From the NCBI GenBank assembly GCA_001825665.1, contig MHXZ01000125.1:1-64000 (forward strand): 64,000 nucleotides of DNA, given 5' to 3'. Below are positions 1 to 64,000 of the stretch, piece after piece. Positions within the stretch are counted from its first letter, which is position 1. Each line of letters starts with the position of its first letter. Origin of the DNA: Planctomycetes bacterium GWF2_41_51. Lineage in GTDB: Bacteria > Planctomycetota > Phycisphaerae > Sedimentisphaerales > UBA12454. The position numbers and the translations under genes are program-made. A model generated the notes under the pieces. The model searched no databases and had not been told where the DNA came from. It was given only the letters and a program-made list of their open reading frames with translations.

Positions 1-88
1 TCAGTGTAGGTCGCTAACCTTTCACTGTACGACTCTTGCATTCGCTACTCCTTGCCAGTTATCTGGCGCATCCGAAAAATATTATACG

Positions 89-1049
89 TTATCGACCTGT
101 CAATGCTAATACCTTATATATTAAGGAACGTTCGTATCCTAACCATTCGAGATCAGCTATTAATTCCGGATTATCCTTTAATGCTTCTCTGCCTCTATTT
201 GCAATCTCTTCCAGCATTTCAAAAACAAGTGACTCTTTGTACCAGGATTTGTGACCTTTTCTTTCTTCACTGGATAGGGGCAAGGATTTGCGTCCATATT
301 CAGCCAGCGGACGAAGAGTGGTAGCGGCAAAAAGTCTGTTTAGTTCTCCCTCAGTTAATGCTCTTCTTGTTTTACGCCGATCCGAGTGTTCATCGGCAGC
401 GCAAAGCCTTGATAAAGGATTAGCTGTTATCCTGTCGGTCTCCAAGCACCAATTGCAAAATGCAATTACAGTTGCACGATAGGTGTTCCTGGTACGAGAT
501 CCCATGCCATCCTGCTCTGAGCAGTTCATCCATTTTTCCATCGCGTCGCGGGTAATATCCATAAGTTTTCTAAATTTACAATCTGTAATTAATGTTTCCA
601 GTTGCCTTTGAACGTTAATTCTATGAGCTATAGATACACGTTTGCCCTTTACAGTCTTTGCCTGAAGATGCTCAACATAGGTATCGATATGTTCTTCCAG
701 TGACAACCTTGCATGATCGGCAGTCCGGCACTGCTGGGTAGAGATAATACCCGCTTTAATAAGTTCTGCCCTTTTTACTAATTCAGCCAAAAACATGCCT
801 TGCAGCCTGTTCATCCCGGCAGCCAGTAGATTCATACACCGTTTCCCCATCAGGACCACGATATTGCGCCGTAAACTGTGAACTGTATCGAATTATTTTG
901 ATCTGGTCCTTTTTACCTGTGGTAATTTGGTCAAAGTGTTTCTTGCCCTTGCCATCTATCCACATGGCCATTTTCTGGCCATTACGTTCTACTATCTTGG
1001 TATTATGCGGCAAATGCTGCGTATAAGTTTTACGATATATAGTTGCCAT
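89..1049 (-). pseudogene. Tyrosine recombinase (integrase), frameshifted and C-terminally truncated
   Basis: ORFs 783..1049 and 89..859 (-) join if one base is removed from the A5 run at 789-793 (T-run on coding strand), giving ...AARHVLAELVKRAEL.... The protein is collinear with the 56.7-57.7 kb integrase up to ..LIYKVLALTG, then stops before the catalytic C-terminus. Confidence 0.85.
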
Positions 1050-1133
1050 AAATCAATCCTTTCAAGGTGTGACACATGAGCACTAATTTTCGGAACACAT
1101 CAAGTCAATTCTACATAAAAAGCCTTAATATTT

Positions 1134-1325
1134 TTATTTACGGCAATTAGGACAACCTTCTACAAACCAGTCATCTATATCCGCTTTTATCCATCGCAGT
1201 AATGCGCCAAGTTTGATCGGCCGGGGAATTCTGCGTGCTTCAATCAATCGCCTCACATGCCGGGTTGAACATTTTAAGCATTTGTGCAATTGAATCAATA
1301 TCAATAAGTTCAGATACAGATTCAC
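1134..1325 (-). CDS. Excisionase/AlpA-like helix-turn-helix protein (start uncertain, possibly decayed)
   Basis: CSTRHVRRLIEARRIPRPIKLGALLRWIKADIDDWF resembles the MerR/AlpA excisionase fold; lies upstream of the integrase on the same strand. Confidence 0.55.
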   Translation of the reverse strand: MNLYLNLLILIQLHKCLKCSTRHVRRLIEARRIPRPIKLGALLRWIKADIDDWFVEGCPNCRK

Positions 1326-2011
1326 TCTTTATTATGGGCTCAGTTTTTTCTTTTCCATTGTTCCTCCGGCGTTGCGAAAAAAAAACGTGTTCAAAAAAAT
1401 CAGAGGAATAACAAATGTTCCATACGCAAATTTAATCCGAAAAACAGGATAAAAAATATATCCCTCTATAGGTTATATATTAGCCGAAGTGCCGGATTTG
1501 TTGCGTTAAATATAAATTTATTCAGGTTTGAATTAACGACTTTTTAAAAATGGCGTATTGTCGCTTGCTACACAAGAGCGACGATTAAAATTTGATTTAA
1601 TGTTTTTTATACCTTTCCAAGTTTGCTCCGTTTGTGGGAAAGCATGGAATAAATTTTAGTAAAATATTTTTATTTTTTAAGTTCTTACAAACTCTATTAG
1701 TTAAGCATGTCATATCTTTTTTCTGATATATTTTTCGTTGCTTAAATCAAAGTATTCTAGTAACTAAACTCTTATGGAATTCGCGTTAAGGATTGACGCT
1801 GTTGTATAAGACAAGGATGAAGCTTAGGTTTTGCATATAAAGTACTGGCCGAATAGGCCAAGAATACGGTGAATTTAGAAGACCATCTTTTTCGGTAGAA
1901 GAGATATTTCAATCACACCCGCAACTGAATTTTGTTTGGCGAACTTGTCTGCTATGCTTTTGATGTTTAGTTTTAATTCACGATATAATCTTTTTTTATA
2001 AAGGTATTTTT

Positions 2012-2220
2012 ATGGCAACAAGTTTTAAATTGAAACACTTTTCTAATCCGGCAGCACTGAAGCAGATCAATCATAAGTTGCTTCTTGCCTTTTGACCCAG
2101 TTTAATGGTTTCCTGAAATACAGGGACCCTCAGGTCATTATTGATGGGAAAATCGATTACGAGAGGTTGGCTAAAATATTAATGTCTCCAGGTCAGGACA
2201 CACCGATACATCTGATAGTC
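2012..2220 (+). pseudogene. Broken conserved-looking protein of unknown function, not in the ORF track
   Basis: ATG at 2012 gives MATSFKLKHFSNPAALKQINHKLLLAF*; adding one T in the run at 2090-2093 continues as LTQFNGFLKYRDPQVIIDGKIDYERLAKILMSPGQDTPIHLIV, then runs into transposase sequence. Confidence 0.5.
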
Positions 2221-2221
2221 A

Positions 2222-2482
2222 ATGCCACTTGCTCCGAACTTCAGCCCTTTTGTTGAGAGGTTCATTCGCAGCATAAAATATGAGTGTCTTGATAAAATGC
2301 TGATATTTGGTGAAGCACATTTGAGGTATATTGTAGAAAATTATATTTCCCATTATCATCACGAGAGAGCGCATCAATCGTTAAATAATAAAATTATTGA
2401 TCCTCCTCCAGATGGCAAAGGAGAAATTGTCTGCCATGAACGTCTTGGCGGGCTTTTAAAATTTTATAAGAGGGCCGCCTGA
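2222..2482 (+). mobile_element. C-terminal fragment of a DDE (rve/integrase-core) transposase
   Basis: FVERFIRSIKYECLDKMLIFGEAHLRYIVENYISHYHHERAHQSLNNKIIDPP is the typical C-terminal rve-type transposase pattern; the N-terminal catalytic part is missing. Confidence 0.8.
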
Positions 2483-2572
2483 TGGGATGGATGAGATTTT
2501 GTATAGCACTAAAGCCGCCAATGGTAGTTTTTTTATTCTACCAAACCCCACAATTTCATTTCAAAAATAAAA

Positions 2573-2757
2573 TTGACAGGGCGTGACTACAGTAACTGCA
2601 AGGTTTACTGCAAGCGCAGTTTATTCAAAGTGTAAGTCTTTGGTTTCAAATGGTTATATCTCTACCCATCCAGCCTTCCAAGCTGGTAATGTGAGTTCGA
2701 TTCTCATCGCCCGCTTTTTGTCTATATATGACAAGAGGTGCCAGTAGTTGCCTATGT
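2573..2757 (+). repeat. Left copy of a ~185-bp imperfect inverted repeat (partner 26769..26956)
   Basis: Shared blocks include ACTACAGTAACTGCAAGGTTTACTGCAA, TTTCAAATGGTTATATCTC and GCAGCCTTCCAAGCTGG..GCCCGCTTTTTGTCTATATATGACAAGAGGTGCCAGTAGTTG. Confidence 0.9.
2670..2715 (+). tRNA. Truncated tRNA-Gly(TCC) 3' half (anticodon arm to acceptor); remnant/att-like
   Basis: ccagcCTTCCAAgctgg anticodon arm, gtgagTTCGATTctcat T-arm, cgcccgct acceptor 3' strand; no matching 5' GCGGGCG upstream. Confidence 0.7.
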
Positions 2758-3064
2758 ATTGCACTTTCAAAGACTTAGGAGGGAATTTTTCAAGATCTTA
2801 CAAGTCGTATATTTCCACCAATTGACTGCCAATGACAGCAAAAGTCTATAATGGTACGCATTTACTGCAAGCGCGGGTTGGCTGTTTTTGTGTCTGATAT
2901 AACGAAATCGACGTTGGAACCGTTCGGTTCGTTTTGACAGGATTGTATTTCGTACCGAGAAGATTTGTGGCAAGTCTGCCATCGTGTGCGGTTTTGCGGG
3001 ATACTGTTTTTATCCCGTTAGGTACAAAAATTTGTAGCTCATTAAAATTATGTTGTAATTATAG

Positions 3065-3330
3065 CGTTAATTCTTGAAAAATCAAGAAGTTAGTAAATTT
3101 CGCTGATGGAAAAAACAACGAATCAAACAACTGCTAACAGATGGCTTAATTTACCAATAATCGCAATGGTCGCTCGGCTGTTGTGCCGGGGAATTGACAC
3201 TTCAGAATGAATATCTTCTACAAGAAATAAAATTTTGAATCTAAAAACCGAAAAAGCAGGAAAAAACTCGGGCTCTATGTCTGCAAATACCATTTTATCA
3301 GTATGGATAATAAGGTTTTTCCATCTGATT
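3065..3330 (+). mobile_element. Decayed N-terminal transposase fragment (diverged direct repeat of 25975..26275)
   Basis: Plus-strand WLNLPIIAMVARLLCRGIDTSE-NEYLLQEIK matches WLNIPIIAIIDSAFMPGTDSSE-NEYPRQENES at 26 kb. Confidence 0.6.
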
Positions 3331-3351
3331 AGAGGTTGTTCAAAAAACAAG

Positions 3352-3363
3352 AAAACCGGTTTT
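3352..3363. promoter_or_regulatory. Palindrome AAAACCGGTTTT, candidate LacI-family operator
   Basis: Perfect palindrome with central CG; upstream of a possible -35/-10 pair (gtttac 3378 / tacact 3412); same motif occurs twice at 7167-7201. Confidence 0.6.
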
Positions 3364-3549
3364 TTAATTTAAATTTTGTTTACTTTCTCTCTCAAATATG
3401 TTACACTGTCAACATAGTCGAACGCAAAACTTGGTATTAAAATTAGTTATTGTTCGACGATGACGGTGTTTATCGCCGATTTTCCCATAATCGGTATGGT
3501 TCGGATTCAAACTGGGCTGCTTATGACCAATTTTGAAACTGGAGGATTT

Positions 3550-4974
3550 GTGAAAAAGAGCACAACACTGATGGTTTTGGTATTTAGCCTAACCATCTGT
3601 TGTTTTTCAGAAATCTCCAGCGCAAAAAAATTAATGGCTCATTATATGCCTTGGTATCAATCTCAGCCTTTCCGCGGCTATTGGGGATGGCATTGGACGA
3701 TGGGAGGAGCCCTCAACCCGCCGACAACATACGCATCACACTACAAATCTCTTTTTGGGTTATATGACTCGAGCGATCCGCATGTATTAGCCTCGCAAGC
3801 GATTTTAATGAAGTTTGCCGGAATAGATGGAATGATTGCCGATTGGTACGGGATTGAGGATTTTTGGGATTATGGCCTGATAAGAGATTCTACAAATGCA
3901 TTTATTCCATATATAAAACGTGCCGGCCTTGAATTTTCAATTTGTTATGAAGATGCTACTGTGAAGAACATGCTGAACGAAGGTCATTTTACCACCAGGA
4001 GCCAGGCCATCGCTCACGGCGTGTCGGTAATGCAATGGCTGCAAACAAATTACTTTACAGATTCAGCATATTTGAAATTTGACAACAGGCCGGTACTGCT
4101 TTGCTTTGGCCCCCAATTTTTCACCGATTCTGAATGGACAATTTTATTCAGTACATTGGATCCAAAGCCCGAATTTTTCCCGTTGAAATTTCATACGCCT
4201 TTTACTATGAGAATCGGCGAATTTGATTGGCCCAGTCCTGTGGGAGGTACGACACCTTCATCGCCTACATCGTCATCAAGCATTATCAGCAGTCTCGACA
4301 CTTTTTATAACCGGGCTAATAATTATCATTGGGCGCATTACTTTGCAGGGGCTTTCCCAAAATTTCATGATATTTATGCAGAAGCCGGACTTCATTCGTC
4401 ATACGGTTATATCGATGATGAGTACGCGGCATTCGGAACAACATATTCTTATACGTTGGATAGAGCATTTCAAAGCAGCGCTGATGTCGTGCAGCTTATA
4501 ACGTGGAATGATTACGGTGAAGGGACAATTATTGAGCCGACTGAAGAGGATGGATATTTATATCTCGAAATAACTCAGCAGAAACGCAAACAGTATATTG
4601 ACCCTGATTTTCAATATAATGCTGAAGATTTAAGGCTTCCGGTGCGTCTTTATAATTTGAGACGGGAAAATCTCAACTATCCCCAAATAATGGCTCTTTT
4701 AGATGAAGCTGAAGATTATTTGTTTGCCGACAATCTGCAAGATGCGGAAAAAATCTTCAACCAGCTCGAATGTAACACACTGCTTTCAGGCGATATAGAT
4801 TATGACTGCAGAGTTGATATTGATGACCTAAGCACATTAAGTCTGGCATGGCTTAGCAATTCCGAAAGCAGCGAGTGGAATCCGGCTTGTGATATTTCAC
4901 AAACATCAGATGGGATTATCAATTTTCTTGACTTTGCAGTATTAGCTGAAAATTGGCTTCAAATCGCCCCATAA
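3550..4974 (+). CDS. Secreted GH71/GH99-like glycoside hydrolase with C-terminal dockerin domain
   Basis: GTG start at 3550 after GGAGG, signal peptide, KKLMAHYMPWYQSQPFRGYWGWHW, and C-terminal dockerin repeats GDIDYDCRVDIDDLSTLSLAWL / DGIINFLDFAVLAENWL. Confidence 0.65.
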   Translation: MKKSTTLMVLVFSLTICCFSEISSAKKLMAHYMPWYQSQPFRGYWGWHWTMGGALNPPTTYASHYKSLFGLYDSSDPHVLASQAILMKFAGIDGMIADWYGIEDFWDYGLIRDSTNAFIPYIKRAGLEFSICYEDATVKNMLNEGHFTTRSQAIAHGVSVMQWLQTNYFTDSAYLKFDNRPVLLCFGPQFFTDSEWTILFSTLDPKPEFFPLKFHTPFTMRIGEFDWPSPVGGTTPSSPTSSSSIISSLDTFYNRANNYHWAHYFAGAFPKFHDIYAEAGLHSSYGYIDDEYAAFGTTYSYTLDRAFQSSADVVQLITWNDYGEGTIIEPTEEDGYLYLEITQQKRKQYIDPDFQYNAEDLRLPVRLYNLRRENLNYPQIMALLDEAEDYLFADNLQDAEKIFNQLECNTLLSGDIDYDCRVDIDDLSTLSLAWLSNSESSEWNPACDISQTSDGIINFLDFAVLAENWLQIAP

Positions 4975-5011
4975 CATCTTCCTCAATAAACATACTGAAA
5001 GGAAAATCAGG

Positions 5012-7168
5012 ATGATTCTTAGCGTACAACCAAAGTTATGGCTGATTGCGGTATTCTTGTTTTTTTTCTCAAGAAGTTATGCGAAACAAATTTGCCAGTC
5101 ACAATTACTCGGTGACGGCATAGTGCGTTTTTATGAGGCGAATGCGATAATAAAAGAATTACCCCCATCAATGTCATTGGAGCGTGAGCAAAAAGTTTTA
5201 GGTCAAGCGCCTGCAGAATGGACGCTTATTCCGGAATTCAGCGTTGATAAAAGGGGAAGCCATTCTGCGGTTGTACGTATCGAACCGGGAACAAGTCTTT
5301 ACGGAACAGGCGAAGTTTCGGGCAGACTTATGCGCAATGGTTATGTAATCGAATGCTGGAATACCGATGCGTATGGATATGATGGTTCAACCAAATCTCT
5401 GTATCAATCACATCCATGGGTTTTGGCGGTAAGAAAAGATGGAACATCGTTTGGTGTGTTGGCTGACACCACCTGGCGATGTGAAATTGATTTAACGGAG
5501 AATATAAAATTCTCTGCTCAAGGACCAAGTTTTCCAGTGATAGTAATTGAAGCCGATTCGCCGCAGAATGTGCTTAAAAAACTGGCAAGTTTAATAGGCA
5601 CAATGCCATTACCGCCGAAATGGGCGATAGGTTATCACCAATGCAGATATTCGTATTATCCGGACAAACAGGTTCTCAAAATTGCCAAAGAATTTCGCGA
5701 CCGCAAAATTCCCTGCGATGTAATTTGGATGGATGTCGATTATATGAACGGCTACCAGGTATTTACATTTCACCCAACTCATTTTCCAAATCCAACAGGC
5801 CTAAATAGAGAACTTAACGATATGGGTTTTAAAACAGTTTGGATGATAGACCCCGGCGTGAAAGTAAAAAAAGGATATTTTGTGTATGACCAGGGAGTTG
5901 CAGGCAGCTATTTCGTAAAAAGAGCAAATGGCAGAGAGTATAACGGCAAAGTTTGGCCGGGCTGGTGCGCTTTTCCGGATTTTACAATGCCCGAAACGCA
6001 AAACTGGTGGGCATCATTGTATAAACAATTTATGGCAAGAGGCATTGACGGCGTTTGGAACGATATGGATGAGCCGGCGGTATTTAAAACGCCGACAAAG
6101 ACAATGCCTGGAGATAACATACATCGCGGCGGCGACGGCTTGCCTCGAGGCCCGCATGCTCAATATCATAATGTTTACGGTATGCTGATGGTGCGAGCTA
6201 CCCGTCAAGGCATCCAGCAGGCAAATCCAGATAAACGTCCGTTTGTGCTGACAAGAGCAAATTTCATTGGAGGACAAAGATACGCAGCTACGTGGACAGG
6301 CGATAATACTTCAGATTGCAACCACCTTGAAGATTCCGTGTCAATGATACTAAATCTTGGACTCTCCGGCCAACCCTTCTGCGGGCCCGACATTGGGGGA
6401 TTCCGTAATGACTGCGATGGAAAATTGTTTGCAAGATGGATGGGGGTAGGCGCACTGCTTCCGTTTGCACGAGGGCATACTGAAAAAGGAAACATAAATA
6501 AAGAGCCGTGGATGTTCGGAGACGGTGTGGAAAGTACATGCAGGATGGCTCTGCAAAGGCGGTATCGCCTGCTTCCATATTTATATACACTTTTTTATGA
6601 AGCTTCGGTAACAGGTCTTCCGATAGCACGTCCTGTTTTTTTTGCAAATCCCGCTGACCCCAAATTACGCGAAGAGGATGATGCTTTTCTGCTTGGCTCT
6701 GATTTATTGGTAGTTCCAAAATTGCGGCCTGATTCTAATCATGTTCCAAATCTGCCGGGCGGGATATGGCGAAGTTTCTCATTAGTTGATGAAGATGCCG
6801 CAAGTGATATAAACCTGCCGGATTTAAAAATTCGCGGTGGAGCTATCATTCCGCTGGGGCCGGTTGTTCAAAATACTCAATCGTCGCTCGATCCATTAAC
6901 GCTGCTGATTTGCCTGGATGAAAACGGCTGCGCCGAAGGAAAGTTATATGAGGATGAGGGGGAAGGTTATGATTATAAAAAAGAAAAATTTTTGCTAACA
7001 ACTTATAGGGCAAAAACTGTCGGCAACAATGTAATTGTTCAAATCGCCTCAAAATTAGGAAATATGCCAAGCCCGGAACGTAACATAAAATGTGAAATTT
7101 TGGCAGAAAAAAGGGCAATTTTCAATAAAGAAGATGAATTGGGTCTAATTGTCGAAAACGTTGAATGA
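5012..7168 (+). CDS. GH31 alpha-glucosidase-like, secreted
   Basis: GH31 signatures DVIWMDVDYMNGYQVFTFHPTHFPNP, GVWNDMDEPAVF and TWTGDNTSDCNHL; N-terminal signal peptide. Confidence 0.92.
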   Translation: MILSVQPKLWLIAVFLFFFSRSYAKQICQSQLLGDGIVRFYEANAIIKELPPSMSLEREQKVLGQAPAEWTLIPEFSVDKRGSHSAVVRIEPGTSLYGTGEVSGRLMRNGYVIECWNTDAYGYDGSTKSLYQSHPWVLAVRKDGTSFGVLADTTWRCEIDLTENIKFSAQGPSFPVIVIEADSPQNVLKKLASLIGTMPLPPKWAIGYHQCRYSYYPDKQVLKIAKEFRDRKIPCDVIWMDVDYMNGYQVFTFHPTHFPNPTGLNRELNDMGFKTVWMIDPGVKVKKGYFVYDQGVAGSYFVKRANGREYNGKVWPGWCAFPDFTMPETQNWWASLYKQFMARGIDGVWNDMDEPAVFKTPTKTMPGDNIHRGGDGLPRGPHAQYHNVYGMLMVRATRQGIQQANPDKRPFVLTRANFIGGQRYAATWTGDNTSDCNHLEDSVSMILNLGLSGQPFCGPDIGGFRNDCDGKLFARWMGVGALLPFARGHTEKGNINKEPWMFGDGVESTCRMALQRRYRLLPYLYTLFYEASVTGLPIARPVFFANPADPKLREEDDAFLLGSDLLVVPKLRPDSNHVPNLPGGIWRSFSLVDEDAASDINLPDLKIRGGAIIPLGPVVQNTQSSLDPLTLLICLDENGCAEGKLYEDEGEGYDYKKEKFLLTTYRAKTVGNNVIVQIASKLGNMPSPERNIKCEILAEKRAIFNKEDELGLIVENVE

Positions 7169-7201
7169 AAACCGGTTTTCCTTTGTAAAAAAACCGGTTT
7201 T
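7167..7201. promoter_or_regulatory. Two AAAACCGGTTTT palindromes, centres 22 bp apart; candidate operators
   Basis: GAAAACCGGTTTTC at 7167-7180 and AAAACCGGTTTT at 7190-7201. Confidence 0.65.
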
Positions 7202-7228
7202 CAAGGAAAAAATTTTTTGCTTTTTTCC

Positions 7229-7258
7229 TTGACAATGAGGTGCGATTTGAAGTATAAT
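7229..7258 (+). promoter_or_regulatory. Sigma70-like promoter upstream of pseudopilin gene
   Basis: TTGACA (7229-7234), 18-bp spacer, TATAAT (7253-7258). Confidence 0.7.
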
Positions 7259-7349
7259 CCCATAATCAAATGTCATTCATCTTGTAAATGCCGCTTAAGT
7301 GACTGTTGTTTTTTGCATGCTTTAAAAGGAAAGAGATAAGGAGTTATTT

Positions 7350-8258
7350 ATGAGAAAGCAAAAAGGTGAATTAGCCGCGTCAGGAGGAAAAATTTCCAAC
7401 TTTGGAAATTACAAATTTGAGGCGTTTACCTTAGTCGAACTGTTGGTTGTCATTTCAATCATTGCCGTATTGCTGGCGGTTCTTATGCCGGCACTGAATA
7501 AAGCAAAAAAGCAAGCTCGAACAGTTATGTGTGCATCAAATCTAAAACAATGGGGACTGATGTATGCTATGTATTGCCAGGATAACAACGGTAATTTCTT
7601 CAGTGGTACAATCAAGGATTCACTGGCATCAGTAGAGACTGACAACGGCAGATACTGGCGAGCCATAATGAAACCTATGTCAAGAACTGAAAAGATGTGG
7701 CTCTGCCCTGAAACTTTGGTACCCAAAGGTGATACTTACATGCCCAAGAAAAACGATCCGATTACTACCGCCTGGTCTTATGACAAGGAAGTCGGAAGTT
7801 ATGGTCTTAATGCCTGGGTATTAAATCCCTCAACACAATTTACTACGGGAGTTTTTGATAGACCATTTTCCGGCTCTCCTGGTTTTCCTCTTAAGGATTA
7901 TTGGCGTAACTGCAATGTCAAAGGTACTAACAGAATTCCGGTGTTCGCTGATATGTGGTTTACGGATGCATGGCCGCGAGACAATGATATGCCCTCGCAA
8001 GATGCACCAGCCGGTTCGGGAAAGAACTGTCCCGGCGATACTGAGACTTTTCATAATAATGAAATGCAGCGAATTTGTGCGGATCGGCACGGCGGTTATT
8101 TAGATGTGGTATTTATGGATTGGTCTGCCAAAAAAGTCGGAATCAAGGAGCTTTGGACTTTAAAATGGCACAAATCCTATAACACAAATGGAAGATATAC
8201 TTTGGCCGGCGGATACAAAAATTGGCCCAAATGGATGCAAAAGTATAAAAACTATTAA
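7350..8258 (+). CDS. Prepilin-type N-methylation (pseudopilin-like) protein
   Basis: FTLVELLVVISIIAVLLAVLMPALNKAKKQARTVMCASNLKQWG. Confidence 0.9.
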   Translation: MRKQKGELAASGGKISNFGNYKFEAFTLVELLVVISIIAVLLAVLMPALNKAKKQARTVMCASNLKQWGLMYAMYCQDNNGNFFSGTIKDSLASVETDNGRYWRAIMKPMSRTEKMWLCPETLVPKGDTYMPKKNDPITTAWSYDKEVGSYGLNAWVLNPSTQFTTGVFDRPFSGSPGFPLKDYWRNCNVKGTNRIPVFADMWFTDAWPRDNDMPSQDAPAGSGKNCPGDTETFHNNEMQRICADRHGGYLDVVFMDWSAKKVGIKELWTLKWHKSYNTNGRYTLAGGYKNWPKWMQKYKNY

Positions 8259-8433
8259 TAGCTACCGAAGCGATTCGATAAGTAAAGCTGTTTAAAAATT
8301 CTATATTCAGGTTTTCTATTAAAAAAAAACGTCGATAGATATGTTCAGTTATCGTCGAAATCACATAAAATTGTTTTTGGCTCGTTGCCGAAACGAAGAA
8401 GAAGTTATTCAGTTTATTTTAAAGGAGGATACT

Positions 8434-9243
8434 ATGTGTAAAAAGTTAGTAAGTATTATTTGTGTATTAGCTCTTACATCTATGGGTTTCGCTGAAGTAA
8501 TAGGCAACTTCGGTGAATCCGGAAACGGCCTGGACGGCTGGACAGATGAGAGCGGCTCAGAATCAGTACTAAGCATCAGCACCACAGGCGCAACTATCGG
8601 CAGCGGAGCTCTCAGAGTGCAAGTTCAAGGACCTGCCTGGTATAATCACATTGGCGACAAAGTACTTTCTGCTGACCAGATGGGCAAGATTATGGATGGG
8701 ACATACACAGCGTTTACAGTAGATGTAACGCGATTTGCCGCAGAAGGCTGGACAACATCTGATGCAGGTTGGGGCTGGTGGACTCCTGAGAGCAGATTAT
8801 TCTTCTCTCTCAGCGCTACAGCTTATAACGAGTATGGCCAGGAAGGAAGTTATGGCGGCGGACAGGAAAAATTTGGCGCCGAATGGTATCCTTCAACTTT
8901 AAATTACAGGAGTCTGGAAAATCCAGATCTATTAATTGCTCCTGGTATGTTGCCAGACGGTGTTGATCCAGATCCAGACGGGACACTTACAGCAAGCTGG
9001 GACCTTGCCGCAGAAGTAGCAGGTATTCAGGCAGCATTGATTAATGCAGGTTTCATCTATGCGGATCCAGATGGTAATGCCCTCGGCTTGGCGGGTATGG
9101 ATATCAGACTTATTGCCAATGTAACATGTTGGAACGGTCCTGGTATGTCAACTTATTATCTTGATAACGCTCAGTTGATTCCAGAACCGGCAACAATGAC
9201 ACTCCTCGCTCTTGGTTTAGCTCTTCTTAGAAGAAAACATTAA
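8434..9243 (+). CDS. PEP-CTERM sorted secreted protein
   Basis: RBS aaaggagg before ATG 8434; signal peptide; C-terminus YLDNAQLIPEPATMTLLALGLALLRRKH. Confidence 0.88.
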   Translation: MCKKLVSIICVLALTSMGFAEVIGNFGESGNGLDGWTDESGSESVLSISTTGATIGSGALRVQVQGPAWYNHIGDKVLSADQMGKIMDGTYTAFTVDVTRFAAEGWTTSDAGWGWWTPESRLFFSLSATAYNEYGQEGSYGGGQEKFGAEWYPSTLNYRSLENPDLLIAPGMLPDGVDPDPDGTLTASWDLAAEVAGIQAALINAGFIYADPDGNALGLAGMDIRLIANVTCWNGPGMSTYYLDNAQLIPEPATMTLLALGLALLRRKH

Positions 9244-9255
9244 TCTGTATTATAA

Positions 9256-9290
9256 TTGGGGCCTGTGACTTAATTAGACGCAGGCCCCAA
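9256..9290 (+). terminator. Strong hairpin after PEP-CTERM gene (terminator-like, weak T tract)
   Basis: TTGGGGCCTG ... CAGGCCCCAA perfect 10-bp stem. Confidence 0.6.
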
Positions 9291-9339
9291 ATGTTAAAGA
9301 ATTAGTCTATAAAAAAATAATGATTGAAAAATGAGGGGG

Positions 9340-9373
9340 CGCAAAAATGGATTATAATATTGTTATTTTTGCG
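9340..9373. promoter_or_regulatory. Inverted repeat enclosing a TATAAT-like sequence upstream of the large dockerin gene
   Basis: CGCAAAAAT-(16 nt containing TATAAT)-ATTTTTGCG. Confidence 0.35.
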
Positions 9374-9462
9374 AATAATCAAAACTGCTATCTATATAAA
9401 ATTATAAAAACTTAAATGAGAAAATTAACAATATTATAGTCATAAGGAAAGGGAGATTAGCT

Positions 9463-12400
9463 ATGATAAAGAAACTTTTTTATCTAATTACTTTTATTGC
9501 GATAACATCTTTTGCGTCCGTAACCTTTGCTGAAGGTTATATAATAGGCGACTTTAATGATTCATCAGACCCAACCCACGGTGAATGGGTCAGGGCGAAT
9601 GATAATCCCCATATTACACTATCTTATGGCAAAATAGCAGACAGCAATTGTTTGGTGATTACTGATTCCACCGGCGGCGACTTCGACAGAGGAGCAGAGT
9701 ATAGTGTGGTAGCTGATGGTAATGACCTTACTGCTTTCAGAAGAAATCATATAATTTCATTGGACCTTTTGCGAAACTGGACAGGTTATACTCTCGGCTG
9801 GAGTGAATTCCATATGGTTATTGAAGCTGGAAGAGCACCTGAAGACACTAACGGGCCTGCATGGTCTAAAGGCTGGAATCTTGTGCAGATTGCAAATTGG
9901 GGTTCGTGGAATGGAACAGACCCGATAACTTATAATTATGATTATTCTACTATTTTAAATCAAATCGATTTTGACAATCTCGGATATTTGGGCATTATAC
10001 TTTGTCCAAATTGGGGCGGTTATACCGGCGGCGGAATTTATTATGTTGATAATGTAAAACTGCTGGGCGATGGAATGGCTTATGATCCCTCCCCGGCTAA
10101 CCATAAAGTCGATGTAACAGCAGATAGCATTCTAAAATGGACAAAAGGAGCCGGTGCCGTTGCGCACGATATATATTTAGGCACAAGTTTCAGCGATGTT
10201 AACGATGCCAACAGAGCTATTCCATTAGGTGTACTGGTAAGTGAAAATCAGAATGCAGATGCCAATACATATAACCCCGGTACTCTGACGCTCTACAAAA
10301 CCTACTATTGGCGAGTTGATAAAGTGGATTCTCCTGGAGCTGTTCAAAAAGGTGAAGTTTGGGATTTTATGACCGCATTTACCGGCAGAGGTCTTGTTAT
10401 AGGAGATTTTGAAAATGGTATGAATGGTTGGGAACCAACTTGGCAGGGAGACAGCACATTTAGTTATTCTGCAGAAAAAGGAGTTACATTGGGAGCCGCC
10501 AGTCTTGGAATACAGATAGCACAATATACTCCTGATGACCCGGCATATTGGATTATTCAGCGCAATGGAGTGTTGCCTCTATCTAATATGAAAATTAAAT
10601 TCGATGTTACATTACATGGTTCAGAATGGAGCGGCACATCGGTAACACTCGGACCTCTATGTGTGCAGACTGATGCGGACCCAGATCATACCTGGAGACC
10701 TTACGATGTTAAGGCAATAGACAGAAATACCGGCGCTGCGTTAACAGATAATTATACCTGGAATGGAACGGGTAATCTGTATGCAACTTGTTCGGTAGAT
10801 TTTACGGGACCTACACAGGTTGCAGACGGTGCTCTTATTTATTCTGATTGGGCAAATGCAAATAAAATGACGATACTTATCGCTCTCCAGACCGGCGGCC
10901 AAGGCAACGGACATGTTTACATTGATAATGTACGATTAGCCAATATTCGGCTTGCGAGCAATCCAATGCCGGGGACGTTTTCGGCAGATATAGCCAAGAC
11001 GCCGACTCTTAAATGGACGGCCGGAACCGGTGCGACATCGCACAATGTATATTTCGGAACGAATGAAACCGAAGTGGCTAATGCTGCTACGTCAACAGTC
11101 GGTATATATAAAGGTAATCAAACCACATTGACTTATGCTCCTGGTACACTTGAAAAAGGCAGAACGTATTATTGGCGTATTGATGAACTGGGCGCTCCCG
11201 GTGGTCCCTGGAAAGGCGAGATTCGGAGTTTTACTGTAGCAACTTTTGAATTTGTCGATGATTTTGAAAGCTATACCAATCCACCCGCCAACAGAATAAG
11301 CACTATCTGGGTAAAGGGCGGCGGCGGAACGGTAGGTTATCTGAACTCCAACTATTGCGAGACAACCATTGTTCACAGCGGCCTGCAATCGATGCCGTTT
11401 GACTATAATAACATTGTGTCTCCATACGATTCAAATGCTGCACGTACATTTACAACCTATCAGGACTGGACTGCTTTTAATTCAAAGTCTTTAGAATTGT
11501 GGTACAGAGGCTGGCCGGTATCTGTGGGCAGCTTTACCGGTTCTGGGCCGTATACAATGACCGCCTCCGGTGAAGATGTTTGGGATGTGGCAAATTTACG
11601 CGGAACGGGATACCATGATGAATGTCATTTTGCCTACAAACGAATAGAAACAGGCGACGGCTCTGGATATGTAACAATTATAGCGAAAGTAGACAGCATC
11701 AGCGATAATACAAGTCCATGGGCCAAGGCAGGTTTAATGGTTCGCCAGTCGCTGGACGCAGGCTCCAGGAACGGCTTTTTGTGTATTACTCCTGAAATGG
11801 GCGCCGCCTGGCAGTATCGCGAAATTGATTCCGATGTCAGTACAAGTTATGACTATTACTCAAGAGGCGAAGAATATATAGGTCTGAAGGATGTTAACAC
11901 CCCATATTGGCTAAAGCTTGAAATTAATGGAAGCGGTGGTTATGTTGATGCTTATTATTCGGTTGACGGTACCAGTTGGAATTATATATCCGCAGGTACG
12001 CCTTTGATAACTTTGCCTTTCTATGTAGGTTTAGCAGCAACGGCTCATAATTCTACGGCAGCATGCACAACCCAATTCTCAAATGTTTCTATAATAGCCG
12101 GTTCTGTACCTCCGTCATGGAGCAACCAGGATGTCGGCATAAAGAGTAATATTGCTGCACCGTTGTATATAACTTTGCAGGATGACAGCACAGCAGGCGG
12201 TGATAAAGCAACAATTATACAAGCCGATTCCAATGAGGCCTTACAAACCGAGTGGCAAGCATGGGATATCGACTTGAATGACTTTAAAGCCGTTAATCCC
12301 AATTTGAACCTGGATAAAATAAAGAAGATAACTCTTGGTGTAGGGCCAAAGTCCGGCACTAAAGGCACGATGTACTTCGATGATATCAGATTATATCCGG

Positions 12401-12606
12401 CCAGATGTATGCCAGGTCTAACACCTGATTTTACCGGCGATTGCTTTGTTGATTATGACGACCTTGAGATTCTTGCAGATAATTGGTTATCACCTCTGCC
12501 CGTTAACTCAGAGATTGATCTGAATGATGATAATAATATTAACTTTAAGGACTTTGCTCTATTCGCGAGTGATTGGCTTGATGAGGCACTTTGGCCGATT
12601 CAGTAA
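9463..12606 (+). CDS. Large secreted multidomain protein (repeated IGDF..GW modules and FnIII-like KTYYWRVD domains) with C-terminal dockerin
   Basis: Signal peptide; two IIGDF/VIGDF modules; two YYWR(V/I)D...KGE(V/I) domains; C-terminus FTGDCFVDYDDLEILADNWL..DDNNINFKDFALFASDWL. Confidence 0.85.
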   Translation: MIKKLFYLITFIAITSFASVTFAEGYIIGDFNDSSDPTHGEWVRANDNPHITLSYGKIADSNCLVITDSTGGDFDRGAEYSVVADGNDLTAFRRNHIISLDLLRNWTGYTLGWSEFHMVIEAGRAPEDTNGPAWSKGWNLVQIANWGSWNGTDPITYNYDYSTILNQIDFDNLGYLGIILCPNWGGYTGGGIYYVDNVKLLGDGMAYDPSPANHKVDVTADSILKWTKGAGAVAHDIYLGTSFSDVNDANRAIPLGVLVSENQNADANTYNPGTLTLYKTYYWRVDKVDSPGAVQKGEVWDFMTAFTGRGLVIGDFENGMNGWEPTWQGDSTFSYSAEKGVTLGAASLGIQIAQYTPDDPAYWIIQRNGVLPLSNMKIKFDVTLHGSEWSGTSVTLGPLCVQTDADPDHTWRPYDVKAIDRNTGAALTDNYTWNGTGNLYATCSVDFTGPTQVADGALIYSDWANANKMTILIALQTGGQGNGHVYIDNVRLANIRLASNPMPGTFSADIAKTPTLKWTAGTGATSHNVYFGTNETEVANAATSTVGIYKGNQTTLTYAPGTLEKGRTYYWRIDELGAPGGPWKGEIRSFTVATFEFVDDFESYTNPPANRISTIWVKGGGGTVGYLNSNYCETTIVHSGLQSMPFDYNNIVSPYDSNAARTFTTYQDWTAFNSKSLELWYRGWPVSVGSFTGSGPYTMTASGEDVWDVANLRGTGYHDECHFAYKRIETGDGSGYVTIIAKVDSISDNTSPWAKAGLMVRQSLDAGSRNGFLCITPEMGAAWQYREIDSDVSTSYDYYSRGEEYIGLKDVNTPYWLKLEINGSGGYVDAYYSVDGTSWNYISAGTPLITLPFYVGLAATAHNSTAACTTQFSNVSIIAGSVPPSWSNQDVGIKSNIAAPLYITLQDDSTAGGDKATIIQADSNEALQTEWQAWDIDLNDFKAVNPNLNLDKIKKITLGVGPKSGTKGTMYFDDIRLYPARCMPGLTPDFTGDCFVDYDDLEILADNWLSPLPVNSEIDLNDDNNINFKDFALFASDWLDEALWPIQ

Positions 12607-12636
12607 ACTTTAGGACTGGAATTTTTGAGTTATTAC

Positions 12637-12674
12637 GGGGCCTATACTCGTCTATAGTGTGGGCCCCTGTTTTA
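12637..12674 (+). terminator. Hairpin terminator after dockerin gene
   Basis: GGGGCC...GGCCCC then tgtttta. Confidence 0.55.
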
Positions 12675-12750
12675 TAAGTTTGATAAACAATGATGTTAAT
12701 AGCTGCATGCAACGCGGATGAATTAGTCTATGCGATTTACGAGAATAATG

Positions 12751-12778
12751 AGCCCGCAAAAAGGGCTTGTTTTTTTTA
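12751..12778 (+). terminator. Rho-independent terminator
   Basis: AGCCC-gcaaaaa-GGGCT followed by tgtttttttt. Confidence 0.8.
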
Positions 12779-12836
12779 TATTGACATTAGATAGTGACTA
12801 AGTAAGGATGATTTAATCTTTTAAAAGAAAAATATA

Positions 12837-13937
12837 ATGGCGAATGTAATCATAAAAAATCTCACAAAAAGATTCAACGAATTCACTGCCGTTGATGATT
12901 TAAATATCGAAATTAAGGATAAGGAGTTTGCTGTTTTAGTTGGTCCGTCCGGGTGTGGAAAGACGACCACTTTGCGAATAATAGCAGGCCTGGAAGAAGC
13001 AAGTTCAGGTCAGATATTCATAGGCGACAAGTTAGTAAATAACGTTCAGCCTAAAGACAGAGATATTGCTATGGTCTTTCAGAACTATGCTCTTTATCCC
13101 CACATGGATGTTTATAACAATATGGCTGTCGGTTTGCGGCTGAGGAATTTCTCAAAAAAAGAAATTGACCAGAGAGTACGTGAAACAGCGGCAATCCTTG
13201 GAATCGAAAGTCTATTGAAGAGAAAACCGAGAGAGCTTTCGGGCGGACAAAGACAGCGGGTTGCTGTAGGAAGAGCGATTGTAAAAAAGCCGAAAGTATT
13301 TTTATTCGATGAACCGCTTTCAAATTTAGATGCCAAATTAAGAGTAACGATGAGAACGGAAATCAGCAAACTGCATCGCAGGCTTGAAGCTACCATAATT
13401 TATGTAACACACGACCAGGTCGAAGCAATGACAATGGCAAACAGGATATTTATTATGGATGGAGGACGTTTGCAGCAGTCTGGGCCGCCTTTGCAAGTTT
13501 ATAAAAAACCGACCAATAAATTCGTGGCAGGCTTCATTGGTTCTCCGGCTGCGAATTTCATAGATTCTGTACTTACAAAAGAAAACGGTTCGTATTATGT
13601 CAACGCCGAACGCATAAAATTAAAAGTGCCGGATATTTTTGCGTCCCAATTAACCGATTATGTTGGAAAGGAAGTTGTTTTCGGAGTCAGACCTGAAGAT
13701 ATCCACGATAAGAGATTCTTTTTCGACACAGCACCTTCCAATACAATTAAAGCCAAAATTGATGTAATTGAACCTTTAGGGTCCGAGATTTTTATATATC
13801 TGACTTGCGGAAAAAATTCTTTTGTCGGCAGAATGGATTCGAGGACGCAGACAGAAGTCGAGCAGAATATAGAAATTGCGATAGATATGGAAAAGACTCA
13901 TATCTTCGATCCCAAAACTTCTTTGGCCATAGTATAG
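12837..13937 (+). CDS. ABC transporter ATP-binding protein, MalK/UgpC/MsmX type
   Basis: Walker A GPSGCGKTT, signature LSGGQRQRVAVGRAI, Walker B VFLFDEPLSNLDAKLR, MalK-type C-terminal domain. Confidence 0.95.
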   Translation: MANVIIKNLTKRFNEFTAVDDLNIEIKDKEFAVLVGPSGCGKTTTLRIIAGLEEASSGQIFIGDKLVNNVQPKDRDIAMVFQNYALYPHMDVYNNMAVGLRLRNFSKKEIDQRVRETAAILGIESLLKRKPRELSGGQRQRVAVGRAIVKKPKVFLFDEPLSNLDAKLRVTMRTEISKLHRRLEATIIYVTHDQVEAMTMANRIFIMDGGRLQQSGPPLQVYKKPTNKFVAGFIGSPAANFIDSVLTKENGSYYVNAERIKLKVPDIFASQLTDYVGKEVVFGVRPEDIHDKRFFFDTAPSNTIKAKIDVIEPLGSEIFIYLTCGKNSFVGRMDSRTQTEVEQNIEIAIDMEKTHIFDPKTSLAIV

Positions 13938-13958
13938 ATTACAAGCAAGGATAGAAAA

Positions 13959-15425
13959 ATGAAAAATGTCTTTTTATATGTAATGGGTTTTCTTTTGATT
14001 GCTGCTGTAATATTTGCGATTTCGCGAAATACGAAGCAGGTTGAAAAAACATCAACACCATTTGTCTTAACAGACGAAATGATTGCCGAAAGCAAAACAT
14101 TGCCGAAGGTTCTGAATATGCCTGAGAAAATTGCCGGCGGCCGTCCGGTTGGAATAACGGTAGTCGGTATTCCGCCTGATTCGCAGCCCGCGCTGTTAGA
14201 TGCATGGAATGCACAAACCGAACGTTTCCAAAAATTATATCCGAATGTTAAAATTCAAGGTTCAGATTATGCGTATGCACCCGATTCATTTGCTGCATTA
14301 GTTACCGGCAATCAGGTTCCGACGCTTTTCCAGGTCTATTTGACTGACCCTGGCAAAATGATAGAACAGGGTATTTGTGCAGATTTGTCGAGTGTTTTCG
14401 AAGCTCAAAAACTCGATAAAGTTTACAACTCACGGCTTTTATCTATGGTATCGAAAAATGGAAAAGTTTATGGCATTCCGATGAAAGTTTACACCATAGG
14501 TTTAGCTTATAATATAAAACTGCTTAAAGAAGCAGGCTTCGATGCGCCGCCGACGACATGGGAAGAACTTATAACGATTGCAAAAAAAACTACCAATCGC
14601 GATTATGGAATTGCCGGTTTTTCATTCATTACAGACGGCGCAAACGCAGGCGGCTGGCACATGACAGTCATAGCCTATGACTTTGGTTTCAAGGATACAG
14701 ATATTATAGAGCGGCAGCCGAATGGGAAATATAAGGCTTGCTTCAATACCCCCCCGATGCTTACCGCATTAAACTTCGTTAAGGATTTACGCTGGACACA
14801 TGATGTGCTGCCTCGAGAGAATCTTGGATGGGAAACCAACGGTCAGGCATTTGCAACCGGACGCGTGGCAATTGCAATAATGGCAGGTGACCAATTTATC
14901 ACTATCCGCCAAAATTTCCCCGACCTTGATATGAGCAATATTGGTTTTGCGCCTTTGCCTGTTGGATCGGATGGAATAAGCCGAACGTTAGGCGGCGGCG
15001 ATATTGCTATGATTAACTCCAATGCGACTGCCGACCAGATCGAAGCTGCGGCATATTACAGGCTTTGGACTTATTTTGACCCAAATGAAACTGTGATTCA
15101 TTTTCAAATTGGCAAACAGGATCCCACTACTGTGGTTGGTGCGCCGTTATACCCGCTTTATACAGGTATTTTCCAGGAAGCTGGTTCTGCTCTTGAGAGG
15201 CAATATGCAAATTTACCTGTCGATAATTATAAATTATATATGGATGGAATTATTTCAGGTAAAGTAATAATGATGTCGGAACCGGTAATTGCCGGCCAGG
15301 AATATTATCTTGCAATGGGACAGGTTGTCGGCAGGATTGTTGCTGATAAAAATGCAGACCCTGCTGCCATTCTGGAAAAAGCAGCCGAGACGTATCAATC
15401 GAATGTTCTCGATTTGATGAAATAA
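13959..15425 (+). CDS. Sugar ABC transporter substrate-binding protein (membrane-anchored)
   Basis: N-terminal TM; extracellular solute-binding protein pattern; between MalK and MalF-type genes. Confidence 0.9.
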   Translation: MKNVFLYVMGFLLIAAVIFAISRNTKQVEKTSTPFVLTDEMIAESKTLPKVLNMPEKIAGGRPVGITVVGIPPDSQPALLDAWNAQTERFQKLYPNVKIQGSDYAYAPDSFAALVTGNQVPTLFQVYLTDPGKMIEQGICADLSSVFEAQKLDKVYNSRLLSMVSKNGKVYGIPMKVYTIGLAYNIKLLKEAGFDAPPTTWEELITIAKKTTNRDYGIAGFSFITDGANAGGWHMTVIAYDFGFKDTDIIERQPNGKYKACFNTPPMLTALNFVKDLRWTHDVLPRENLGWETNGQAFATGRVAIAIMAGDQFITIRQNFPDLDMSNIGFAPLPVGSDGISRTLGGGDIAMINSNATADQIEAAAYYRLWTYFDPNETVIHFQIGKQDPTTVVGAPLYPLYTGIFQEAGSALERQYANLPVDNYKLYMDGIISGKVIMMSEPVIAGQEYYLAMGQVVGRIVADKNADPAAILEKAAETYQSNVLDLMK

Positions 15426-15433
15426 GAAAAAAT

Positions 15434-16363
15434 ATGGAATTGACGAAAACTATAACTGCTTTCACGAAGATTGAGACAAAACCGCGGCAGCGAATTAATT
15501 GGAAATCGCAGCGATTGGCTTATCTTTTCCTTTTTCCTGCTTTGATTCTCTTTGGCTTAATATGCTGGTATCCGATATTCCAAACAATTATGTATAGTTT
15601 TCAGGAAGTTAATCTCAGCGGATTTAAAGGTTGGGTTGGTTTCGATAATTACAGGCGAATGTTTGGCAATCCAATTTTTTACATTGTTTGGCGAAACACT
15701 CTAACTTATGTTTTACTTAGCATCGCAATCGGTTCAATGGTTCCAATTGTTTTGGCGCTTATGATAAACGAAATGAGACGGCTTTCAGCTTTTTTTCAGA
15801 CGCTGGTTTATTTGCCTGTATTAATACCCGTTGTCGTCGGTCTTATAGTTTGGCGGCAAATCTACGCACCCGAAGGCGGAATTTTAAATGGTCTGCTTCA
15901 GCTTGTCGGTATTCCTCCACAGCTTTGGCTGCAAAACCCTGCATTAGCCAAACCGGCGATTGTTGTGATTATGACCTGGCTGGGCGCAGGAGGTACGGTA
16001 CTTATATATCTCTCCGGTCTAAGAGAAATTCCTTTAGAACTATATGAGGCTGCTGAGCTTGACGGTTTTTCAGTTCTTAAGCGTATCTGGTTCATTACTC
16101 TTCCGCATATCAGTGCAAGGATAAAGATTATGCTGGTGCTGCAAATCATTTTTGTGGCGCAGGTATTTACTGAACCATTTATTTTAACCGCCGGGGGCCC
16201 CGCCAATAGTACAAGGTCCCCTGTCTTGGAAATTTATGATACAGCCTTCAATCAGAATAATTTCGGATTAGCATCTGCGTGGAGCGTTTCAATGCTGGTA
16301 GTGCTTTCGATTTTCTCTATTCTCTATATATTTCTGCAAAAGAAACGTCCGGGTGAGGTTTAA
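15434..16363 (+). CDS. Sugar ABC transporter permease, MalF/UgpA type
   Basis: Multi-TM; EAA loop ELYEAAELDGFSVLKRIWFITLPHI. Confidence 0.93.
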   Translation: MELTKTITAFTKIETKPRQRINWKSQRLAYLFLFPALILFGLICWYPIFQTIMYSFQEVNLSGFKGWVGFDNYRRMFGNPIFYIVWRNTLTYVLLSIAIGSMVPIVLALMINEMRRLSAFFQTLVYLPVLIPVVVGLIVWRQIYAPEGGILNGLLQLVGIPPQLWLQNPALAKPAIVVIMTWLGAGGTVLIYLSGLREIPLELYEAAELDGFSVLKRIWFITLPHISARIKIMLVLQIIFVAQVFTEPFILTAGGPANSTRSPVLEIYDTAFNQNNFGLASAWSVSMLVVLSIFSILYIFLQKKRPGEV

Positions 16364-16364
16364 A

Positions 16365-17228
16365 ATGGCTATTAGTAATCGCGGTGTTATGTCAAATACT
16401 GAATGGCGTTCTCCTAAAGGGCGCTTGATAGCTGTTATATATTTTCTTATTTTGACCGTAGCTGCTGTTTTTGTTCTCTTTCCGTTTTTATTTTCGTTTA
16501 CCGCGGGGTTTAAAACGAGCCTTGAAGTTTATAAGCCGGGGTTTCATTTACTGCCTGAGAAATGGAACTGGAAAAACTATGCTGATGCGTGGCAGCGTTT
16601 CAAAATGGTCAGGATGTTCGTTAATACAGCCATTGCGGCAGGCGGCGGAGTATTGGCGCAAATAATTGTTTCAACAATGGCAGCTTATAGTCTTGCACGG
16701 CTCAGGCCGATAGGCAGGAATGTTATTCGGGCATTAATATTGATAACAATGGCAGTTCCGGGAATTGCATATCTCGTTCCGAGATATATCATTATGACAA
16801 ATCTTCCATTGATTCACGTAAGCCTTGTCAACAGCTTCTGGGGACTTTGGATTCCTTACGCGTGCAGCTCTTTTATGATTCTGGTTTTAACAAATGCTTT
16901 TGAGCAGATTCCAAAACCATTTTTTGAAATAGCGCAAGTTGACGGAGCATCCGATGTGCGTATGTTTTTTATGGTTGCTCTGCCGCTTACCAGTTCTTTA
17001 ATTCTTGTGCTCGGATTGCTTGCGTTTATCGCATTATGGGGAGATTTCCTCTGGCCTTATTTGATTTTGCGTAATTCCGAGCTTCAAACCGTTTCGGTTC
17101 GTTTATTTACGCTCACGAGAAGTTTTCCAATAAATCTGTATCTTGCCGGTTCATTCATTGCCATGCTTCCTCCGACTATCGCTGCCTTCTTTTTATCAAC
17201 TAAAATAAAAGGAGGTCTGACAATTTGA
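16365..17228 (+). CDS. Sugar ABC transporter permease, MalG/UgpE type
   Basis: Multi-TM; PFFEIAQVDGASDVRMFFMVALPLTSS loop. Confidence 0.93.
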   Translation: MAISNRGVMSNTEWRSPKGRLIAVIYFLILTVAAVFVLFPFLFSFTAGFKTSLEVYKPGFHLLPEKWNWKNYADAWQRFKMVRMFVNTAIAAGGGVLAQIIVSTMAAYSLARLRPIGRNVIRALILITMAVPGIAYLVPRYIIMTNLPLIHVSLVNSFWGLWIPYACSSFMILVLTNAFEQIPKPFFEIAQVDGASDVRMFFMVALPLTSSLILVLGLLAFIALWGDFLWPYLILRNSELQTVSVRLFTLTRSFPINLYLAGSFIAMLPPTIAAFFLSTKIKGGLTI

Positions 17229-17896
17229 CAACTGTAGATAGAAATATGAAATTTAAGAATATTAAAGGTATTATCTTTGATTTGGATGGGGTGCTCACCA
17301 ACACCTCTGAATACCATTACAAAGCATGGAAAATGCTTGCCGATGAGCTTGGAATACATTTTGACAGAAATATAAATGAAAAATTAAGAGGCATCCCGCG
17401 AAAAGAGTCTCTTGAAATAATGCTTGCCGGAAAAGTTGTTAGCGAAAAAGAAATTAAAAGATTAATGGATATCAAAAATAATTACTATAATGATTTTTTA
17501 ACACAAATGAATCCGGATGATATTTTGCCCGGCGTTTTGGAACTATTATGTGAAACCCGAAAAGCGGGTATCAAAATAGGAATTGGCTCATCAAGCAAAA
17601 ATGCTAAAACGGTAATTGATAAGCTTGGACTTGAAAGTTTTGTAGATTCAATCTCCGACGGTTTCAGTGTTGATAATCATAAACCCGCCCCCGATTTGTT
17701 TCTTCACTGTGCGGCAAATCTCGCTGTATCTCCGGAAAATACGATTGTTGTTGAAGATGCAGAATCAGGTGTTGAAGCAGCCTTGAATGGCGGATTTTGG
17801 GTGGTTGGGTTAGGACCTGCCGAAAGAGTGGGTAAAGCTCATATTGTATTTCCAAGCTTTGAAAATGTTAAGCTCCGGGATTTTATAGGTAATTAG
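17225..17896 (+). CDS. pgmB: Beta-phosphoglucomutase-like HAD phosphatase/mutase
   Basis: GIIFDLDGVLTNTSEYHYKAWKMLADELGI, LRGIPRKESLEIML, KIGIGSSSKNAKTVIDKLGL; sits beside GH65 genes. Confidence 0.9.
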   Translation: MTTVDRNMKFKNIKGIIFDLDGVLTNTSEYHYKAWKMLADELGIHFDRNINEKLRGIPRKESLEIMLAGKVVSEKEIKRLMDIKNNYYNDFLTQMNPDDILPGVLELLCETRKAGIKIGIGSSSKNAKTVIDKLGLESFVDSISDGFSVDNHKPAPDLFLHCAANLAVSPENTIVVEDAESGVEAALNGGFWVVGLGPAERVGKAHIVFPSFENVKLRDFIGN

Positions 17897-17900
17897 AAAT

Positions 17901-20126
17901 ATGAAATACATCTTAACAATTTTATTAATATGTGTAACATTTGGTTGTCAGGCCAAAGCATTGGAAGCAGATTCACTAATTAAAAACGGAAACTTTGCTC
18001 AAAATATGGATGATTGGTCATTTGCATCCAACGTTGCCAATACAGGCGGTTCGGCCGTCGCAAATGTGCGGCAAGGTGTATTGAGGATTGACATTAACAA
18101 TCCCGGAAAAGAAACATACGCAATACAATTAATACAATCGCCGATTCAAATAACCAATGGATTAAAGTATAAAGTCAGTTTCGATGCCAAAGCATCTGAA
18201 CTTTGCGCAATTGATGTAAAAGTTGGAGGTGTAGAAAACAGAGGCTGGAAGGATTATACGAATGGTGAAAGCGCAGGAGGAACTATCGTTTATCTTTCGT
18301 CGCAGATGGAAAATCATAACTTTGAATTTGGAATGGAAGAAACCACGGATATAAATGCAAGGCTTGAGTTTCAGCTCGGCAATATGTCTGCTTCATCAAT
18401 TTGGATTGATAACGTTAAATTGGAGGTGATTGGAAAAAATATGAGCAAATTTAACGATCCGAGTATCTGGGCCGCAAATCCGAATAAAATAAAAATACCT
18501 GAAATTAAAAACAGAGGGGCAAAGCTGCCGTTTATTCAATATGAAGCTGAAAACGCTGATATAAAAGGAGTTATTCTTGGGCCGACTCGCAAGTTCGGGG
18601 AAATTTCGAATGAAGCGTCCGGCAAAACTGCCGTCAATCTTGGAACGCCAGGCGATTATGTCGAATTTACACTGAAAGAAAGAACTAATTCGATTGTGAT
18701 AAGATATTGTATTCCGGATTCAAATGACGGAAAGGGGATAACGTATCCTCTCGCCTTGTATGTTGATGGCGTTTACAAGCGTGATATAATTCTTACATCT
18801 GAATATGCGTGGGTATACGGTAAATATCCATGGTCGAATGATCCCAAATTAAAAGAGCCAAGATATTTTTTTGATGAGGTAAATTTACTTATTAATGAAA
18901 TACCAGCGGGTTCGAAATTAAAATTGCAGAGAGATTCAAAAGAAAAAATAGAATTTTGTATTATCGATTTGATTGACACAGAGGTTGTTGAGCCTCCACT
19001 GACAAAGCCGGATAATTTTCTTTCTATAACCGAGTTTGGAGCTGTTGCCAGTGACGGCAAAGACGATAGCGATGCTTTTGATGCATGTATGAAAGCAGCG
19101 GTTGAACAGAAAAAAGGTGTATGGATACCACAAGGAGTTTTCAATTTTGCTTCGCGAGACAGGCATATAGGCAATGATGTAATACAAGGCGCGGGGATGT
19201 GGCATACAGTATTGGAGGTTGACGGCAACGCATTCTGGGGAAATGGCAATACTTTTGAAATGAGAGATTTTGCGATTTTTGGAAATACAAAATTCAGGGT
19301 TGATACCATTTCAGAAGATGGTTTCAGAGGAGGTGCGGGAAAAGGTTCTGTGATTGAAAATATATGGTTCAATCATCTTAAAGTCGGCGTATGGAGCGAA
19401 AAAAATACTGATGGATTGATTATTCGAAATTGCAGATTCAGGAACCTGATGGCCGATGGAATTAATTTGTGCCTCGGTACGAAAAATTCTATCGTCGAAA
19501 ATTGCCATTTCAGAGGCACAGGCGACGATGCAATCGCAATGTGGGCCGCGACATACAATGAAAACACTTTGCCAAGTGAAAACAATATAGCGCGATACAA
19601 TACAATTCAGTGTCCCTGGCTTGCCAACGGCATTGCTATATATGGCGGCAAAAATCACACCATAGAAGAAAATGTAATTTATGATACGGTTTTAAACGGT
19701 GCAGGCATTAATATAAATACCAATTATAATCCTGTTCCTTTCAGCGGTTTTATAGCAGTCCGAAATAATACATTGATACGATGCGGCTCTTATGCCGATA
19801 AATATAAACATTCAATGAAAGGCGCAATATTTATTTGCACATCAGGTTCCGCCGGCATTGAGGCAGACCTTACATTTAAAGATATAGAAATATATGATGC
19901 GACTTACGATGCGATCGCGTTTGAGGGAAAAAATCGAGTTCGCAATGCCCAATTTGAAAACATCCTCATAAACGGAGCCGGCAAATGGGGCATCAGAACA
20001 ACAGGCAAATCTGTCGGTTCGGCATCGTTTGAGAATGTAAAAATACAAAATGCTGTATCAGGCGGTTTAGCCGCGGACTCTAAAACATTTATTATTACTA
20101 AAAAGCAAGGCAATGAAGGCTGGTAA
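17901..20126 (+). CDS. Secreted parallel beta-helix glycosidase, GH87-like (alpha-1,3-glucanase/mycodextranase family), with CBM-like N-terminal domains
   Basis: AVASDGKDDSDAF..GVWIPQGVF, VIENIWFNHLKVGVW, GDDAIAMWAATYNEN, WLANGIAIYGGKNHTIEENVIYDT recall GH87. Confidence 0.72.
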   Translation: MKYILTILLICVTFGCQAKALEADSLIKNGNFAQNMDDWSFASNVANTGGSAVANVRQGVLRIDINNPGKETYAIQLIQSPIQITNGLKYKVSFDAKASELCAIDVKVGGVENRGWKDYTNGESAGGTIVYLSSQMENHNFEFGMEETTDINARLEFQLGNMSASSIWIDNVKLEVIGKNMSKFNDPSIWAANPNKIKIPEIKNRGAKLPFIQYEAENADIKGVILGPTRKFGEISNEASGKTAVNLGTPGDYVEFTLKERTNSIVIRYCIPDSNDGKGITYPLALYVDGVYKRDIILTSEYAWVYGKYPWSNDPKLKEPRYFFDEVNLLINEIPAGSKLKLQRDSKEKIEFCIIDLIDTEVVEPPLTKPDNFLSITEFGAVASDGKDDSDAFDACMKAAVEQKKGVWIPQGVFNFASRDRHIGNDVIQGAGMWHTVLEVDGNAFWGNGNTFEMRDFAIFGNTKFRVDTISEDGFRGGAGKGSVIENIWFNHLKVGVWSEKNTDGLIIRNCRFRNLMADGINLCLGTKNSIVENCHFRGTGDDAIAMWAATYNENTLPSENNIARYNTIQCPWLANGIAIYGGKNHTIEENVIYDTVLNGAGININTNYNPVPFSGFIAVRNNTLIRCGSYADKYKHSMKGAIFICTSGSAGIEADLTFKDIEIYDATYDAIAFEGKNRVRNAQFENILINGAGKWGIRTTGKSVGSASFENVKIQNAVSGGLAADSKTFIITKKQGNEGW

Positions 20127-20158
20127 GTTATATAGAACCACGAAAGGAATTTTCGAGT

Positions 20159-22450
20159 ATGGGAAAAGTAGCGGATAAATATTTAAAAATTGATCCGTGG
20201 AAAATTATTGAACAGGGATTCGAACCTGAGCATGGGAGAGTTTCTGAATCGATTTTCTCACTCGGTAATGAATATATGGGAGTGCGCGGCTATTTTGACG
20301 AGGGATATAGCGGCGATAAACTCATTGGCAGCTATTTCAATGGCGTATTCGAAGAAGGAAAAGCTATCCCGTCCGGCCATTATAAGGGAATGGTATCCCG
20401 CACAACATTTATGGTTAACGCAGTCGATTGGTTATATACCAGGATTAGTATCGACGGCGAAACTCTCGATATCGCAAAATCCCATGTAGAAGATTTCATA
20501 CGATACCTGGATATGAAGAAAGGCATTCTGACCCGTCGATTCATCTGGAATACGTCTTCCGGAAAATCGGTCCGAATATCTTTTGAACGTTTCCTTAGCA
20601 TGACAAATCACACGCTCGGCTGCCAGCGTATCAGTCTTGAACCTCTGAATTTTTCCGGAAAAGCGAATATCAGAACTGCTTTGGATTTTTCGATAATACA
20701 TGAAATGTGCGGAAAAAATTTATGGCAATGCCCCAAAAAAGGCAGACAAGGCGATATTACGGCCATTATTGGGAAAACCGTAACCAGTGGACATAAGTTA
20801 TTTTCAGCTTTTCGGATTGATGTTGCTCCATCCCGGAAAATGCAATTAGTGGAGGATAGTAATTTTATCGGTTTGGATTTTGTTATGGATTTGAAACATG
20901 GCCATAAATCCGGCTTTGACAAGATTGTAACTAATTATGCAGAAAAGAATCCGAATATAGGTGTTGACCAAATATGGTCAAAAGGAATGAAAATAGCTGA
21001 AGAAGTAATATCTTACAATGCCGCCTATGACAGGCAGGTGGAATATTGGGCTGATACATGGGCAAATTCTGATGTTGCAATAGAAGGTGATCCCGAGAAT
21101 CAGCAGGGTATCAGGTATTGCATTTTTCAATTGCATCAAACCTATCACGGCCAAGACCCAAGTTTAAATATCGGTGCAAAAGGTCTGACTGGCGAAGCAT
21201 ATAACGGCAACGCGTTTTGGGATACAGAAACGTATTGTCTGCCGTTTTATATTTTTAACAACCCAATCGCCGCGCGCAATCTGCTTGAATATAGGTATAA
21301 TACTCTTCCAAAAGCAGTCGAGCGCGCAAAGGAATTAGATTGTCAGGGAGCATTTTATCCGATAGCGACTCTCGACGGCAGTGAAACATGTGCTTTGTGG
21401 CAGCATGCAAGTCTCCAGCTTCAGGCCGGCACCGGCGTAGCGTACGGGATCTGGCATTATGATAAGCTTTTGAAGGATAAAGCTTTTATTTATAACAAAG
21501 GAATCGAAATATTGATTCAGGTCAGCCGTATGCTTGCCACCCGAGGACAATGGGGTCAAAAAACAGGTATGTTCGGATTTTTTGCAGTGATGGGACCTGA
21601 TGAATTTCAAATGATGGTCAATAATAATTGTTATACGAATTTTATGGGCAAAAAAACTTTTGAATATACTCTGAAAGTTATTAATGATATGAAAACAAAT
21701 GCGCCCGCTGAATTATCCGCTATAAGTGAAAAACTGAAACTGAATCCTCAAGAGTTGGAAAATTGGAAACAAATGGCGCAAAATATGTATATACCATTTG
21801 ACAATGAGACAAAAATATACGAACAGCATGATGGGTTCTTTAATCTGCCTCATATCGACATTGATTCTATTCCTGTTAAGGAATTTCCGCTTTACCACAG
21901 TTGGTCATATGACAGAATTTACCGTAATGATATGATAAAGCAGCCTGATGTTCTGATGTTTATGTTCTTATATAACCAGGATTTTTCTCCTGAAGTTAAA
22001 AAAGCCAACTATAATTATTATGAACCAAGATGTATACACGAGTCTTCTCTTTCGCCCTCAATTCATTCCATATTAGCTATGGAACTTGGCAAAAAAAGAG
22101 AGGCTTATGATTTCTTTAATTTTTCAACTCGGCTCGACCTTGATAATTATAATCGAAACACCGCGGAGGGACTTCATCTCACTTCGATAGCCGCAGCCTG
22201 GATGAATATAGTATATGGTTTTGGCGGTATGCGGTCTGATGGTGAAATTCTTGCCTTTAATCCTTCGCTTCCGCAGCAATGGAATGGATTTAACTTTAGA
22301 TTGATTTATAATGATTCGATTTTAAATGTGGAAATAGGCGGCGAATCTGCCGAATTTAAAATATTGAAGGGAAACAAGCAGGTTATAAGGATTTATGATA
22401 AGGAGTACAAAATCGATGAACAGGGAATTAAGGTAAAATTATTAAAATAA
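20159..22450 (+). CDS. GH65 glycoside phosphorylase/hydrolase
   Basis: NAFWDTETYCLPFYIFNNP, VMGPDEFQMMVNNNCYTNFM, YEPRCIHESSLSPSIHSILA. Confidence 0.93.
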   Translation: MGKVADKYLKIDPWKIIEQGFEPEHGRVSESIFSLGNEYMGVRGYFDEGYSGDKLIGSYFNGVFEEGKAIPSGHYKGMVSRTTFMVNAVDWLYTRISIDGETLDIAKSHVEDFIRYLDMKKGILTRRFIWNTSSGKSVRISFERFLSMTNHTLGCQRISLEPLNFSGKANIRTALDFSIIHEMCGKNLWQCPKKGRQGDITAIIGKTVTSGHKLFSAFRIDVAPSRKMQLVEDSNFIGLDFVMDLKHGHKSGFDKIVTNYAEKNPNIGVDQIWSKGMKIAEEVISYNAAYDRQVEYWADTWANSDVAIEGDPENQQGIRYCIFQLHQTYHGQDPSLNIGAKGLTGEAYNGNAFWDTETYCLPFYIFNNPIAARNLLEYRYNTLPKAVERAKELDCQGAFYPIATLDGSETCALWQHASLQLQAGTGVAYGIWHYDKLLKDKAFIYNKGIEILIQVSRMLATRGQWGQKTGMFGFFAVMGPDEFQMMVNNNCYTNFMGKKTFEYTLKVINDMKTNAPAELSAISEKLKLNPQELENWKQMAQNMYIPFDNETKIYEQHDGFFNLPHIDIDSIPVKEFPLYHSWSYDRIYRNDMIKQPDVLMFMFLYNQDFSPEVKKANYNYYEPRCIHESSLSPSIHSILAMELGKKREAYDFFNFSTRLDLDNYNRNTAEGLHLTSIAAAWMNIVYGFGGMRSDGEILAFNPSLPQQWNGFNFRLIYNDSILNVEIGGESAEFKILKGNKQVIRIYDKEYKIDEQGIKVKLLK

Positions 22451-22478
22451 CTAATCGCAAAATGACAAGAAAGTATCT

Positions 22479-24668
22479 ATGAAGCAATGGGTTTTAGGAA
22501 ATAAGGGATATAACAGGGCGAGGATAGGACTGAACGGCAATAATTTTTTGCTCGCTAATGGTTATATGGGTTATCGCGGTACACTCGAAGAGTACACGAA
22601 AATTCAGCATACTGCCTGCACGTTAACAGGAATATACGACCAGTTAAAAGGCAAATGGCGAGAACCGGTAAATGCGCCAAATGGCCTTTTTGTAAAGGTT
22701 TATTGCAATGGAAAGCCCGTTACCGTACTCGACAGTAATATAAAAGAACACACGCAAATACTTGATTTTAAAAGTGCTGTCCATAAAAGGAGAACTGTTT
22801 TAAAAATTGACCATAACGAAATAATCATAACATCTGAACGGTTTGTGTCACTGCACGATTTACACCTGATGTGTATGAGATATTCTGTCAGTTCATTAAA
22901 AAATTGCGAAATTACAATTGAAACAGGAATTGACGGTGATGTCTGGGATATTAACGGACCTCATTTAAAAAATTTTTCTACACGGTTTAACGATAATTGT
23001 TTGGTCTTAAAAGCTGTTACAAATGAACAGAAGCATACAATCGCAGTAGTTGAAGGAATTAAGATAAAATTTGGTAAACATAAAATTAATAAAAGAAAAA
23101 AAATAATAACACGATTAATCGAATTCGAAGCCGAGGCGGGAAAAGAATATACTTTTTCGAAATATGTCTCTGTTTTTACAACTAACGATAATGTTGGTGA
23201 CCCGGTTGAAGCCGGTTTTGCATCGATACAAAATTCTTTAGAGCAGGGCTATGAAAAATTATTAGAAAACCACAGCAATCTTTGGCACAAGAGATGGGAA
23301 AATGCAGATATAATAATAGATGGAGACAAGAAAGCACAATTTGCCATAAGATACAGCATATATCATCTACTTGCTATTGCTCCTGTTCATTCAGATAAAA
23401 TCTCAATACCTGCAAGAGGACTTTCTTCGCAGGTGTACAAAGGCGCCATCTTCTGGGACACGGAATTGTTTATGCTTCCATTCTTCATTTATAATTTCCC
23501 GCAGATTGCACGAAATCTGGTAAAATATAGAATTCATTCGTTGCCCGGCGCCAGACAAAAAGCTAAAGAGTATGGATATGATGGCGCTTTTTACGCATGG
23601 GAAAGTCAGGATAATGGAAAAGAAGCCTGTACGCATTTTAATGTGATAGATGTTTTTACCGGCAGGCCATTAAGAACTTTTTATAGGGACAAACAGATAC
23701 ATATCAGCGCTGATGTGGTTTATGGTATTTGGGAGTATTATAAGGCAACAGGCGACGAAAAGATATTGCTTGAAGGCGGGGCTGAGGTAATACTTGAGTG
23801 CGCTCGCTTTTATTATTCTTTCGCTTATTTTAAGAAGGATAAAAATCGTTATGAAATCCTCGATGTAACAACCCCGGACGAATACCATGAGCGGGTAAAT
23901 AATAATCCGTACACAAATCGAATGATAAAATACACAGCAGATGTGGCGTTTGAAACCCTCGAATTGTTAAAAAATAAATACAACAAAGTCTATAAAAATC
24001 TGATAAGTAAAATAAATTTTCGAGATGATATCGCGAAAATAAAAGACTTGCAGAAAAACTTATATATTTCTGAACCGTTAAAGAAAACAGATATTATAGA
24101 GCAGTTTGATAACTACCTCAAACTGGAAGACATCGATTTGAAAAAATTAAAATCACGGATTATAAAACCCAATGAATATCTTGGCGGGCCCAGCGGCCTG
24201 GCAACAACAACTCAGATAATAAAACAAGCTGATGTGATTTTGCTGTTAAATCAATTTAAAGATGAGTATTCAAATCAGGTAAAAAAAGCCAACTGGGAAT
24301 ACTATGAACCCAGAACGGAACATGGGTCAAGTTTGAGTACAAGTATGTATTCTATTCTTGCCGCTCATTTAAGAAAAACCGATTGGGCGTACAAATATTT
24401 CATGAAAACAGCAACAATCGACCTTGAGGGCAAGTATAAACAATATGTCGGAACATTGTATATCGGCGGAACGCACCCTGCTGCTAACGGCGGTACATGG
24501 CTGGCAGCGATATTTGGTTTTGCTGGTCTCAGCTTCAAAAATGACAAACCGCTGGTTAATCCAAAATTGCCTAAAAAATGGAAAAGCATGAAGTTTAATA
24601 CTCAAATTAAAGGGAAACGATACTCTATAGAAATTAGCAAGTCTAAGTCCAAAATTGTAAGTGTCTGA
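22479..24668 (+). CDS. Second GH65 glycoside phosphorylase/hydrolase
   Basis: GAIFWDTELFMLPFFIYNFP, VTTPDEYHERVNNNPYTNRM, YEPRTEHGSSLSTSMYSILAA. Confidence 0.93.
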   Translation: MKQWVLGNKGYNRARIGLNGNNFLLANGYMGYRGTLEEYTKIQHTACTLTGIYDQLKGKWREPVNAPNGLFVKVYCNGKPVTVLDSNIKEHTQILDFKSAVHKRRTVLKIDHNEIIITSERFVSLHDLHLMCMRYSVSSLKNCEITIETGIDGDVWDINGPHLKNFSTRFNDNCLVLKAVTNEQKHTIAVVEGIKIKFGKHKINKRKKIITRLIEFEAEAGKEYTFSKYVSVFTTNDNVGDPVEAGFASIQNSLEQGYEKLLENHSNLWHKRWENADIIIDGDKKAQFAIRYSIYHLLAIAPVHSDKISIPARGLSSQVYKGAIFWDTELFMLPFFIYNFPQIARNLVKYRIHSLPGARQKAKEYGYDGAFYAWESQDNGKEACTHFNVIDVFTGRPLRTFYRDKQIHISADVVYGIWEYYKATGDEKILLEGGAEVILECARFYYSFAYFKKDKNRYEILDVTTPDEYHERVNNNPYTNRMIKYTADVAFETLELLKNKYNKVYKNLISKINFRDDIAKIKDLQKNLYISEPLKKTDIIEQFDNYLKLEDIDLKKLKSRIIKPNEYLGGPSGLATTTQIIKQADVILLLNQFKDEYSNQVKKANWEYYEPRTEHGSSLSTSMYSILAAHLRKTDWAYKYFMKTATIDLEGKYKQYVGTLYIGGTHPAANGGTWLAAIFGFAGLSFKNDKPLVNPKLPKKWKSMKFNTQIKGKRYSIEISKSKSKIVSV

Positions 24669-24755
24669 TTTAAAATCGGTTATGGGATTACCGAGCTTGT
24701 CATGCTGAATATTCGCTGAAAAAATGTAGAATTTTTTTAAAAGAATAAATATACT

Positions 24756-25886
24756 ATGAATACTGATGTTATTATTCGAGACAAGATGCGTCGTGAAGTA
24801 GTCAATTTATATGATGTGGCTAAGGCTGCCGGTGTAAGCAAATCAACGGCCAGCCGTGTATTGAATAATAAACTCGTCAACGTAACCGATGAAGTTCGCA
24901 AACGTATCGTAGATATTTCACGAAAAATGGGTTATCGCCCGAATTTGCTTGCGCAAAGTTTGTCCAAGCAGAACAAGCAAATGATTCATATTTTAGGCGG
25001 CAGTCACGCTTTGCGCGATTTTGGCGATATTTATCAAACCGCCGTCAACAAAATTGTCTCTATGATTGACTCCGATTTTGAGGATTATGACATCACTGTC
25101 GATATGTCTCTTCACCACGCCAATAAGAGCGAACTGCCTCTCTGGCGTATTAGTGCTGCTATAATTCTGGCTCGCTGCAACCCTGCAACAGTTGAAGAGT
25201 TGGAACGGTCTAATATTCCGTATGTTGTAATTAACGGCCCTGCAGGGGAAATGGGATCAAAAGTTGTTCCCGACGATGTACATGGGATGGAATTGGCCGT
25301 TAAATATTTTGTTGAGCTTGGACATAAAAGAATAGCTTATGCCGGCCCGCAATGCGTTGCTGTTGAATATTGGTGGGCTGATAGCAACGATGTTTCGGTT
25401 CCGTCGTTTCTAAAGGGGCATAGCAGTGTGTACGACAGACAACTGACTTATTTAGAACGAATGAAAGCTTACGGCTTAACGCCCATGATTGGTGACGAGA
25501 AGCTGCCTTCGACAAAACAAACTTATCAAAACTTGCACGATTCTGCCATTAAATATATAAAGAAAACTGTTCTGCATGACAAGGCTACTGCGATTATAGT
25601 TTATGGCCACATGGAGGCTTTGAATCTTCTGCAGGCTGCTCAATCTCTGGGGATTTCTGTTCCGCAGCAATTAAGCATAATTTGTTTTTGCGACCAGCAC
25701 GCCTGCGATATTATGAGCCCGAGTATGAGTTTTATAGATTTGATGTCTGCGGAGATGGGACAAGCCGCGGCAGAATTGTTGATTAAGCAATTAAAAAATT
25801 CTGAACGCATTATTCCTGAAACTATCAAATTGTCAGAGCGTTTGATTGTAAGAAATACAACCTCTAAGGCTCCAGACCCGGATTAA
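24756..25886 (+). CDS. LacI-family transcriptional regulator
   Basis: VNLYDVAKAAGVSKSTASRVLNNKLVNVTDEVRKRIVDISRKMGYRPN. Confidence 0.95.
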   Translation: MNTDVIIRDKMRREVVNLYDVAKAAGVSKSTASRVLNNKLVNVTDEVRKRIVDISRKMGYRPNLLAQSLSKQNKQMIHILGGSHALRDFGDIYQTAVNKIVSMIDSDFEDYDITVDMSLHHANKSELPLWRISAAIILARCNPATVEELERSNIPYVVINGPAGEMGSKVVPDDVHGMELAVKYFVELGHKRIAYAGPQCVAVEYWWADSNDVSVPSFLKGHSSVYDRQLTYLERMKAYGLTPMIGDEKLPSTKQTYQNLHDSAIKYIKKTVLHDKATAIIVYGHMEALNLLQAAQSLGISVPQQLSIICFCDQHACDIMSPSMSFIDLMSAEMGQAAAELLIKQLKNSERIIPETIKLSERLIVRNTTSKAPDPD

Positions 25887-25974
25887 GCAGGCCTTACCCG
25901 TCTTGTATAGTACAATATATTAGGCTCATTAAAATATGCTGTCTTATTGTTTAACTCTTGGAAAATTATGCAGT

Positions 25975-26275
25975 TATGATAAATTCCACCAATGAGAAAT
26001 ACAACGAATCGAACCAGTGTTAATAATGGCTAAATATACCAATCATTGCAATAATCGATTCGGCTTTTATGCCGGGGACTGACTCTTCAGAATGAATATC
26101 CTCGGCAAGAGAATGAAAGTCTAAAATTGAAAAATTATTAAGTTTTACAGATGACGAACGAAGAACTTTAATTGAAGCAGCGCTGGCAATGGGCAGAGAT
26201 TTGATGGAGCGAGTTCTTAGCATTGTTATTATCTTGAGATTAAATTTTTTGCTGGGGGGGGAATATCCGACCAAT
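25975..26275 (+). mobile_element. Decayed N-terminal fragment of the same transposase type
   Basis: Plus-strand KIEKLLSFTDDERRTLIEAALAMGRDLMERVLSIV preceded by WLNIPIIAIIDSAFMPGTDSSE* with in-frame stops. Confidence 0.7.
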
Positions 26276-26768
26276 CTTGTCCACCTATAAAGAGCGAAGA
26301 GTCAAGAAATATTTTCCGCAAACCCAAATAAATTTTTTGTCTGAGGGCATCCATACTTCACCTACAGCGGCTCGTCCGAAAGCGGGTCTTGTCATTTCTT
26401 ATGATAGTCGTTGTTCGTCATCTTGCCTGCTTACAGTAATAATCGCAGCGGGCATCATTGTCTGACAGTTTATTAAGGGCGATCATTTACAAAAGCGTCG
26501 CCACGCACCTATATGGGACTTACTTGTTAAGGCATGTGTTGGCAGCCATAATGCGATAAACACATTTGTTGTTATGCCTTGTACGCAGTCCATGCAGATC
26601 ATTGAGGCGTAGCAAAAACCGATAACGTATAATATTTTTCGCTTTTTTGAAAAGTTAAGAAAGAGGTTCTCCGATATGGACGAATTAAAAGTTTTATTAA
26701 CCCAGATTGGAGAACCTAAAAATGCAAAAAGAAGAATCGGCAAAAAATGTAAGTCTTGTGAAATGCGA

Positions 26769-26956
26769 CACATAGACAACTACTGGCACCTCTTGTCATA
26801 TATAGACAAAAAGCGGGCGATGAGAATCGAACTCACATTACCAGCTTGGAAGGCTGCATGAGATGAGATATAACCATTTGAAATACAAAGGCTTACATAC
26901 AGGCCAATCTGCGATTGCAGTAAACCTTGCAGTTACTGTAGGCATCTCCTGTCAAA
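26769..26956 (-). repeat. Right copy of the ~185-bp inverted repeat (partner 2573..2757)
   Basis: Reverse complement aligns almost end to end with 2573..2757. Confidence 0.9.
26812..26857 (-). tRNA. Truncated tRNA-Gly(TCC) 3' half, inverted relative to 2670..2715
   Basis: Reverse complement gcagcCTTCCAAgctgg..gtgagTTCGATTctcatcgcccgct; no paired 5' half. Confidence 0.7.
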
Positions 26957-26976
26957 AATATTTGGCAGTGTCAATC

Positions 26977-27945
26977 CTACAAATAAATTCCTTCTTGATT
27001 CCAAATATTCAGCATTAATTCATATCGTGATAAGCTCATTCCTGGATAAATACAATTACTGGTTGAAAAAATATATCCACCATTAGGCATTCCATTTTGT
27101 AAAGCATATCGTATCGATTTAACAACCTCATCATCTGTACCTGTTTGTAGTAAACCACAATTAACATTTCCAATCAGGCACATTTTATTACCAACTAATC
27201 GTTTCATTTCAGCGATATCGACTCCTGCTTGTGGATCAAGAGAATGGATCGCATCAGGTCGAACTTCCATCAATTGATCTAAAATCGGCATAATATTACC
27301 ATCAGTGTGTTTTATGGTATAGAATCCTAATTGACGATAACCGGTAATCAATTTTTGCAGATATGGTGTTATAAACTCAGCGAATAATGTGGGGCTTAAA
27401 TACGGCCCGGTATTGAGACAATAATCAGTACACAAAGCAAATCCATCGAGCCCACCATAATTGTGTAATTGGTATGCCCTGTCCAGTTTGCGCATAACAT
27501 TTTCATAAGCCTCGTTTTTCACCGCTTCGGGTTCGTCATGGAGACGATACGTAAATTTTAACATATCCGAACCGGACGGAATTGGAAATGTGGCATCACC
27601 ATGCATCATAAGAAAATACTGATCACCCATTTTTTTTCGAATAGTATCTATCAGATTAAATTCTTCTTCTATATTATTAGCGTTGTTAGTAAGAAAATTC
27701 GTCATAAGAAAGATGGCGCTGTGCGAAAATGTCTTTGCGATGGCAAGATAAATATCCGCAATTTCTTCGCGATGCAATTTACGTTCATTTTCCTGCATCT
27801 GGTCCCATTGCTCATATCTTCGATGTAAAGGATGTACCTTGCCAAAGACTTGCATCGTTGGAAAAAATATCAGCTCGAAATGGGGTACGCGACCCGTCAA
27901 AGGTTTTCTTTCAAGAGCTTTTATAAACCGTTCTCTTTCAGTCAT
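26977..27945 (-). CDS. UroD/MtaA-superfamily protein, H-T-D-G motif type
   Basis: URO-D fold pattern; FYTIKHTDGNIMPILDQLMEVRPDAIHSLDPQAGVD..., C-terminal FSTSNCIYPGMSL. Confidence 0.88.
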   Translation of the reverse strand: MTERERFIKALERKPLTGRVPHFELIFFPTMQVFGKVHPLHRRYEQWDQMQENERKLHREEIADIYLAIAKTFSHSAIFLMTNFLTNNANNIEEEFNLIDTIRKKMGDQYFLMMHGDATFPIPSGSDMLKFTYRLHDEPEAVKNEAYENVMRKLDRAYQLHNYGGLDGFALCTDYCLNTGPYLSPTLFAEFITPYLQKLITGYRQLGFYTIKHTDGNIMPILDQLMEVRPDAIHSLDPQAGVDIAEMKRLVGNKMCLIGNVNCGLLQTGTDDEVVKSIRYALQNGMPNGGYIFSTSNCIYPGMSLSRYELMLNIWNQEGIYL

Positions 27946-28961
27946 TAGTTATTACCTTCGATTACTACAGAATTCCAGGTTTTAAAAACCGTTTCTACGT
28001 TTTCTGGTTTTGCACCGGGGCCAAACTCACATTGCGCGATACAACCGCCATTTTGATAAAGACTATTGGCCACTTTCCAAACCGCATCTGCCACTTCGGA
28101 AGTTGAACCATTTGCTAATAGGTGCTGGCGGTCAATTTCGCCCCAAAATGTCAATTTGCCGCGAAACTGCGTTAGGTTTTCCGGACCCATACAAAATATC
28201 TGGCTGTTAAGCGCATCTAAGCCAATATCAATCAGGTCAGGAATAATATCTACAATGTAACCGTCAGAATGCATAAATGCTTTTTTGCCATTTTTATGTG
28301 CTATGTCAATGTATTCTTTATAGAGCGGTTTAAAAAGTTCTCGCCATTTAGCAGGAGAAACAAGCAATCCTCGCTGAGAACCCCAATCATCCATAAATGC
28401 AATTCCATCAATTCTAGTTTTAACCCATACTTCAATTTCTTTAAGATAAAACCCATGAATAAATCTGAGCAAATTATTAATTTCGTCCGGGTTGTCTATA
28501 AAGTCCATAAATACATTTTCAGTACCTCGAAGAAATTGCAGGCGTTCGAACGGCCGGGCACAACATGGCCCGTAAACAAACTTATCCGTTGCGATGCAAA
28601 AAGCATTTACTTTATCAATATCAACTTCAAGCATTTCATTAGGGAGAATTATTTTATTAAAATCGGACCAGTTTTTAATTAATGGATTTTTTACTTCACC
28701 GATAACACCGTCTTCAAGACTGCAGAATTCACAGCCCCATTCATCTGTAAATGTGCCTTTCAGGAATTGCTCACCTTTGGTTCGGGGAACAGACTTCAAA
28801 CAGTTAGGAGCTACAAGAATGTCATCCGGATAACAAGCTTTAATTTTCGCAACAATATCAGGAAAAAAGCGGCTCGACCACTGTAATCCCCAGATCTGCC
28901 TCGGCACTCGCAAAGGTTTTTCAAATTCAAGCGTTTGCAAAACAATTTCTCGTGAATTCAT
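27945..28961 (-). CDS. UroD/MtaA-superfamily protein, H-S-D-G motif type
   Basis: KKAFMHSDGYIVDIIPDLIDIGLDALNSQ..., IAQCEFGPGAKPENV. Confidence 0.88.
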   Translation of the reverse strand: MNSREIVLQTLEFEKPLRVPRQIWGLQWSSRFFPDIVAKIKACYPDDILVAPNCLKSVPRTKGEQFLKGTFTDEWGCEFCSLEDGVIGEVKNPLIKNWSDFNKIILPNEMLEVDIDKVNAFCIATDKFVYGPCCARPFERLQFLRGTENVFMDFIDNPDEINNLLRFIHGFYLKEIEVWVKTRIDGIAFMDDWGSQRGLLVSPAKWRELFKPLYKEYIDIAHKNGKKAFMHSDGYIVDIIPDLIDIGLDALNSQIFCMGPENLTQFRGKLTFWGEIDRQHLLANGSTSEVADAVWKVANSLYQNGGCIAQCEFGPGAKPENVETVFKTWNSVVIEGNN

Positions 28962-28970
28962 AACGTATTT

Positions 28971-30929
28971 CTAAACCTTTCTTTGTAAAACTAATTCTTC
29001 TTCAGTTGTGCTCCCCGCCGCTTTAACCCCTTCAACGCTTCCATCATCACTAACATCAATGTTGCAGGTTTTCAACTGATTGATAAGTCGAAAAGAATCC
29101 CTGATTCCGCCCCAGGCGAACCAAATGACTATAAGTACTCCCACAACGAATTTAACGATGAGAAGATATAACCAAAAATCAATCCAGAATTCGGTTGATG
29201 GCGGTCTCCATACGCTCATAATACTAATAATACCAACGAGGCTTAAGGCAGATAAAACGTAAACAAGAACACCTGCAAAAATCATCTTATCTATTCTGGA
29301 AAACTCCTTTTTAAATTCCTGCCAGTGCGTCTGTATAAAAGACTTTGATTTCTCGTTCGGACGTCTGTTTAACATCGTGTCCAAATCAAAAGATGGGTCT
29401 TTGGTTAGCAAGGAAACTACAATAAACAAAACTATGCACAGCATCGTTATGAAAAACGTTGCAAGTGTGCCATTGAGCATAAAATCTTTATCGATGGTTT
29501 TACAAACAATATACAAAATTGATAGTACGGCACCAACAATCGCAGCTGTCCAGGCGCCCTCTTTTGTTGCTCTGGTCCAATATTGAGCCGCAATTATTGC
29601 AACTCCGCTGCCGCTGAAGAAAATCGCACCGCTTATGGCCAAAAACATACTAATATTATCATTTTGTCTGAATAAAATACTAAAGACACTTATAAATATC
29701 CCTCCTAAGGCGATTCCTACTCGCAAAATAAAAACGTGTTGTTTAGGGGTAAGCGGTTTTCCTATGATAGGAATAATAATATCCTGAATGAGAACGCTCG
29801 TCCAGGATAGCAAATAGCTGTCGTGAGTACCAATAGTTCCAAAAAGTACAATCACCGTAAACGTACCGATTACGCCAACAGGCAGCAAGAGACGGAAAGC
29901 TGCCGGTATAACCATCTGGCTCCTAATTTGTTCACTGTCGACTGTACTTAAAATATTTTGAACCTTTAAAGCAGATGCGGAGAAATCCGAGTGATGCATC
30001 AAAACATAAGCAGCCAGAGGTATCAAAGCTACGGCTAAAAACACCCCAAACTCTCTGAATGTGCTTAATATACGCATCATTAAACTTTCATGTGCGTTTT
30101 TAGCTGATGAAGCTTGAGATGCTGTGGGAGCCCATACACAAGTAATATAAACATTAAAAAATGTACAAATCATAAAATATACAATATTAAATTCACTTGC
30201 TCCCTTAAAATGATATGGATTAAGTAATGCTTCGCTGTTAGCGGTACCCTGAAATGCTTGCACAGCCTGATTCCAGCTTATTGTTTTATAAAGTACAATC
30301 ACTATTCCTATCAGCAAAAAATTTGCTATAACCGATTGCAGAAAATCGGTAATTATTATTGTAGTTTGCCCCCCAACGATTGCAATCAAAGCTGAAATAC
30401 CAACAATGATAAAAATAATGCATGTCGTTGTTTGCAGTTGAACACCCCAAAAATTAACTTCCGGTGGAAATCCACAAAAATAAACGAAGAAAACTGCCGC
30501 AACTGCCGGGAAAATTCCCATATTTATCATTCCGCCTAGGTATGCCAGAATCCCACAGAATATTCTTAAAGATTTACTATACCTCATTTCGAGCAACTGC
30601 GGTATAGTCATTACCCTGCTCTGGCGAAGTCTATATGTTCCAAAACCTGTCATTAAGATAAGCAGCGGCAATGTAAAAAGCGGCAGAGTCCACCATAACA
30701 TAGTCGGACCTGCTTTATAATATGCCTGCCATGTTGCAAGTATCGAAACCCCGCCAAGTCCTGAAATGCTCGCAGAACTAACCCCAAGGTATCTCCCGGC
30801 ACCTCTGCCCGCTACAAGAAAGCCCGCAACACCTTTATTATATCTTCTGCATAGCCAGGCAACTGTACTCAGCCCTGTTAACATACATATTACAACTGAC
30901 CAGTCGATCCAGTGCATTCCAAATATCAT
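28971..30929 (-). CDS. Sodium:solute symporter (SSS family)
   Basis: About 13 TM segments; GFLVAGRGAGRYLGVSSASISGLGGVSILATW. Confidence 0.9.
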   Translation of the reverse strand: MIFGMHWIDWSVVICMLTGLSTVAWLCRRYNKGVAGFLVAGRGAGRYLGVSSASISGLGGVSILATWQAYYKAGPTMLWWTLPLFTLPLLILMTGFGTYRLRQSRVMTIPQLLEMRYSKSLRIFCGILAYLGGMINMGIFPAVAAVFFVYFCGFPPEVNFWGVQLQTTTCIIFIIVGISALIAIVGGQTTIIITDFLQSVIANFLLIGIVIVLYKTISWNQAVQAFQGTANSEALLNPYHFKGASEFNIVYFMICTFFNVYITCVWAPTASQASSAKNAHESLMMRILSTFREFGVFLAVALIPLAAYVLMHHSDFSASALKVQNILSTVDSEQIRSQMVIPAAFRLLLPVGVIGTFTVIVLFGTIGTHDSYLLSWTSVLIQDIIIPIIGKPLTPKQHVFILRVGIALGGIFISVFSILFRQNDNISMFLAISGAIFFSGSGVAIIAAQYWTRATKEGAWTAAIVGAVLSILYIVCKTIDKDFMLNGTLATFFITMLCIVLFIVVSLLTKDPSFDLDTMLNRRPNEKSKSFIQTHWQEFKKEFSRIDKMIFAGVLVYVLSALSLVGIISIMSVWRPPSTEFWIDFWLYLLIVKFVVGVLIVIWFAWGGIRDSFRLINQLKTCNIDVSDDGSVEGVKAAGSTTEEELVLQRKV

Positions 30930-32860
30930 ACTTTCCGAAGCTCCAAAATAAAACCTTCACCCGCTTTCAAGTGAACCGTAAAACTGTTATCCTGCAATTT
31001 AACGCTGCCGTAAATAATCCTTTTCACTTGAACGGAAGAGTTCAGTAGAAGTGATGTTTCAAGTTCTTTACCGGAGATGTTTACGCCTATACATGCAAAC
31101 TTCCCATTTTTAAGGTCGTGCTCGGTTAGTGCAAGTGCATGTTTTTTTTCGCTGCGAACGAGCCTTTTAGCAATAACTTCCAATGCCGCTGTTTTATAAA
31201 ATTGTGAATAGTCAATTTCTGAATCAAACGCACCAGGCAGATTCGCTAAATTTAACTCTAATCCATAGTTCAAAAAATAAACTTTTCCATTGCCGTATTT
31301 TGAACATGTCAACAATGGGACTCCTTTTTCTGTTTCGGCAAGTATTTCTGAATGAGTCGCCACGAGATCAAAGATGAAGTTTTTATGGCCTGGATCTATC
31401 GGAAGAATGAATTCGCTACCACTGAAACGACATTTTATATTATGCAGCTGTGCTCTGCGACACTCGATTTTTATTCCGGCAACTTCACTAAAGTCCGGCA
31501 GCAACGCGTCAACACAACTCAAATATAAAGTTGCTCCATTTTGAACTCTTGCAAGCAATTTGTCCCATCTATTTCTTTTAACAGCGTTTAATCCACACAT
31601 GCTGGGCATAAGATAAAGCTCACAATCAGGTAATTCTGTTTCGAGCCCTGCAAACTGCAAATCAAATCCAGCCTGCTTGGAAAGAATAAAGCTTGAAAGT
31701 GATGCCGCCCAAACATTTTGTCCGTTCGGAACAATACAAACTGCATCGATTTTACGTTTTGGCAGAATTTTTATATATTGCGGCAGGGTATTAATTAATC
31801 TCTGAAAATCCTGAAGCCGCCCGGCAGAAGCTTTGGCAACACCATTTCTAAACAACCCGAGTTGGCCTTCAAAGCTGAATTCCTCATAAGGCATGCCTTC
31901 AATTTTTGAAAAATCAAAAGCGCACCACCATAAAAATCCAAGACAGCCGTGTGACCAGCTAGTCCATAACGAACTTGAGAGATAATCACCACCTGCACTC
32001 TCGGAGCAAATGCTCCTTCCTAAATCACCGATTTCTTCAACTAAGCATGGTTTCGATCCGATGTCAGAATATAAACATGATTCGGCTGCAGAATGCAAAC
32101 TGTTCCTGGTTCCGTTTATGGGGTCGCTCTCAAAGCAAGGAGTAAATAAAGGATATGGATGAACTGTCAATATATCACAGCATTGTGCCTGGTCTGATAT
32201 TGTCCATGGCCCCTGTTCATCATTGACTGTTAATCCGTGCATACTTGAAATTATCGGTCTGCCGCTGTCTATCATCCTGATTGCGTTGCTGACTAATTCT
32301 GTCCAGACGTACGCTGTATGAGAATTCAAGCAGCTATTCATCACGTTAGATTCATTACCCAAACCCCATGCTATTATATTTTTCTTTTCTTTGAAACAGC
32401 TAACGAAAGTTTTGATATACTTAGTAGTCCATCTTAATGCAAAAGGATCGCTGTAAATATTCAAATGCTCCAATGCCGGGGGTTTGAATTGTCTGCCGCT
32501 GATCCAACCAGTAAGCAGCATAACCGTCAGTTGCATACCATATTCTTCTGCAATACCGCATAAAGTTTGAAATCTATCGAACATAATCGGATCTATGCCG
32601 CTATTGTTTTCTTGTGACAGGATAGCTTCTTTTGCCCCGGAACAAACAGTCTTGTACTTTCCATATTCAGAGTAAATAATCTTTAAAGGCTGAAAATCCG
32701 ACCAGATAGGAAAAACACGAAGAAGTTTAATATTATTGTCGTTAAGTAACTCCAAATCTTTTCTCACTACAGATTCATCCCATCGCTGCCACATAAAACA
32801 ACCTGCATTTGACGACAAATAATTACAGCCTATCTTAAAATTATCAAAGCTGTTCTTCAT
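30926..32860 (-). CDS. GH5-like/GH-A clan glycosidase, probably cytoplasmic
   Basis: NIKLLRVFPIWSDFQPL, IIAWGLGNESNVM, KPCLVEEIGDLG, WWCAFDFSK; start at MKNSFDN. Confidence 0.7.
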   Translation of the reverse strand: MKNSFDNFKIGCNYLSSNAGCFMWQRWDESVVRKDLELLNDNNIKLLRVFPIWSDFQPLKIIYSEYGKYKTVCSGAKEAILSQENNSGIDPIMFDRFQTLCGIAEEYGMQLTVMLLTGWISGRQFKPPALEHLNIYSDPFALRWTTKYIKTFVSCFKEKKNIIAWGLGNESNVMNSCLNSHTAYVWTELVSNAIRMIDSGRPIISSMHGLTVNDEQGPWTISDQAQCCDILTVHPYPLFTPCFESDPINGTRNSLHSAAESCLYSDIGSKPCLVEEIGDLGRSICSESAGGDYLSSSLWTSWSHGCLGFLWWCAFDFSKIEGMPYEEFSFEGQLGLFRNGVAKASAGRLQDFQRLINTLPQYIKILPKRKIDAVCIVPNGQNVWAASLSSFILSKQAGFDLQFAGLETELPDCELYLMPSMCGLNAVKRNRWDKLLARVQNGATLYLSCVDALLPDFSEVAGIKIECRRAQLHNIKCRFSGSEFILPIDPGHKNFIFDLVATHSEILAETEKGVPLLTCSKYGNGKVYFLNYGLELNLANLPGAFDSEIDYSQFYKTAALEVIAKRLVRSEKKHALALTEHDLKNGKFACIGVNISGKELETSLLLNSSVQVKRIIYGSVKLQDNSFTVHLKAGEGFILELRKV

Positions 32861-32903
32861 ATTGCTCCTTACGTGCATTGTTTCAAATTTCAAAATCAAA
32901 ATA

Positions 32904-34016
32904 TCACGATAAAACGTTTCGAATTTTTTCACAATAGTAACATACATTATCCCATTTGGAATCCGGTGGTATTCTATGATCTGGACACGGAATATAACCG
33001 CCAAGAGCAACCAAAGGTTTCAGGCGTTCTATTTCAGCATCTATCGCAGAATAATCTTTTGCAAATACTGCCTTATTCATTCCTCCCACACCGCGCAGTT
33101 CTTTGCCATACATCTCCCGCCAGGGTTTTATGCTCGCATTCCATGTACCCACTTCTATTGGAAACATTGTATTAACACCATTTTCAAACCATATAGGCAA
33201 CAGCGCATCAATGTTGCCATCACAATCCAATGAGATAATTTCTATTCCGTGTTGCCGAACAAGGTCGGTGATTTTTTTGTATAAAGGACCAGTCTTTTCA
33301 GCAACTATCTTCGAACTTATAAGTGGACCATTTTTACAGCATATATCTTCCCAAAAATGAGCATAATCGAAATTAATACCGAATGATAGTAAAGATTGAA
33401 CACATTTAAATGAAACATCAGCTAATGTTTCAATGATTTCTGTTAACAATTTTTCATCATCTATAGAGAGGTAATTTATCGCTTCGACACCCAACCAATT
33501 TCTGACCACACCGATCAAACTACCCAGATGCAAACCAATAGGATTATCACTTATACTTGCTCTTAATGAATCGATAACTTTAATTTGAACACGATCATTT
33601 GAAAACTGCAATCTTGGCTTATAATACTTTTCCCAGCTTTTCCGGTCTTTAAGCAAATGATCTATTTCACATGGTACAGAAGCCATACCAGGCTTTTCCA
33701 AAACAACGACACCATCTGAACCAAGTTTTTTGTATGAGCCATCTTCAAATTGTTCAATTACTACGGACTCAAATGAAGGAAACAATCCACAGTTTGAAAT
33801 AAAAAGTGTTTGCCAGTTAAAATCAAACCCAAGTTTTTTTGCGATCGCCACATCGCATTTATTACCATCGGCCCAGCCATAAACCTCAGAGCGAGTCAGA
33901 TAACCTTGCTGGTACCATTTTTGAAGAGTTTCGGGCCAATACCCAAAATGCACAACAGGGAAAACATCAATTTTGTGATAATTTAGAACACCGAGTATTC
34001 GCTGTTTATTATTCAT
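32904..34016 (-). CDS. UroD/MtaA-superfamily protein, D-C-D-G motif type
   Basis: IEIISLDCDGNIDALLPIWFENGVNTMFPIEVGTW, GGYIPCPDHRIPPDS. Confidence 0.88.
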   Translation of the reverse strand: MNNKQRILGVLNYHKIDVFPVVHFGYWPETLQKWYQQGYLTRSEVYGWADGNKCDVAIAKKLGFDFNWQTLFISNCGLFPSFESVVIEQFEDGSYKKLGSDGVVVLEKPGMASVPCEIDHLLKDRKSWEKYYKPRLQFSNDRVQIKVIDSLRASISDNPIGLHLGSLIGVVRNWLGVEAINYLSIDDEKLLTEIIETLADVSFKCVQSLLSFGINFDYAHFWEDICCKNGPLISSKIVAEKTGPLYKKITDLVRQHGIEIISLDCDGNIDALLPIWFENGVNTMFPIEVGTWNASIKPWREMYGKELRGVGGMNKAVFAKDYSAIDAEIERLKPLVALGGYIPCPDHRIPPDSKWDNVCYYCEKIRNVLS

Positions 34017-34107
34017 ACAATTTGTCCATATAAGCCTCTAGTTACATAATACAGTCAGAAGCATGGTAAATATTTCGAATATTTCACTCCGTTGCGAAGA
34101 ATAAAAT

Positions 34108-36957
34108 CTATATTTGTTTTTTACTTAATTGCAATCTTAATTGGCCGAATGTATCGTTTCTTAAAACTTTAATTTTTATTTCACTCGGGAAAGTTATATC
34201 CAGATTAAGATTTTCTTTATCTCGTGACCAACTTACCTCTAACAAGCCCTTAGGAGTAAGAATACTGCCGCATGCTGATTTGATGCCACTGATATAAGGA
34301 CTTATCACAAATTCGTTACAACCTGGTTTTGTTTGCTTTATACCTAAAATTGTACGATGCAGAAAATAGAGAGCAGATGCAGACCACGCATGACAATGAC
34401 TTCTGGTTGGAAAACTGCATTTATCAAGTTTTTCGGCAGAGAAACATTCCCATACAGTTGTTGCGCCTGCTTTTAGCATTGGTCGGTAATTCCTGATTAT
34501 GGATTTTATGATTTTGTCTTCCATCCCGAGTTTCTCCATCGTTTCATAAAGATATTGAAATACAAATGGAGAACCCATCCCGATCATATCTGCTGGCGGA
34601 TTTCCAATATAGGAGCAAAGACGCGGAACTAAGGCTTTAGGTGCTATTTCATATAAAACAGCAAGCAAGCAGTCATGAATGCAGGACATAGAACTTTTAG
34701 AACCATCGGAATGAATGCTGTTTGGATAACGATATTTATTCTTATCAAAAGTAGAATTTATTGCTCGGCACAATGAAGATCTTAAGCCAGAAAGCCAAAC
34801 GATTGCGATTTCATCTTTCAATACATTAGCGCATTTCAATGCAGCATTTATCGCGCCTACCATCAGCATACTGTTATACAAAACAATTTTATGATCATTA
34901 TCCATTCCAATCCAGTCAAAGAAATGCCAGAATGGAGCGCTGAACAGACCTCGTTCATCAAGAAATGTTTGAGCGGACTTTAAGTTCTTGACTGCACAAG
35001 GCCAAATTTTCTTTAAAAATTTTAAATCTGCGGTATACCAGTAATAATCCCATACCGAAATATTCCAAAGAAAACTCCATGCAGGAATTATAAATTTCGC
35101 ACTGGTGGGAGCAACCGGAGAAACAATGGGAAACTTGTCTAAAGATTGAGATGCAAGTTCAATACATCTTTTTGCCAAATCCTTAATACCAAAAGTATAA
35201 TAAGCGTAAAGCGATTCATTCCTCGCGTCACCAACCCATAATGTTTGTTCATAGAGCGGACAATCAGTGAAAACATCCTCCATACAAAGCTCAAGGGTTT
35301 GCCTTGAAATTTGCCAAATTCGATTTAATTCGTGATTGCTGCAATGAAAAGTGGTTTTATGTTCTATCGGGTAGACAGATTCTATTAGTTCGAATTTTTG
35401 GAATTTAACCGGAGTTTTATTATTCCTGATAGTTAAAAAGATGTAACGTCCTGAACGTCGCACTATCGAAATGAATTTATTATGCCCTTTTTTGGTAATG
35501 TAACGTATAGTATTTCTGTTCCGAACAGTATGTTGAGGATTGCAATCTTTGTCCAAATTCTCTACACCTGCAATATCAATGATTACACCTGCGTCTGTAT
35601 ATAATTCAAATGAATAATAGCCGCAAGCCTGTCGGCCCATATCGTAAATTAACTCAATGTCACCTTTGTTTGATGGAATTATCGAAGTATATTTGGAATT
35701 GTTATCAGTTAGAAACTTTGGATTCCTTACGAAACCGGACGCTTTCGAAACAACAGCCCTATTGGCAAACTGCCAATAGCTGTCTATTACGAACATTTGT
35801 TCAGTTTCAATATATTCCGCATTCAATCGCAGGAATCGAACAAAGGAATTCAAATTTGCGCTTTTTCCAATTAGTTCTTCAACAACTGGATCAAATGCCG
35901 CCAGTGTTTTTACTGCTCGCGGGTACTTCTCAGCAGGTGATTTCCAGTAAAGGTCATTATCTGCATAAGAATATTCTGGAAATTTCATAATACACCAGGG
36001 ATTTTTTCCAACCCTGCCAAGCGGATTTTCAAACTTCACTGCCGCCGGTATTGAAACAAAACGCAGGGAAATATCCTTTGCGTGCATTCTAATGTTGTCT
36101 GTAATGGCTGATAATATATTACGTCCGGGATGAAGGTCGTATACTCCATCAGTATTGTGTTTACCATTGACCGCAATTTTGAATTTCGCACCAATAAGAC
36201 TTTCGCTCAATACTACAATCTGGCAACGACGCACAGTTCTTAAAATCGTAAACATGGCAAACGGCGTGGACATATTGCGATCAGCTTCAATTAAGTCAGG
36301 ATAAATCAAACGAGTCACAGGCACACAAAAATCAAGACCGTCAGCACGAACGATATTAGAAGCTATATGCTTTTCTACTCGGACAAGCCGCTTTGTAAGA
36401 TGAGGTATATCCCGTTGTCGAAGGTTTTTCCATGGACCGCCAAACGCGCGATAAATTTCAGCGGCGGATTTGTAATTTAACTTTTCATTTTTGGCATCGT
36501 ACAATTCAGAAGGCTTTGCTGAAAAAGATATTTTCGCGGTAGCGGAAATAAAACTTTTGACTTCTGCTATTAGCCAGGTTTTATCAGTACAAATATAAGT
36601 CGACTCTCCAGATGGTGATTTTATTTCCAGTTGAGCAAGTAAACCAGGCTCCTGAGGAATATTATGCGCAGTTCCCGTTCCGAAGTATTTGGCCTGTATG
36701 ACTATCTCGTTAAGTCCTGCTTTGAGATAATTTGTAAGCTCAAAAACATCATAGCTGAAATTATCAGGCCAGCTTCGAGCAGGTCCATCATTTATCCATA
36801 CACCATTAATATAAAGTCTGTAATAGCTATCGGCAGTAACTGCAATTGTGGCAGAGCCGATTGTAGAAATTCGAAAGGATTTTCTTGCATATATTGTTTG
36901 ATTGTACGGATTGCGGTCCTTTTGCTTTTTCCATATCCATTTGGCTTTAATTTTCAC
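34108..36957 (-). CDS. GH78 alpha-L-rhamnosidase
   Basis: IKAKWIWKKQ..ARKSFRIS; VFTDCPLYEQTLWVGDARNESLYAYYTFG; TTVWECFSAEK; SHCHAWSASALYFL. Confidence 0.9.
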   Translation of the reverse strand: MKIKAKWIWKKQKDRNPYNQTIYARKSFRISTIGSATIAVTADSYYRLYINGVWINDGPARSWPDNFSYDVFELTNYLKAGLNEIVIQAKYFGTGTAHNIPQEPGLLAQLEIKSPSGESTYICTDKTWLIAEVKSFISATAKISFSAKPSELYDAKNEKLNYKSAAEIYRAFGGPWKNLRQRDIPHLTKRLVRVEKHIASNIVRADGLDFCVPVTRLIYPDLIEADRNMSTPFAMFTILRTVRRCQIVVLSESLIGAKFKIAVNGKHNTDGVYDLHPGRNILSAITDNIRMHAKDISLRFVSIPAAVKFENPLGRVGKNPWCIMKFPEYSYADNDLYWKSPAEKYPRAVKTLAAFDPVVEELIGKSANLNSFVRFLRLNAEYIETEQMFVIDSYWQFANRAVVSKASGFVRNPKFLTDNNSKYTSIIPSNKGDIELIYDMGRQACGYYSFELYTDAGVIIDIAGVENLDKDCNPQHTVRNRNTIRYITKKGHNKFISIVRRSGRYIFLTIRNNKTPVKFQKFELIESVYPIEHKTTFHCSNHELNRIWQISRQTLELCMEDVFTDCPLYEQTLWVGDARNESLYAYYTFGIKDLAKRCIELASQSLDKFPIVSPVAPTSAKFIIPAWSFLWNISVWDYYWYTADLKFLKKIWPCAVKNLKSAQTFLDERGLFSAPFWHFFDWIGMDNDHKIVLYNSMLMVGAINAALKCANVLKDEIAIVWLSGLRSSLCRAINSTFDKNKYRYPNSIHSDGSKSSMSCIHDCLLAVLYEIAPKALVPRLCSYIGNPPADMIGMGSPFVFQYLYETMEKLGMEDKIIKSIIRNYRPMLKAGATTVWECFSAEKLDKCSFPTRSHCHAWSASALYFLHRTILGIKQTKPGCNEFVISPYISGIKSACGSILTPKGLLEVSWSRDKENLNLDITFPSEIKIKVLRNDTFGQLRLQLSKKQI

Positions 36958-37017
36958 TTAATTCGTCCACTATTCTAATTAAATATTGCTAAAAATCGTA
37001 TCAATAACGAAACCACT

Positions 37018-39003
37018 CTATTTGAATGCATCATTATCAAAATAAAGCAGCTCACCGGTTTCTTTGCCGGCAATAATTTCAAGTTTTCCGTCGCCGTTAA
37101 TATCCGCAGCAGCCGGAGCACAACAATGATGCCCCATATCAACCATTTGACCGTTTTTCAGTAACAACGGTTTAACAACAAACATCGGATTATTTCTGTT
37201 ACCAACATTTTTTAGCAAAACAAAAGTAGACATGCCTTTTGGATAACCACCTACATGTATTGGTAATGGAGTGCTGCTACTTGTGCCAACGATAATATCG
37301 GTAAGATTTGGATCTGACCAATTACAAGCATATAATTTGACTCTGCCTTCGCCGCCGCTGGTATTATCGAGCCTGATCCATCTGCCTTGTACATCGACAA
37401 GCCTTATTCCATTTTTAAGTTCGAGTAAATCCTTATGTGATGCTTTTGGGTAATAGGCAATCATTCCCTGGCGGTCGATAAAAATCATTTCAGGAGATCC
37501 ATCTCCATCTATATCAGCAACAGTCGGCCTCACTCTCCAGGCAGTTCTAAATTCCTTTCCATTAATTTTGAATCTGCCCGCATAGGTAAATTTTGCACAT
37601 TTCACAGTACCTATATTGCGATATAAAGTATAATAGCCCGTTATATCACCCATAATTATATCTAAAAGTCCTGTTCCACACCAATCGTAAAGAAAAGGAC
37701 ATGTATAACCGTGCAGTTTTTCATCAGGACCTTGAATACAACCTTTGTCTCCCGCAATGACTCTGATAATTTTGCCGTCGGCAACAATTTTTTCAGGCTT
37801 GCACCAGCGAGGCGTCTTAACTGTGCCTTTATTTTCGATATAATAAAGATAACCGTCTTCGACACCAACTACAAGATCGTTAACACCATTCGCATTCAAA
37901 TCTCCAAAAGCAGGAACAGAAAAACTTCCAACTCGAAGATTATGATCTTCACAAAGAGCAGGACTTGGAGCAGAAAATTTCAAACTTCCATTTTCAGACA
38001 GATTTCTAATGAAGTATATTTCTCCGCTTAAGGAGCCGAACAATATATCTGGCAAATCCCTTGAAGGCAATTTTATCGGTGCAGGACTTGGACACTGAAA
38101 ATCAAACACGACTGGACCGTCAATTCCAGGCAAAGGGCCTATCCTCGTAAAAACCAGGTCGCCCGTTTTATCAGATAATTTGAATACCTCATGTTCCCAC
38201 TTCATCAGGACAATGGCTTCAAGTTTTTTATCGCCATCGAAATCCGCAATTCCAACAGCTCCCAGAGAACGTATGGGAATCTCATTTCCATTTTCATCTT
38301 TTATCTTACCTTTATATTTCAATTCAATGGAATTTTGTTTTTGCTCTATTATGAAAAGATGCAATTTACCTTTTATTTCTCCACCTGACCAGTTACCATT
38401 CGAATCACGAGCAATATCAAGTCCTTCCTGATTAATTCCTATTGCTCGGCCACCGTAAACTCCGCGTTCGCCGGGGTAATATTCAGATGTGTCACAAACA
38501 CTTACAATAAGTTCAAATGGTGCATCAGTTTTTCTTCTGAAGATACTTGCATAAGCTGTCCATTTCCCAAAACCTTCGCCTTTGAGTTTGAGCAAATCTG
38601 AAATTCCGAGATTTGAATTAACCATTTCAAGGCGTGGATCATTGATGGTTCCGACATTTTTCCATAATTTTCTACTGCATTCGGTTAAAAAATAGCAAGT
38701 GCCTCCTTTATCGGTTACAGGCAATATTGCTTCAGCCCATGTTCCCAGTTCCTTAATGAATTTCCCATTGCCAAATTCTATGGTATTGGAGTTGCAGCTT
38801 TTTAAAGTATAAAGAGCCACACCTTCGCGAAGACCTGAAACAAGGATACTTTGCGGTTCCCCTTCGGAACACGGTAATGCAGTTACTTGCGAAACAATAC
38901 CTATATTTAGATGCAGCAAATCGGCTAACTCGGCGTCAAAATACAGTGGTGAATAAGCCTTTTTATTCATGTTGATGCTTCTCCAGTGAATTAGAATCCT
39001 CAA
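37018..39003 (-). CDS. FG-GAP/VCBS repeat beta-propeller protein
   Basis: Repeated GDLNANGVNDLVVGVEDGYLYYIEN, DIDGDGSPEMIFIDRQG, DINGDGKLEIIAGKETG. ORF start overlaps the upstream gene; MNKKAYS is the likely start. Confidence 0.85.
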   Translation of the reverse strand: MRILIHWRSINMNKKAYSPLYFDAELADLLHLNIGIVSQVTALPCSEGEPQSILVSGLREGVALYTLKSCNSNTIEFGNGKFIKELGTWAEAILPVTDKGGTCYFLTECSRKLWKNVGTINDPRLEMVNSNLGISDLLKLKGEGFGKWTAYASIFRRKTDAPFELIVSVCDTSEYYPGERGVYGGRAIGINQEGLDIARDSNGNWSGGEIKGKLHLFIIEQKQNSIELKYKGKIKDENGNEIPIRSLGAVGIADFDGDKKLEAIVLMKWEHEVFKLSDKTGDLVFTRIGPLPGIDGPVVFDFQCPSPAPIKLPSRDLPDILFGSLSGEIYFIRNLSENGSLKFSAPSPALCEDHNLRVGSFSVPAFGDLNANGVNDLVVGVEDGYLYYIENKGTVKTPRWCKPEKIVADGKIIRVIAGDKGCIQGPDEKLHGYTCPFLYDWCGTGLLDIIMGDITGYYTLYRNIGTVKCAKFTYAGRFKINGKEFRTAWRVRPTVADIDGDGSPEMIFIDRQGMIAYYPKASHKDLLELKNGIRLVDVQGRWIRLDNTSGGEGRVKLYACNWSDPNLTDIIVGTSSSTPLPIHVGGYPKGMSTFVLLKNVGNRNNPMFVVKPLLLKNGQMVDMGHHCCAPAAADINGDGKLEIIAGKETGELLYFDNDAFK

Positions 39004-40321
39004 TAAGATATAATACTTCCTGGCCGGATGCCAGCCAACAATCTGTTTCTATTCCTCCTGCCGCTTCTTTTAATTTGGCTCTAACGGTATTTTTATACTT
39101 GTAAGCGGTTGCGCCATATTCAAATCTGATTATCTTTGAATCTTTTTTTGCAAATCTGGTCACACAATGCACTGGTACAGTTTTAGAATTATTGACTATT
39201 AAGATAAAATCAGAACCGTTCTTATCCCTGAACCTGCTGATTATAAAAGGATGGTTGGGATCTTGCTTTATGTCAAAGAAACCAATTCCTTTTCCAGCGT
39301 AAACGGCAGAAACACATTCATCAGGCTCGAAGGCCTTAGTCGAACCAGAAACACGCCCAACCTGCTGAACGCTTAAAAGTTCAAGATGCAGAAATAAATC
39401 TCCGTAGAGAGTTTGAAATCTTCGATGTGTTCGGCGGAGCCAGTCAAATTTTTCAGTTTTTCGGCCGGTATTATCTATCGGTCCGCATCTGAAATTCTCA
39501 CATAATGGTGTGTAGAATGTATAATAGAATATTCCCTTTGCGCCATAAGCAAGAGCACAGTTAAATTGCCATCGTATTGAATCTTCGCTTGGAACATCGT
39601 ATAAAATATGAGGAGTAGCTAAAATAATTGTCCAAAAATCACAATTATGTTTTTTAGCATAATTACTATAATTGTAGAGACTATCGAAGAAAAGATTAAT
39701 TCCCTCTTGGGGGCTGCCATAATCCAATTGGGCATAACAATCGTAAGATATGATTTCAGCTCCGTTTTTGATTATAACCGAATGAACATCTTCGGTAAAT
39801 TCATCAAAGTTTTTATAATGATAATAAGGTGATACCGGATACCATGGATGATGGTTTATTATTGGTTGAATATCTGGTGTAAGTTCGGTAAATATTTTGG
39901 TTGCTTTTCCCACCATAGATGCCAGGTTATGCGTAGGAGAGGGTTCATCTGCAATCTTGATACCAAATAATGCAGGATGATTTGAGTAATCTGCAATAAC
40001 AGATATTAGTTGTTTTTTATATAATTCAAGCTCCAGCGGCTTTCGACCTGCATCGTAAGCTATAGATCGAGAATCATCGACAATTATTTGAATGCCATTT
40101 TTCTGTGCCCAATCCAGAACACGTTTTATTTTGTCAGGTGAGTTTTGATGAACATAAGTCAGCGTAAAACCCGCATCTGCCCAGGTTTCAACCATTTGTT
40201 CATTTAATTCCGGCATCCCTGTCGGCCAGAAACCAATTGGGAATTTAGCAGGTCTTATCCTTGCGGCAAAAACCAATTCAGTTGCCATTAATATAACAAA
40301 AATTACATTCCGGAATTTCAT
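38963..40321 (-). CDS. Secreted TIM-barrel GH-like protein (paralogue A)
   Basis: Signal peptide; FPIGFWPTGMPELNEQMVETWADAGFTLTYVHQ; IKIADEPSP. Confidence 0.65.
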   Translation of the reverse strand: MKFRNVIFVILMATELVFAARIRPAKFPIGFWPTGMPELNEQMVETWADAGFTLTYVHQNSPDKIKRVLDWAQKNGIQIIVDDSRSIAYDAGRKPLELELYKKQLISVIADYSNHPALFGIKIADEPSPTHNLASMVGKATKIFTELTPDIQPIINHHPWYPVSPYYHYKNFDEFTEDVHSVIIKNGAEIISYDCYAQLDYGSPQEGINLFFDSLYNYSNYAKKHNCDFWTIILATPHILYDVPSEDSIRWQFNCALAYGAKGIFYYTFYTPLCENFRCGPIDNTGRKTEKFDWLRRTHRRFQTLYGDLFLHLELLSVQQVGRVSGSTKAFEPDECVSAVYAGKGIGFFDIKQDPNHPFIISRFRDKNGSDFILIVNNSKTVPVHCVTRFAKKDSKIIRFEYGATAYKYKNTVRAKLKEAAGGIETDCWLASGQEVLYLIEDSNSLEKHQHE

Positions 40322-40361
40322 GGATTTCCTTTCCTAAATTGGGACTTTTTATGAGATAAGA

Positions 40362-41801
40362 TCAGTTACAATTGGAATTAAAAACATCGCCGCAGCTAAG
40401 CCATCCCTGTATAAGGATAACTAAATCATCATAATTAACATAACAGTCGCTATTGAGGTCGCCGTTAAGTAATGTATCCGAACATTTTTCTATTCGATAG
40501 ACAACTTCTTCGCCTGGTAAAAGTTCGACAGTAATCTCACAATGATCTGAAAATTTAACAGGACTTACTAATGTAGTATCATTAACATCATACCGGAATA
40601 ATCTCAAATGATTAGTGTTCAAAGATAAATTACAGATAACATTGCTATTCCAGTCATTATTTACAATCATAACGTAGTCCAGATTATTTACGTCAGTAAA
40701 TCGACTTACAATGAAGGGGTAATTTGCATTTCCTGCTTCGTCTTTGATATCTTTAATTAAATCGTCAGGAGCGAAAAGCGGAACCGACGCAAACGCCATT
40801 CCTGCCTGCATAGCTTTTACAAGCTGAAGATTTAAAAATAGATTTCCGTATGACTTATGAAATTTCTGATGCGTATTTTTCATCCAATAGAATATCTCTG
40901 TTTTTGTCCCGTCCTTTCCGATTGGACCATCCTCAAACATAGGATCATTAAGTGTATAAAACGTATAATATACAACCCCCTTGCATCCGTATGCTATGGC
41001 TGAATTAAATTGCCAGCGGAACGCGGCTTCTGAGGGCATTTCATAATTACCTTCAGCAACATGTGGCGTTGAAAGGAGTATTACCCACATATCTTTGTTA
41101 TTATCGTCAGTCCATTGACCGTATCTGTCCAAACTTTGGAAAAACATCTTCCACCCGTTCGTAGAGCCAAGGCCTTGGTAGTCTGGATCCATCTGGGAAT
41201 AGCTTGTGAAAGAAAGATTATTCAAGCCCGACCCAGAATGCAGTTCGAGCAAAGCATTTCTGTACTCACTGTATGTTTCATAACTGCCATAAGGTGTATT
41301 AACATCATACCAGGGAAAAAAATTTACAATCCTATGCCTTGAAATATCAAGAGAATTTGCAATTTCTATATATTCATATACCTGCTGCATATTATTTGGT
41401 CTGGGTTCATCCATAACCAGATACCCAAAATTGGCAGGGTACGAGCAATAATCCGCCACTGCCTCTTGAAAAACAGTTTTGTAGTCATTGGGATTGGCCC
41501 AAAGTGGCTCTGAGGTGCTTTGATTTACACAGTACGTTCTGCTATCACAAATAATTGCCTGAATACCTCTTTCGTTAGTCCAATTTAAAATTCGTTTATT
41601 ATAGTAACTATATGTTTGGCTTATATAGGGCATAGTTATACCAGCTTCAACCCAATCATCGACTTTGGCACTGGAACTTATTGTCGGCATTCCGGTATGC
41701 CAGAACCCGATGGGAAAATTCCATGGTTTAACTTTCTCCGCAAATGCTGCATTGACAAAAAATAAAACAAATATTAAACAAATCGAATGCCGGTTAGACA
41801 T
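40362..41801 (-). CDS. Secreted TIM-barrel GH-like protein (paralogue B) with C-terminal dockerin
   Basis: FPIGFWHTGMPTISSSAKVDDWVEAGITMPYISQ; GYLVMDEPRPN; C-terminus LLNGDLNSDCYVNYDDLVILIQGWL. Confidence 0.75.
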   Translation of the reverse strand: MSNRHSICLIFVLFFVNAAFAEKVKPWNFPIGFWHTGMPTISSSAKVDDWVEAGITMPYISQTYSYYNKRILNWTNERGIQAIICDSRTYCVNQSTSEPLWANPNDYKTVFQEAVADYCSYPANFGYLVMDEPRPNNMQQVYEYIEIANSLDISRHRIVNFFPWYDVNTPYGSYETYSEYRNALLELHSGSGLNNLSFTSYSQMDPDYQGLGSTNGWKMFFQSLDRYGQWTDDNNKDMWVILLSTPHVAEGNYEMPSEAAFRWQFNSAIAYGCKGVVYYTFYTLNDPMFEDGPIGKDGTKTEIFYWMKNTHQKFHKSYGNLFLNLQLVKAMQAGMAFASVPLFAPDDLIKDIKDEAGNANYPFIVSRFTDVNNLDYVMIVNNDWNSNVICNLSLNTNHLRLFRYDVNDTTLVSPVKFSDHCEITVELLPGEEVVYRIEKCSDTLLNGDLNSDCYVNYDDLVILIQGWLSCGDVFNSNCN

Positions 41802-41929
41802 ATACTCACCTAAATGTTTTGAATCTTTAAAATTGTACTAATCTTTATACAAATATCGAGGCAACATTTATTTTCTTATTAGCAAATGCCACCTCGATTT
41901 TCCCCTATTTACAATTTATCTCTGCAAAA

Positions 41930-42745
41930 TCAGCCCTTCTTTTTAATTAAAGCTGCTGCGCCGATAGCCAAAAAGAGCATAGTACATGGTTCAGGAATAC
42001 TCGAATAAAAATTATCAACCGTCATTGCACCGCACTGCGCTGAATCGCGCGTACTGTTAACTGGATGAAATTTGTAGAATTTTATTCCCAAATCTGTATT
42101 ATAGTGAAGAGCTGACGGACGTGTATGCGAAAACACCGGAGTCTCGTCTGAATAACCCTCCGGATTTGCGTCATAAGCCGAGTTATAGGAATATATTTTA
42201 AAAGTAAGAGTAAGATTAACAAGGGTTGGATCCGTAGCGTTTAATCCAATTCCCTGCATTGTCAGATCATAATGATATTTATTCAATCCACGATCAACAC
42301 CATCTGATGGCATACCGGTCATAAAAAAAAGTCGTTTATTGCCATAAGCTGAAACACCATCACCCAACTGCCCGGCAATAATATTCCTGGCGGCGGTACC
42401 AATGAAGAATCCATTATACTGATCATTACTCGTATCATTCAATGGATCTAAAAGCTGCATATCCCATGTAAACCGCAATGCTTCATTAGCACTGTTAAAA
42501 CGCGGAATAAGATTATTGGCGCTCATCTTTGCCTGCGATAACCAATTCGAGCCTATCTCACTCATATCTAACAATGCCTGGCCGTTCTCAAAAGCTACAT
42601 GACCGGTTCCCGGTCCTTCATACTGAGTCCAGTTAGTTTCAGACTCGGTTGGATTCGCAAAGTTGTCATAAAGATGCAGCGTCGCAAAAACATTATTCTC
42701 AAATACAAAACAAAACATAATCGCAACTATTAAAAGCTTCTTCAT
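41930..42745 (-). CDS. PEP-CTERM protein carrying one copy of a ~240-aa YDNF/GPGTG module
   Basis: LHLYDNFANPTESETNWTQYEGPGTGHVAFENGQALLDMS...; C-terminus SIPEPCTMLFLAIGAAALIKKKG. Confidence 0.85.
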   Translation of the reverse strand: MKKLLIVAIMFCFVFENNVFATLHLYDNFANPTESETNWTQYEGPGTGHVAFENGQALLDMSEIGSNWLSQAKMSANNLIPRFNSANEALRFTWDMQLLDPLNDTSNDQYNGFFIGTAARNIIAGQLGDGVSAYGNKRLFFMTGMPSDGVDRGLNKYHYDLTMQGIGLNATDPTLVNLTLTFKIYSYNSAYDANPEGYSDETPVFSHTRPSALHYNTDLGIKFYKFHPVNSTRDSAQCGAMTVDNFYSSIPEPCTMLFLAIGAAALIKKKG

Positions 42746-42784
42746 TTTCTTCTCCTTAAATAATTCTTCTTAACTTTTCTAATT

Positions 42785-44392
42785 TCATTCACAATCAATA
42801 TTATTTAAATCTGTGCATTTGAGCCAATCTGCCGAAAACAATGCAAAGTCTTCTATATTAATATAACAATCGCCATTAATATCGCCGGTCATATCAATAC
42901 ATATTTCGCTTTCCAGATTTTGATAGAAGTTGTCTATTGTTATAGCTCCGCACTGGGAACCATCTCTCGGTGTAGTTGAGTACGGATTCCACTTAAAGAA
43001 TTTGATATCTAAATCTTCATCGTAAGGAAGAGTCAGCATACGCGTGTATGATCGTAAAGGGGTATTGTTTGAATAAGCGTCGGGATTAGAGTCATAAGCG
43101 CTGTCATAGCCATACACTTTTAATGTAACTGTAAGATCAACAAGTGTTTCGTCTACTGGGTCGATTCCTGTTTCTTTGAGTGTAAGATCATAATGATATT
43201 TATCCAGCCCGCGATCAATATCGTCTGATGGCATGCCGGTTAGTACAAAAACACGTTTATAATTATAAAACGAACTGGCGTCGCCATGCTGACCGGCATG
43301 AATCTGTTCATAAGATTCACCATCAATACCGATGCTGAATCCGTTTTCATAATCAAAATTAGTATCATCATCAGGATCTAACATTTGCATATCCCACGTG
43401 AACCGCATATTTTTATCCGTATCGGTAAGACGCGGCTTAAGTTTTTTCGCGAGTATGCGTGCTTTTGTCATCCAATTTTGCGGATTTACAATGCTCATAT
43501 CCAACAAGGCCTGGCCATCCTCGAAAGCAACATAACCTGTTCCCGGCCCCTGTTCCACGTTCCACAATAATTTTGAAGTCACGGGATTCTCAAAATTATC
43601 ATAGAGATACACCTCGTCGTCACGAACTATATGACTTTCAAGACTTTGATAAAAATTATCTAATGTCATCGAACCTGACTGCAAAGTATCACGTGTACTG
43701 TTAACTGGATGATATTTGAAAAATTTGATATCCAAAGCAGTATTATACTGAAGAGCTGAAGGACGTGTATGCGAAAGCAGTGGCGTCTCATTTTGATAGC
43801 CCTCAGGATTTGTATCATAAGCCTGATTATAAGCATATACCTTAAACGTTATTGTGAGATTAACTAGGGTAGGGTCTGTATTCAGTCCGGTTCCCTGCAC
43901 TGTCAGATCATAATGATATTTGTCCAATCCCCGATCAATTCCATCTGACGGCATTCCTGTAAGCAGAAAGACTCGTTTATATCCATATGATTGAATATCG
44001 TTACCCAACTGACCTGCAATTATGCTTCTGGAAGCAGTTCCAATGAAGAATCCATTATAAAAGTCATTATTGGTATCATTCAACGGATCTAGAAGCTGCA
44101 TATCCCATGTGAATCGCATTGCCATAAATGGATCGGTTATATGGGCAGCAAGTTGATTGGCAGCTATTTTTGATTGCGTCAGCCAATTATGAGAATCCAC
44201 AATGCTCATGTCCATCAGAGCCTGCCCGTTTCCAAAAGCTACATAACCGGTTCCTGGCCCTTCATACTGTGTCCAAATACTTTCAGATTTTATTGGGCTT
44301 GTGAAATCGTCGTACAAATATAACGGAACATTCGCTTGAACTGCTGAATATAATGTTAATACAGTAATTATTCCAAATAACAATTTTTTCAT
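42785..44392 (-). CDS. Dockerin protein with two tandem copies of the same module
   Basis: YLYDDFTSPIKSESIWTQYEGPGTGYVAF.. and YLYDNFENPVTSKLLWNVEQGPGTGYVAF..; C-terminus MTGDINGDCYINIEDFALFSADWL. Confidence 0.88.
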   Translation of the reverse strand: MKKLLFGIITVLTLYSAVQANVPLYLYDDFTSPIKSESIWTQYEGPGTGYVAFGNGQALMDMSIVDSHNWLTQSKIAANQLAAHITDPFMAMRFTWDMQLLDPLNDTNNDFYNGFFIGTASRSIIAGQLGNDIQSYGYKRVFLLTGMPSDGIDRGLDKYHYDLTVQGTGLNTDPTLVNLTITFKVYAYNQAYDTNPEGYQNETPLLSHTRPSALQYNTALDIKFFKYHPVNSTRDTLQSGSMTLDNFYQSLESHIVRDDEVYLYDNFENPVTSKLLWNVEQGPGTGYVAFEDGQALLDMSIVNPQNWMTKARILAKKLKPRLTDTDKNMRFTWDMQMLDPDDDTNFDYENGFSIGIDGESYEQIHAGQHGDASSFYNYKRVFVLTGMPSDDIDRGLDKYHYDLTLKETGIDPVDETLVDLTVTLKVYGYDSAYDSNPDAYSNNTPLRSYTRMLTLPYDEDLDIKFFKWNPYSTTPRDGSQCGAITIDNFYQNLESEICIDMTGDINGDCYINIEDFALFSADWLKCTDLNNIDCE

Positions 44393-44421
44393 TTTATTCC
44401 TCCGATTTATTTCTATTAAAC

Positions 44422-45321
44422 TTATAAATTACAGTCCGAATCTGCCATGTTGGAACATTTCATCCAATCGTCTGCTAATAATGCCATATCCTGCATATTT
44501 ACATAACAATCCTTATCGATATCACCTTGCAAAAGTTCTGAACAGGGATTGTAAATATTTTGCCACAAGTTATCTATTGTCATAGCTCCATATTGTTCGA
44601 TGCTGCTCTTGTAAATGTAAGGTGAATCATTGTAGAATATGACATCCAGTTCAATATCGACTGGCAAAGATAATCCTCTTATATATCGCAGCAATGGGGT
44701 TTCGCTCACATAATATTCAGGATGAGAATCATATGCTGCGTTATAAGTGTAAACTGAGAAATCTGCCGACACCCACATAAGATCCGGATTTCCAGTATAA
44801 GGCTCTGTTACTGTCATACTAAGATCATAATGATATTTATCTGTCCCTCGCTCAATATCCTTGGGCATTCCGGTCAGTGTAAAGCATCGCTTAAAATCAA
44901 AAGTTCCGGAATCTTTACCTTCCTGACCGGCAGCTACAAAATATCCGGCTCCTGCATCAATACCTATCCATAAACCATTATCACAATCATGTGTTGTAGG
45001 GGCATTGTTGTGCGGGTCAACGTGCTGCATATCCCACGTAAATCTTAGTTCCCTTCCCGAGTCGGCTGTTGAAATTATCGGCGATAGATGTGTTGCCTTA
45101 ATTCGACACCGCTCAAGTGTAGAAGGATCGGTTTGAACAATGCTCATGTCAAGCAATGCCTGCCCCTCTGTAAACTCCACAGTTGCAGGAGCAATCACCC
45201 CAAGATTCCATCGGTCATTAGAAACCTCAGCAGAATTGAAATTGTCATACAAGTACAATTCCGCAAAACTTACTCCGCATGTAAGAAGAATTGAAAATAA
45301 AATATTGAACTTATTACTCAT
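44422..45321 (-). CDS. Dockerin protein with one diverged copy of the same module
   Basis: YLYDNFNSAEVSNDRWNLGVIAPATVEFTEGQALLDMSIV..; LLQGDIDKDCYVNMQDMALLADDWM; start at MSNKFN (45321). Confidence 0.85.
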   Translation of the reverse strand: MSNKFNILFSILLTCGVSFAELYLYDNFNSAEVSNDRWNLGVIAPATVEFTEGQALLDMSIVQTDPSTLERCRIKATHLSPIISTADSGRELRFTWDMQHVDPHNNAPTTHDCDNGLWIGIDAGAGYFVAAGQEGKDSGTFDFKRCFTLTGMPKDIERGTDKYHYDLSMTVTEPYTGNPDLMWVSADFSVYTYNAAYDSHPEYYVSETPLLRYIRGLSLPVDIELDVIFYNDSPYIYKSSIEQYGAMTIDNLWQNIYNPCSELLQGDIDKDCYVNMQDMALLADDWMKCSNMADSDCNL

Positions 45322-45349
45322 TTCACACCTCCTATTTAAAATCGTCTTT

Positions 45350-46171
45350 TCACCAAAAATATAAACGCAGTTTGGCCCAATGACTGTAATGACCGCCATT
45401 AACCATAGGCCCTTCGTTTGTTCCCATAACAGAAGGCAAAACCCATTCTGCATGCCCATCTGCATAACACCTGTTGCTGCCTGATACCATCTTTTCAAAC
45501 TCCGCAAGCCCGACGCCCTTGAAGTCATTGCCCAACCCATATTTTGGATGATTTATAGAACCTAAATGCGCCCCATTTCCGGTATAATCTTTCCACCAGA
45601 TACTCCTATCAGCCATTAAGTACATCCTGCTGTTATTCTGAGACATCTTCAGAGTCGCCGTTCTAATAGGAGTATCAAACATAACACCAATTTTGCCGTC
45701 AAATGCGCTACAGACTTCTTTATACCCTAAACCTGCCAAATAGACTAAATTTGTTGCATAATCGACCGTTCCATCGGGGTCAGCCGGATCGCATACACCC
45801 CTATACTCTACAGGTTCCGGAGAGTACAATTTTGTACTCGGGCAACTATAAAGCTTGTACACCTTGGGAACCAAAATATCCAAAAATTGTGTTTTATCCA
45901 CATTAGAAGGGAATAAAAGATCATATCCATTGGCATTCCAGACATGACCAAGTGGATTTTTCGACAGAAGTTTACCATCATGAGATGCTGCATAAGTAAA
46001 ATTTGAAACTGCTATCTGACGCATATTTGAACGACAAACAGTTCTTCGCGATTGCTCTCGAGCTTTTGAAAGAGATGGCAAAAGAACTGCCAGCAACAAA
46101 GCTATAATAGAAATCACAACTAAAAGTTCGACAAGCGTAAACGCTGCCCCGAAACTTCGTTTCAATACCAT
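45350..46171 (-). CDS. Prepilin-type (pseudopilin-like) protein
   Basis: AFTLVELLVVISIIALLLAVLLPSLSKAREQSRRTVCRSNMRQI. Confidence 0.9.
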   Translation of the reverse strand: MVLKRSFGAAFTLVELLVVISIIALLLAVLLPSLSKAREQSRRTVCRSNMRQIAVSNFTYAASHDGKLLSKNPLGHVWNANGYDLLFPSNVDKTQFLDILVPKVYKLYSCPSTKLYSPEPVEYRGVCDPADPDGTVDYATNLVYLAGLGYKEVCSAFDGKIGVMFDTPIRTATLKMSQNNSRMYLMADRSIWWKDYTGNGAHLGSINHPKYGLGNDFKGVGLAEFEKMVSGSNRCYADGHAEWVLPSVMGTNEGPMVNGGHYSHWAKLRLYFW

Positions 46172-46447
46172 CTCTTTAGCCTCCAGTTCAAAACGAACTC
46201 AATATCTATGCTACAGGTACATTTATACCTATAGAGTGTTTTTATGTCAAGTTCTTTCTTTGTAAATTAAATAGAATTATAGAACTAAAATAACTATCGA
46301 GCCTAACTCTATTCCTAGCAGACAGTTACAATATCGCAGGTTTTTAACCCGTAAAAAATTGTATTTTTCACTCGCTTGTGCATAAATACCCATTGACAAT
46401 CTTTATTTTCAATAGTACAATAATAAAATGAATGCAGGAAATTTAAT

Positions 46448-47701
46448 ATGAAAACCTTTCAGCACGTTTTACATAATGAGATAAATCAGCTCAAAGTTCT
46501 TAATGTGATAGCTGCTAACTCAAAAACTACGCGCACTGACATTGCTAAAATAACTAAGTTCAATAGAAATTCAGTTAGCATTATTGTAAATAGACTTATA
46601 GAAAATATGTATATCAAACCTTTGAGTAAGGAAAAACCAACGTCAGGGATGGGACGCCATTCTCAATTGCTTTGTATCAATCCCAATGGTGGTTATTTTG
46701 TGGGGGTCTCTGTAGGTTCTCAACATGTTCACATAATAATCATTAACATGGTTAAAACCGTGATTTACAGGGAAAGAATTAAAACGCCTGATTTATCATC
46801 AGATGTAAAAAGCTTAAATTCTATATTTGACTTTATAGCCGGCTGTTTGAATAAATCAAATATACCCGAAAACCTCATAAGAAGTATTGTATTTAAATTA
46901 TCCGCTAGGGTTGATGAAGAAAAGGGTGTATGTCTGCTGGCATCAAATATTGGAAAAGGGTGGATAAACCTGCCAATCGTTGAATTAGCAAATCGTCGCT
47001 TCAAAACAAATGTCTATCTGGCAACTCCTAGTCTTCATTTGTCCTGGCCGGGAACTCTCGGTACAGATGAAACTGGTCTTTTCTGCCATTGGGGCAGTGG
47101 CATCGGCATATCTGTTGTTTGCGGCGGAGAACTTCTTAACCGGAAACTTCATTTAAGTTTCGGACATCTCGTACTTGACAATAAAGGACCTCTTTGCGGT
47201 TGCGGACAACGAGGCTGCGTTGAAGCTTATGCCGGAGGCAGGAATCTTGCAATGAGAGCCGTTGAGGCTATTCAGCAAGGTCAGGATTCGCTGATCAAGT
47301 ATCTTGTTACCGGCGATTTATCAAAAATTACAACCAGCATTGTACTTATTGCCGCAAGAAATAACGATGAGCTGGCATTAAAACTGGTTGATGAAGCTGT
47401 TAATAGCTTTGCTACTGCTTTATCTTATCTCGTGCAGATGGTCGTGCCAAAGATAGTTGTTTTTTCGGGAGGCATTATTCAAGAAGCTCGTGATGTGTTG
47501 GTTGACCCTATGATTCGAAAACTCAATGAAAAATGTCCCAAGCCTGTCAATATTGAAATCAATACTCTTGACGGATACGAATATTCTCTATGTGCAAGTA
47601 TGTTCGGTTTCAATAAGGTATTCAGCGGCCGCGTTCTTGAAAGATTAAGCGATACGGATCGTATTATGAATAATATATGTTCTCCTGCAGTTGTTAGTTG
47701 A
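46448..47701 (+). CDS. ROK-family regulator with N-terminal winged HTH
   Basis: TRTDIAKITKFNRNSVSIIVNRLIE and GHLVLDNKGPLCGCGQRGCVEAYAGGRNL. Confidence 0.92.
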   Translation: MKTFQHVLHNEINQLKVLNVIAANSKTTRTDIAKITKFNRNSVSIIVNRLIENMYIKPLSKEKPTSGMGRHSQLLCINPNGGYFVGVSVGSQHVHIIIINMVKTVIYRERIKTPDLSSDVKSLNSIFDFIAGCLNKSNIPENLIRSIVFKLSARVDEEKGVCLLASNIGKGWINLPIVELANRRFKTNVYLATPSLHLSWPGTLGTDETGLFCHWGSGIGISVVCGGELLNRKLHLSFGHLVLDNKGPLCGCGQRGCVEAYAGGRNLAMRAVEAIQQGQDSLIKYLVTGDLSKITTSIVLIAARNNDELALKLVDEAVNSFATALSYLVQMVVPKIVVFSGGIIQEARDVLVDPMIRKLNEKCPKPVNIEINTLDGYEYSLCASMFGFNKVFSGRVLERLSDTDRIMNNICSPAVVS

Positions 47702-48375
47702 ACTCAGAAATGTTTTATATAGTTAAAAGCACTACTGAAAAATTGGATATTTCCGGGGGTTGGGACAACTTTATTTGGAAAAAAGTAGAAGTGATGGAAA
47801 TCAAAAATTATATGGGCGCAAGACCCGCTCATTTTCCCAAAACCCAATTCAAACTTTTGTACGATAACGATAATTTATATGTTTTTTTCCGAGTAGAAGA
47901 CCAATACGTCAAATGTGTTGCTGAAAGAATACATTCAAATGTATGCTGCGACAGTTGCGTAGAATTTTTCTTCAGCCCTTATAATTCTTTAATGGAAAAT
48001 TATTTTAACCTTGAAATCAACTGTGGCGGAACTCCGCTTTTGCACTATGGCAGCAAGACCAATAGACAGCCGCTATCGGATTTAGATTGCAAAAAGATAA
48101 AGATTTATCATTCGTTACCAAAATTAATAAAAGTGGAAATAATTGAGCCGACAGAATGGTTCCTGCAATACAGGATACCTTTCGAAGTCATCGAAAAATA
48201 CAGTATGATTGACCATCCTGCCGATGGTGTGATATGGCGCGCAAATTTTTTTAAATGTGCAAGTAAGACTTCACATCCTCACTGGCTGACATGGTCAAAA
48301 GTAAACTCCCCTAAACCACAGTTTCACTTGCCTGAATATTTCGGTGAAATACGATTTTCTAATAAAACAGCTTAA
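47698..48375 (+). CDS. CBM9-like carbohydrate-binding domain protein
   Basis: DNLYVFFRVEDQYVKCVAERIHSNVCCDSCVEFFFSP; TTG start overlaps the ROK stop (ATG alternative at 47710). Confidence 0.75.
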   Translation: MNSEMFYIVKSTTEKLDISGGWDNFIWKKVEVMEIKNYMGARPAHFPKTQFKLLYDNDNLYVFFRVEDQYVKCVAERIHSNVCCDSCVEFFFSPYNSLMENYFNLEINCGGTPLLHYGSKTNRQPLSDLDCKKIKIYHSLPKLIKVEIIEPTEWFLQYRIPFEVIEKYSMIDHPADGVIWRANFFKCASKTSHPHWLTWSKVNSPKPQFHLPEYFGEIRFSNKTA

Positions 48376-48389
48376 TGATTAAGCTGTTT
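48365..48389. terminator. 25-bp near-perfect palindrome at end of CBM9-like gene
   Basis: AAACAGCTTAAT-g-ATTAAGCTGTTT. Confidence 0.5.
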
Positions 48390-48419
48390 CAAATAAGAAG
48401 TTCTATTGGATAACTTGCT

Positions 48420-49445
48420 ATGGCTATAAGCAAAATGGAAGTAAGACAGAGATTTCATAAAGTAATGAACTTTGAACCCGTAGATCGGTTGCCATTATTT
48501 GAATTTGCTTCATGGTGGGACAAAACAATTGAAAGATGGCGCCGGGAAGGTTTACCTGATAATTATAAAGACATTGGTGAAATTAATGATTATCTAGGTT
48601 TGGATAAATTCAGACAATTTTGGATAAGACCCTATACACCCGATATTCCAAAAGTTGAGCACGGTCATCCCCTTATAAACAATATTGATGAGTACAAAAA
48701 AATTAAGACATTTTTATATCCTCCTTCTTGTAATTTGACTTCTTCAGATATCGAGAAACTGAAAAATTATGCGATTTTACAGGAACAAAATAAAATGGTA
48801 TTTTGGGCGACTATTGAGGGATTTTTCTGGTTTCCGAGGCGTCTTTTAGGAATTGAAAATCATTTGTATGCTTATTATGATAATCCCGAACTTATTAACA
48901 AAATTTGTCAGGAAGTCTTGGCATTCAACCTTATGGCCATTGAAAAAATATCTAAAATATGTAAGCCAGATTTTATTACTTTGGCAGAAGATATGTCTTA
49001 TAATAATGGTCCAATGATTTCGAAGGATATTTTTGAGCAGTTTCTCGCACCATATTATATACCTCTTTGCAAAAAATTAAAAGAATCAGATATTATGATA
49101 ATTGTCGATAGCGATGGGTATGTTGATGATATGATCGATTGGTTACTAAATGTTGGCGTTGATGGAATCACTCCGCTTGAAGCTAATGCCGGCGGTGATG
49201 TTGTAAAGTTAAGAAAAAAATTTCCGAATCTTTTGATGATTGGTAATTTCAATAAACTTATTATGAAAGAAGGCAGAGATGCGATGGTAAAGGAATTCGA
49301 AAGATTATTACCCGTGATGAAAAGGGGCGGTTTTGTTCCTTCCGTTGACCATCAAACACCGCCCGACGTATCTTTAAACAATTATTATTTATATCTTGAA
49401 CTATTAAATGAATATTCGGTAAGAGCAGTAAACAAACAAAGATAA
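48420..49445 (+). CDS. UroD/MtaA-superfamily protein, D-S-D-G motif type
   Basis: MIIVDSDGYVDDMIDWLLNVGVDGITPLEANAGGDVV, GGFVPSVDHQTPPDVS. Confidence 0.88.
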   Translation: MAISKMEVRQRFHKVMNFEPVDRLPLFEFASWWDKTIERWRREGLPDNYKDIGEINDYLGLDKFRQFWIRPYTPDIPKVEHGHPLINNIDEYKKIKTFLYPPSCNLTSSDIEKLKNYAILQEQNKMVFWATIEGFFWFPRRLLGIENHLYAYYDNPELINKICQEVLAFNLMAIEKISKICKPDFITLAEDMSYNNGPMISKDIFEQFLAPYYIPLCKKLKESDIMIIVDSDGYVDDMIDWLLNVGVDGITPLEANAGGDVVKLRKKFPNLLMIGNFNKLIMKEGRDAMVKEFERLLPVMKRGGFVPSVDHQTPPDVSLNNYYLYLELLNEYSVRAVNKQR

Positions 49446-49579
49446 ACATGATGAAATCACGAAACTTCGTTATCTTAAAGACGCCATAAAAAACACCCGT
49501 AGTCCCACACGTTAATTGAAGAAAGCTGGGGATATATTTATTTTTCTTCTTAAATAACCACTTTCCATTCAAGACATTT

Positions 49580-50377
49580 CTATATAATATTAATGTTTTT
49601 TGATATTCTTTTTGCTAATTCAAGCGAATCTCTGCTTGCCATATTCAAAAAGACAGTGTCCACACCAATCGCTATAAAGGTAAAACCATCATTAAGTGCT
49701 TTTTTTACATTTTCTTCGGTTGGAAGAACTACATGGAGCCCGGCTGATTTTTTGCCTCTTTTACAGGCATCAAGAACTTTTTTGCAACCCTCTTGAACTA
49801 TGGAGTGAGATGTTTTGCCTGGAATACCATATGAACCACTCAAATCATACGGTCCAATAAAGACACCATCGACTCCATCAACCGCAAGTATTTCATCGAT
49901 GTTTTCGATAGCTTCTTTACTCTCAATCATAACTACCACAGCGATATTATCATCCGCAGTACTTATATACTCATCAAATTTATCGCCATAGTCATTCATT
50001 CGTGAAAAACAAAAACCTCTAATCCCTTTTGGCGGATATTTAGCGGCAGCAACCGCTCTTTTTGCTTCATCAGCATTGTTAATTAGAGGCACTATGACGC
50101 CTCTGGCTCCGGCATCAAGAGCCTGACGAATTGCTAATGTGTCGTTTTCTCTTACACGAATAAATGGCTCAGGTACTCTGCCATACAAGCCTCTCGCCAC
50201 ATCAGTAAACCCTTGAATGTCGATATCCGTATGTTCTGCATCGACAGCAACCCAGTCAAAACCAGCATTGCCAAAGATTTCACCAACCACTGCATTACCT
50301 ATCTGCACCCATGTTCCAATTGTTATCCTTTTTTCCAGTAACGCTTTTCTAACTTTATTATGTGTCATTTTTCGCAT
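49580..50377 (-). CDS. HpcH/HpaI-family aldolase (2-keto-3-deoxy-L-rhamnonate aldolase-like)
   Basis: GTWVQIGNAVVGEIFGNAGFDWVAVDAEHTDID; ALDAGARGVIVPLINNADEAKRAVAAAKYPPKGIRGF. Confidence 0.9.
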   Translation of the reverse strand: MRKMTHNKVRKALLEKRITIGTWVQIGNAVVGEIFGNAGFDWVAVDAEHTDIDIQGFTDVARGLYGRVPEPFIRVRENDTLAIRQALDAGARGVIVPLINNADEAKRAVAAAKYPPKGIRGFCFSRMNDYGDKFDEYISTADDNIAVVVMIESKEAIENIDEILAVDGVDGVFIGPYDLSGSYGIPGKTSHSIVQEGCKKVLDACKRGKKSAGLHVVLPTEENVKKALNDGFTFIAIGVDTVFLNMASRDSLELAKRISKNINII

Positions 50378-50380
50378 ATC

Positions 50381-51463
50381 CTATCTTGATATTTCTCTTG
50401 ATTTGCCAACCCGCTTGAAATATTCCTGTGAAGACCATTGTGGTCCAAGATCGCTTACTGTCTTCTGCACTACGACGCTCATCCTGTTACCGAGATTTAA
50501 ACCATTTTTAATTCGCTCATTCAATGGCGCTTTATCATCGATATTGCCCTGCGGATTTACACCGATAAAACCGCCGATTATACCTGCAGAACAACTGTCC
50601 CCTGCCCCGAATCTGTCAAGTACGACATAATTGAATCTGTCACTTGTAATAAAATCTTTGCCGTTTACAAGCGCAACTGATGTCCATTGACCTGTTTCGT
50701 TTGAAACCCTCTTGCGAATTGTCATTATTATAATCGGGACCTTACCTTTGAATTGTTCGTGAAGCTCAGCAGAAATTTTTTCACAACACCCAACCAAATC
50801 ATCCATTGGTTTATCGTCATCAAAATTTTTATCGACTCCAAAAACGACTTTCGCGTCGGTTTCTGTAATAATTACAGATGTAAACAGTTCATTCTCAATC
50901 ATTTCTGTAAGAGCTTTGTTGGCCTGCTTAGGTGTCCACAATTTATTTCGGTAATTAATATCAATAAATGACGGCACTTTATTTTTTCTTGCTTCTTCAA
51001 GAGCAATCTTTGTGTTCTTCAAACAATTTTTACTCAATGCCGCAGTAATACCTGACGTAAAAAAGGCATCTGCACCTTGCAAACAGCTAAAATTAAATTC
51101 ACCAGGATTAGCTTTCGCTATAGCCGAATTTGCTCTGTCATAACCACCCTCCGCAATTATCGGCCCCAGTCCCTGCTCAACAAAGCATAATCCATTTCTG
51201 TCTGCATTAGTCCAGATAACATAGTCCATTCCGATTGTATGTTTCTGCATATCCATTCGCAGCAGACGCCCCATCAAATCATCTTTCATCTTTGAGACAA
51301 ATTGCGTTTTAATTCCTTTTGCCAATCCTCCGACTTTTGCCAGTACATTTGCTTCTGAACCACCGGCTAAAATAACATATTCATTTGAATCGCCAAACGC
51401 TGCATAGCCGACAGGACGGATAGCGCCGAGAATTTCTCCAAAGCCAACAACTTTCCTGTCCAT
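50381..51463 (-). CDS. PfkB-family sugar kinase (2-keto-3-deoxygluconate kinase-like)
   Basis: GGSEANVLAKVGGLAKGIKTQFVSKMKDDLMGRLL; DRFGAGDSCSAGIIGGFI. Confidence 0.9.
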   Translation of the reverse strand: MDRKVVGFGEILGAIRPVGYAAFGDSNEYVILAGGSEANVLAKVGGLAKGIKTQFVSKMKDDLMGRLLRMDMQKHTIGMDYVIWTNADRNGLCFVEQGLGPIIAEGGYDRANSAIAKANPGEFNFSCLQGADAFFTSGITAALSKNCLKNTKIALEEARKNKVPSFIDINYRNKLWTPKQANKALTEMIENELFTSVIITETDAKVVFGVDKNFDDDKPMDDLVGCCEKISAELHEQFKGKVPIIIMTIRKRVSNETGQWTSVALVNGKDFITSDRFNYVVLDRFGAGDSCSAGIIGGFIGVNPQGNIDDKAPLNERIKNGLNLGNRMSVVVQKTVSDLGPQWSSQEYFKRVGKSREISR

Positions 51464-52374
51464 TATACCCCTTTATTTGCTAAATCCCATGCTTTAAGAA
51501 CATAGTCGTAATATATATCCAGGCACTTTTCAGGTTCAACACCCTTTAGCGAACGCATTTCAATGCTCGCCGAACCCTGTTTCCGCTTTGAAAAATATTC
51601 CATAGCAAGACCGGTTTTAAAAACCTCTGCCATATCTCCGATTCCATATTCTCCGCCTAGGATACACAATGCAGGATGTTTATCGCCAAATAATGAATTA
51701 TTTTTATCTTTGATAATGCAGTTGCCCAAATGAATGTGCCCCAACCAGTTGCCGGTATTTTTCATTGCTTGTTCTAGTGTTTCATACATCATTGGAACAT
51801 GGCACATATCCACCATACTTGCTATATTGTCGCAACCTGCCTGTTTAACTTTTTTGCATATTTCAACAGCTTCCGCGGATGAACCTATAAGTTTTTTCTT
51901 GTCAAAATCCCAATCCGTCGGTTCTATCATAACGAGCATATTCGGCACATACTTGCACATTTCGAAATAAAATTCGATCAGAGCATCTTTTGCGGCGTCC
52001 CTGTTTTCAGAATTATTCGGCCCGCTGTTTGTTATAACCTTAGTAGCGCCGCATTCGATAGCCCTGTCTAATTCAGATTTATAAAAAACAATCGAATATT
52101 TTTTCTTCTCGGGATCAAGCGATGCTGGATGGGCGCTTGGTTTGCCTTTGCGAGTGCCGACATTATAATAAATTTCTTTTCCTGAATCTTTTATCGCTTT
52201 TATTTCATTAGCCCGATAGGGATTCTCTTCGGCAATCCAAAGATCAAGAATTTCTAATCTCTTATCATCAAGAACTCGCTTGAGCGTTCTTTCATGTTCT
52301 GAAGGAATTGATGCGACATCACTATAAAGCAGATGATGATTTAATCCAATTTTTGCGTATTCTTTCAAATTCAT
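51463..52374 (-). CDS. Sugar phosphate isomerase/epimerase-like TIM barrel
   Basis: VMIEPTDWDFDKKKLIGSSAEAVEICKKVKQAGCDNIASMVDMCHVPMMYE; start at MNLKEYAK. Confidence 0.75.
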   Translation of the reverse strand: MNLKEYAKIGLNHHLLYSDVASIPSEHERTLKRVLDDKRLEILDLWIAEENPYRANEIKAIKDSGKEIYYNVGTRKGKPSAHPASLDPEKKKYSIVFYKSELDRAIECGATKVITNSGPNNSENRDAAKDALIEFYFEMCKYVPNMLVMIEPTDWDFDKKKLIGSSAEAVEICKKVKQAGCDNIASMVDMCHVPMMYETLEQAMKNTGNWLGHIHLGNCIIKDKNNSLFGDKHPALCILGGEYGIGDMAEVFKTGLAMEYFSKRKQGSASIEMRSLKGVEPEKCLDIYYDYVLKAWDLANKGV

Positions 52375-53174
52375 TTTGATTTTACCTCTTTTTGAATGGT
52401 ACAATATCTCGACCATACAGTCGTTACGGTTTTATCTTTTATTGAAACCGTTCCGTCTTTTATGAAAATTTCCGGATGAGTCTTTTGTAATTTTTCCGTG
52501 TATTCACTAACAGCAAGATCAATTTGCATTTCTATTGGTCCTGCTATTTTTAATGGTTTAACTTTTGGCTTATTTTTTATAATCGAACATGCCGCTTCAT
52601 AAATCATTCGTGATGTTCTTTTAGGTGAATAGCATTGGGCCTCGAATTCCCCCATAGCCTTTTTAACTGTAACAGTTCGAACTCCGGGCACTATTTCCTC
52701 GGCTTCGGCCATACCTGCTGAATCGCCGGTTACAAGCAACAGCGGCACATCAAAATCCCCTGCCACAGATGCTTCCATACCAATTTCACCAACGACAATG
52801 TTGTTCAATCGTATTTCAAGATTTTTTCTTGAATAACTATGAGGCAGCAATGAACCTTTGACACCGCTTCTGGCATGAAAACCAACCATGATCATTGCAT
52901 CGAATGAATTATCAATACCTCCCCAATCCGGCCTATATTCCGGCTTACCCATAATGACGCTTACACATTCAGGCAACTGGAGAACATCAACATTTCTGCC
53001 ATCAGTATGCTCATCATAGATGATTATTTCATGTTCTCCAGTTGAAAGAATTCCATCTACGCAGGCTTTCAAATCACTCATAAGCATATGCTTGCCGAAT
53101 TCTGAACCCTCAGCCTGCTTATATGTTGTAACTCCCGTTACACCTTCGATATCGCTGCGTATCATCAATTTCAT
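52371..53174 (-). CDS. M55-family D-aminopeptidase (DppA-like)
   Basis: MKLMIRSDIEGVTGVTTYKQAEGSEFGKHMLMSDLKACVDGILSTGEHEIIIYDEHTDGRNV; MVGFHARSGVKGSLLPHSYS. Confidence 0.88.
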   Translation of the reverse strand: MKLMIRSDIEGVTGVTTYKQAEGSEFGKHMLMSDLKACVDGILSTGEHEIIIYDEHTDGRNVDVLQLPECVSVIMGKPEYRPDWGGIDNSFDAMIMVGFHARSGVKGSLLPHSYSRKNLEIRLNNIVVGEIGMEASVAGDFDVPLLLVTGDSAGMAEAEEIVPGVRTVTVKKAMGEFEAQCYSPKRTSRMIYEAACSIIKNKPKVKPLKIAGPIEMQIDLAVSEYTEKLQKTHPEIFIKDGTVSIKDKTVTTVWSRYCTIQKEVKSK

Positions 53175-53623
53175 ATTTTGACTTTCATACAGATTTTTCT
53201 GACTTTGCATTTGCCATTGAGATTACAATTTGGCCTGTGAATATCCTGTGGATAAAATACCGCGAATTTCCCCGGCTCCATAACTATGCTTGAATATATT
53301 TGCGGAGCTTTTAGTTTTATAACATCTTTGTGCGGATCATATTCTCCCAATGGCTCGAGCTTTTGACCAAGCGAAATGTCCTGTCTTTCACAGCCACTCC
53401 TTAAAACCTGAATGTCATAATATTCCTTGTGCGATTCGAATTTTTTTTCTTCAGCGGGGGCGGTTTCGTATGTTTGTACTTTCGCGAAAATCTCGCGTCC
53501 TTCAACTTCGTATTCGCCATCAGGTTGAGAAAGGTCGAAACCAAAGGCATATTTTAATGCCCTATGAAGTTTGTCTCCTTGTTTACAATAAAGACCAATA
53601 TTTTCGAATTCATCATAAATCAT
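53171..53623 (-). CDS. YhcH/YjgK/YiaL family protein (DUF386)
   Basis: HKEYYDIQVLRSGCERQD; KFAVFYPQDIHRPN. Confidence 0.9.
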   Translation of the reverse strand: MIYDEFENIGLYCKQGDKLHRALKYAFGFDLSQPDGEYEVEGREIFAKVQTYETAPAEEKKFESHKEYYDIQVLRSGCERQDISLGQKLEPLGEYDPHKDVIKLKAPQIYSSIVMEPGKFAVFYPQDIHRPNCNLNGKCKVRKICMKVKI

Positions 53624-53647
53624 TGCTTTTTCCGTTTAATTTAGTAT

Positions 53648-53680
53648 GTTATAACTGTTATAACATTATAACCGTTATAA
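53648..53680. promoter_or_regulatory. Two tandem 15-bp palindromes TTATAAC(T/C)GTTATAA; candidate GntR operators
   Basis: TTATAACTGTTATAA at 53649-53663 and TTATAACCGTTATAA at 53666-53680, in the divergent intergenic region. Confidence 0.75.
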
Positions 53681-53742
53681 AACAAAAGTCAATTAAATTG
53701 AAAATCGAATTTTTTGGAGTTATAATTCATAAGAGAGGTATT

Positions 53743-54423
53743 ATGGATTTAACAAATCTAAATTGTATAAATTTATTACCGGCTTCTGAACGGGCAAAGT
53801 TACAGATTATCGAAATGATAAAAACCGGCCAGATTCCGTCAGGCCAGAAGATTGACCAGCGAGTTATTGCTAAAAAATTGAATCTGACCACCGCCCCCTT
53901 GCGAGAGGCTCTAAGCGCGCTTGAAAACGCGGGTCTGCTGCAAAAAGTTCCCGGTCTGGGGATTTTTTGTAAAACTTATACTGTTGATGAGATTGAAGAA
54001 TTAATTGAAATAAGAGGAGTTCTCGAAGGTTTGGCAGCAAAACGTGCTGCCGGGAAAATTTCGGAAAGACAAAAAGAGCAACTTCTTTCTTTGGCTAAAA
54101 AACTATCAAATTCTTCCAATTATTCCGATAAACAGGATTTCCTGAAAGACCATGTCGATTTTCACGAATTTATCGCTGAAATTTCAAATAGTCCCAACCT
54201 GATTCAACTGCTCGATAATAATCATATTATCCAGCAGGTCTTGTCAAATATAAGTGCAAGTATTTGGCCGATCGAACCCCACGACCATTTGAAAATTGCG
54301 GAAGCTATTTGTTCAGGCGATCCTGAAGTGGCTGAAATTACAATTAGAAAGCATATCGCACCAACATATAAACAAAGACTTGATAAACTTCGTGAAAAAT
54401 ACGGCTCAAATCCGGTTGTTTAG
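53743..54423 (+). CDS. GntR-family (FCD/FadR subfamily) regulator
   Basis: QIIEMIKTGQIPSGQKIDQRVIAKKLNLTTAPLREALSALENAGLLQKVPGLGIFCKTYTVDEIEELIEIRGVLEGLAAKRAA. Confidence 0.93.
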   Translation: MDLTNLNCINLLPASERAKLQIIEMIKTGQIPSGQKIDQRVIAKKLNLTTAPLREALSALENAGLLQKVPGLGIFCKTYTVDEIEELIEIRGVLEGLAAKRAAGKISERQKEQLLSLAKKLSNSSNYSDKQDFLKDHVDFHEFIAEISNSPNLIQLLDNNHIIQQVLSNISASIWPIEPHDHLKIAEAICSGDPEVAEITIRKHIAPTYKQRLDKLREKYGSNPVV

Positions 54424-54533
54424 ATAGTTCAAATTTAATACTCAATTTTAATCCAAGCGATGGATACTACAGACCGTCAACAGATTCATTTAGGACGAAT
54501 TGAAAAACTATGAAACGATTTTTTTGATCTATG

Positions 54534-54660
54534 ACTCTGTCAGCACTTCTATTTTTATAAATCTGCCTATATCCGTTGCATTATCCGTCACACCCTGAAC
54601 ATTATTTGCAGAATCTTTGCCCTGCCGTGCCGTCAATGAGAAATTTCTATTATCACCATT
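54534..54660 (-). pseudogene. C-terminal fragment of an unidentified protein (possibly phage-derived)
   Basis: Minus-strand frame GDNRNFSLTARQGKDSANNVQGVTDNATDIGRFIKIEVLTES* with no in-frame start. Confidence 0.3.
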
Positions 54661-55036
54661 TCCCCTCCGGACACTTTTCCTCTTTACTATGTATCTTCGC
54701 TAAAATATTGCATTTACATTTTACACAATACTGCCGTGTCAAAGCTCTGTGCGGTTTTTTCGGTAAGTCACTTAATTTTTCCAAAGACTCTAAATTTTTC
54801 AAAACCGAAAGTTTATTTTCAGCAAGCCACGCTGCAAACTCAGCATCTTTGAGCCATGTAATATTTTCACATGTTGAACAAATCGCAAATCTTTCTTTTG
54901 CATACTTAAAATCCATACCTGTCCTGCTTACTGCAAGTTTTACAAAACCTTCGGCAATATTTTTAATTTTTCTTACCTTTGGAATTATTCCAAGCTCTTG
55001 TTTTATTTTACCGCTACAACAACTCATTGCGAACAC
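54653..55036 (-). CDS. Small Cys-rich zinc-ribbon-like protein, phage/mobile context
   Basis: MSCCSGK..., CSTCE, YCVKCKCN..KCPEGKW; paired Cys motifs. Confidence 0.5.
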   Translation of the reverse strand: MFAMSCCSGKIKQELGIIPKVRKIKNIAEGFVKLAVSRTGMDFKYAKERFAICSTCENITWLKDAEFAAWLAENKLSVLKNLESLEKLSDLPKKPHRALTRQYCVKCKCNILAKIHSKEEKCPEGKW

Positions 55037-55109
55037 TCCGCCTTAATCCAATAATCATCCCAAAAGGTGCCTGTTATTGGGGAATTGTCATAGTTTGAGA
55101 TATGTGATA

Positions 55110-55500
55110 TTTCGCACGCATCTGCCACTATCGCGGAATGGAACTATGAACTGCTGCCTATTGAATTAAAAGATTTGCAGACAATGGATTTTAATCTTGA
55201 ACTGCTTGGTTTCGATAGTGACCAGCTTGCCAGGATACTTTACCCCGGCATACAGGATGGCCTCACCGATCCCGACGATGTTCCCGAACCCCCGGCGGAA
55301 CCAATATCCAAACCCGGTGATCTTTGGCTGTTAGGTGAGCATCGACTTTTATGTGGCGACAGTACTAATCGTGACGATGTTGCCTACTTGATGAAAGGCG
55401 ACAAGGCAGGTCTGATTTTCTGCGACCCTCCGTATAATGTCGACTACGGAGCATCAAAAAACCCGCGACATACAGACCAGGCAGAATGTTTGGATCTGTT
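55110..55500 (+). pseudogene. Phage-type ParB-like/DNA methyltransferase fusion, truncated both ends
   Basis: EWNYELLPIELKDLQTMDFNLELLGFDSDQLARIL...KPGDLWLLGEHRLLCGDSTNRDDV...LIFCDPPYNVDYGASKNPRH, then sequence turns into antisense of the next gene. Confidence 0.8.
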
Positions 55501-56460
55501 GCTTCAACATTACGATAAAGAGGCATAACTACCTTTGCGCCAGCAGAACCGCGGAAATAGTCCAGATCGGGAATATTTGGGCAAACGGTAATCGCAGGAC
55601 CATCCTCTAGAGGATAACTGAATAATGTCGCAAAATAAATTTGATTTTCATTGTGTGTTTGCCATAAGTTTGGACGTGGTCTGGAGATTAATCTGTTATC
55701 CGCAAGAAGATATTGACGATCAAATGAACGATGAGAATATCTGATTATACTCTGATGAGATTCATTTTTAAGTGTTTTTATAGCCGGAAGCTTTACATCA
55801 GGAAATAAAAGATCATTCTGAGGTAAATCAATAGTCCTGTCACCACTTTCTCGCATAGCATACGAACGGTTGGAGGATGCGAGAAGTGCCTGCCATCTGG
55901 CAACCAGAACTTCTTCACTTGGGCCAATAACCCATGTGCGCTTGCATTGGACACCGTTATTTTGCCATGGAAACAAATCTGTTATCTGTGGCCATAAAGT
56001 AAATTCATTTTTAATCTTAGGTTTAAAAGAATCCTGCCAACCATTAGAAATAGGCTGCCATTTCAATCTTTCAGAGGAATAAATAGTTTCGAGTTTTTGA
56101 AGTTTTTCTTCTCTGGTGCCTTTGATTCGTATATATCTTATGATTGCAGGAGTATCCATTGAAGATTTTTGCTTACGATAACCTATAAAGATGGCAACAG
56201 GGGTCTGAATTGCAAAGACATTTTCTTCTCTTCTTGTTCCATGGCCTTCACCACCGAGATCTATAATATAAATACGGTCACAAATTCTGCGCATATGCTC
56301 TCGAACGCCAACAAAGGCGTCGCCATCCAAATAACTTGATGCAGTAATGAATGATAAAACTCCTGGCCCTTTGGCAGTTTTATGTTCAAATACTTTCCAA
56401 AGAGACCAGCGAATAAAATAGATGTAAAGGTTATAAATATTTTTAAGATGAACTCCAAAG
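55490..56460 (-). pseudogene. Type ISP restriction-modification enzyme, C-terminal portion only, 5'-truncated
   Basis: Minus frame YNLYIYFIRWSLWKVFEHKTAKGPGVLSFITASSYLDGDAFVGVREHMRRICDRIYIIDLGGEGHGTRREENVFAIQTPVAIFI...SFDRQYLLADNRLISRPRPNLW...CPNIPDLDYFRGSAGAKVVMPLYRN. Confidence 0.75.
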
Positions 56461-56682
56461 CCTGCTTTTCTGGCAGGTCACCTTTCGGAGCTTTTGCGTC
56501 CGCGTTTCGATTTGTTTGCCAATAAACGCCTCGATTTTCTGTGGTGAGTCCGTGATTTCTGGATGACTGAGGAATAAATCTGCGATACTTACGTTACTGT
56601 TTTTAAAAGTTTTCATAAAAATCTCCAATGGAGGTTGTTAAAAACGGCGGATCAACATTGAGCCGCACAACCTCCGTGGAAA

Positions 56683-57704
56683 TTGCAGAAAACTATGAAA
56701 AAATATATTACCCGCGACAGCATGGAAAAGTGGATGAACCGTTCTGAAAAAGATGGTATGGGAGCGCGTACCAGAAATACCTATCGTGCTGCTATTATCG
56801 CATTTTGTAACTGGTGCGTCGAGACCGATAGAATGGCCGCTAATCCATTATCAAGGCTTTGTGCCGCTGATGAGCACGCTGATAAACGCAAACAGCGACG
56901 AGCATTAACAGAAGAAGAATTAAATAGACTCTTTACCGCTGCCCGGCTTCGTCCCCTTGCTGAATCATGGCCGCAAGTCAATTGCTTTGTCCGATACCGA
57001 AAAGAAAGGTCACAAGTCGTGGCACAAAAGAGCCACTGTTTTTTGAAAAACTAGAGGACTTGGCCAATAATGGAAGGGAAATTTTAAAGGAAAAACCAGA
57101 ATTGATATCAGATTTAGAATGGTTGGGTTACCAAAGATCTCTGATTTATAAAGCTCTTGCCTTGACAGGTCTTCGCAAAAGTGAACTTGCAAGTATTACA
57201 ATTGGCCAGGTCTGGCTGAATATCAAGCAGTCATACCTTGAACTTAAGGCCAAGGATGAAAAGGCCGGACGCGGAGCACAAATACCACTTCGAAACGATC
57301 TTGCCGGTGAGATTAAACAATTCATGAAAGAAAAACTTGCGCGTATGCAAAACAAATCCAGGAAAGCAGGCAATGTACCTGCCCGTCTTCCTGCCGCCCT
57401 GCCGCTTTTTGATATGCCAGATTCTATGGTAGGTATATTTGACAGAGACCTTGCCGCTGCCGGAATTGAAAAAACTGATGAAAGAGGCCGAAGTCTTGAT
57501 GTCCATGCTCTGCGCCATACCTTCGGAACTCATCTTAGCAAGGCAGGTGTATCGCCCCGCGTTGCTCAGGCGGCAATGAGACATTCATCAATCGATCTGA
57601 CAATGAACATTTACACAGACCCGACCCTTTTGGATGTTGCCGGTGCTATTAACGCCCTGCCGAAGTTTACAGACTCACAAGCGAATAGTGCCAAGATAGC
57701 GTAA
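56683..57704 (+). pseudogene. Tyrosine recombinase, N-terminally truncated with two frameshifts; homologous to 89..1049
   Basis: ITRDSMEKWMNRSEKDGMGARTRNTYRAAIIAFCNWCVETDRMAANPLSRLCAADEH..., LRKSELASITIGQ, LRHTFGTHLSKAGVSPRVAQAAMRHSSIDLTMNIYTD. Single-base insertions near 56967 and in the T6 run 57039-57044. Confidence 0.88.
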
Positions 57705-57757
57705 ATTGGTTCATAAAAAAACCTTATACTCTTTGGCAACAGATTATTTGAAACTTC

Positions 57758-58672
57758 TTATTTTAATTCTTTAAGATATTTTTTGATTTTTTGTTTTTCC
57801 TGCTCTCTGAAGCAATGAAACGGCTCTTCTATAAAATCACTGCAAATGTTCATCAGATTCAATGAACATTTTACGCCTTTGAGAAAACTTGAACTGTGTT
57901 TGCCGGTACTGTAAATCGTTGTGCTTATCCACATAACCTTGTTATGCAATTCTCGTACCTTATCCATATTGCCCGCTATCGCAGCATCGTACAAATCTAC
58001 ATACAACCTGGGAAAAATATTTGCTCCGCCGCATATACCGCCATGACCGCCGAGCAATATAGTTTCCGCAAGCAGTTCTTCAGGACCAACCAGAAAAGAA
58101 AAATCTTTTCTTTCATTAAGCAGCAACTGCAATTTATGAAAATAAATCATATTGGCGGAACTATCCTTTATGCCGTGAATATTAGGAATTTGTGCGGCTT
58201 TTATCACTGTTTCAGGTTCGAAGAAGACTTTTGTGCAGGATGGCATGTTGTATAAGAACAATGGTACCGGAATTTTAGGAGCAAGATGTTCGATGTATTC
58301 GAGCAATTCAGGCTGGCCTGTGGGGAAATAATATGGTGGTGCAAGAACAACAGCGCTGACACCCTGCTTATGCGAATATTCCGCGATTTTTATCGATTCG
58401 ATGTGCGAAGTATCTGTAATGCCTACAAGAACTGGAACACGTTTGTTGACGAGTTTACAAACACGTTCGATTAATTCGTATCGAAGTTTATAACTCAGAG
58501 ATGGAGCCTCGCCTGTTGTACCCAGTATAAATAAACCGTGAACGCAGCCGGAGAGGATATGTTCAATGAGTTTTTCCAAGCCTTTAATATCAATATTGTC
58601 TCTGTCGAGCAGAGGCGTTACCATCGGCGGGATTATACCTTTAAGTGGTTTTGGCAAATTCGTTGTATTCAT
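57758..58672 (-). CDS. Dihydrodipicolinate synthase/N-acetylneuraminate lyase family aldolase
   Basis: KGIIPPMVTPLLDRDNIDIKGLEKLIEHILSGCVHGLFILGTTGEAPSLSYKLRYELIERV; PLFLYNMPSCT; IHGIKDSS. Confidence 0.92.
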   Translation of the reverse strand: MNTTNLPKPLKGIIPPMVTPLLDRDNIDIKGLEKLIEHILSGCVHGLFILGTTGEAPSLSYKLRYELIERVCKLVNKRVPVLVGITDTSHIESIKIAEYSHKQGVSAVVLAPPYYFPTGQPELLEYIEHLAPKIPVPLFLYNMPSCTKVFFEPETVIKAAQIPNIHGIKDSSANMIYFHKLQLLLNERKDFSFLVGPEELLAETILLGGHGGICGGANIFPRLYVDLYDAAIAGNMDKVRELHNKVMWISTTIYSTGKHSSSFLKGVKCSLNLMNICSDFIEEPFHCFREQEKQKIKKYLKELK

Positions 58673-59811
58673 TTAATTATTTCTTGTATATAATTTTTTG
58701 ATGCTTCAATCAAAGCAATAATATTTTCTTCGGGAGTATTTCTCGCCACCGCACAGCCGCTGCCGAGTATAAAGCCGCCATGCCCTGCTTCTTTCATACA
58801 TTTCAAAGCTTCAGCTTTGACATCCTGCACGCTTCCATTTAGAAGTGTCAATGTATTGACTCCGCCCATCAGTGATATGCTGTTTCCAGCCTGTTCCCTG
58901 ACCTGTTTAACGGTAAAACCGCCAAGCGGGTCAAGCGGGGCTATGCAGTCGAGGTCGGTTTGAACAAGCCATTTTATTACAGGAAGGACATTGCCGCAGA
59001 TATGGCAGTATATGATTGCTTTTTTATTATAATTATGTAGTTCCGAGCATACGGTTTTGATATACGGAAAGACAAATTCCTTCCAGTGCTGCGGAGATAT
59101 CAGCGACATATTGCCTGCCGAGTCATTCAATCTTAAAACTTCGATGCCGTTATCGAGCCAGTATTTGCCTTTTGCGATGGCTGTTTGGGCGCCTTTTTTC
59201 ATAACTGTATGGACAAGTGCGGGGTTTTCAATTAGATCAAATAATGCTTTTTCAATTCCCCGAAATCTTATGTAATAGGACATTGTCGCAGAATCGCAGT
59301 CGCCTATGATTTCCATATCGCCGCCGAATTCCTCTATTATTTGTTTTTGATTTTTACCCCAGCTAAAACTGTCAAAAATGTCCTTCTGCGGCACAGCAAT
59401 TGCTTTTGCATCTTCTATATTATTTACAACTGAATCGGGGGAAATCCAGTTTCCATGAGCCAGCATTTCGGGATTTCTGATATCAAAATATTTTTTGTCG
59501 AAAAGTTTCGTAGCCAGGCCGCCTTCAAGATCGATTGTTCCGATTTTTTCTCCCTTTGAGTTTATTTCATAGATTTTATCATCGTGTTTTAAAAGTTTAC
59601 GGGGATAAAAATGAAATTGCCGGACAGCATCAAGGCCTAATTTTTTTCCGGCCAGCGCGATGACTCTCAATGCTGTTAGCGGGTCCTGAATGACATCCAA
59701 TATAGAAGCATTGGTTACTCTTGCGGAGAAATCAACCCAGATTTTAGGTACAACTGGAACTCGGTCTACTTTTTCATTTCTCAAAGCTGCTATAAATCTG
59801 TCATTAGCCAT
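58669..59811 (-). CDS. UroD/MtaA/CmuA-superfamily protein with canonical H-x-C...C zinc-type motif
   Basis: KKAIIYCHICGNVLPVIKWLVQTDLDCIAPLDPLGGF...GGFILGSGCAVARNTPEENI. Confidence 0.9.
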   Translation of the reverse strand: MANDRFIAALRNEKVDRVPVVPKIWVDFSARVTNASILDVIQDPLTALRVIALAGKKLGLDAVRQFHFYPRKLLKHDDKIYEINSKGEKIGTIDLEGGLATKLFDKKYFDIRNPEMLAHGNWISPDSVVNNIEDAKAIAVPQKDIFDSFSWGKNQKQIIEEFGGDMEIIGDCDSATMSYYIRFRGIEKALFDLIENPALVHTVMKKGAQTAIAKGKYWLDNGIEVLRLNDSAGNMSLISPQHWKEFVFPYIKTVCSELHNYNKKAIIYCHICGNVLPVIKWLVQTDLDCIAPLDPLGGFTVKQVREQAGNSISLMGGVNTLTLLNGSVQDVKAEALKCMKEAGHGGFILGSGCAVARNTPEENIIALIEASKNYIQEIIK

Positions 59812-59837
59812 TATATAAACTTATACAATCCAATCCC

Positions 59838-61094
59838 TTATAAATAAACCACTTGTCCAGTACGTCGAGATTTTTCCGCAGCAAATACCATTAAATGCGT
59901 TTCTAATGTCTCATCAGGACCTGAAAGGATTTTATCAGCATCTCGTGTTATTGCGGCATCCACAAAATGCTGCATTAAACCGTTATCGCCACCATTATGC
60001 CCACTAAAGATACCGCTTGGCAAAGAATCGCTTTTCAACGTTTCAGTTTTATCAGTCAAAAAATCATATATTTGCATTTTTGAACCATCATAGCTGATTT
60101 GTCCCCTGGTTCCAAATATTGTGGTTTTTCTGTCACCAAATGGCGTGAAAGCTGTCATCGTAAAAGAAGCTGTTACAGCATTTGCAAATTCCATATTTAC
60201 GACCTGATGATCTACAACATCATTATCACATTCATACACACATTTGCCATAGTCGCCATTACGGAGAGCTTGTTCGATGCCGCTGGTTGAAATATCAGTT
60301 GTAATATATGATACCGGCCAATCAATATGACCTGATTTATACATACCAAGATAAATCTTTTTCGCAGAATAAGGACAATTTGATTCGACCTTACAATTTA
60401 CACATCTGTCAGAAGCTCCATCGGGCTTATTTTCCTTTTTAAAATGTTTCAAATTTCCAAAAGATGAGATTTTTTTGCATGATGCTTCTGCAAAATATCT
60501 TATCCAGTCAAGGTCATGGCAAGATTTGGCCATAAGCATAAAGGTTGAGTTTAACTCTTTGCGCCAATTTCCTCGTACATAAGAATGGGCGTGGTGCCAA
60601 TAACCCACTGGTTCTAATCTTTGAATGCTTATTACATCACCTATTCTCCCTGAATGTATAATTTTTTTCAACTTTTGAGTATATGGTGCATATCGCAAAA
60701 CATGTGAAACTGCTAAAAGCGTATGATTTTTCTTTACTGTTTCGACTATTTGATTACATTCTGATTCGCTCGGTGCCATTGGCTTTTCAAGCAAAATATC
60801 ATAGCCCAGATTTGAAAAGGCTATGGCCGGTTCTGTATGCATCTTATCCTGCGTTGCTATAACTACGGCATCCGCAAATTTACTCCTTGCGGCAACTTCT
60901 TTCCAATCACGGAATAACCTTGCACTTGTTATATTATGCTCTTTGGCAAGAGCATTCCTGTAAAAATCGTGAGGTTCAGCAATAGCTTTTATAACTACTT
61001 TATCAGGATGCTCTATAGCATAACGAGCGTATCCTCTTCCTCGCTGACCTGCACCAACAATAACAACTTCTAACTTTTTCATTTTATGAATCAA
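59838..61094 (-). CDS. Gfo/Idh/MocA-family oxidoreductase
   Basis: LEVVIVGAGQRGRGYARYA Rossmann motif; DILLEKPMAPSESECNQIVE; CVNCKVESNCPYSAKKIY. Confidence 0.9.
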   Translation of the reverse strand: MIHKMKKLEVVIVGAGQRGRGYARYAIEHPDKVVIKAIAEPHDFYRNALAKEHNITSARLFRDWKEVAARSKFADAVVIATQDKMHTEPAIAFSNLGYDILLEKPMAPSESECNQIVETVKKNHTLLAVSHVLRYAPYTQKLKKIIHSGRIGDVISIQRLEPVGYWHHAHSYVRGNWRKELNSTFMLMAKSCHDLDWIRYFAEASCKKISSFGNLKHFKKENKPDGASDRCVNCKVESNCPYSAKKIYLGMYKSGHIDWPVSYITTDISTSGIEQALRNGDYGKCVYECDNDVVDHQVVNMEFANAVTASFTMTAFTPFGDRKTTIFGTRGQISYDGSKMQIYDFLTDKTETLKSDSLPSGIFSGHNGGDNGLMQHFVDAAITRDADKILSGPDETLETHLMVFAAEKSRRTGQVVYL

Positions 61095-63045
61095 TCATCT
61101 TTTTAAGATCATGATGTAGATTTTTAATTTTATTTGCAGAGAAGGATTTGATATTGGCTTTCACATTATCAAAATTACTAATTTTATCGCGAAGCAGACA
61201 CATAGATACCACGCCTGCTGCACAAAAACTCATATGAGGAATACATAACGGCCCATCTTTCAATCTCCCCAATGTTCGCTCAACAGGATTATAACACTCA
61301 AAAACACCAGGAAATTGATTTAACATTCTGATTGTACCAGTAAATACCTGTTCCGCCAAATCAAAACATTGTGCCTGAATCAATCCTTTATAAATCATAT
61401 AATTCATAAAAGGCCAAACCGAGCCGAGTGCATAAAGTGATGGATTAAAATTCTCATCTTTCATCGAGACCGTAGTCAAACCATATTCTGTAAGAAACTC
61501 CCTTCTGAAAACTTCCGCAATTAACCATACTTTTTCAACAGGAAATATTCCAAGATATAATCCGGGATACAAATCGGATGTCTTAATTCTTGCTTTTTTC
61601 ATATCGTAAGTAAGAGGATAGTAGTAATGGTCAGTATTGTCCCACATATTATTAAGCATAAAAGTCAATGTCGTCTTGGATTTTTTAAGCCAAATCCTTG
61701 ATTCGTCATGCAGTTCCAAGGAATCTGCAAAATTGGCTAAAGCCGCTTCAAAGGAGTATTTTGCAGAATTAATCGCAACTGAATATACTGGCCCATCTTT
61801 ATAAATTGGACAATTATCCATCCCGGATTCAGGGCCATAATGATATGGTGCTCTCTTATCATCAATGCCCCAAAGCGGAATATCATTGTTCGGTTTCCTT
61901 CGAATTTCAAACCAGTTGTAGTTCAACTGCAAAGATTTATAAGCTTTTCCAGCAAACGACATATCTCTTGTTTTTTCAAACACTTTCCACGCAGTATGAG
62001 CAACCAAGGGTATCTGAGTGATCTCGTCTTTTCTTTCGGTTTTGTCCTTTAATCCCATAATAACATGCAAAGGCATCATGCCGGTTTCTTTCAATGACTC
62101 CAACTGTACGCTTATCAGGCTTTGGACAAATTCAGGATTTAAATTAATGTATGCATCTGAGATAAAAGGCGATGTGTCCCAAACCCACATCGAAGGGAAA
62201 CCAAGCCCTGTCAGACACCAGTGATATCCATTGCGTTTAACTTCATTAAAAAACAGAATATACCAGGATTTATAATAAGCCAGTTTTTCCTGAGCATTGT
62301 TAAATTTTGGGTGCGGAATGGGTTTTACAAATTCTTTCCAAATTTGCATTACACAATTTTGCTTTTGAGTTACTTGTTCGCCAAAGCAAAGCGTCATTTC
62401 AAAAAATTCACACTGCCCCGCTTTAACAGTCAGTTCCTTTTTCATTTCTATACCTTCAGCCAAAACTTTAGTTTCAGAGCCGCGTGATATAAATTCTTTA
62501 ACAATCTCAATCTTTTCGTCAGTAAAACCTAAATGCAAATCCAGTTTCTCATTTTCAATAAACCATCCTCTTAATGACGAGAAATCAATAGTGCCGTCAC
62601 CGTGTTTTTTCTTTTTATGATTCAAATCAAAAATAAAATGCGCACTGCAATTGGTTATATCTATTTTTTCAACCTGCTGATTTGCCATTAAACCCAAAAC
62701 AATTTTTACATCTTTATTCTCAAAAGCTCTATTATGCAGTGTATATTTGAGCAAAAAACAGTCTTTGCCTGTAGCGGTAATATCCATTTCCAACTTAATA
62801 AACGGGCAAATAAAGTTCTCAAAAACAGCGTGTACGTGACCAGGTTCATGGTCAAAAAACGCTCTAAGACTTTCATCATGAGGCGTCTCAACTACTTTGC
62901 CATCCACGATAAAATGTTTTAGTCCGAACTCTTTTATAAACGAACCCTCAAATAATGTCGAATTCCCCTTAGGGTTCAGATAAAAAATTGAACCGTAATT
63001 TTTCACCGGAGAAGAATTCCAATAGCCTTTTTCTAAAATATTCAT
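61084..63045 (-). CDS. (alpha/alpha)6-barrel glycosidase, GH63/GH37-like
   Basis: GLGFPSMWVWDTSPFISDAYINLNPEFVQSLISVQLESLKETGMMPLHV; GSVWPFMNYMIYKGL; ECYNPVERTLGR. Confidence 0.65.
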   Translation of the reverse strand: MNILEKGYWNSSPVKNYGSIFYLNPKGNSTLFEGSFIKEFGLKHFIVDGKVVETPHDESLRAFFDHEPGHVHAVFENFICPFIKLEMDITATGKDCFLLKYTLHNRAFENKDVKIVLGLMANQQVEKIDITNCSAHFIFDLNHKKKKHGDGTIDFSSLRGWFIENEKLDLHLGFTDEKIEIVKEFISRGSETKVLAEGIEMKKELTVKAGQCEFFEMTLCFGEQVTQKQNCVMQIWKEFVKPIPHPKFNNAQEKLAYYKSWYILFFNEVKRNGYHWCLTGLGFPSMWVWDTSPFISDAYINLNPEFVQSLISVQLESLKETGMMPLHVIMGLKDKTERKDEITQIPLVAHTAWKVFEKTRDMSFAGKAYKSLQLNYNWFEIRRKPNNDIPLWGIDDKRAPYHYGPESGMDNCPIYKDGPVYSVAINSAKYSFEAALANFADSLELHDESRIWLKKSKTTLTFMLNNMWDNTDHYYYPLTYDMKKARIKTSDLYPGLYLGIFPVEKVWLIAEVFRREFLTEYGLTTVSMKDENFNPSLYALGSVWPFMNYMIYKGLIQAQCFDLAEQVFTGTIRMLNQFPGVFECYNPVERTLGRLKDGPLCIPHMSFCAAGVVSMCLLRDKISNFDNVKANIKSFSANKIKNLHHDLKKMIDS

Positions 63046-63073
63046 TTAATCTCCAATCAAGCTGTCATAAGCA

Positions 63074-64000
63074 TCATTTATTTTTGTCTGCTATAATTAC
63101 TACCGGCGGCTGCCCTTCTATATATGGCCTTGAGAAATAAAATACTCTTCCGGTTTCAGTACCAATAAACAAATCGCACCAGCCATCATTATCAAAATCT
63201 GCTACGTATGGTCCGTCGTTATGATTGGTCAGCCGTTCTTTAACGAGATCGCCTCGGTCAACAAACAAGGGTTTATTGTTATCTCTAATATTTTCATAAT
63301 AACGAGCGTTAACATTGTCTAAAATCAGATCAAAGTCACCATCCTTGTCCCAATCGACTATATTTATCACAGTCCGTCCTGACTTTCCCGCGGTTGCGTT
63401 CGGAGCTCTGTTCCAGACAAGAGCCTGACTGTAAGGAGCATCAAATTCGAAAATATAATCCGGCGGGTTCAGTACAAGTTTTCCTTCAGGGGTTTTCGAT
63501 CTGCGATATAAAGCCAAATCTCCCTTATGATCAAGGGTAACATAATCCATCAAACCATCTTTATCCCAGTCAACAGTAGCAGGACGGGTTCGCCAAACTG
63601 TAATTAATGAATCAGGCTGAGGCCTGAAAGACTGCCATTCAGGATAGACTGATTTATCCGGCCATGCAACTTTTATCAACTCACCTGCCGCAAGCCTTGG
63701 ATTTCCTTTATAGCCAATATTTCTAAAATACATGTGCTCGCCCCGAATACCACTTACGATAAGGTCTTTCAATCCGTCATTATCCCAGTCGGCAACTTCG
63801 GCGTTGTTATACTGCCAGCAAAGCTCCTCAATACCTTGTACAGAACCATCATCGCCTGCTCTTAGCTGTATAAGACTATCACCAGCACACATATCATGTG
63901 GCCAATTCCATACAGGTTTATCATTGTCTCCGACGTTTTCATAATATTGCAGTGTATTTGAGCCTGCAAGAATCAGATCGTTATCTCCATCGTCATCCCA
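63074..64000 (-). CDS. FG-GAP/VCBS repeat protein, 5' end beyond window
   Basis: DWDNDGLKDLIVSGIRGEHMYFRN, DWDKDGLMDYVTLDHKG, DFDNDGWCDLFIGTETG; frame is open to the window edge (WDDDGDNDLILAGSNTLQYYENVGDND). Confidence 0.85.
   Translation of the reverse strand, partial: WDDDGDNDLILAGSNTLQYYENVGDNDKPVWNWPHDMCAGDSLIQLRAGDDGSVQGIEELCWQYNNAEVADWDNDGLKDLIVSGIRGEHMYFRNIGYKGNPRLAAGELIKVAWPDKSVYPEWQSFRPQPDSLITVWRTRPATVDWDKDGLMDYVTLDHKGDLALYRRSKTPEGKLVLNPPDYIFEFDAPYSQALVWNRAPNATAGKSGRTVINIVDWDKDGDFDLILDNVNARYYENIRDNNKPLFVDRGDLVKERLTNHNDGPYVADFDNDGWCDLFIGTETGRVFYFSRPYIEGQPPVVIIADKNK

Follow-up and report, generated by a model that had tools for sequence, protein, structure and literature searches.

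A module shared by PEP-CTERM and dockerin-like proteins beside a stand-alone pseudopilin exemplifies a genome-wide cassette architecture in a planctomycete

In the genome of Planctomycetes bacterium GWF2_41_51, most stand-alone pseudopilin genes are accompanied by genes for proteins with PEP-CTERM or dockerin-like tails. Within these cassettes, proteins with different tags share a module as a matter of statistical regularity, which goes beyond a chance agreement between two loci. We describe one such cassette, located in a 64,000-nucleotide stretch of contig MHXZ01000125.1 (referred to below, at its full length, as the window), together with the architecture of its counterparts across the genome (4.83 Mb, 138 contigs, 95.6% complete).

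Results

Organization of the window locus

Features of the locus are listed in Table 1; the gene positions given in the first-pass annotation were all confirmed in the sequence. That annotation had also named a pseudopilin directly upstream of the tagged genes, and both parts of this claim held. The prepilin N-terminal domain of 45350..46171 exceeds the TIGR02532 cut-off of 16.3 bits (18.4 bits when the protein was scanned, 22.2 bits when the genome was searched), and a gap of 28 nt separates the gene from the first tagged gene. The same protein scored 20.4 bits against DUF1559 (PF07596), for which the cut-off is 23.3 bits. For 44422..45321, initiation at an internal ATG is the correct reading; the longer open reading frame, extending to 45540, would overlap the pseudopilin gene.

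Table 1. Genes and module copies at the window locus
Feature	Coordinates	Strand	Remarks
Pseudopilin, stand-alone, first gene of the cassette	45350..46171	-	TIGR02532 match, AFTLVELLVVISIIALLLAVLLPSL N-terminus
Exported protein, one module and single-repeat dockerin-like tail	44422..45321	-	Signal peptide (by eye), module 44524-45261, tail GDIDKDCYVNMQDMALLADDWMKC...C
Exported protein, two modules and single-repeat dockerin-like tail	42785..44392	-	Modules 43631-44326 and 42887-43615, tail GDINGDCYINIEDFALFSADWLKC...C
Exported protein, one module and PEP-CTERM tail	41930..42745	-	Module 41981-42682, IPEPCTMLFLAIGAAALIKKKG
Exported protein with single-repeat dockerin-like tail, probably carbohydrate enzyme	40362..41801	-	36% identical to 38963..40321
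Untagged exported paralogue of 40362..41801	38963..40321	-	Weak DUF4434 match
Alpha-L-rhamnosidase-like enzyme, downstream, same strand	34108..36957	-	Bac_rhamnosid6H, E 2.4e-36
Divergent ROK-family regulator with HTH, candidate cassette regulator	46448..47701	+	ROK, E 4.2e-27; HTH_24
Module copy A	41981..42682	-	Within 41930..42745 (PEP-CTERM); reference for identities
Module copy B1	43631..44326	-	69% identical to copy A
Module copy B2	42887..43615	-	53% identical to copy A
Module copy C	44524..45261	-	41% identical to copy A

From the pseudopilin through the tagged genes, successive gaps measure 28, 29, and 39 nt, followed by 128 and 40 nt to the next genes, and a scan for terminator-like sites found none between the cassette genes. 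This spacing is compatible with co-transcription as a putative operon, of which spacing by itself is not proof. Signals from terminator and promoter scans at the locus were at or below chance level. Weak palindromes are present in the intergenic DNA near the ROK gene.

The genes surrounding the cassette make sugar catabolism the context of the locus. Downstream and on the same strand are the pair 40362..41801 and 38963..40321 (the latter matching DUF4434 with an E value of 0.0011, below the cut-off), an FG-GAP protein, the alpha-L-rhamnosidase-like enzyme, and a sodium:solute symporter. Past the ROK regulator, which lies upstream and faces away from the cassette, are a CBM9-like gene and then a URO-D gene; an HpcH aldolase and a PfkB kinase are also encoded on that other side, beyond the regulator.

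Four copies of a constrained module

A module of ~235 amino acids occurs in four copies on the minus strand, distributed over three exported proteins. Alignment and a whole-genome search agree with the original observation that one module is carried by both the PEP-CTERM and the dockerin-like proteins. In the four-copy alignment, 74 of 251 columns are invariant. When the PEP-CTERM protein was used to search the genome, exactly these four places were recovered (E values of 1e-45 to 1e-188), and other matches were weak and confined to the C-terminal end. The closest pair, copies A and B1, gave a dN of 0.20 and a dS of 1.26 by the Nei-Gojobori method; the resulting dN/dS of 0.16 indicates that the module proteins are constrained, with purifying selection acting on the module in this pair.

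Profile and sequence searches of Pfam, NCBIfam, and PDB returned no meaningful match, and the module could be placed in no well characterised family of these collections. Pattern and tblastn searches of viral contigs and of the GTDB contig collection found no relative. Across overlapping sets of 397 genomes of the class, 161 of the order, and 392 of the phylum, a single partial relative was recovered, in a genome outside the order (G123). A LacI-like regulator lies on one side of it and a pseudopilin on the other, two genes recognized by eye as GH130-like are nearby, and its setting is the same as that of the window locus.

Dockerin-like and PEP-CTERM tails

Type I dockerins contain a pair of EF-hand-like repeats, each about 22 residues long. 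The dockerin-like tails of the window are a single EF-hand-like repeat that covers only positions 2 to 23 or 2 to 29 of the dockerin profile, with E values of 0.48 to 0.58, and that falls below the Pfam dockerin cut-off. Throughout the genome, a single repeat was found in 37 of 49 dockerin-like tails. Nearly all of these 37 have a Trp after the loop (36 tails), and 32 have a Cys within it, at a dockerin loop position that is usually Gly. A search for cohesin (PF00963) in this 95.6% complete genome gave no match at an E value of 1. The tails thus share with type I dockerin (PF00404) a repeat resembling a D-x-N-x-D calcium loop, with a helix after it, and they differ from it in having one repeat rather than two, in the Cys that most of them carry in the loop, and in belonging to a genome with no detectable cohesin. 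The dockerin label of the first-pass annotation is accurate for a resemblance to half a dockerin, but not for the whole domain or its partner, and "single-repeat, dockerin-like tail" is the more fitting description.

The PEP-CTERM label of 41930..42745 likewise calls for qualification. The tail is clear by eye, with PEP, a hydrophobic stretch, and KKK, but it scored 12.9 bits against a Pfam PEP-CTERM cut-off of 20.7 bits. Two exosortase genes (PF09721) are present in the genome, with E values of 6.5e-53 and 1.1e-48.

Pseudopilin cassettes and module sharing across the genome

The genome contains 81 prepilin N-termini, 91 PEP-CTERM matches, and 78 dockerin-like matches; with pilin clusters left out, 62 pseudopilin genes are stand-alone. 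A PEP-CTERM or dockerin-like gene lies within 5 kb and on the same strand for 42 of these 62; the opposite strand gave 2 for each tag. Within 3 kb on the same strand, we counted 23 PEP-CTERM associations where 3.5 were expected and 17 dockerin-like associations where 2.8 were expected, while the opposite strand yielded 2 and 0, respectively. These counts place the window locus within an architecture that recurs across the genome. The first-pass annotation had regarded it as a second independent instance that looked convergent or modularly reused. The reading as a second, convergent instance is not supported, since the locus belongs to a set of about 60 pseudopilin cassettes with a common sharing rule. 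Neighbours of the cassettes genome-wide include LacI, GntR, and AraC regulators, sodium:solute symporters, URO-D genes, and glycoside hydrolases.

To assess sharing, genes were called in ~14 kb around the stand-alone pseudopilins, tails and signal peptides were removed, and all tagged proteins were compared, with a module counted as shared at a BLAST E value of <1e-3. PEP-CTERM and dockerin-like proteins had a common module in 15 of 22 two-tag cassettes, whereas 2,000 shuffles of the PEP-CTERM cassette labels gave a mean of 0.87 and a maximum of 5; cassette counts are approximate because genes were called and tails recognized by simple means. The twins are 25 to 79% identical. Similarity within a cassette was detected for 22 of 41 PEP-CTERM/dockerin-like pairs, 11 of 130 PEP-CTERM/untagged pairs, and no PEP-CTERM/pilin pair; it was also detected for 11 of 28 pairs of dockerin-like proteins.

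Sharing was not detectable in the other 7 of the 22 two-tag cassettes, among them locus 1 of the window. Locus 1 is a weak case, in which the PEP-CTERM and dockerin proteins have only short stretches in common (E value of 0.002). As had been judged by eye, the module described here is unrelated to the locus 1 proteins as far as BLAST and hhalign can detect. When the module was compared by hhalign with every protein of the other cassettes, scores were not above those of controls, and sequence homology to the modules of other cassettes is therefore undetectable.

Two further genomes of the order, both small samples, showed sharing in 4 of 7 (G018) and 2 of 2 (G056) two-tag cassettes; the former value equals the maximum reached by shuffling, and shuffles also reach 2 of 2 in the latter (maximum of 2). 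Among the pairs listed for these two genomes, twin identity is 44 to 74%. In G123, pseudopilins are accompanied by PEP-CTERM genes, and dockerin-like tails are nearly absent.

Predicted fold of the module

Two AlphaFold models, built from different query copies, were all-beta, with mean pLDDT values of 59 and 54. Legume lectins were the best structural matches of both models (E values of ~1e-4 to 1e-3 and TM-scores of ~0.3 to 0.46), and the first model also matched beta-1,3-glucanases, ulvan lyase, and alginate lyases. Because of the low pLDDT values and the range of the TM-scores, these models suggest, but do not establish, a concanavalin-A-like lectin fold (jelly roll). The module would thus resemble Laminin_G_3 and other concanavalin-A-like lectins (PF13385) in being predicted as all-beta and in the folds that match it best; it differs in lacking a match to the profiles of the Pfam ConA-like families, Laminin_G_3 included. 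Laminin_G_3 itself, which is ConA-like, was matched by 23 of 77 tagged cassette proteins and is the commonest recognizable module family among them, which indirectly backs the ConA-like reading. Catalytic or binding residues could not be mapped onto the module. From the predicted fold, we infer that glycan binding by the module is plausible.

Discussion

We propose that the window locus is a substrate-specific glycan-use cassette in which a dedicated pseudopilin is accompanied by a lectin-like module displayed along two routes of sorting, a proposal for which we see the prospects as evenly balanced. The repeated module, the cassette, the genome-wide rule that links the two tags, and the purifying selection are observed; the fold, glycan binding, display at two sites, and the part played by the pseudopilin are predictions. 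According to this model, the genome would hold ~60 substrate-specific carbohydrate-use cassettes, each organized around its own stand-alone pseudopilin and in many cases close to a sugar-type regulator (ROK at the window locus), enzymes, and transporters. The lectin-like module, with its putative ConA-like fold, would be exported by the Sec route. One copy, bearing the PEP-CTERM tail, would be handled by the exosortases of the genome, and further copies, one of them double, would be displayed with the single-repeat dockerin-like tail. A single specificity on two differently sorted proteins could allow a polysaccharide to be captured at one surface site and held at, or handed over to, another, and the pseudopilin may form or tip a fibre or a secretion pseudopilus that serves the substrate of the cassette. 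In our assessment, the most likely function is to capture and pass on a glycan specific to the cassette, with about even odds of being right.

A different origin for the twins would be tandem duplication, in which local copying of a fast-evolving exported protein would leave each copy with any tail at hand, without functional pairing. The four copies are adjacent, their closest pair is 69% identical, and dockerin-like proteins share modules with one another as well (11 of 28 pairs), all of which this explanation would accommodate. It accounts poorly for the far greater frequency of sharing between PEP-CTERM and dockerin-like proteins (22 of 41) than between PEP-CTERM proteins and untagged neighbours (11 of 130), for twins that are still paired at 25 to 45% identity, and for the independent appearance of the pattern elsewhere in the order, in other families, and we consider it unlikely, while still the strongest competitor. 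We give clearly less credence to a role in a biofilm or exopolysaccharide matrix, whereby both tagged forms would construct or tether a matrix made by the cell itself, and enzymes encoded nearby would remodel it. The neighbours are catabolic (a rhamnosidase-like enzyme, a symporter, an aldolase, a sugar kinase, and sugar-type regulators), and dozens of differing cassettes per genome fit many substrates better than a single matrix; on the other hand, PEP-CTERM proteins have been linked to exopolysaccharide production (PMC1569441), and the module might bind a self-made polymer as readily as a food polymer. A cellulosome-like complex, with dockerin-tagged proteins docked to a cohesin scaffold, has been proposed for other planctomycete lineages (PMC6461901), and the tail does resemble half a dockerin. 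This reading was rejected as highly improbable because the tails are mostly single-repeat (37 of 49 have one repeat only) and cohesin is undetected in the genome, even at an E value of 1.

The capture model has a broader form, possible if doubtful, in which the order would have a polysaccharide-capture system of its own: parallel cassettes, each with a dedicated pseudopilin and a substrate-specific lectin module on two sorted proteins, would be a functional counterpart of SusCD, and the single-repeat, Cys-bearing tail would not be a dockerin but a novel signal for anchoring. In the SusC/SusD-type polysaccharide utilisation loci of Bacteroidota, each substrate has a gene cluster that combines a dedicated regulator with enzymes, transport, and proteins that bind glycans at the surface. 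The planctomycete cassettes are similar in their proposed substrate-wise clustering with a regulator, candidate surface glycan-binding proteins, enzymes, and transport, and they depart from that type in their stand-alone pseudopilin and in carrying tails of two kinds; no SusC or SusD match was found among the annotated proteins of the window locus. Likewise, the PEP tail and the two exosortases correspond to known PEP-CTERM/exosortase sorting (PMC1569441), whereas that system was described mostly for single-gene operons and not for multi-gene cassettes with a twin on another tail.

Carbohydrate gene clusters of Planctomycetota are functionally uncharacterised, with 30 to 34% of cluster genes unassigned (PMC11131199). 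Passages of two studies of planctomycetes report that dextran is bound along pili-like fibres and then taken into the periplasm (PMC5394234) and propose dedicated pilin-like proteins as "fishing rods" for polysaccharides (PMC12078418). Our cassettes are akin to these fibres in the proposed dedication of pilin-like proteins to polysaccharide capture, and the same passages name no lectin modules and no PEP-CTERM or dockerin-like partners. As presented there, fibres are suspected in planctomycete polysaccharide import, and the pilins, the binding proteins, and the specificity for cargo are unsettled (PMC5394234, PMC12078418). We found no account of the arrangement of a pseudopilin with PEP-CTERM and dockerin-like twins in planctomycetes in the open-access literature, a scope within which a negative is no proof of absence. 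The window locus is one clear example of the shared module and hints at an apparently undescribed way of polysaccharide capture. The rule that joins a pseudopilin with PEP-CTERM and dockerin-like twins within a cassette supplies a concrete list of parts and allows the fibre hypothesis to be tested substrate by substrate.

In other genomes, twins, that is, the PEP-CTERM and dockerin-like proteins of one pseudopilin cassette that share a module, were 44 to 74% identical within a cassette, while module identity across genomes was below 40% at best among the matches listed (loci L114, L115, L119, L121, L132, and L134 for both). Such pairs may be evolving in concert, or they may have originated more than once. 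Locus 1 of the window fits the twin rule weakly, since similarity between its PEP-CTERM and two-repeat dockerin-like proteins was limited to short stretches (E value of 0.002).

Among the genomes searched, the sole relative of the lectin-like module was a protein of G123, a genome outside the order. It breaks off about 135 residues into the module, the second half being absent, and a pseudopilin frame starts at, or overlaps, its stop codon.

Features of the window and of G123
Feature	Sequence	Positions
Locus 1, other pseudopilin cassette	window	7350-12606
Uroporphyrinogen-decarboxylase-like gene(s)	window	26977-28961
Uroporphyrinogen-decarboxylase-like gene(s)	window	32904-34016
Uroporphyrinogen-decarboxylase-like gene(s)	window	48420-49445
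Uroporphyrinogen-decarboxylase-like gene(s)	window	58669-59811
Module relative and adjoining pseudopilin frame	G123 contig C139	L103:8999-11261

Several uroporphyrinogen-decarboxylase-like genes, possibly methyltransferase genes, surround the sugar loci of the window; such genes are also frequent beside other pseudopilin cassettes (6 of 88 neighbors).

Across the window and L044 to L101 of its genome, the dockerin-like tail had a single repeat in 37 of 49 tagged proteins. Its consensus is near GDLNxDCxVDFxDFAxLAENWLxC, where the calcium loop contains a Cys and another Cys is often present close to the end. This Cys-bearing tail is possibly a distinct anchoring signal.
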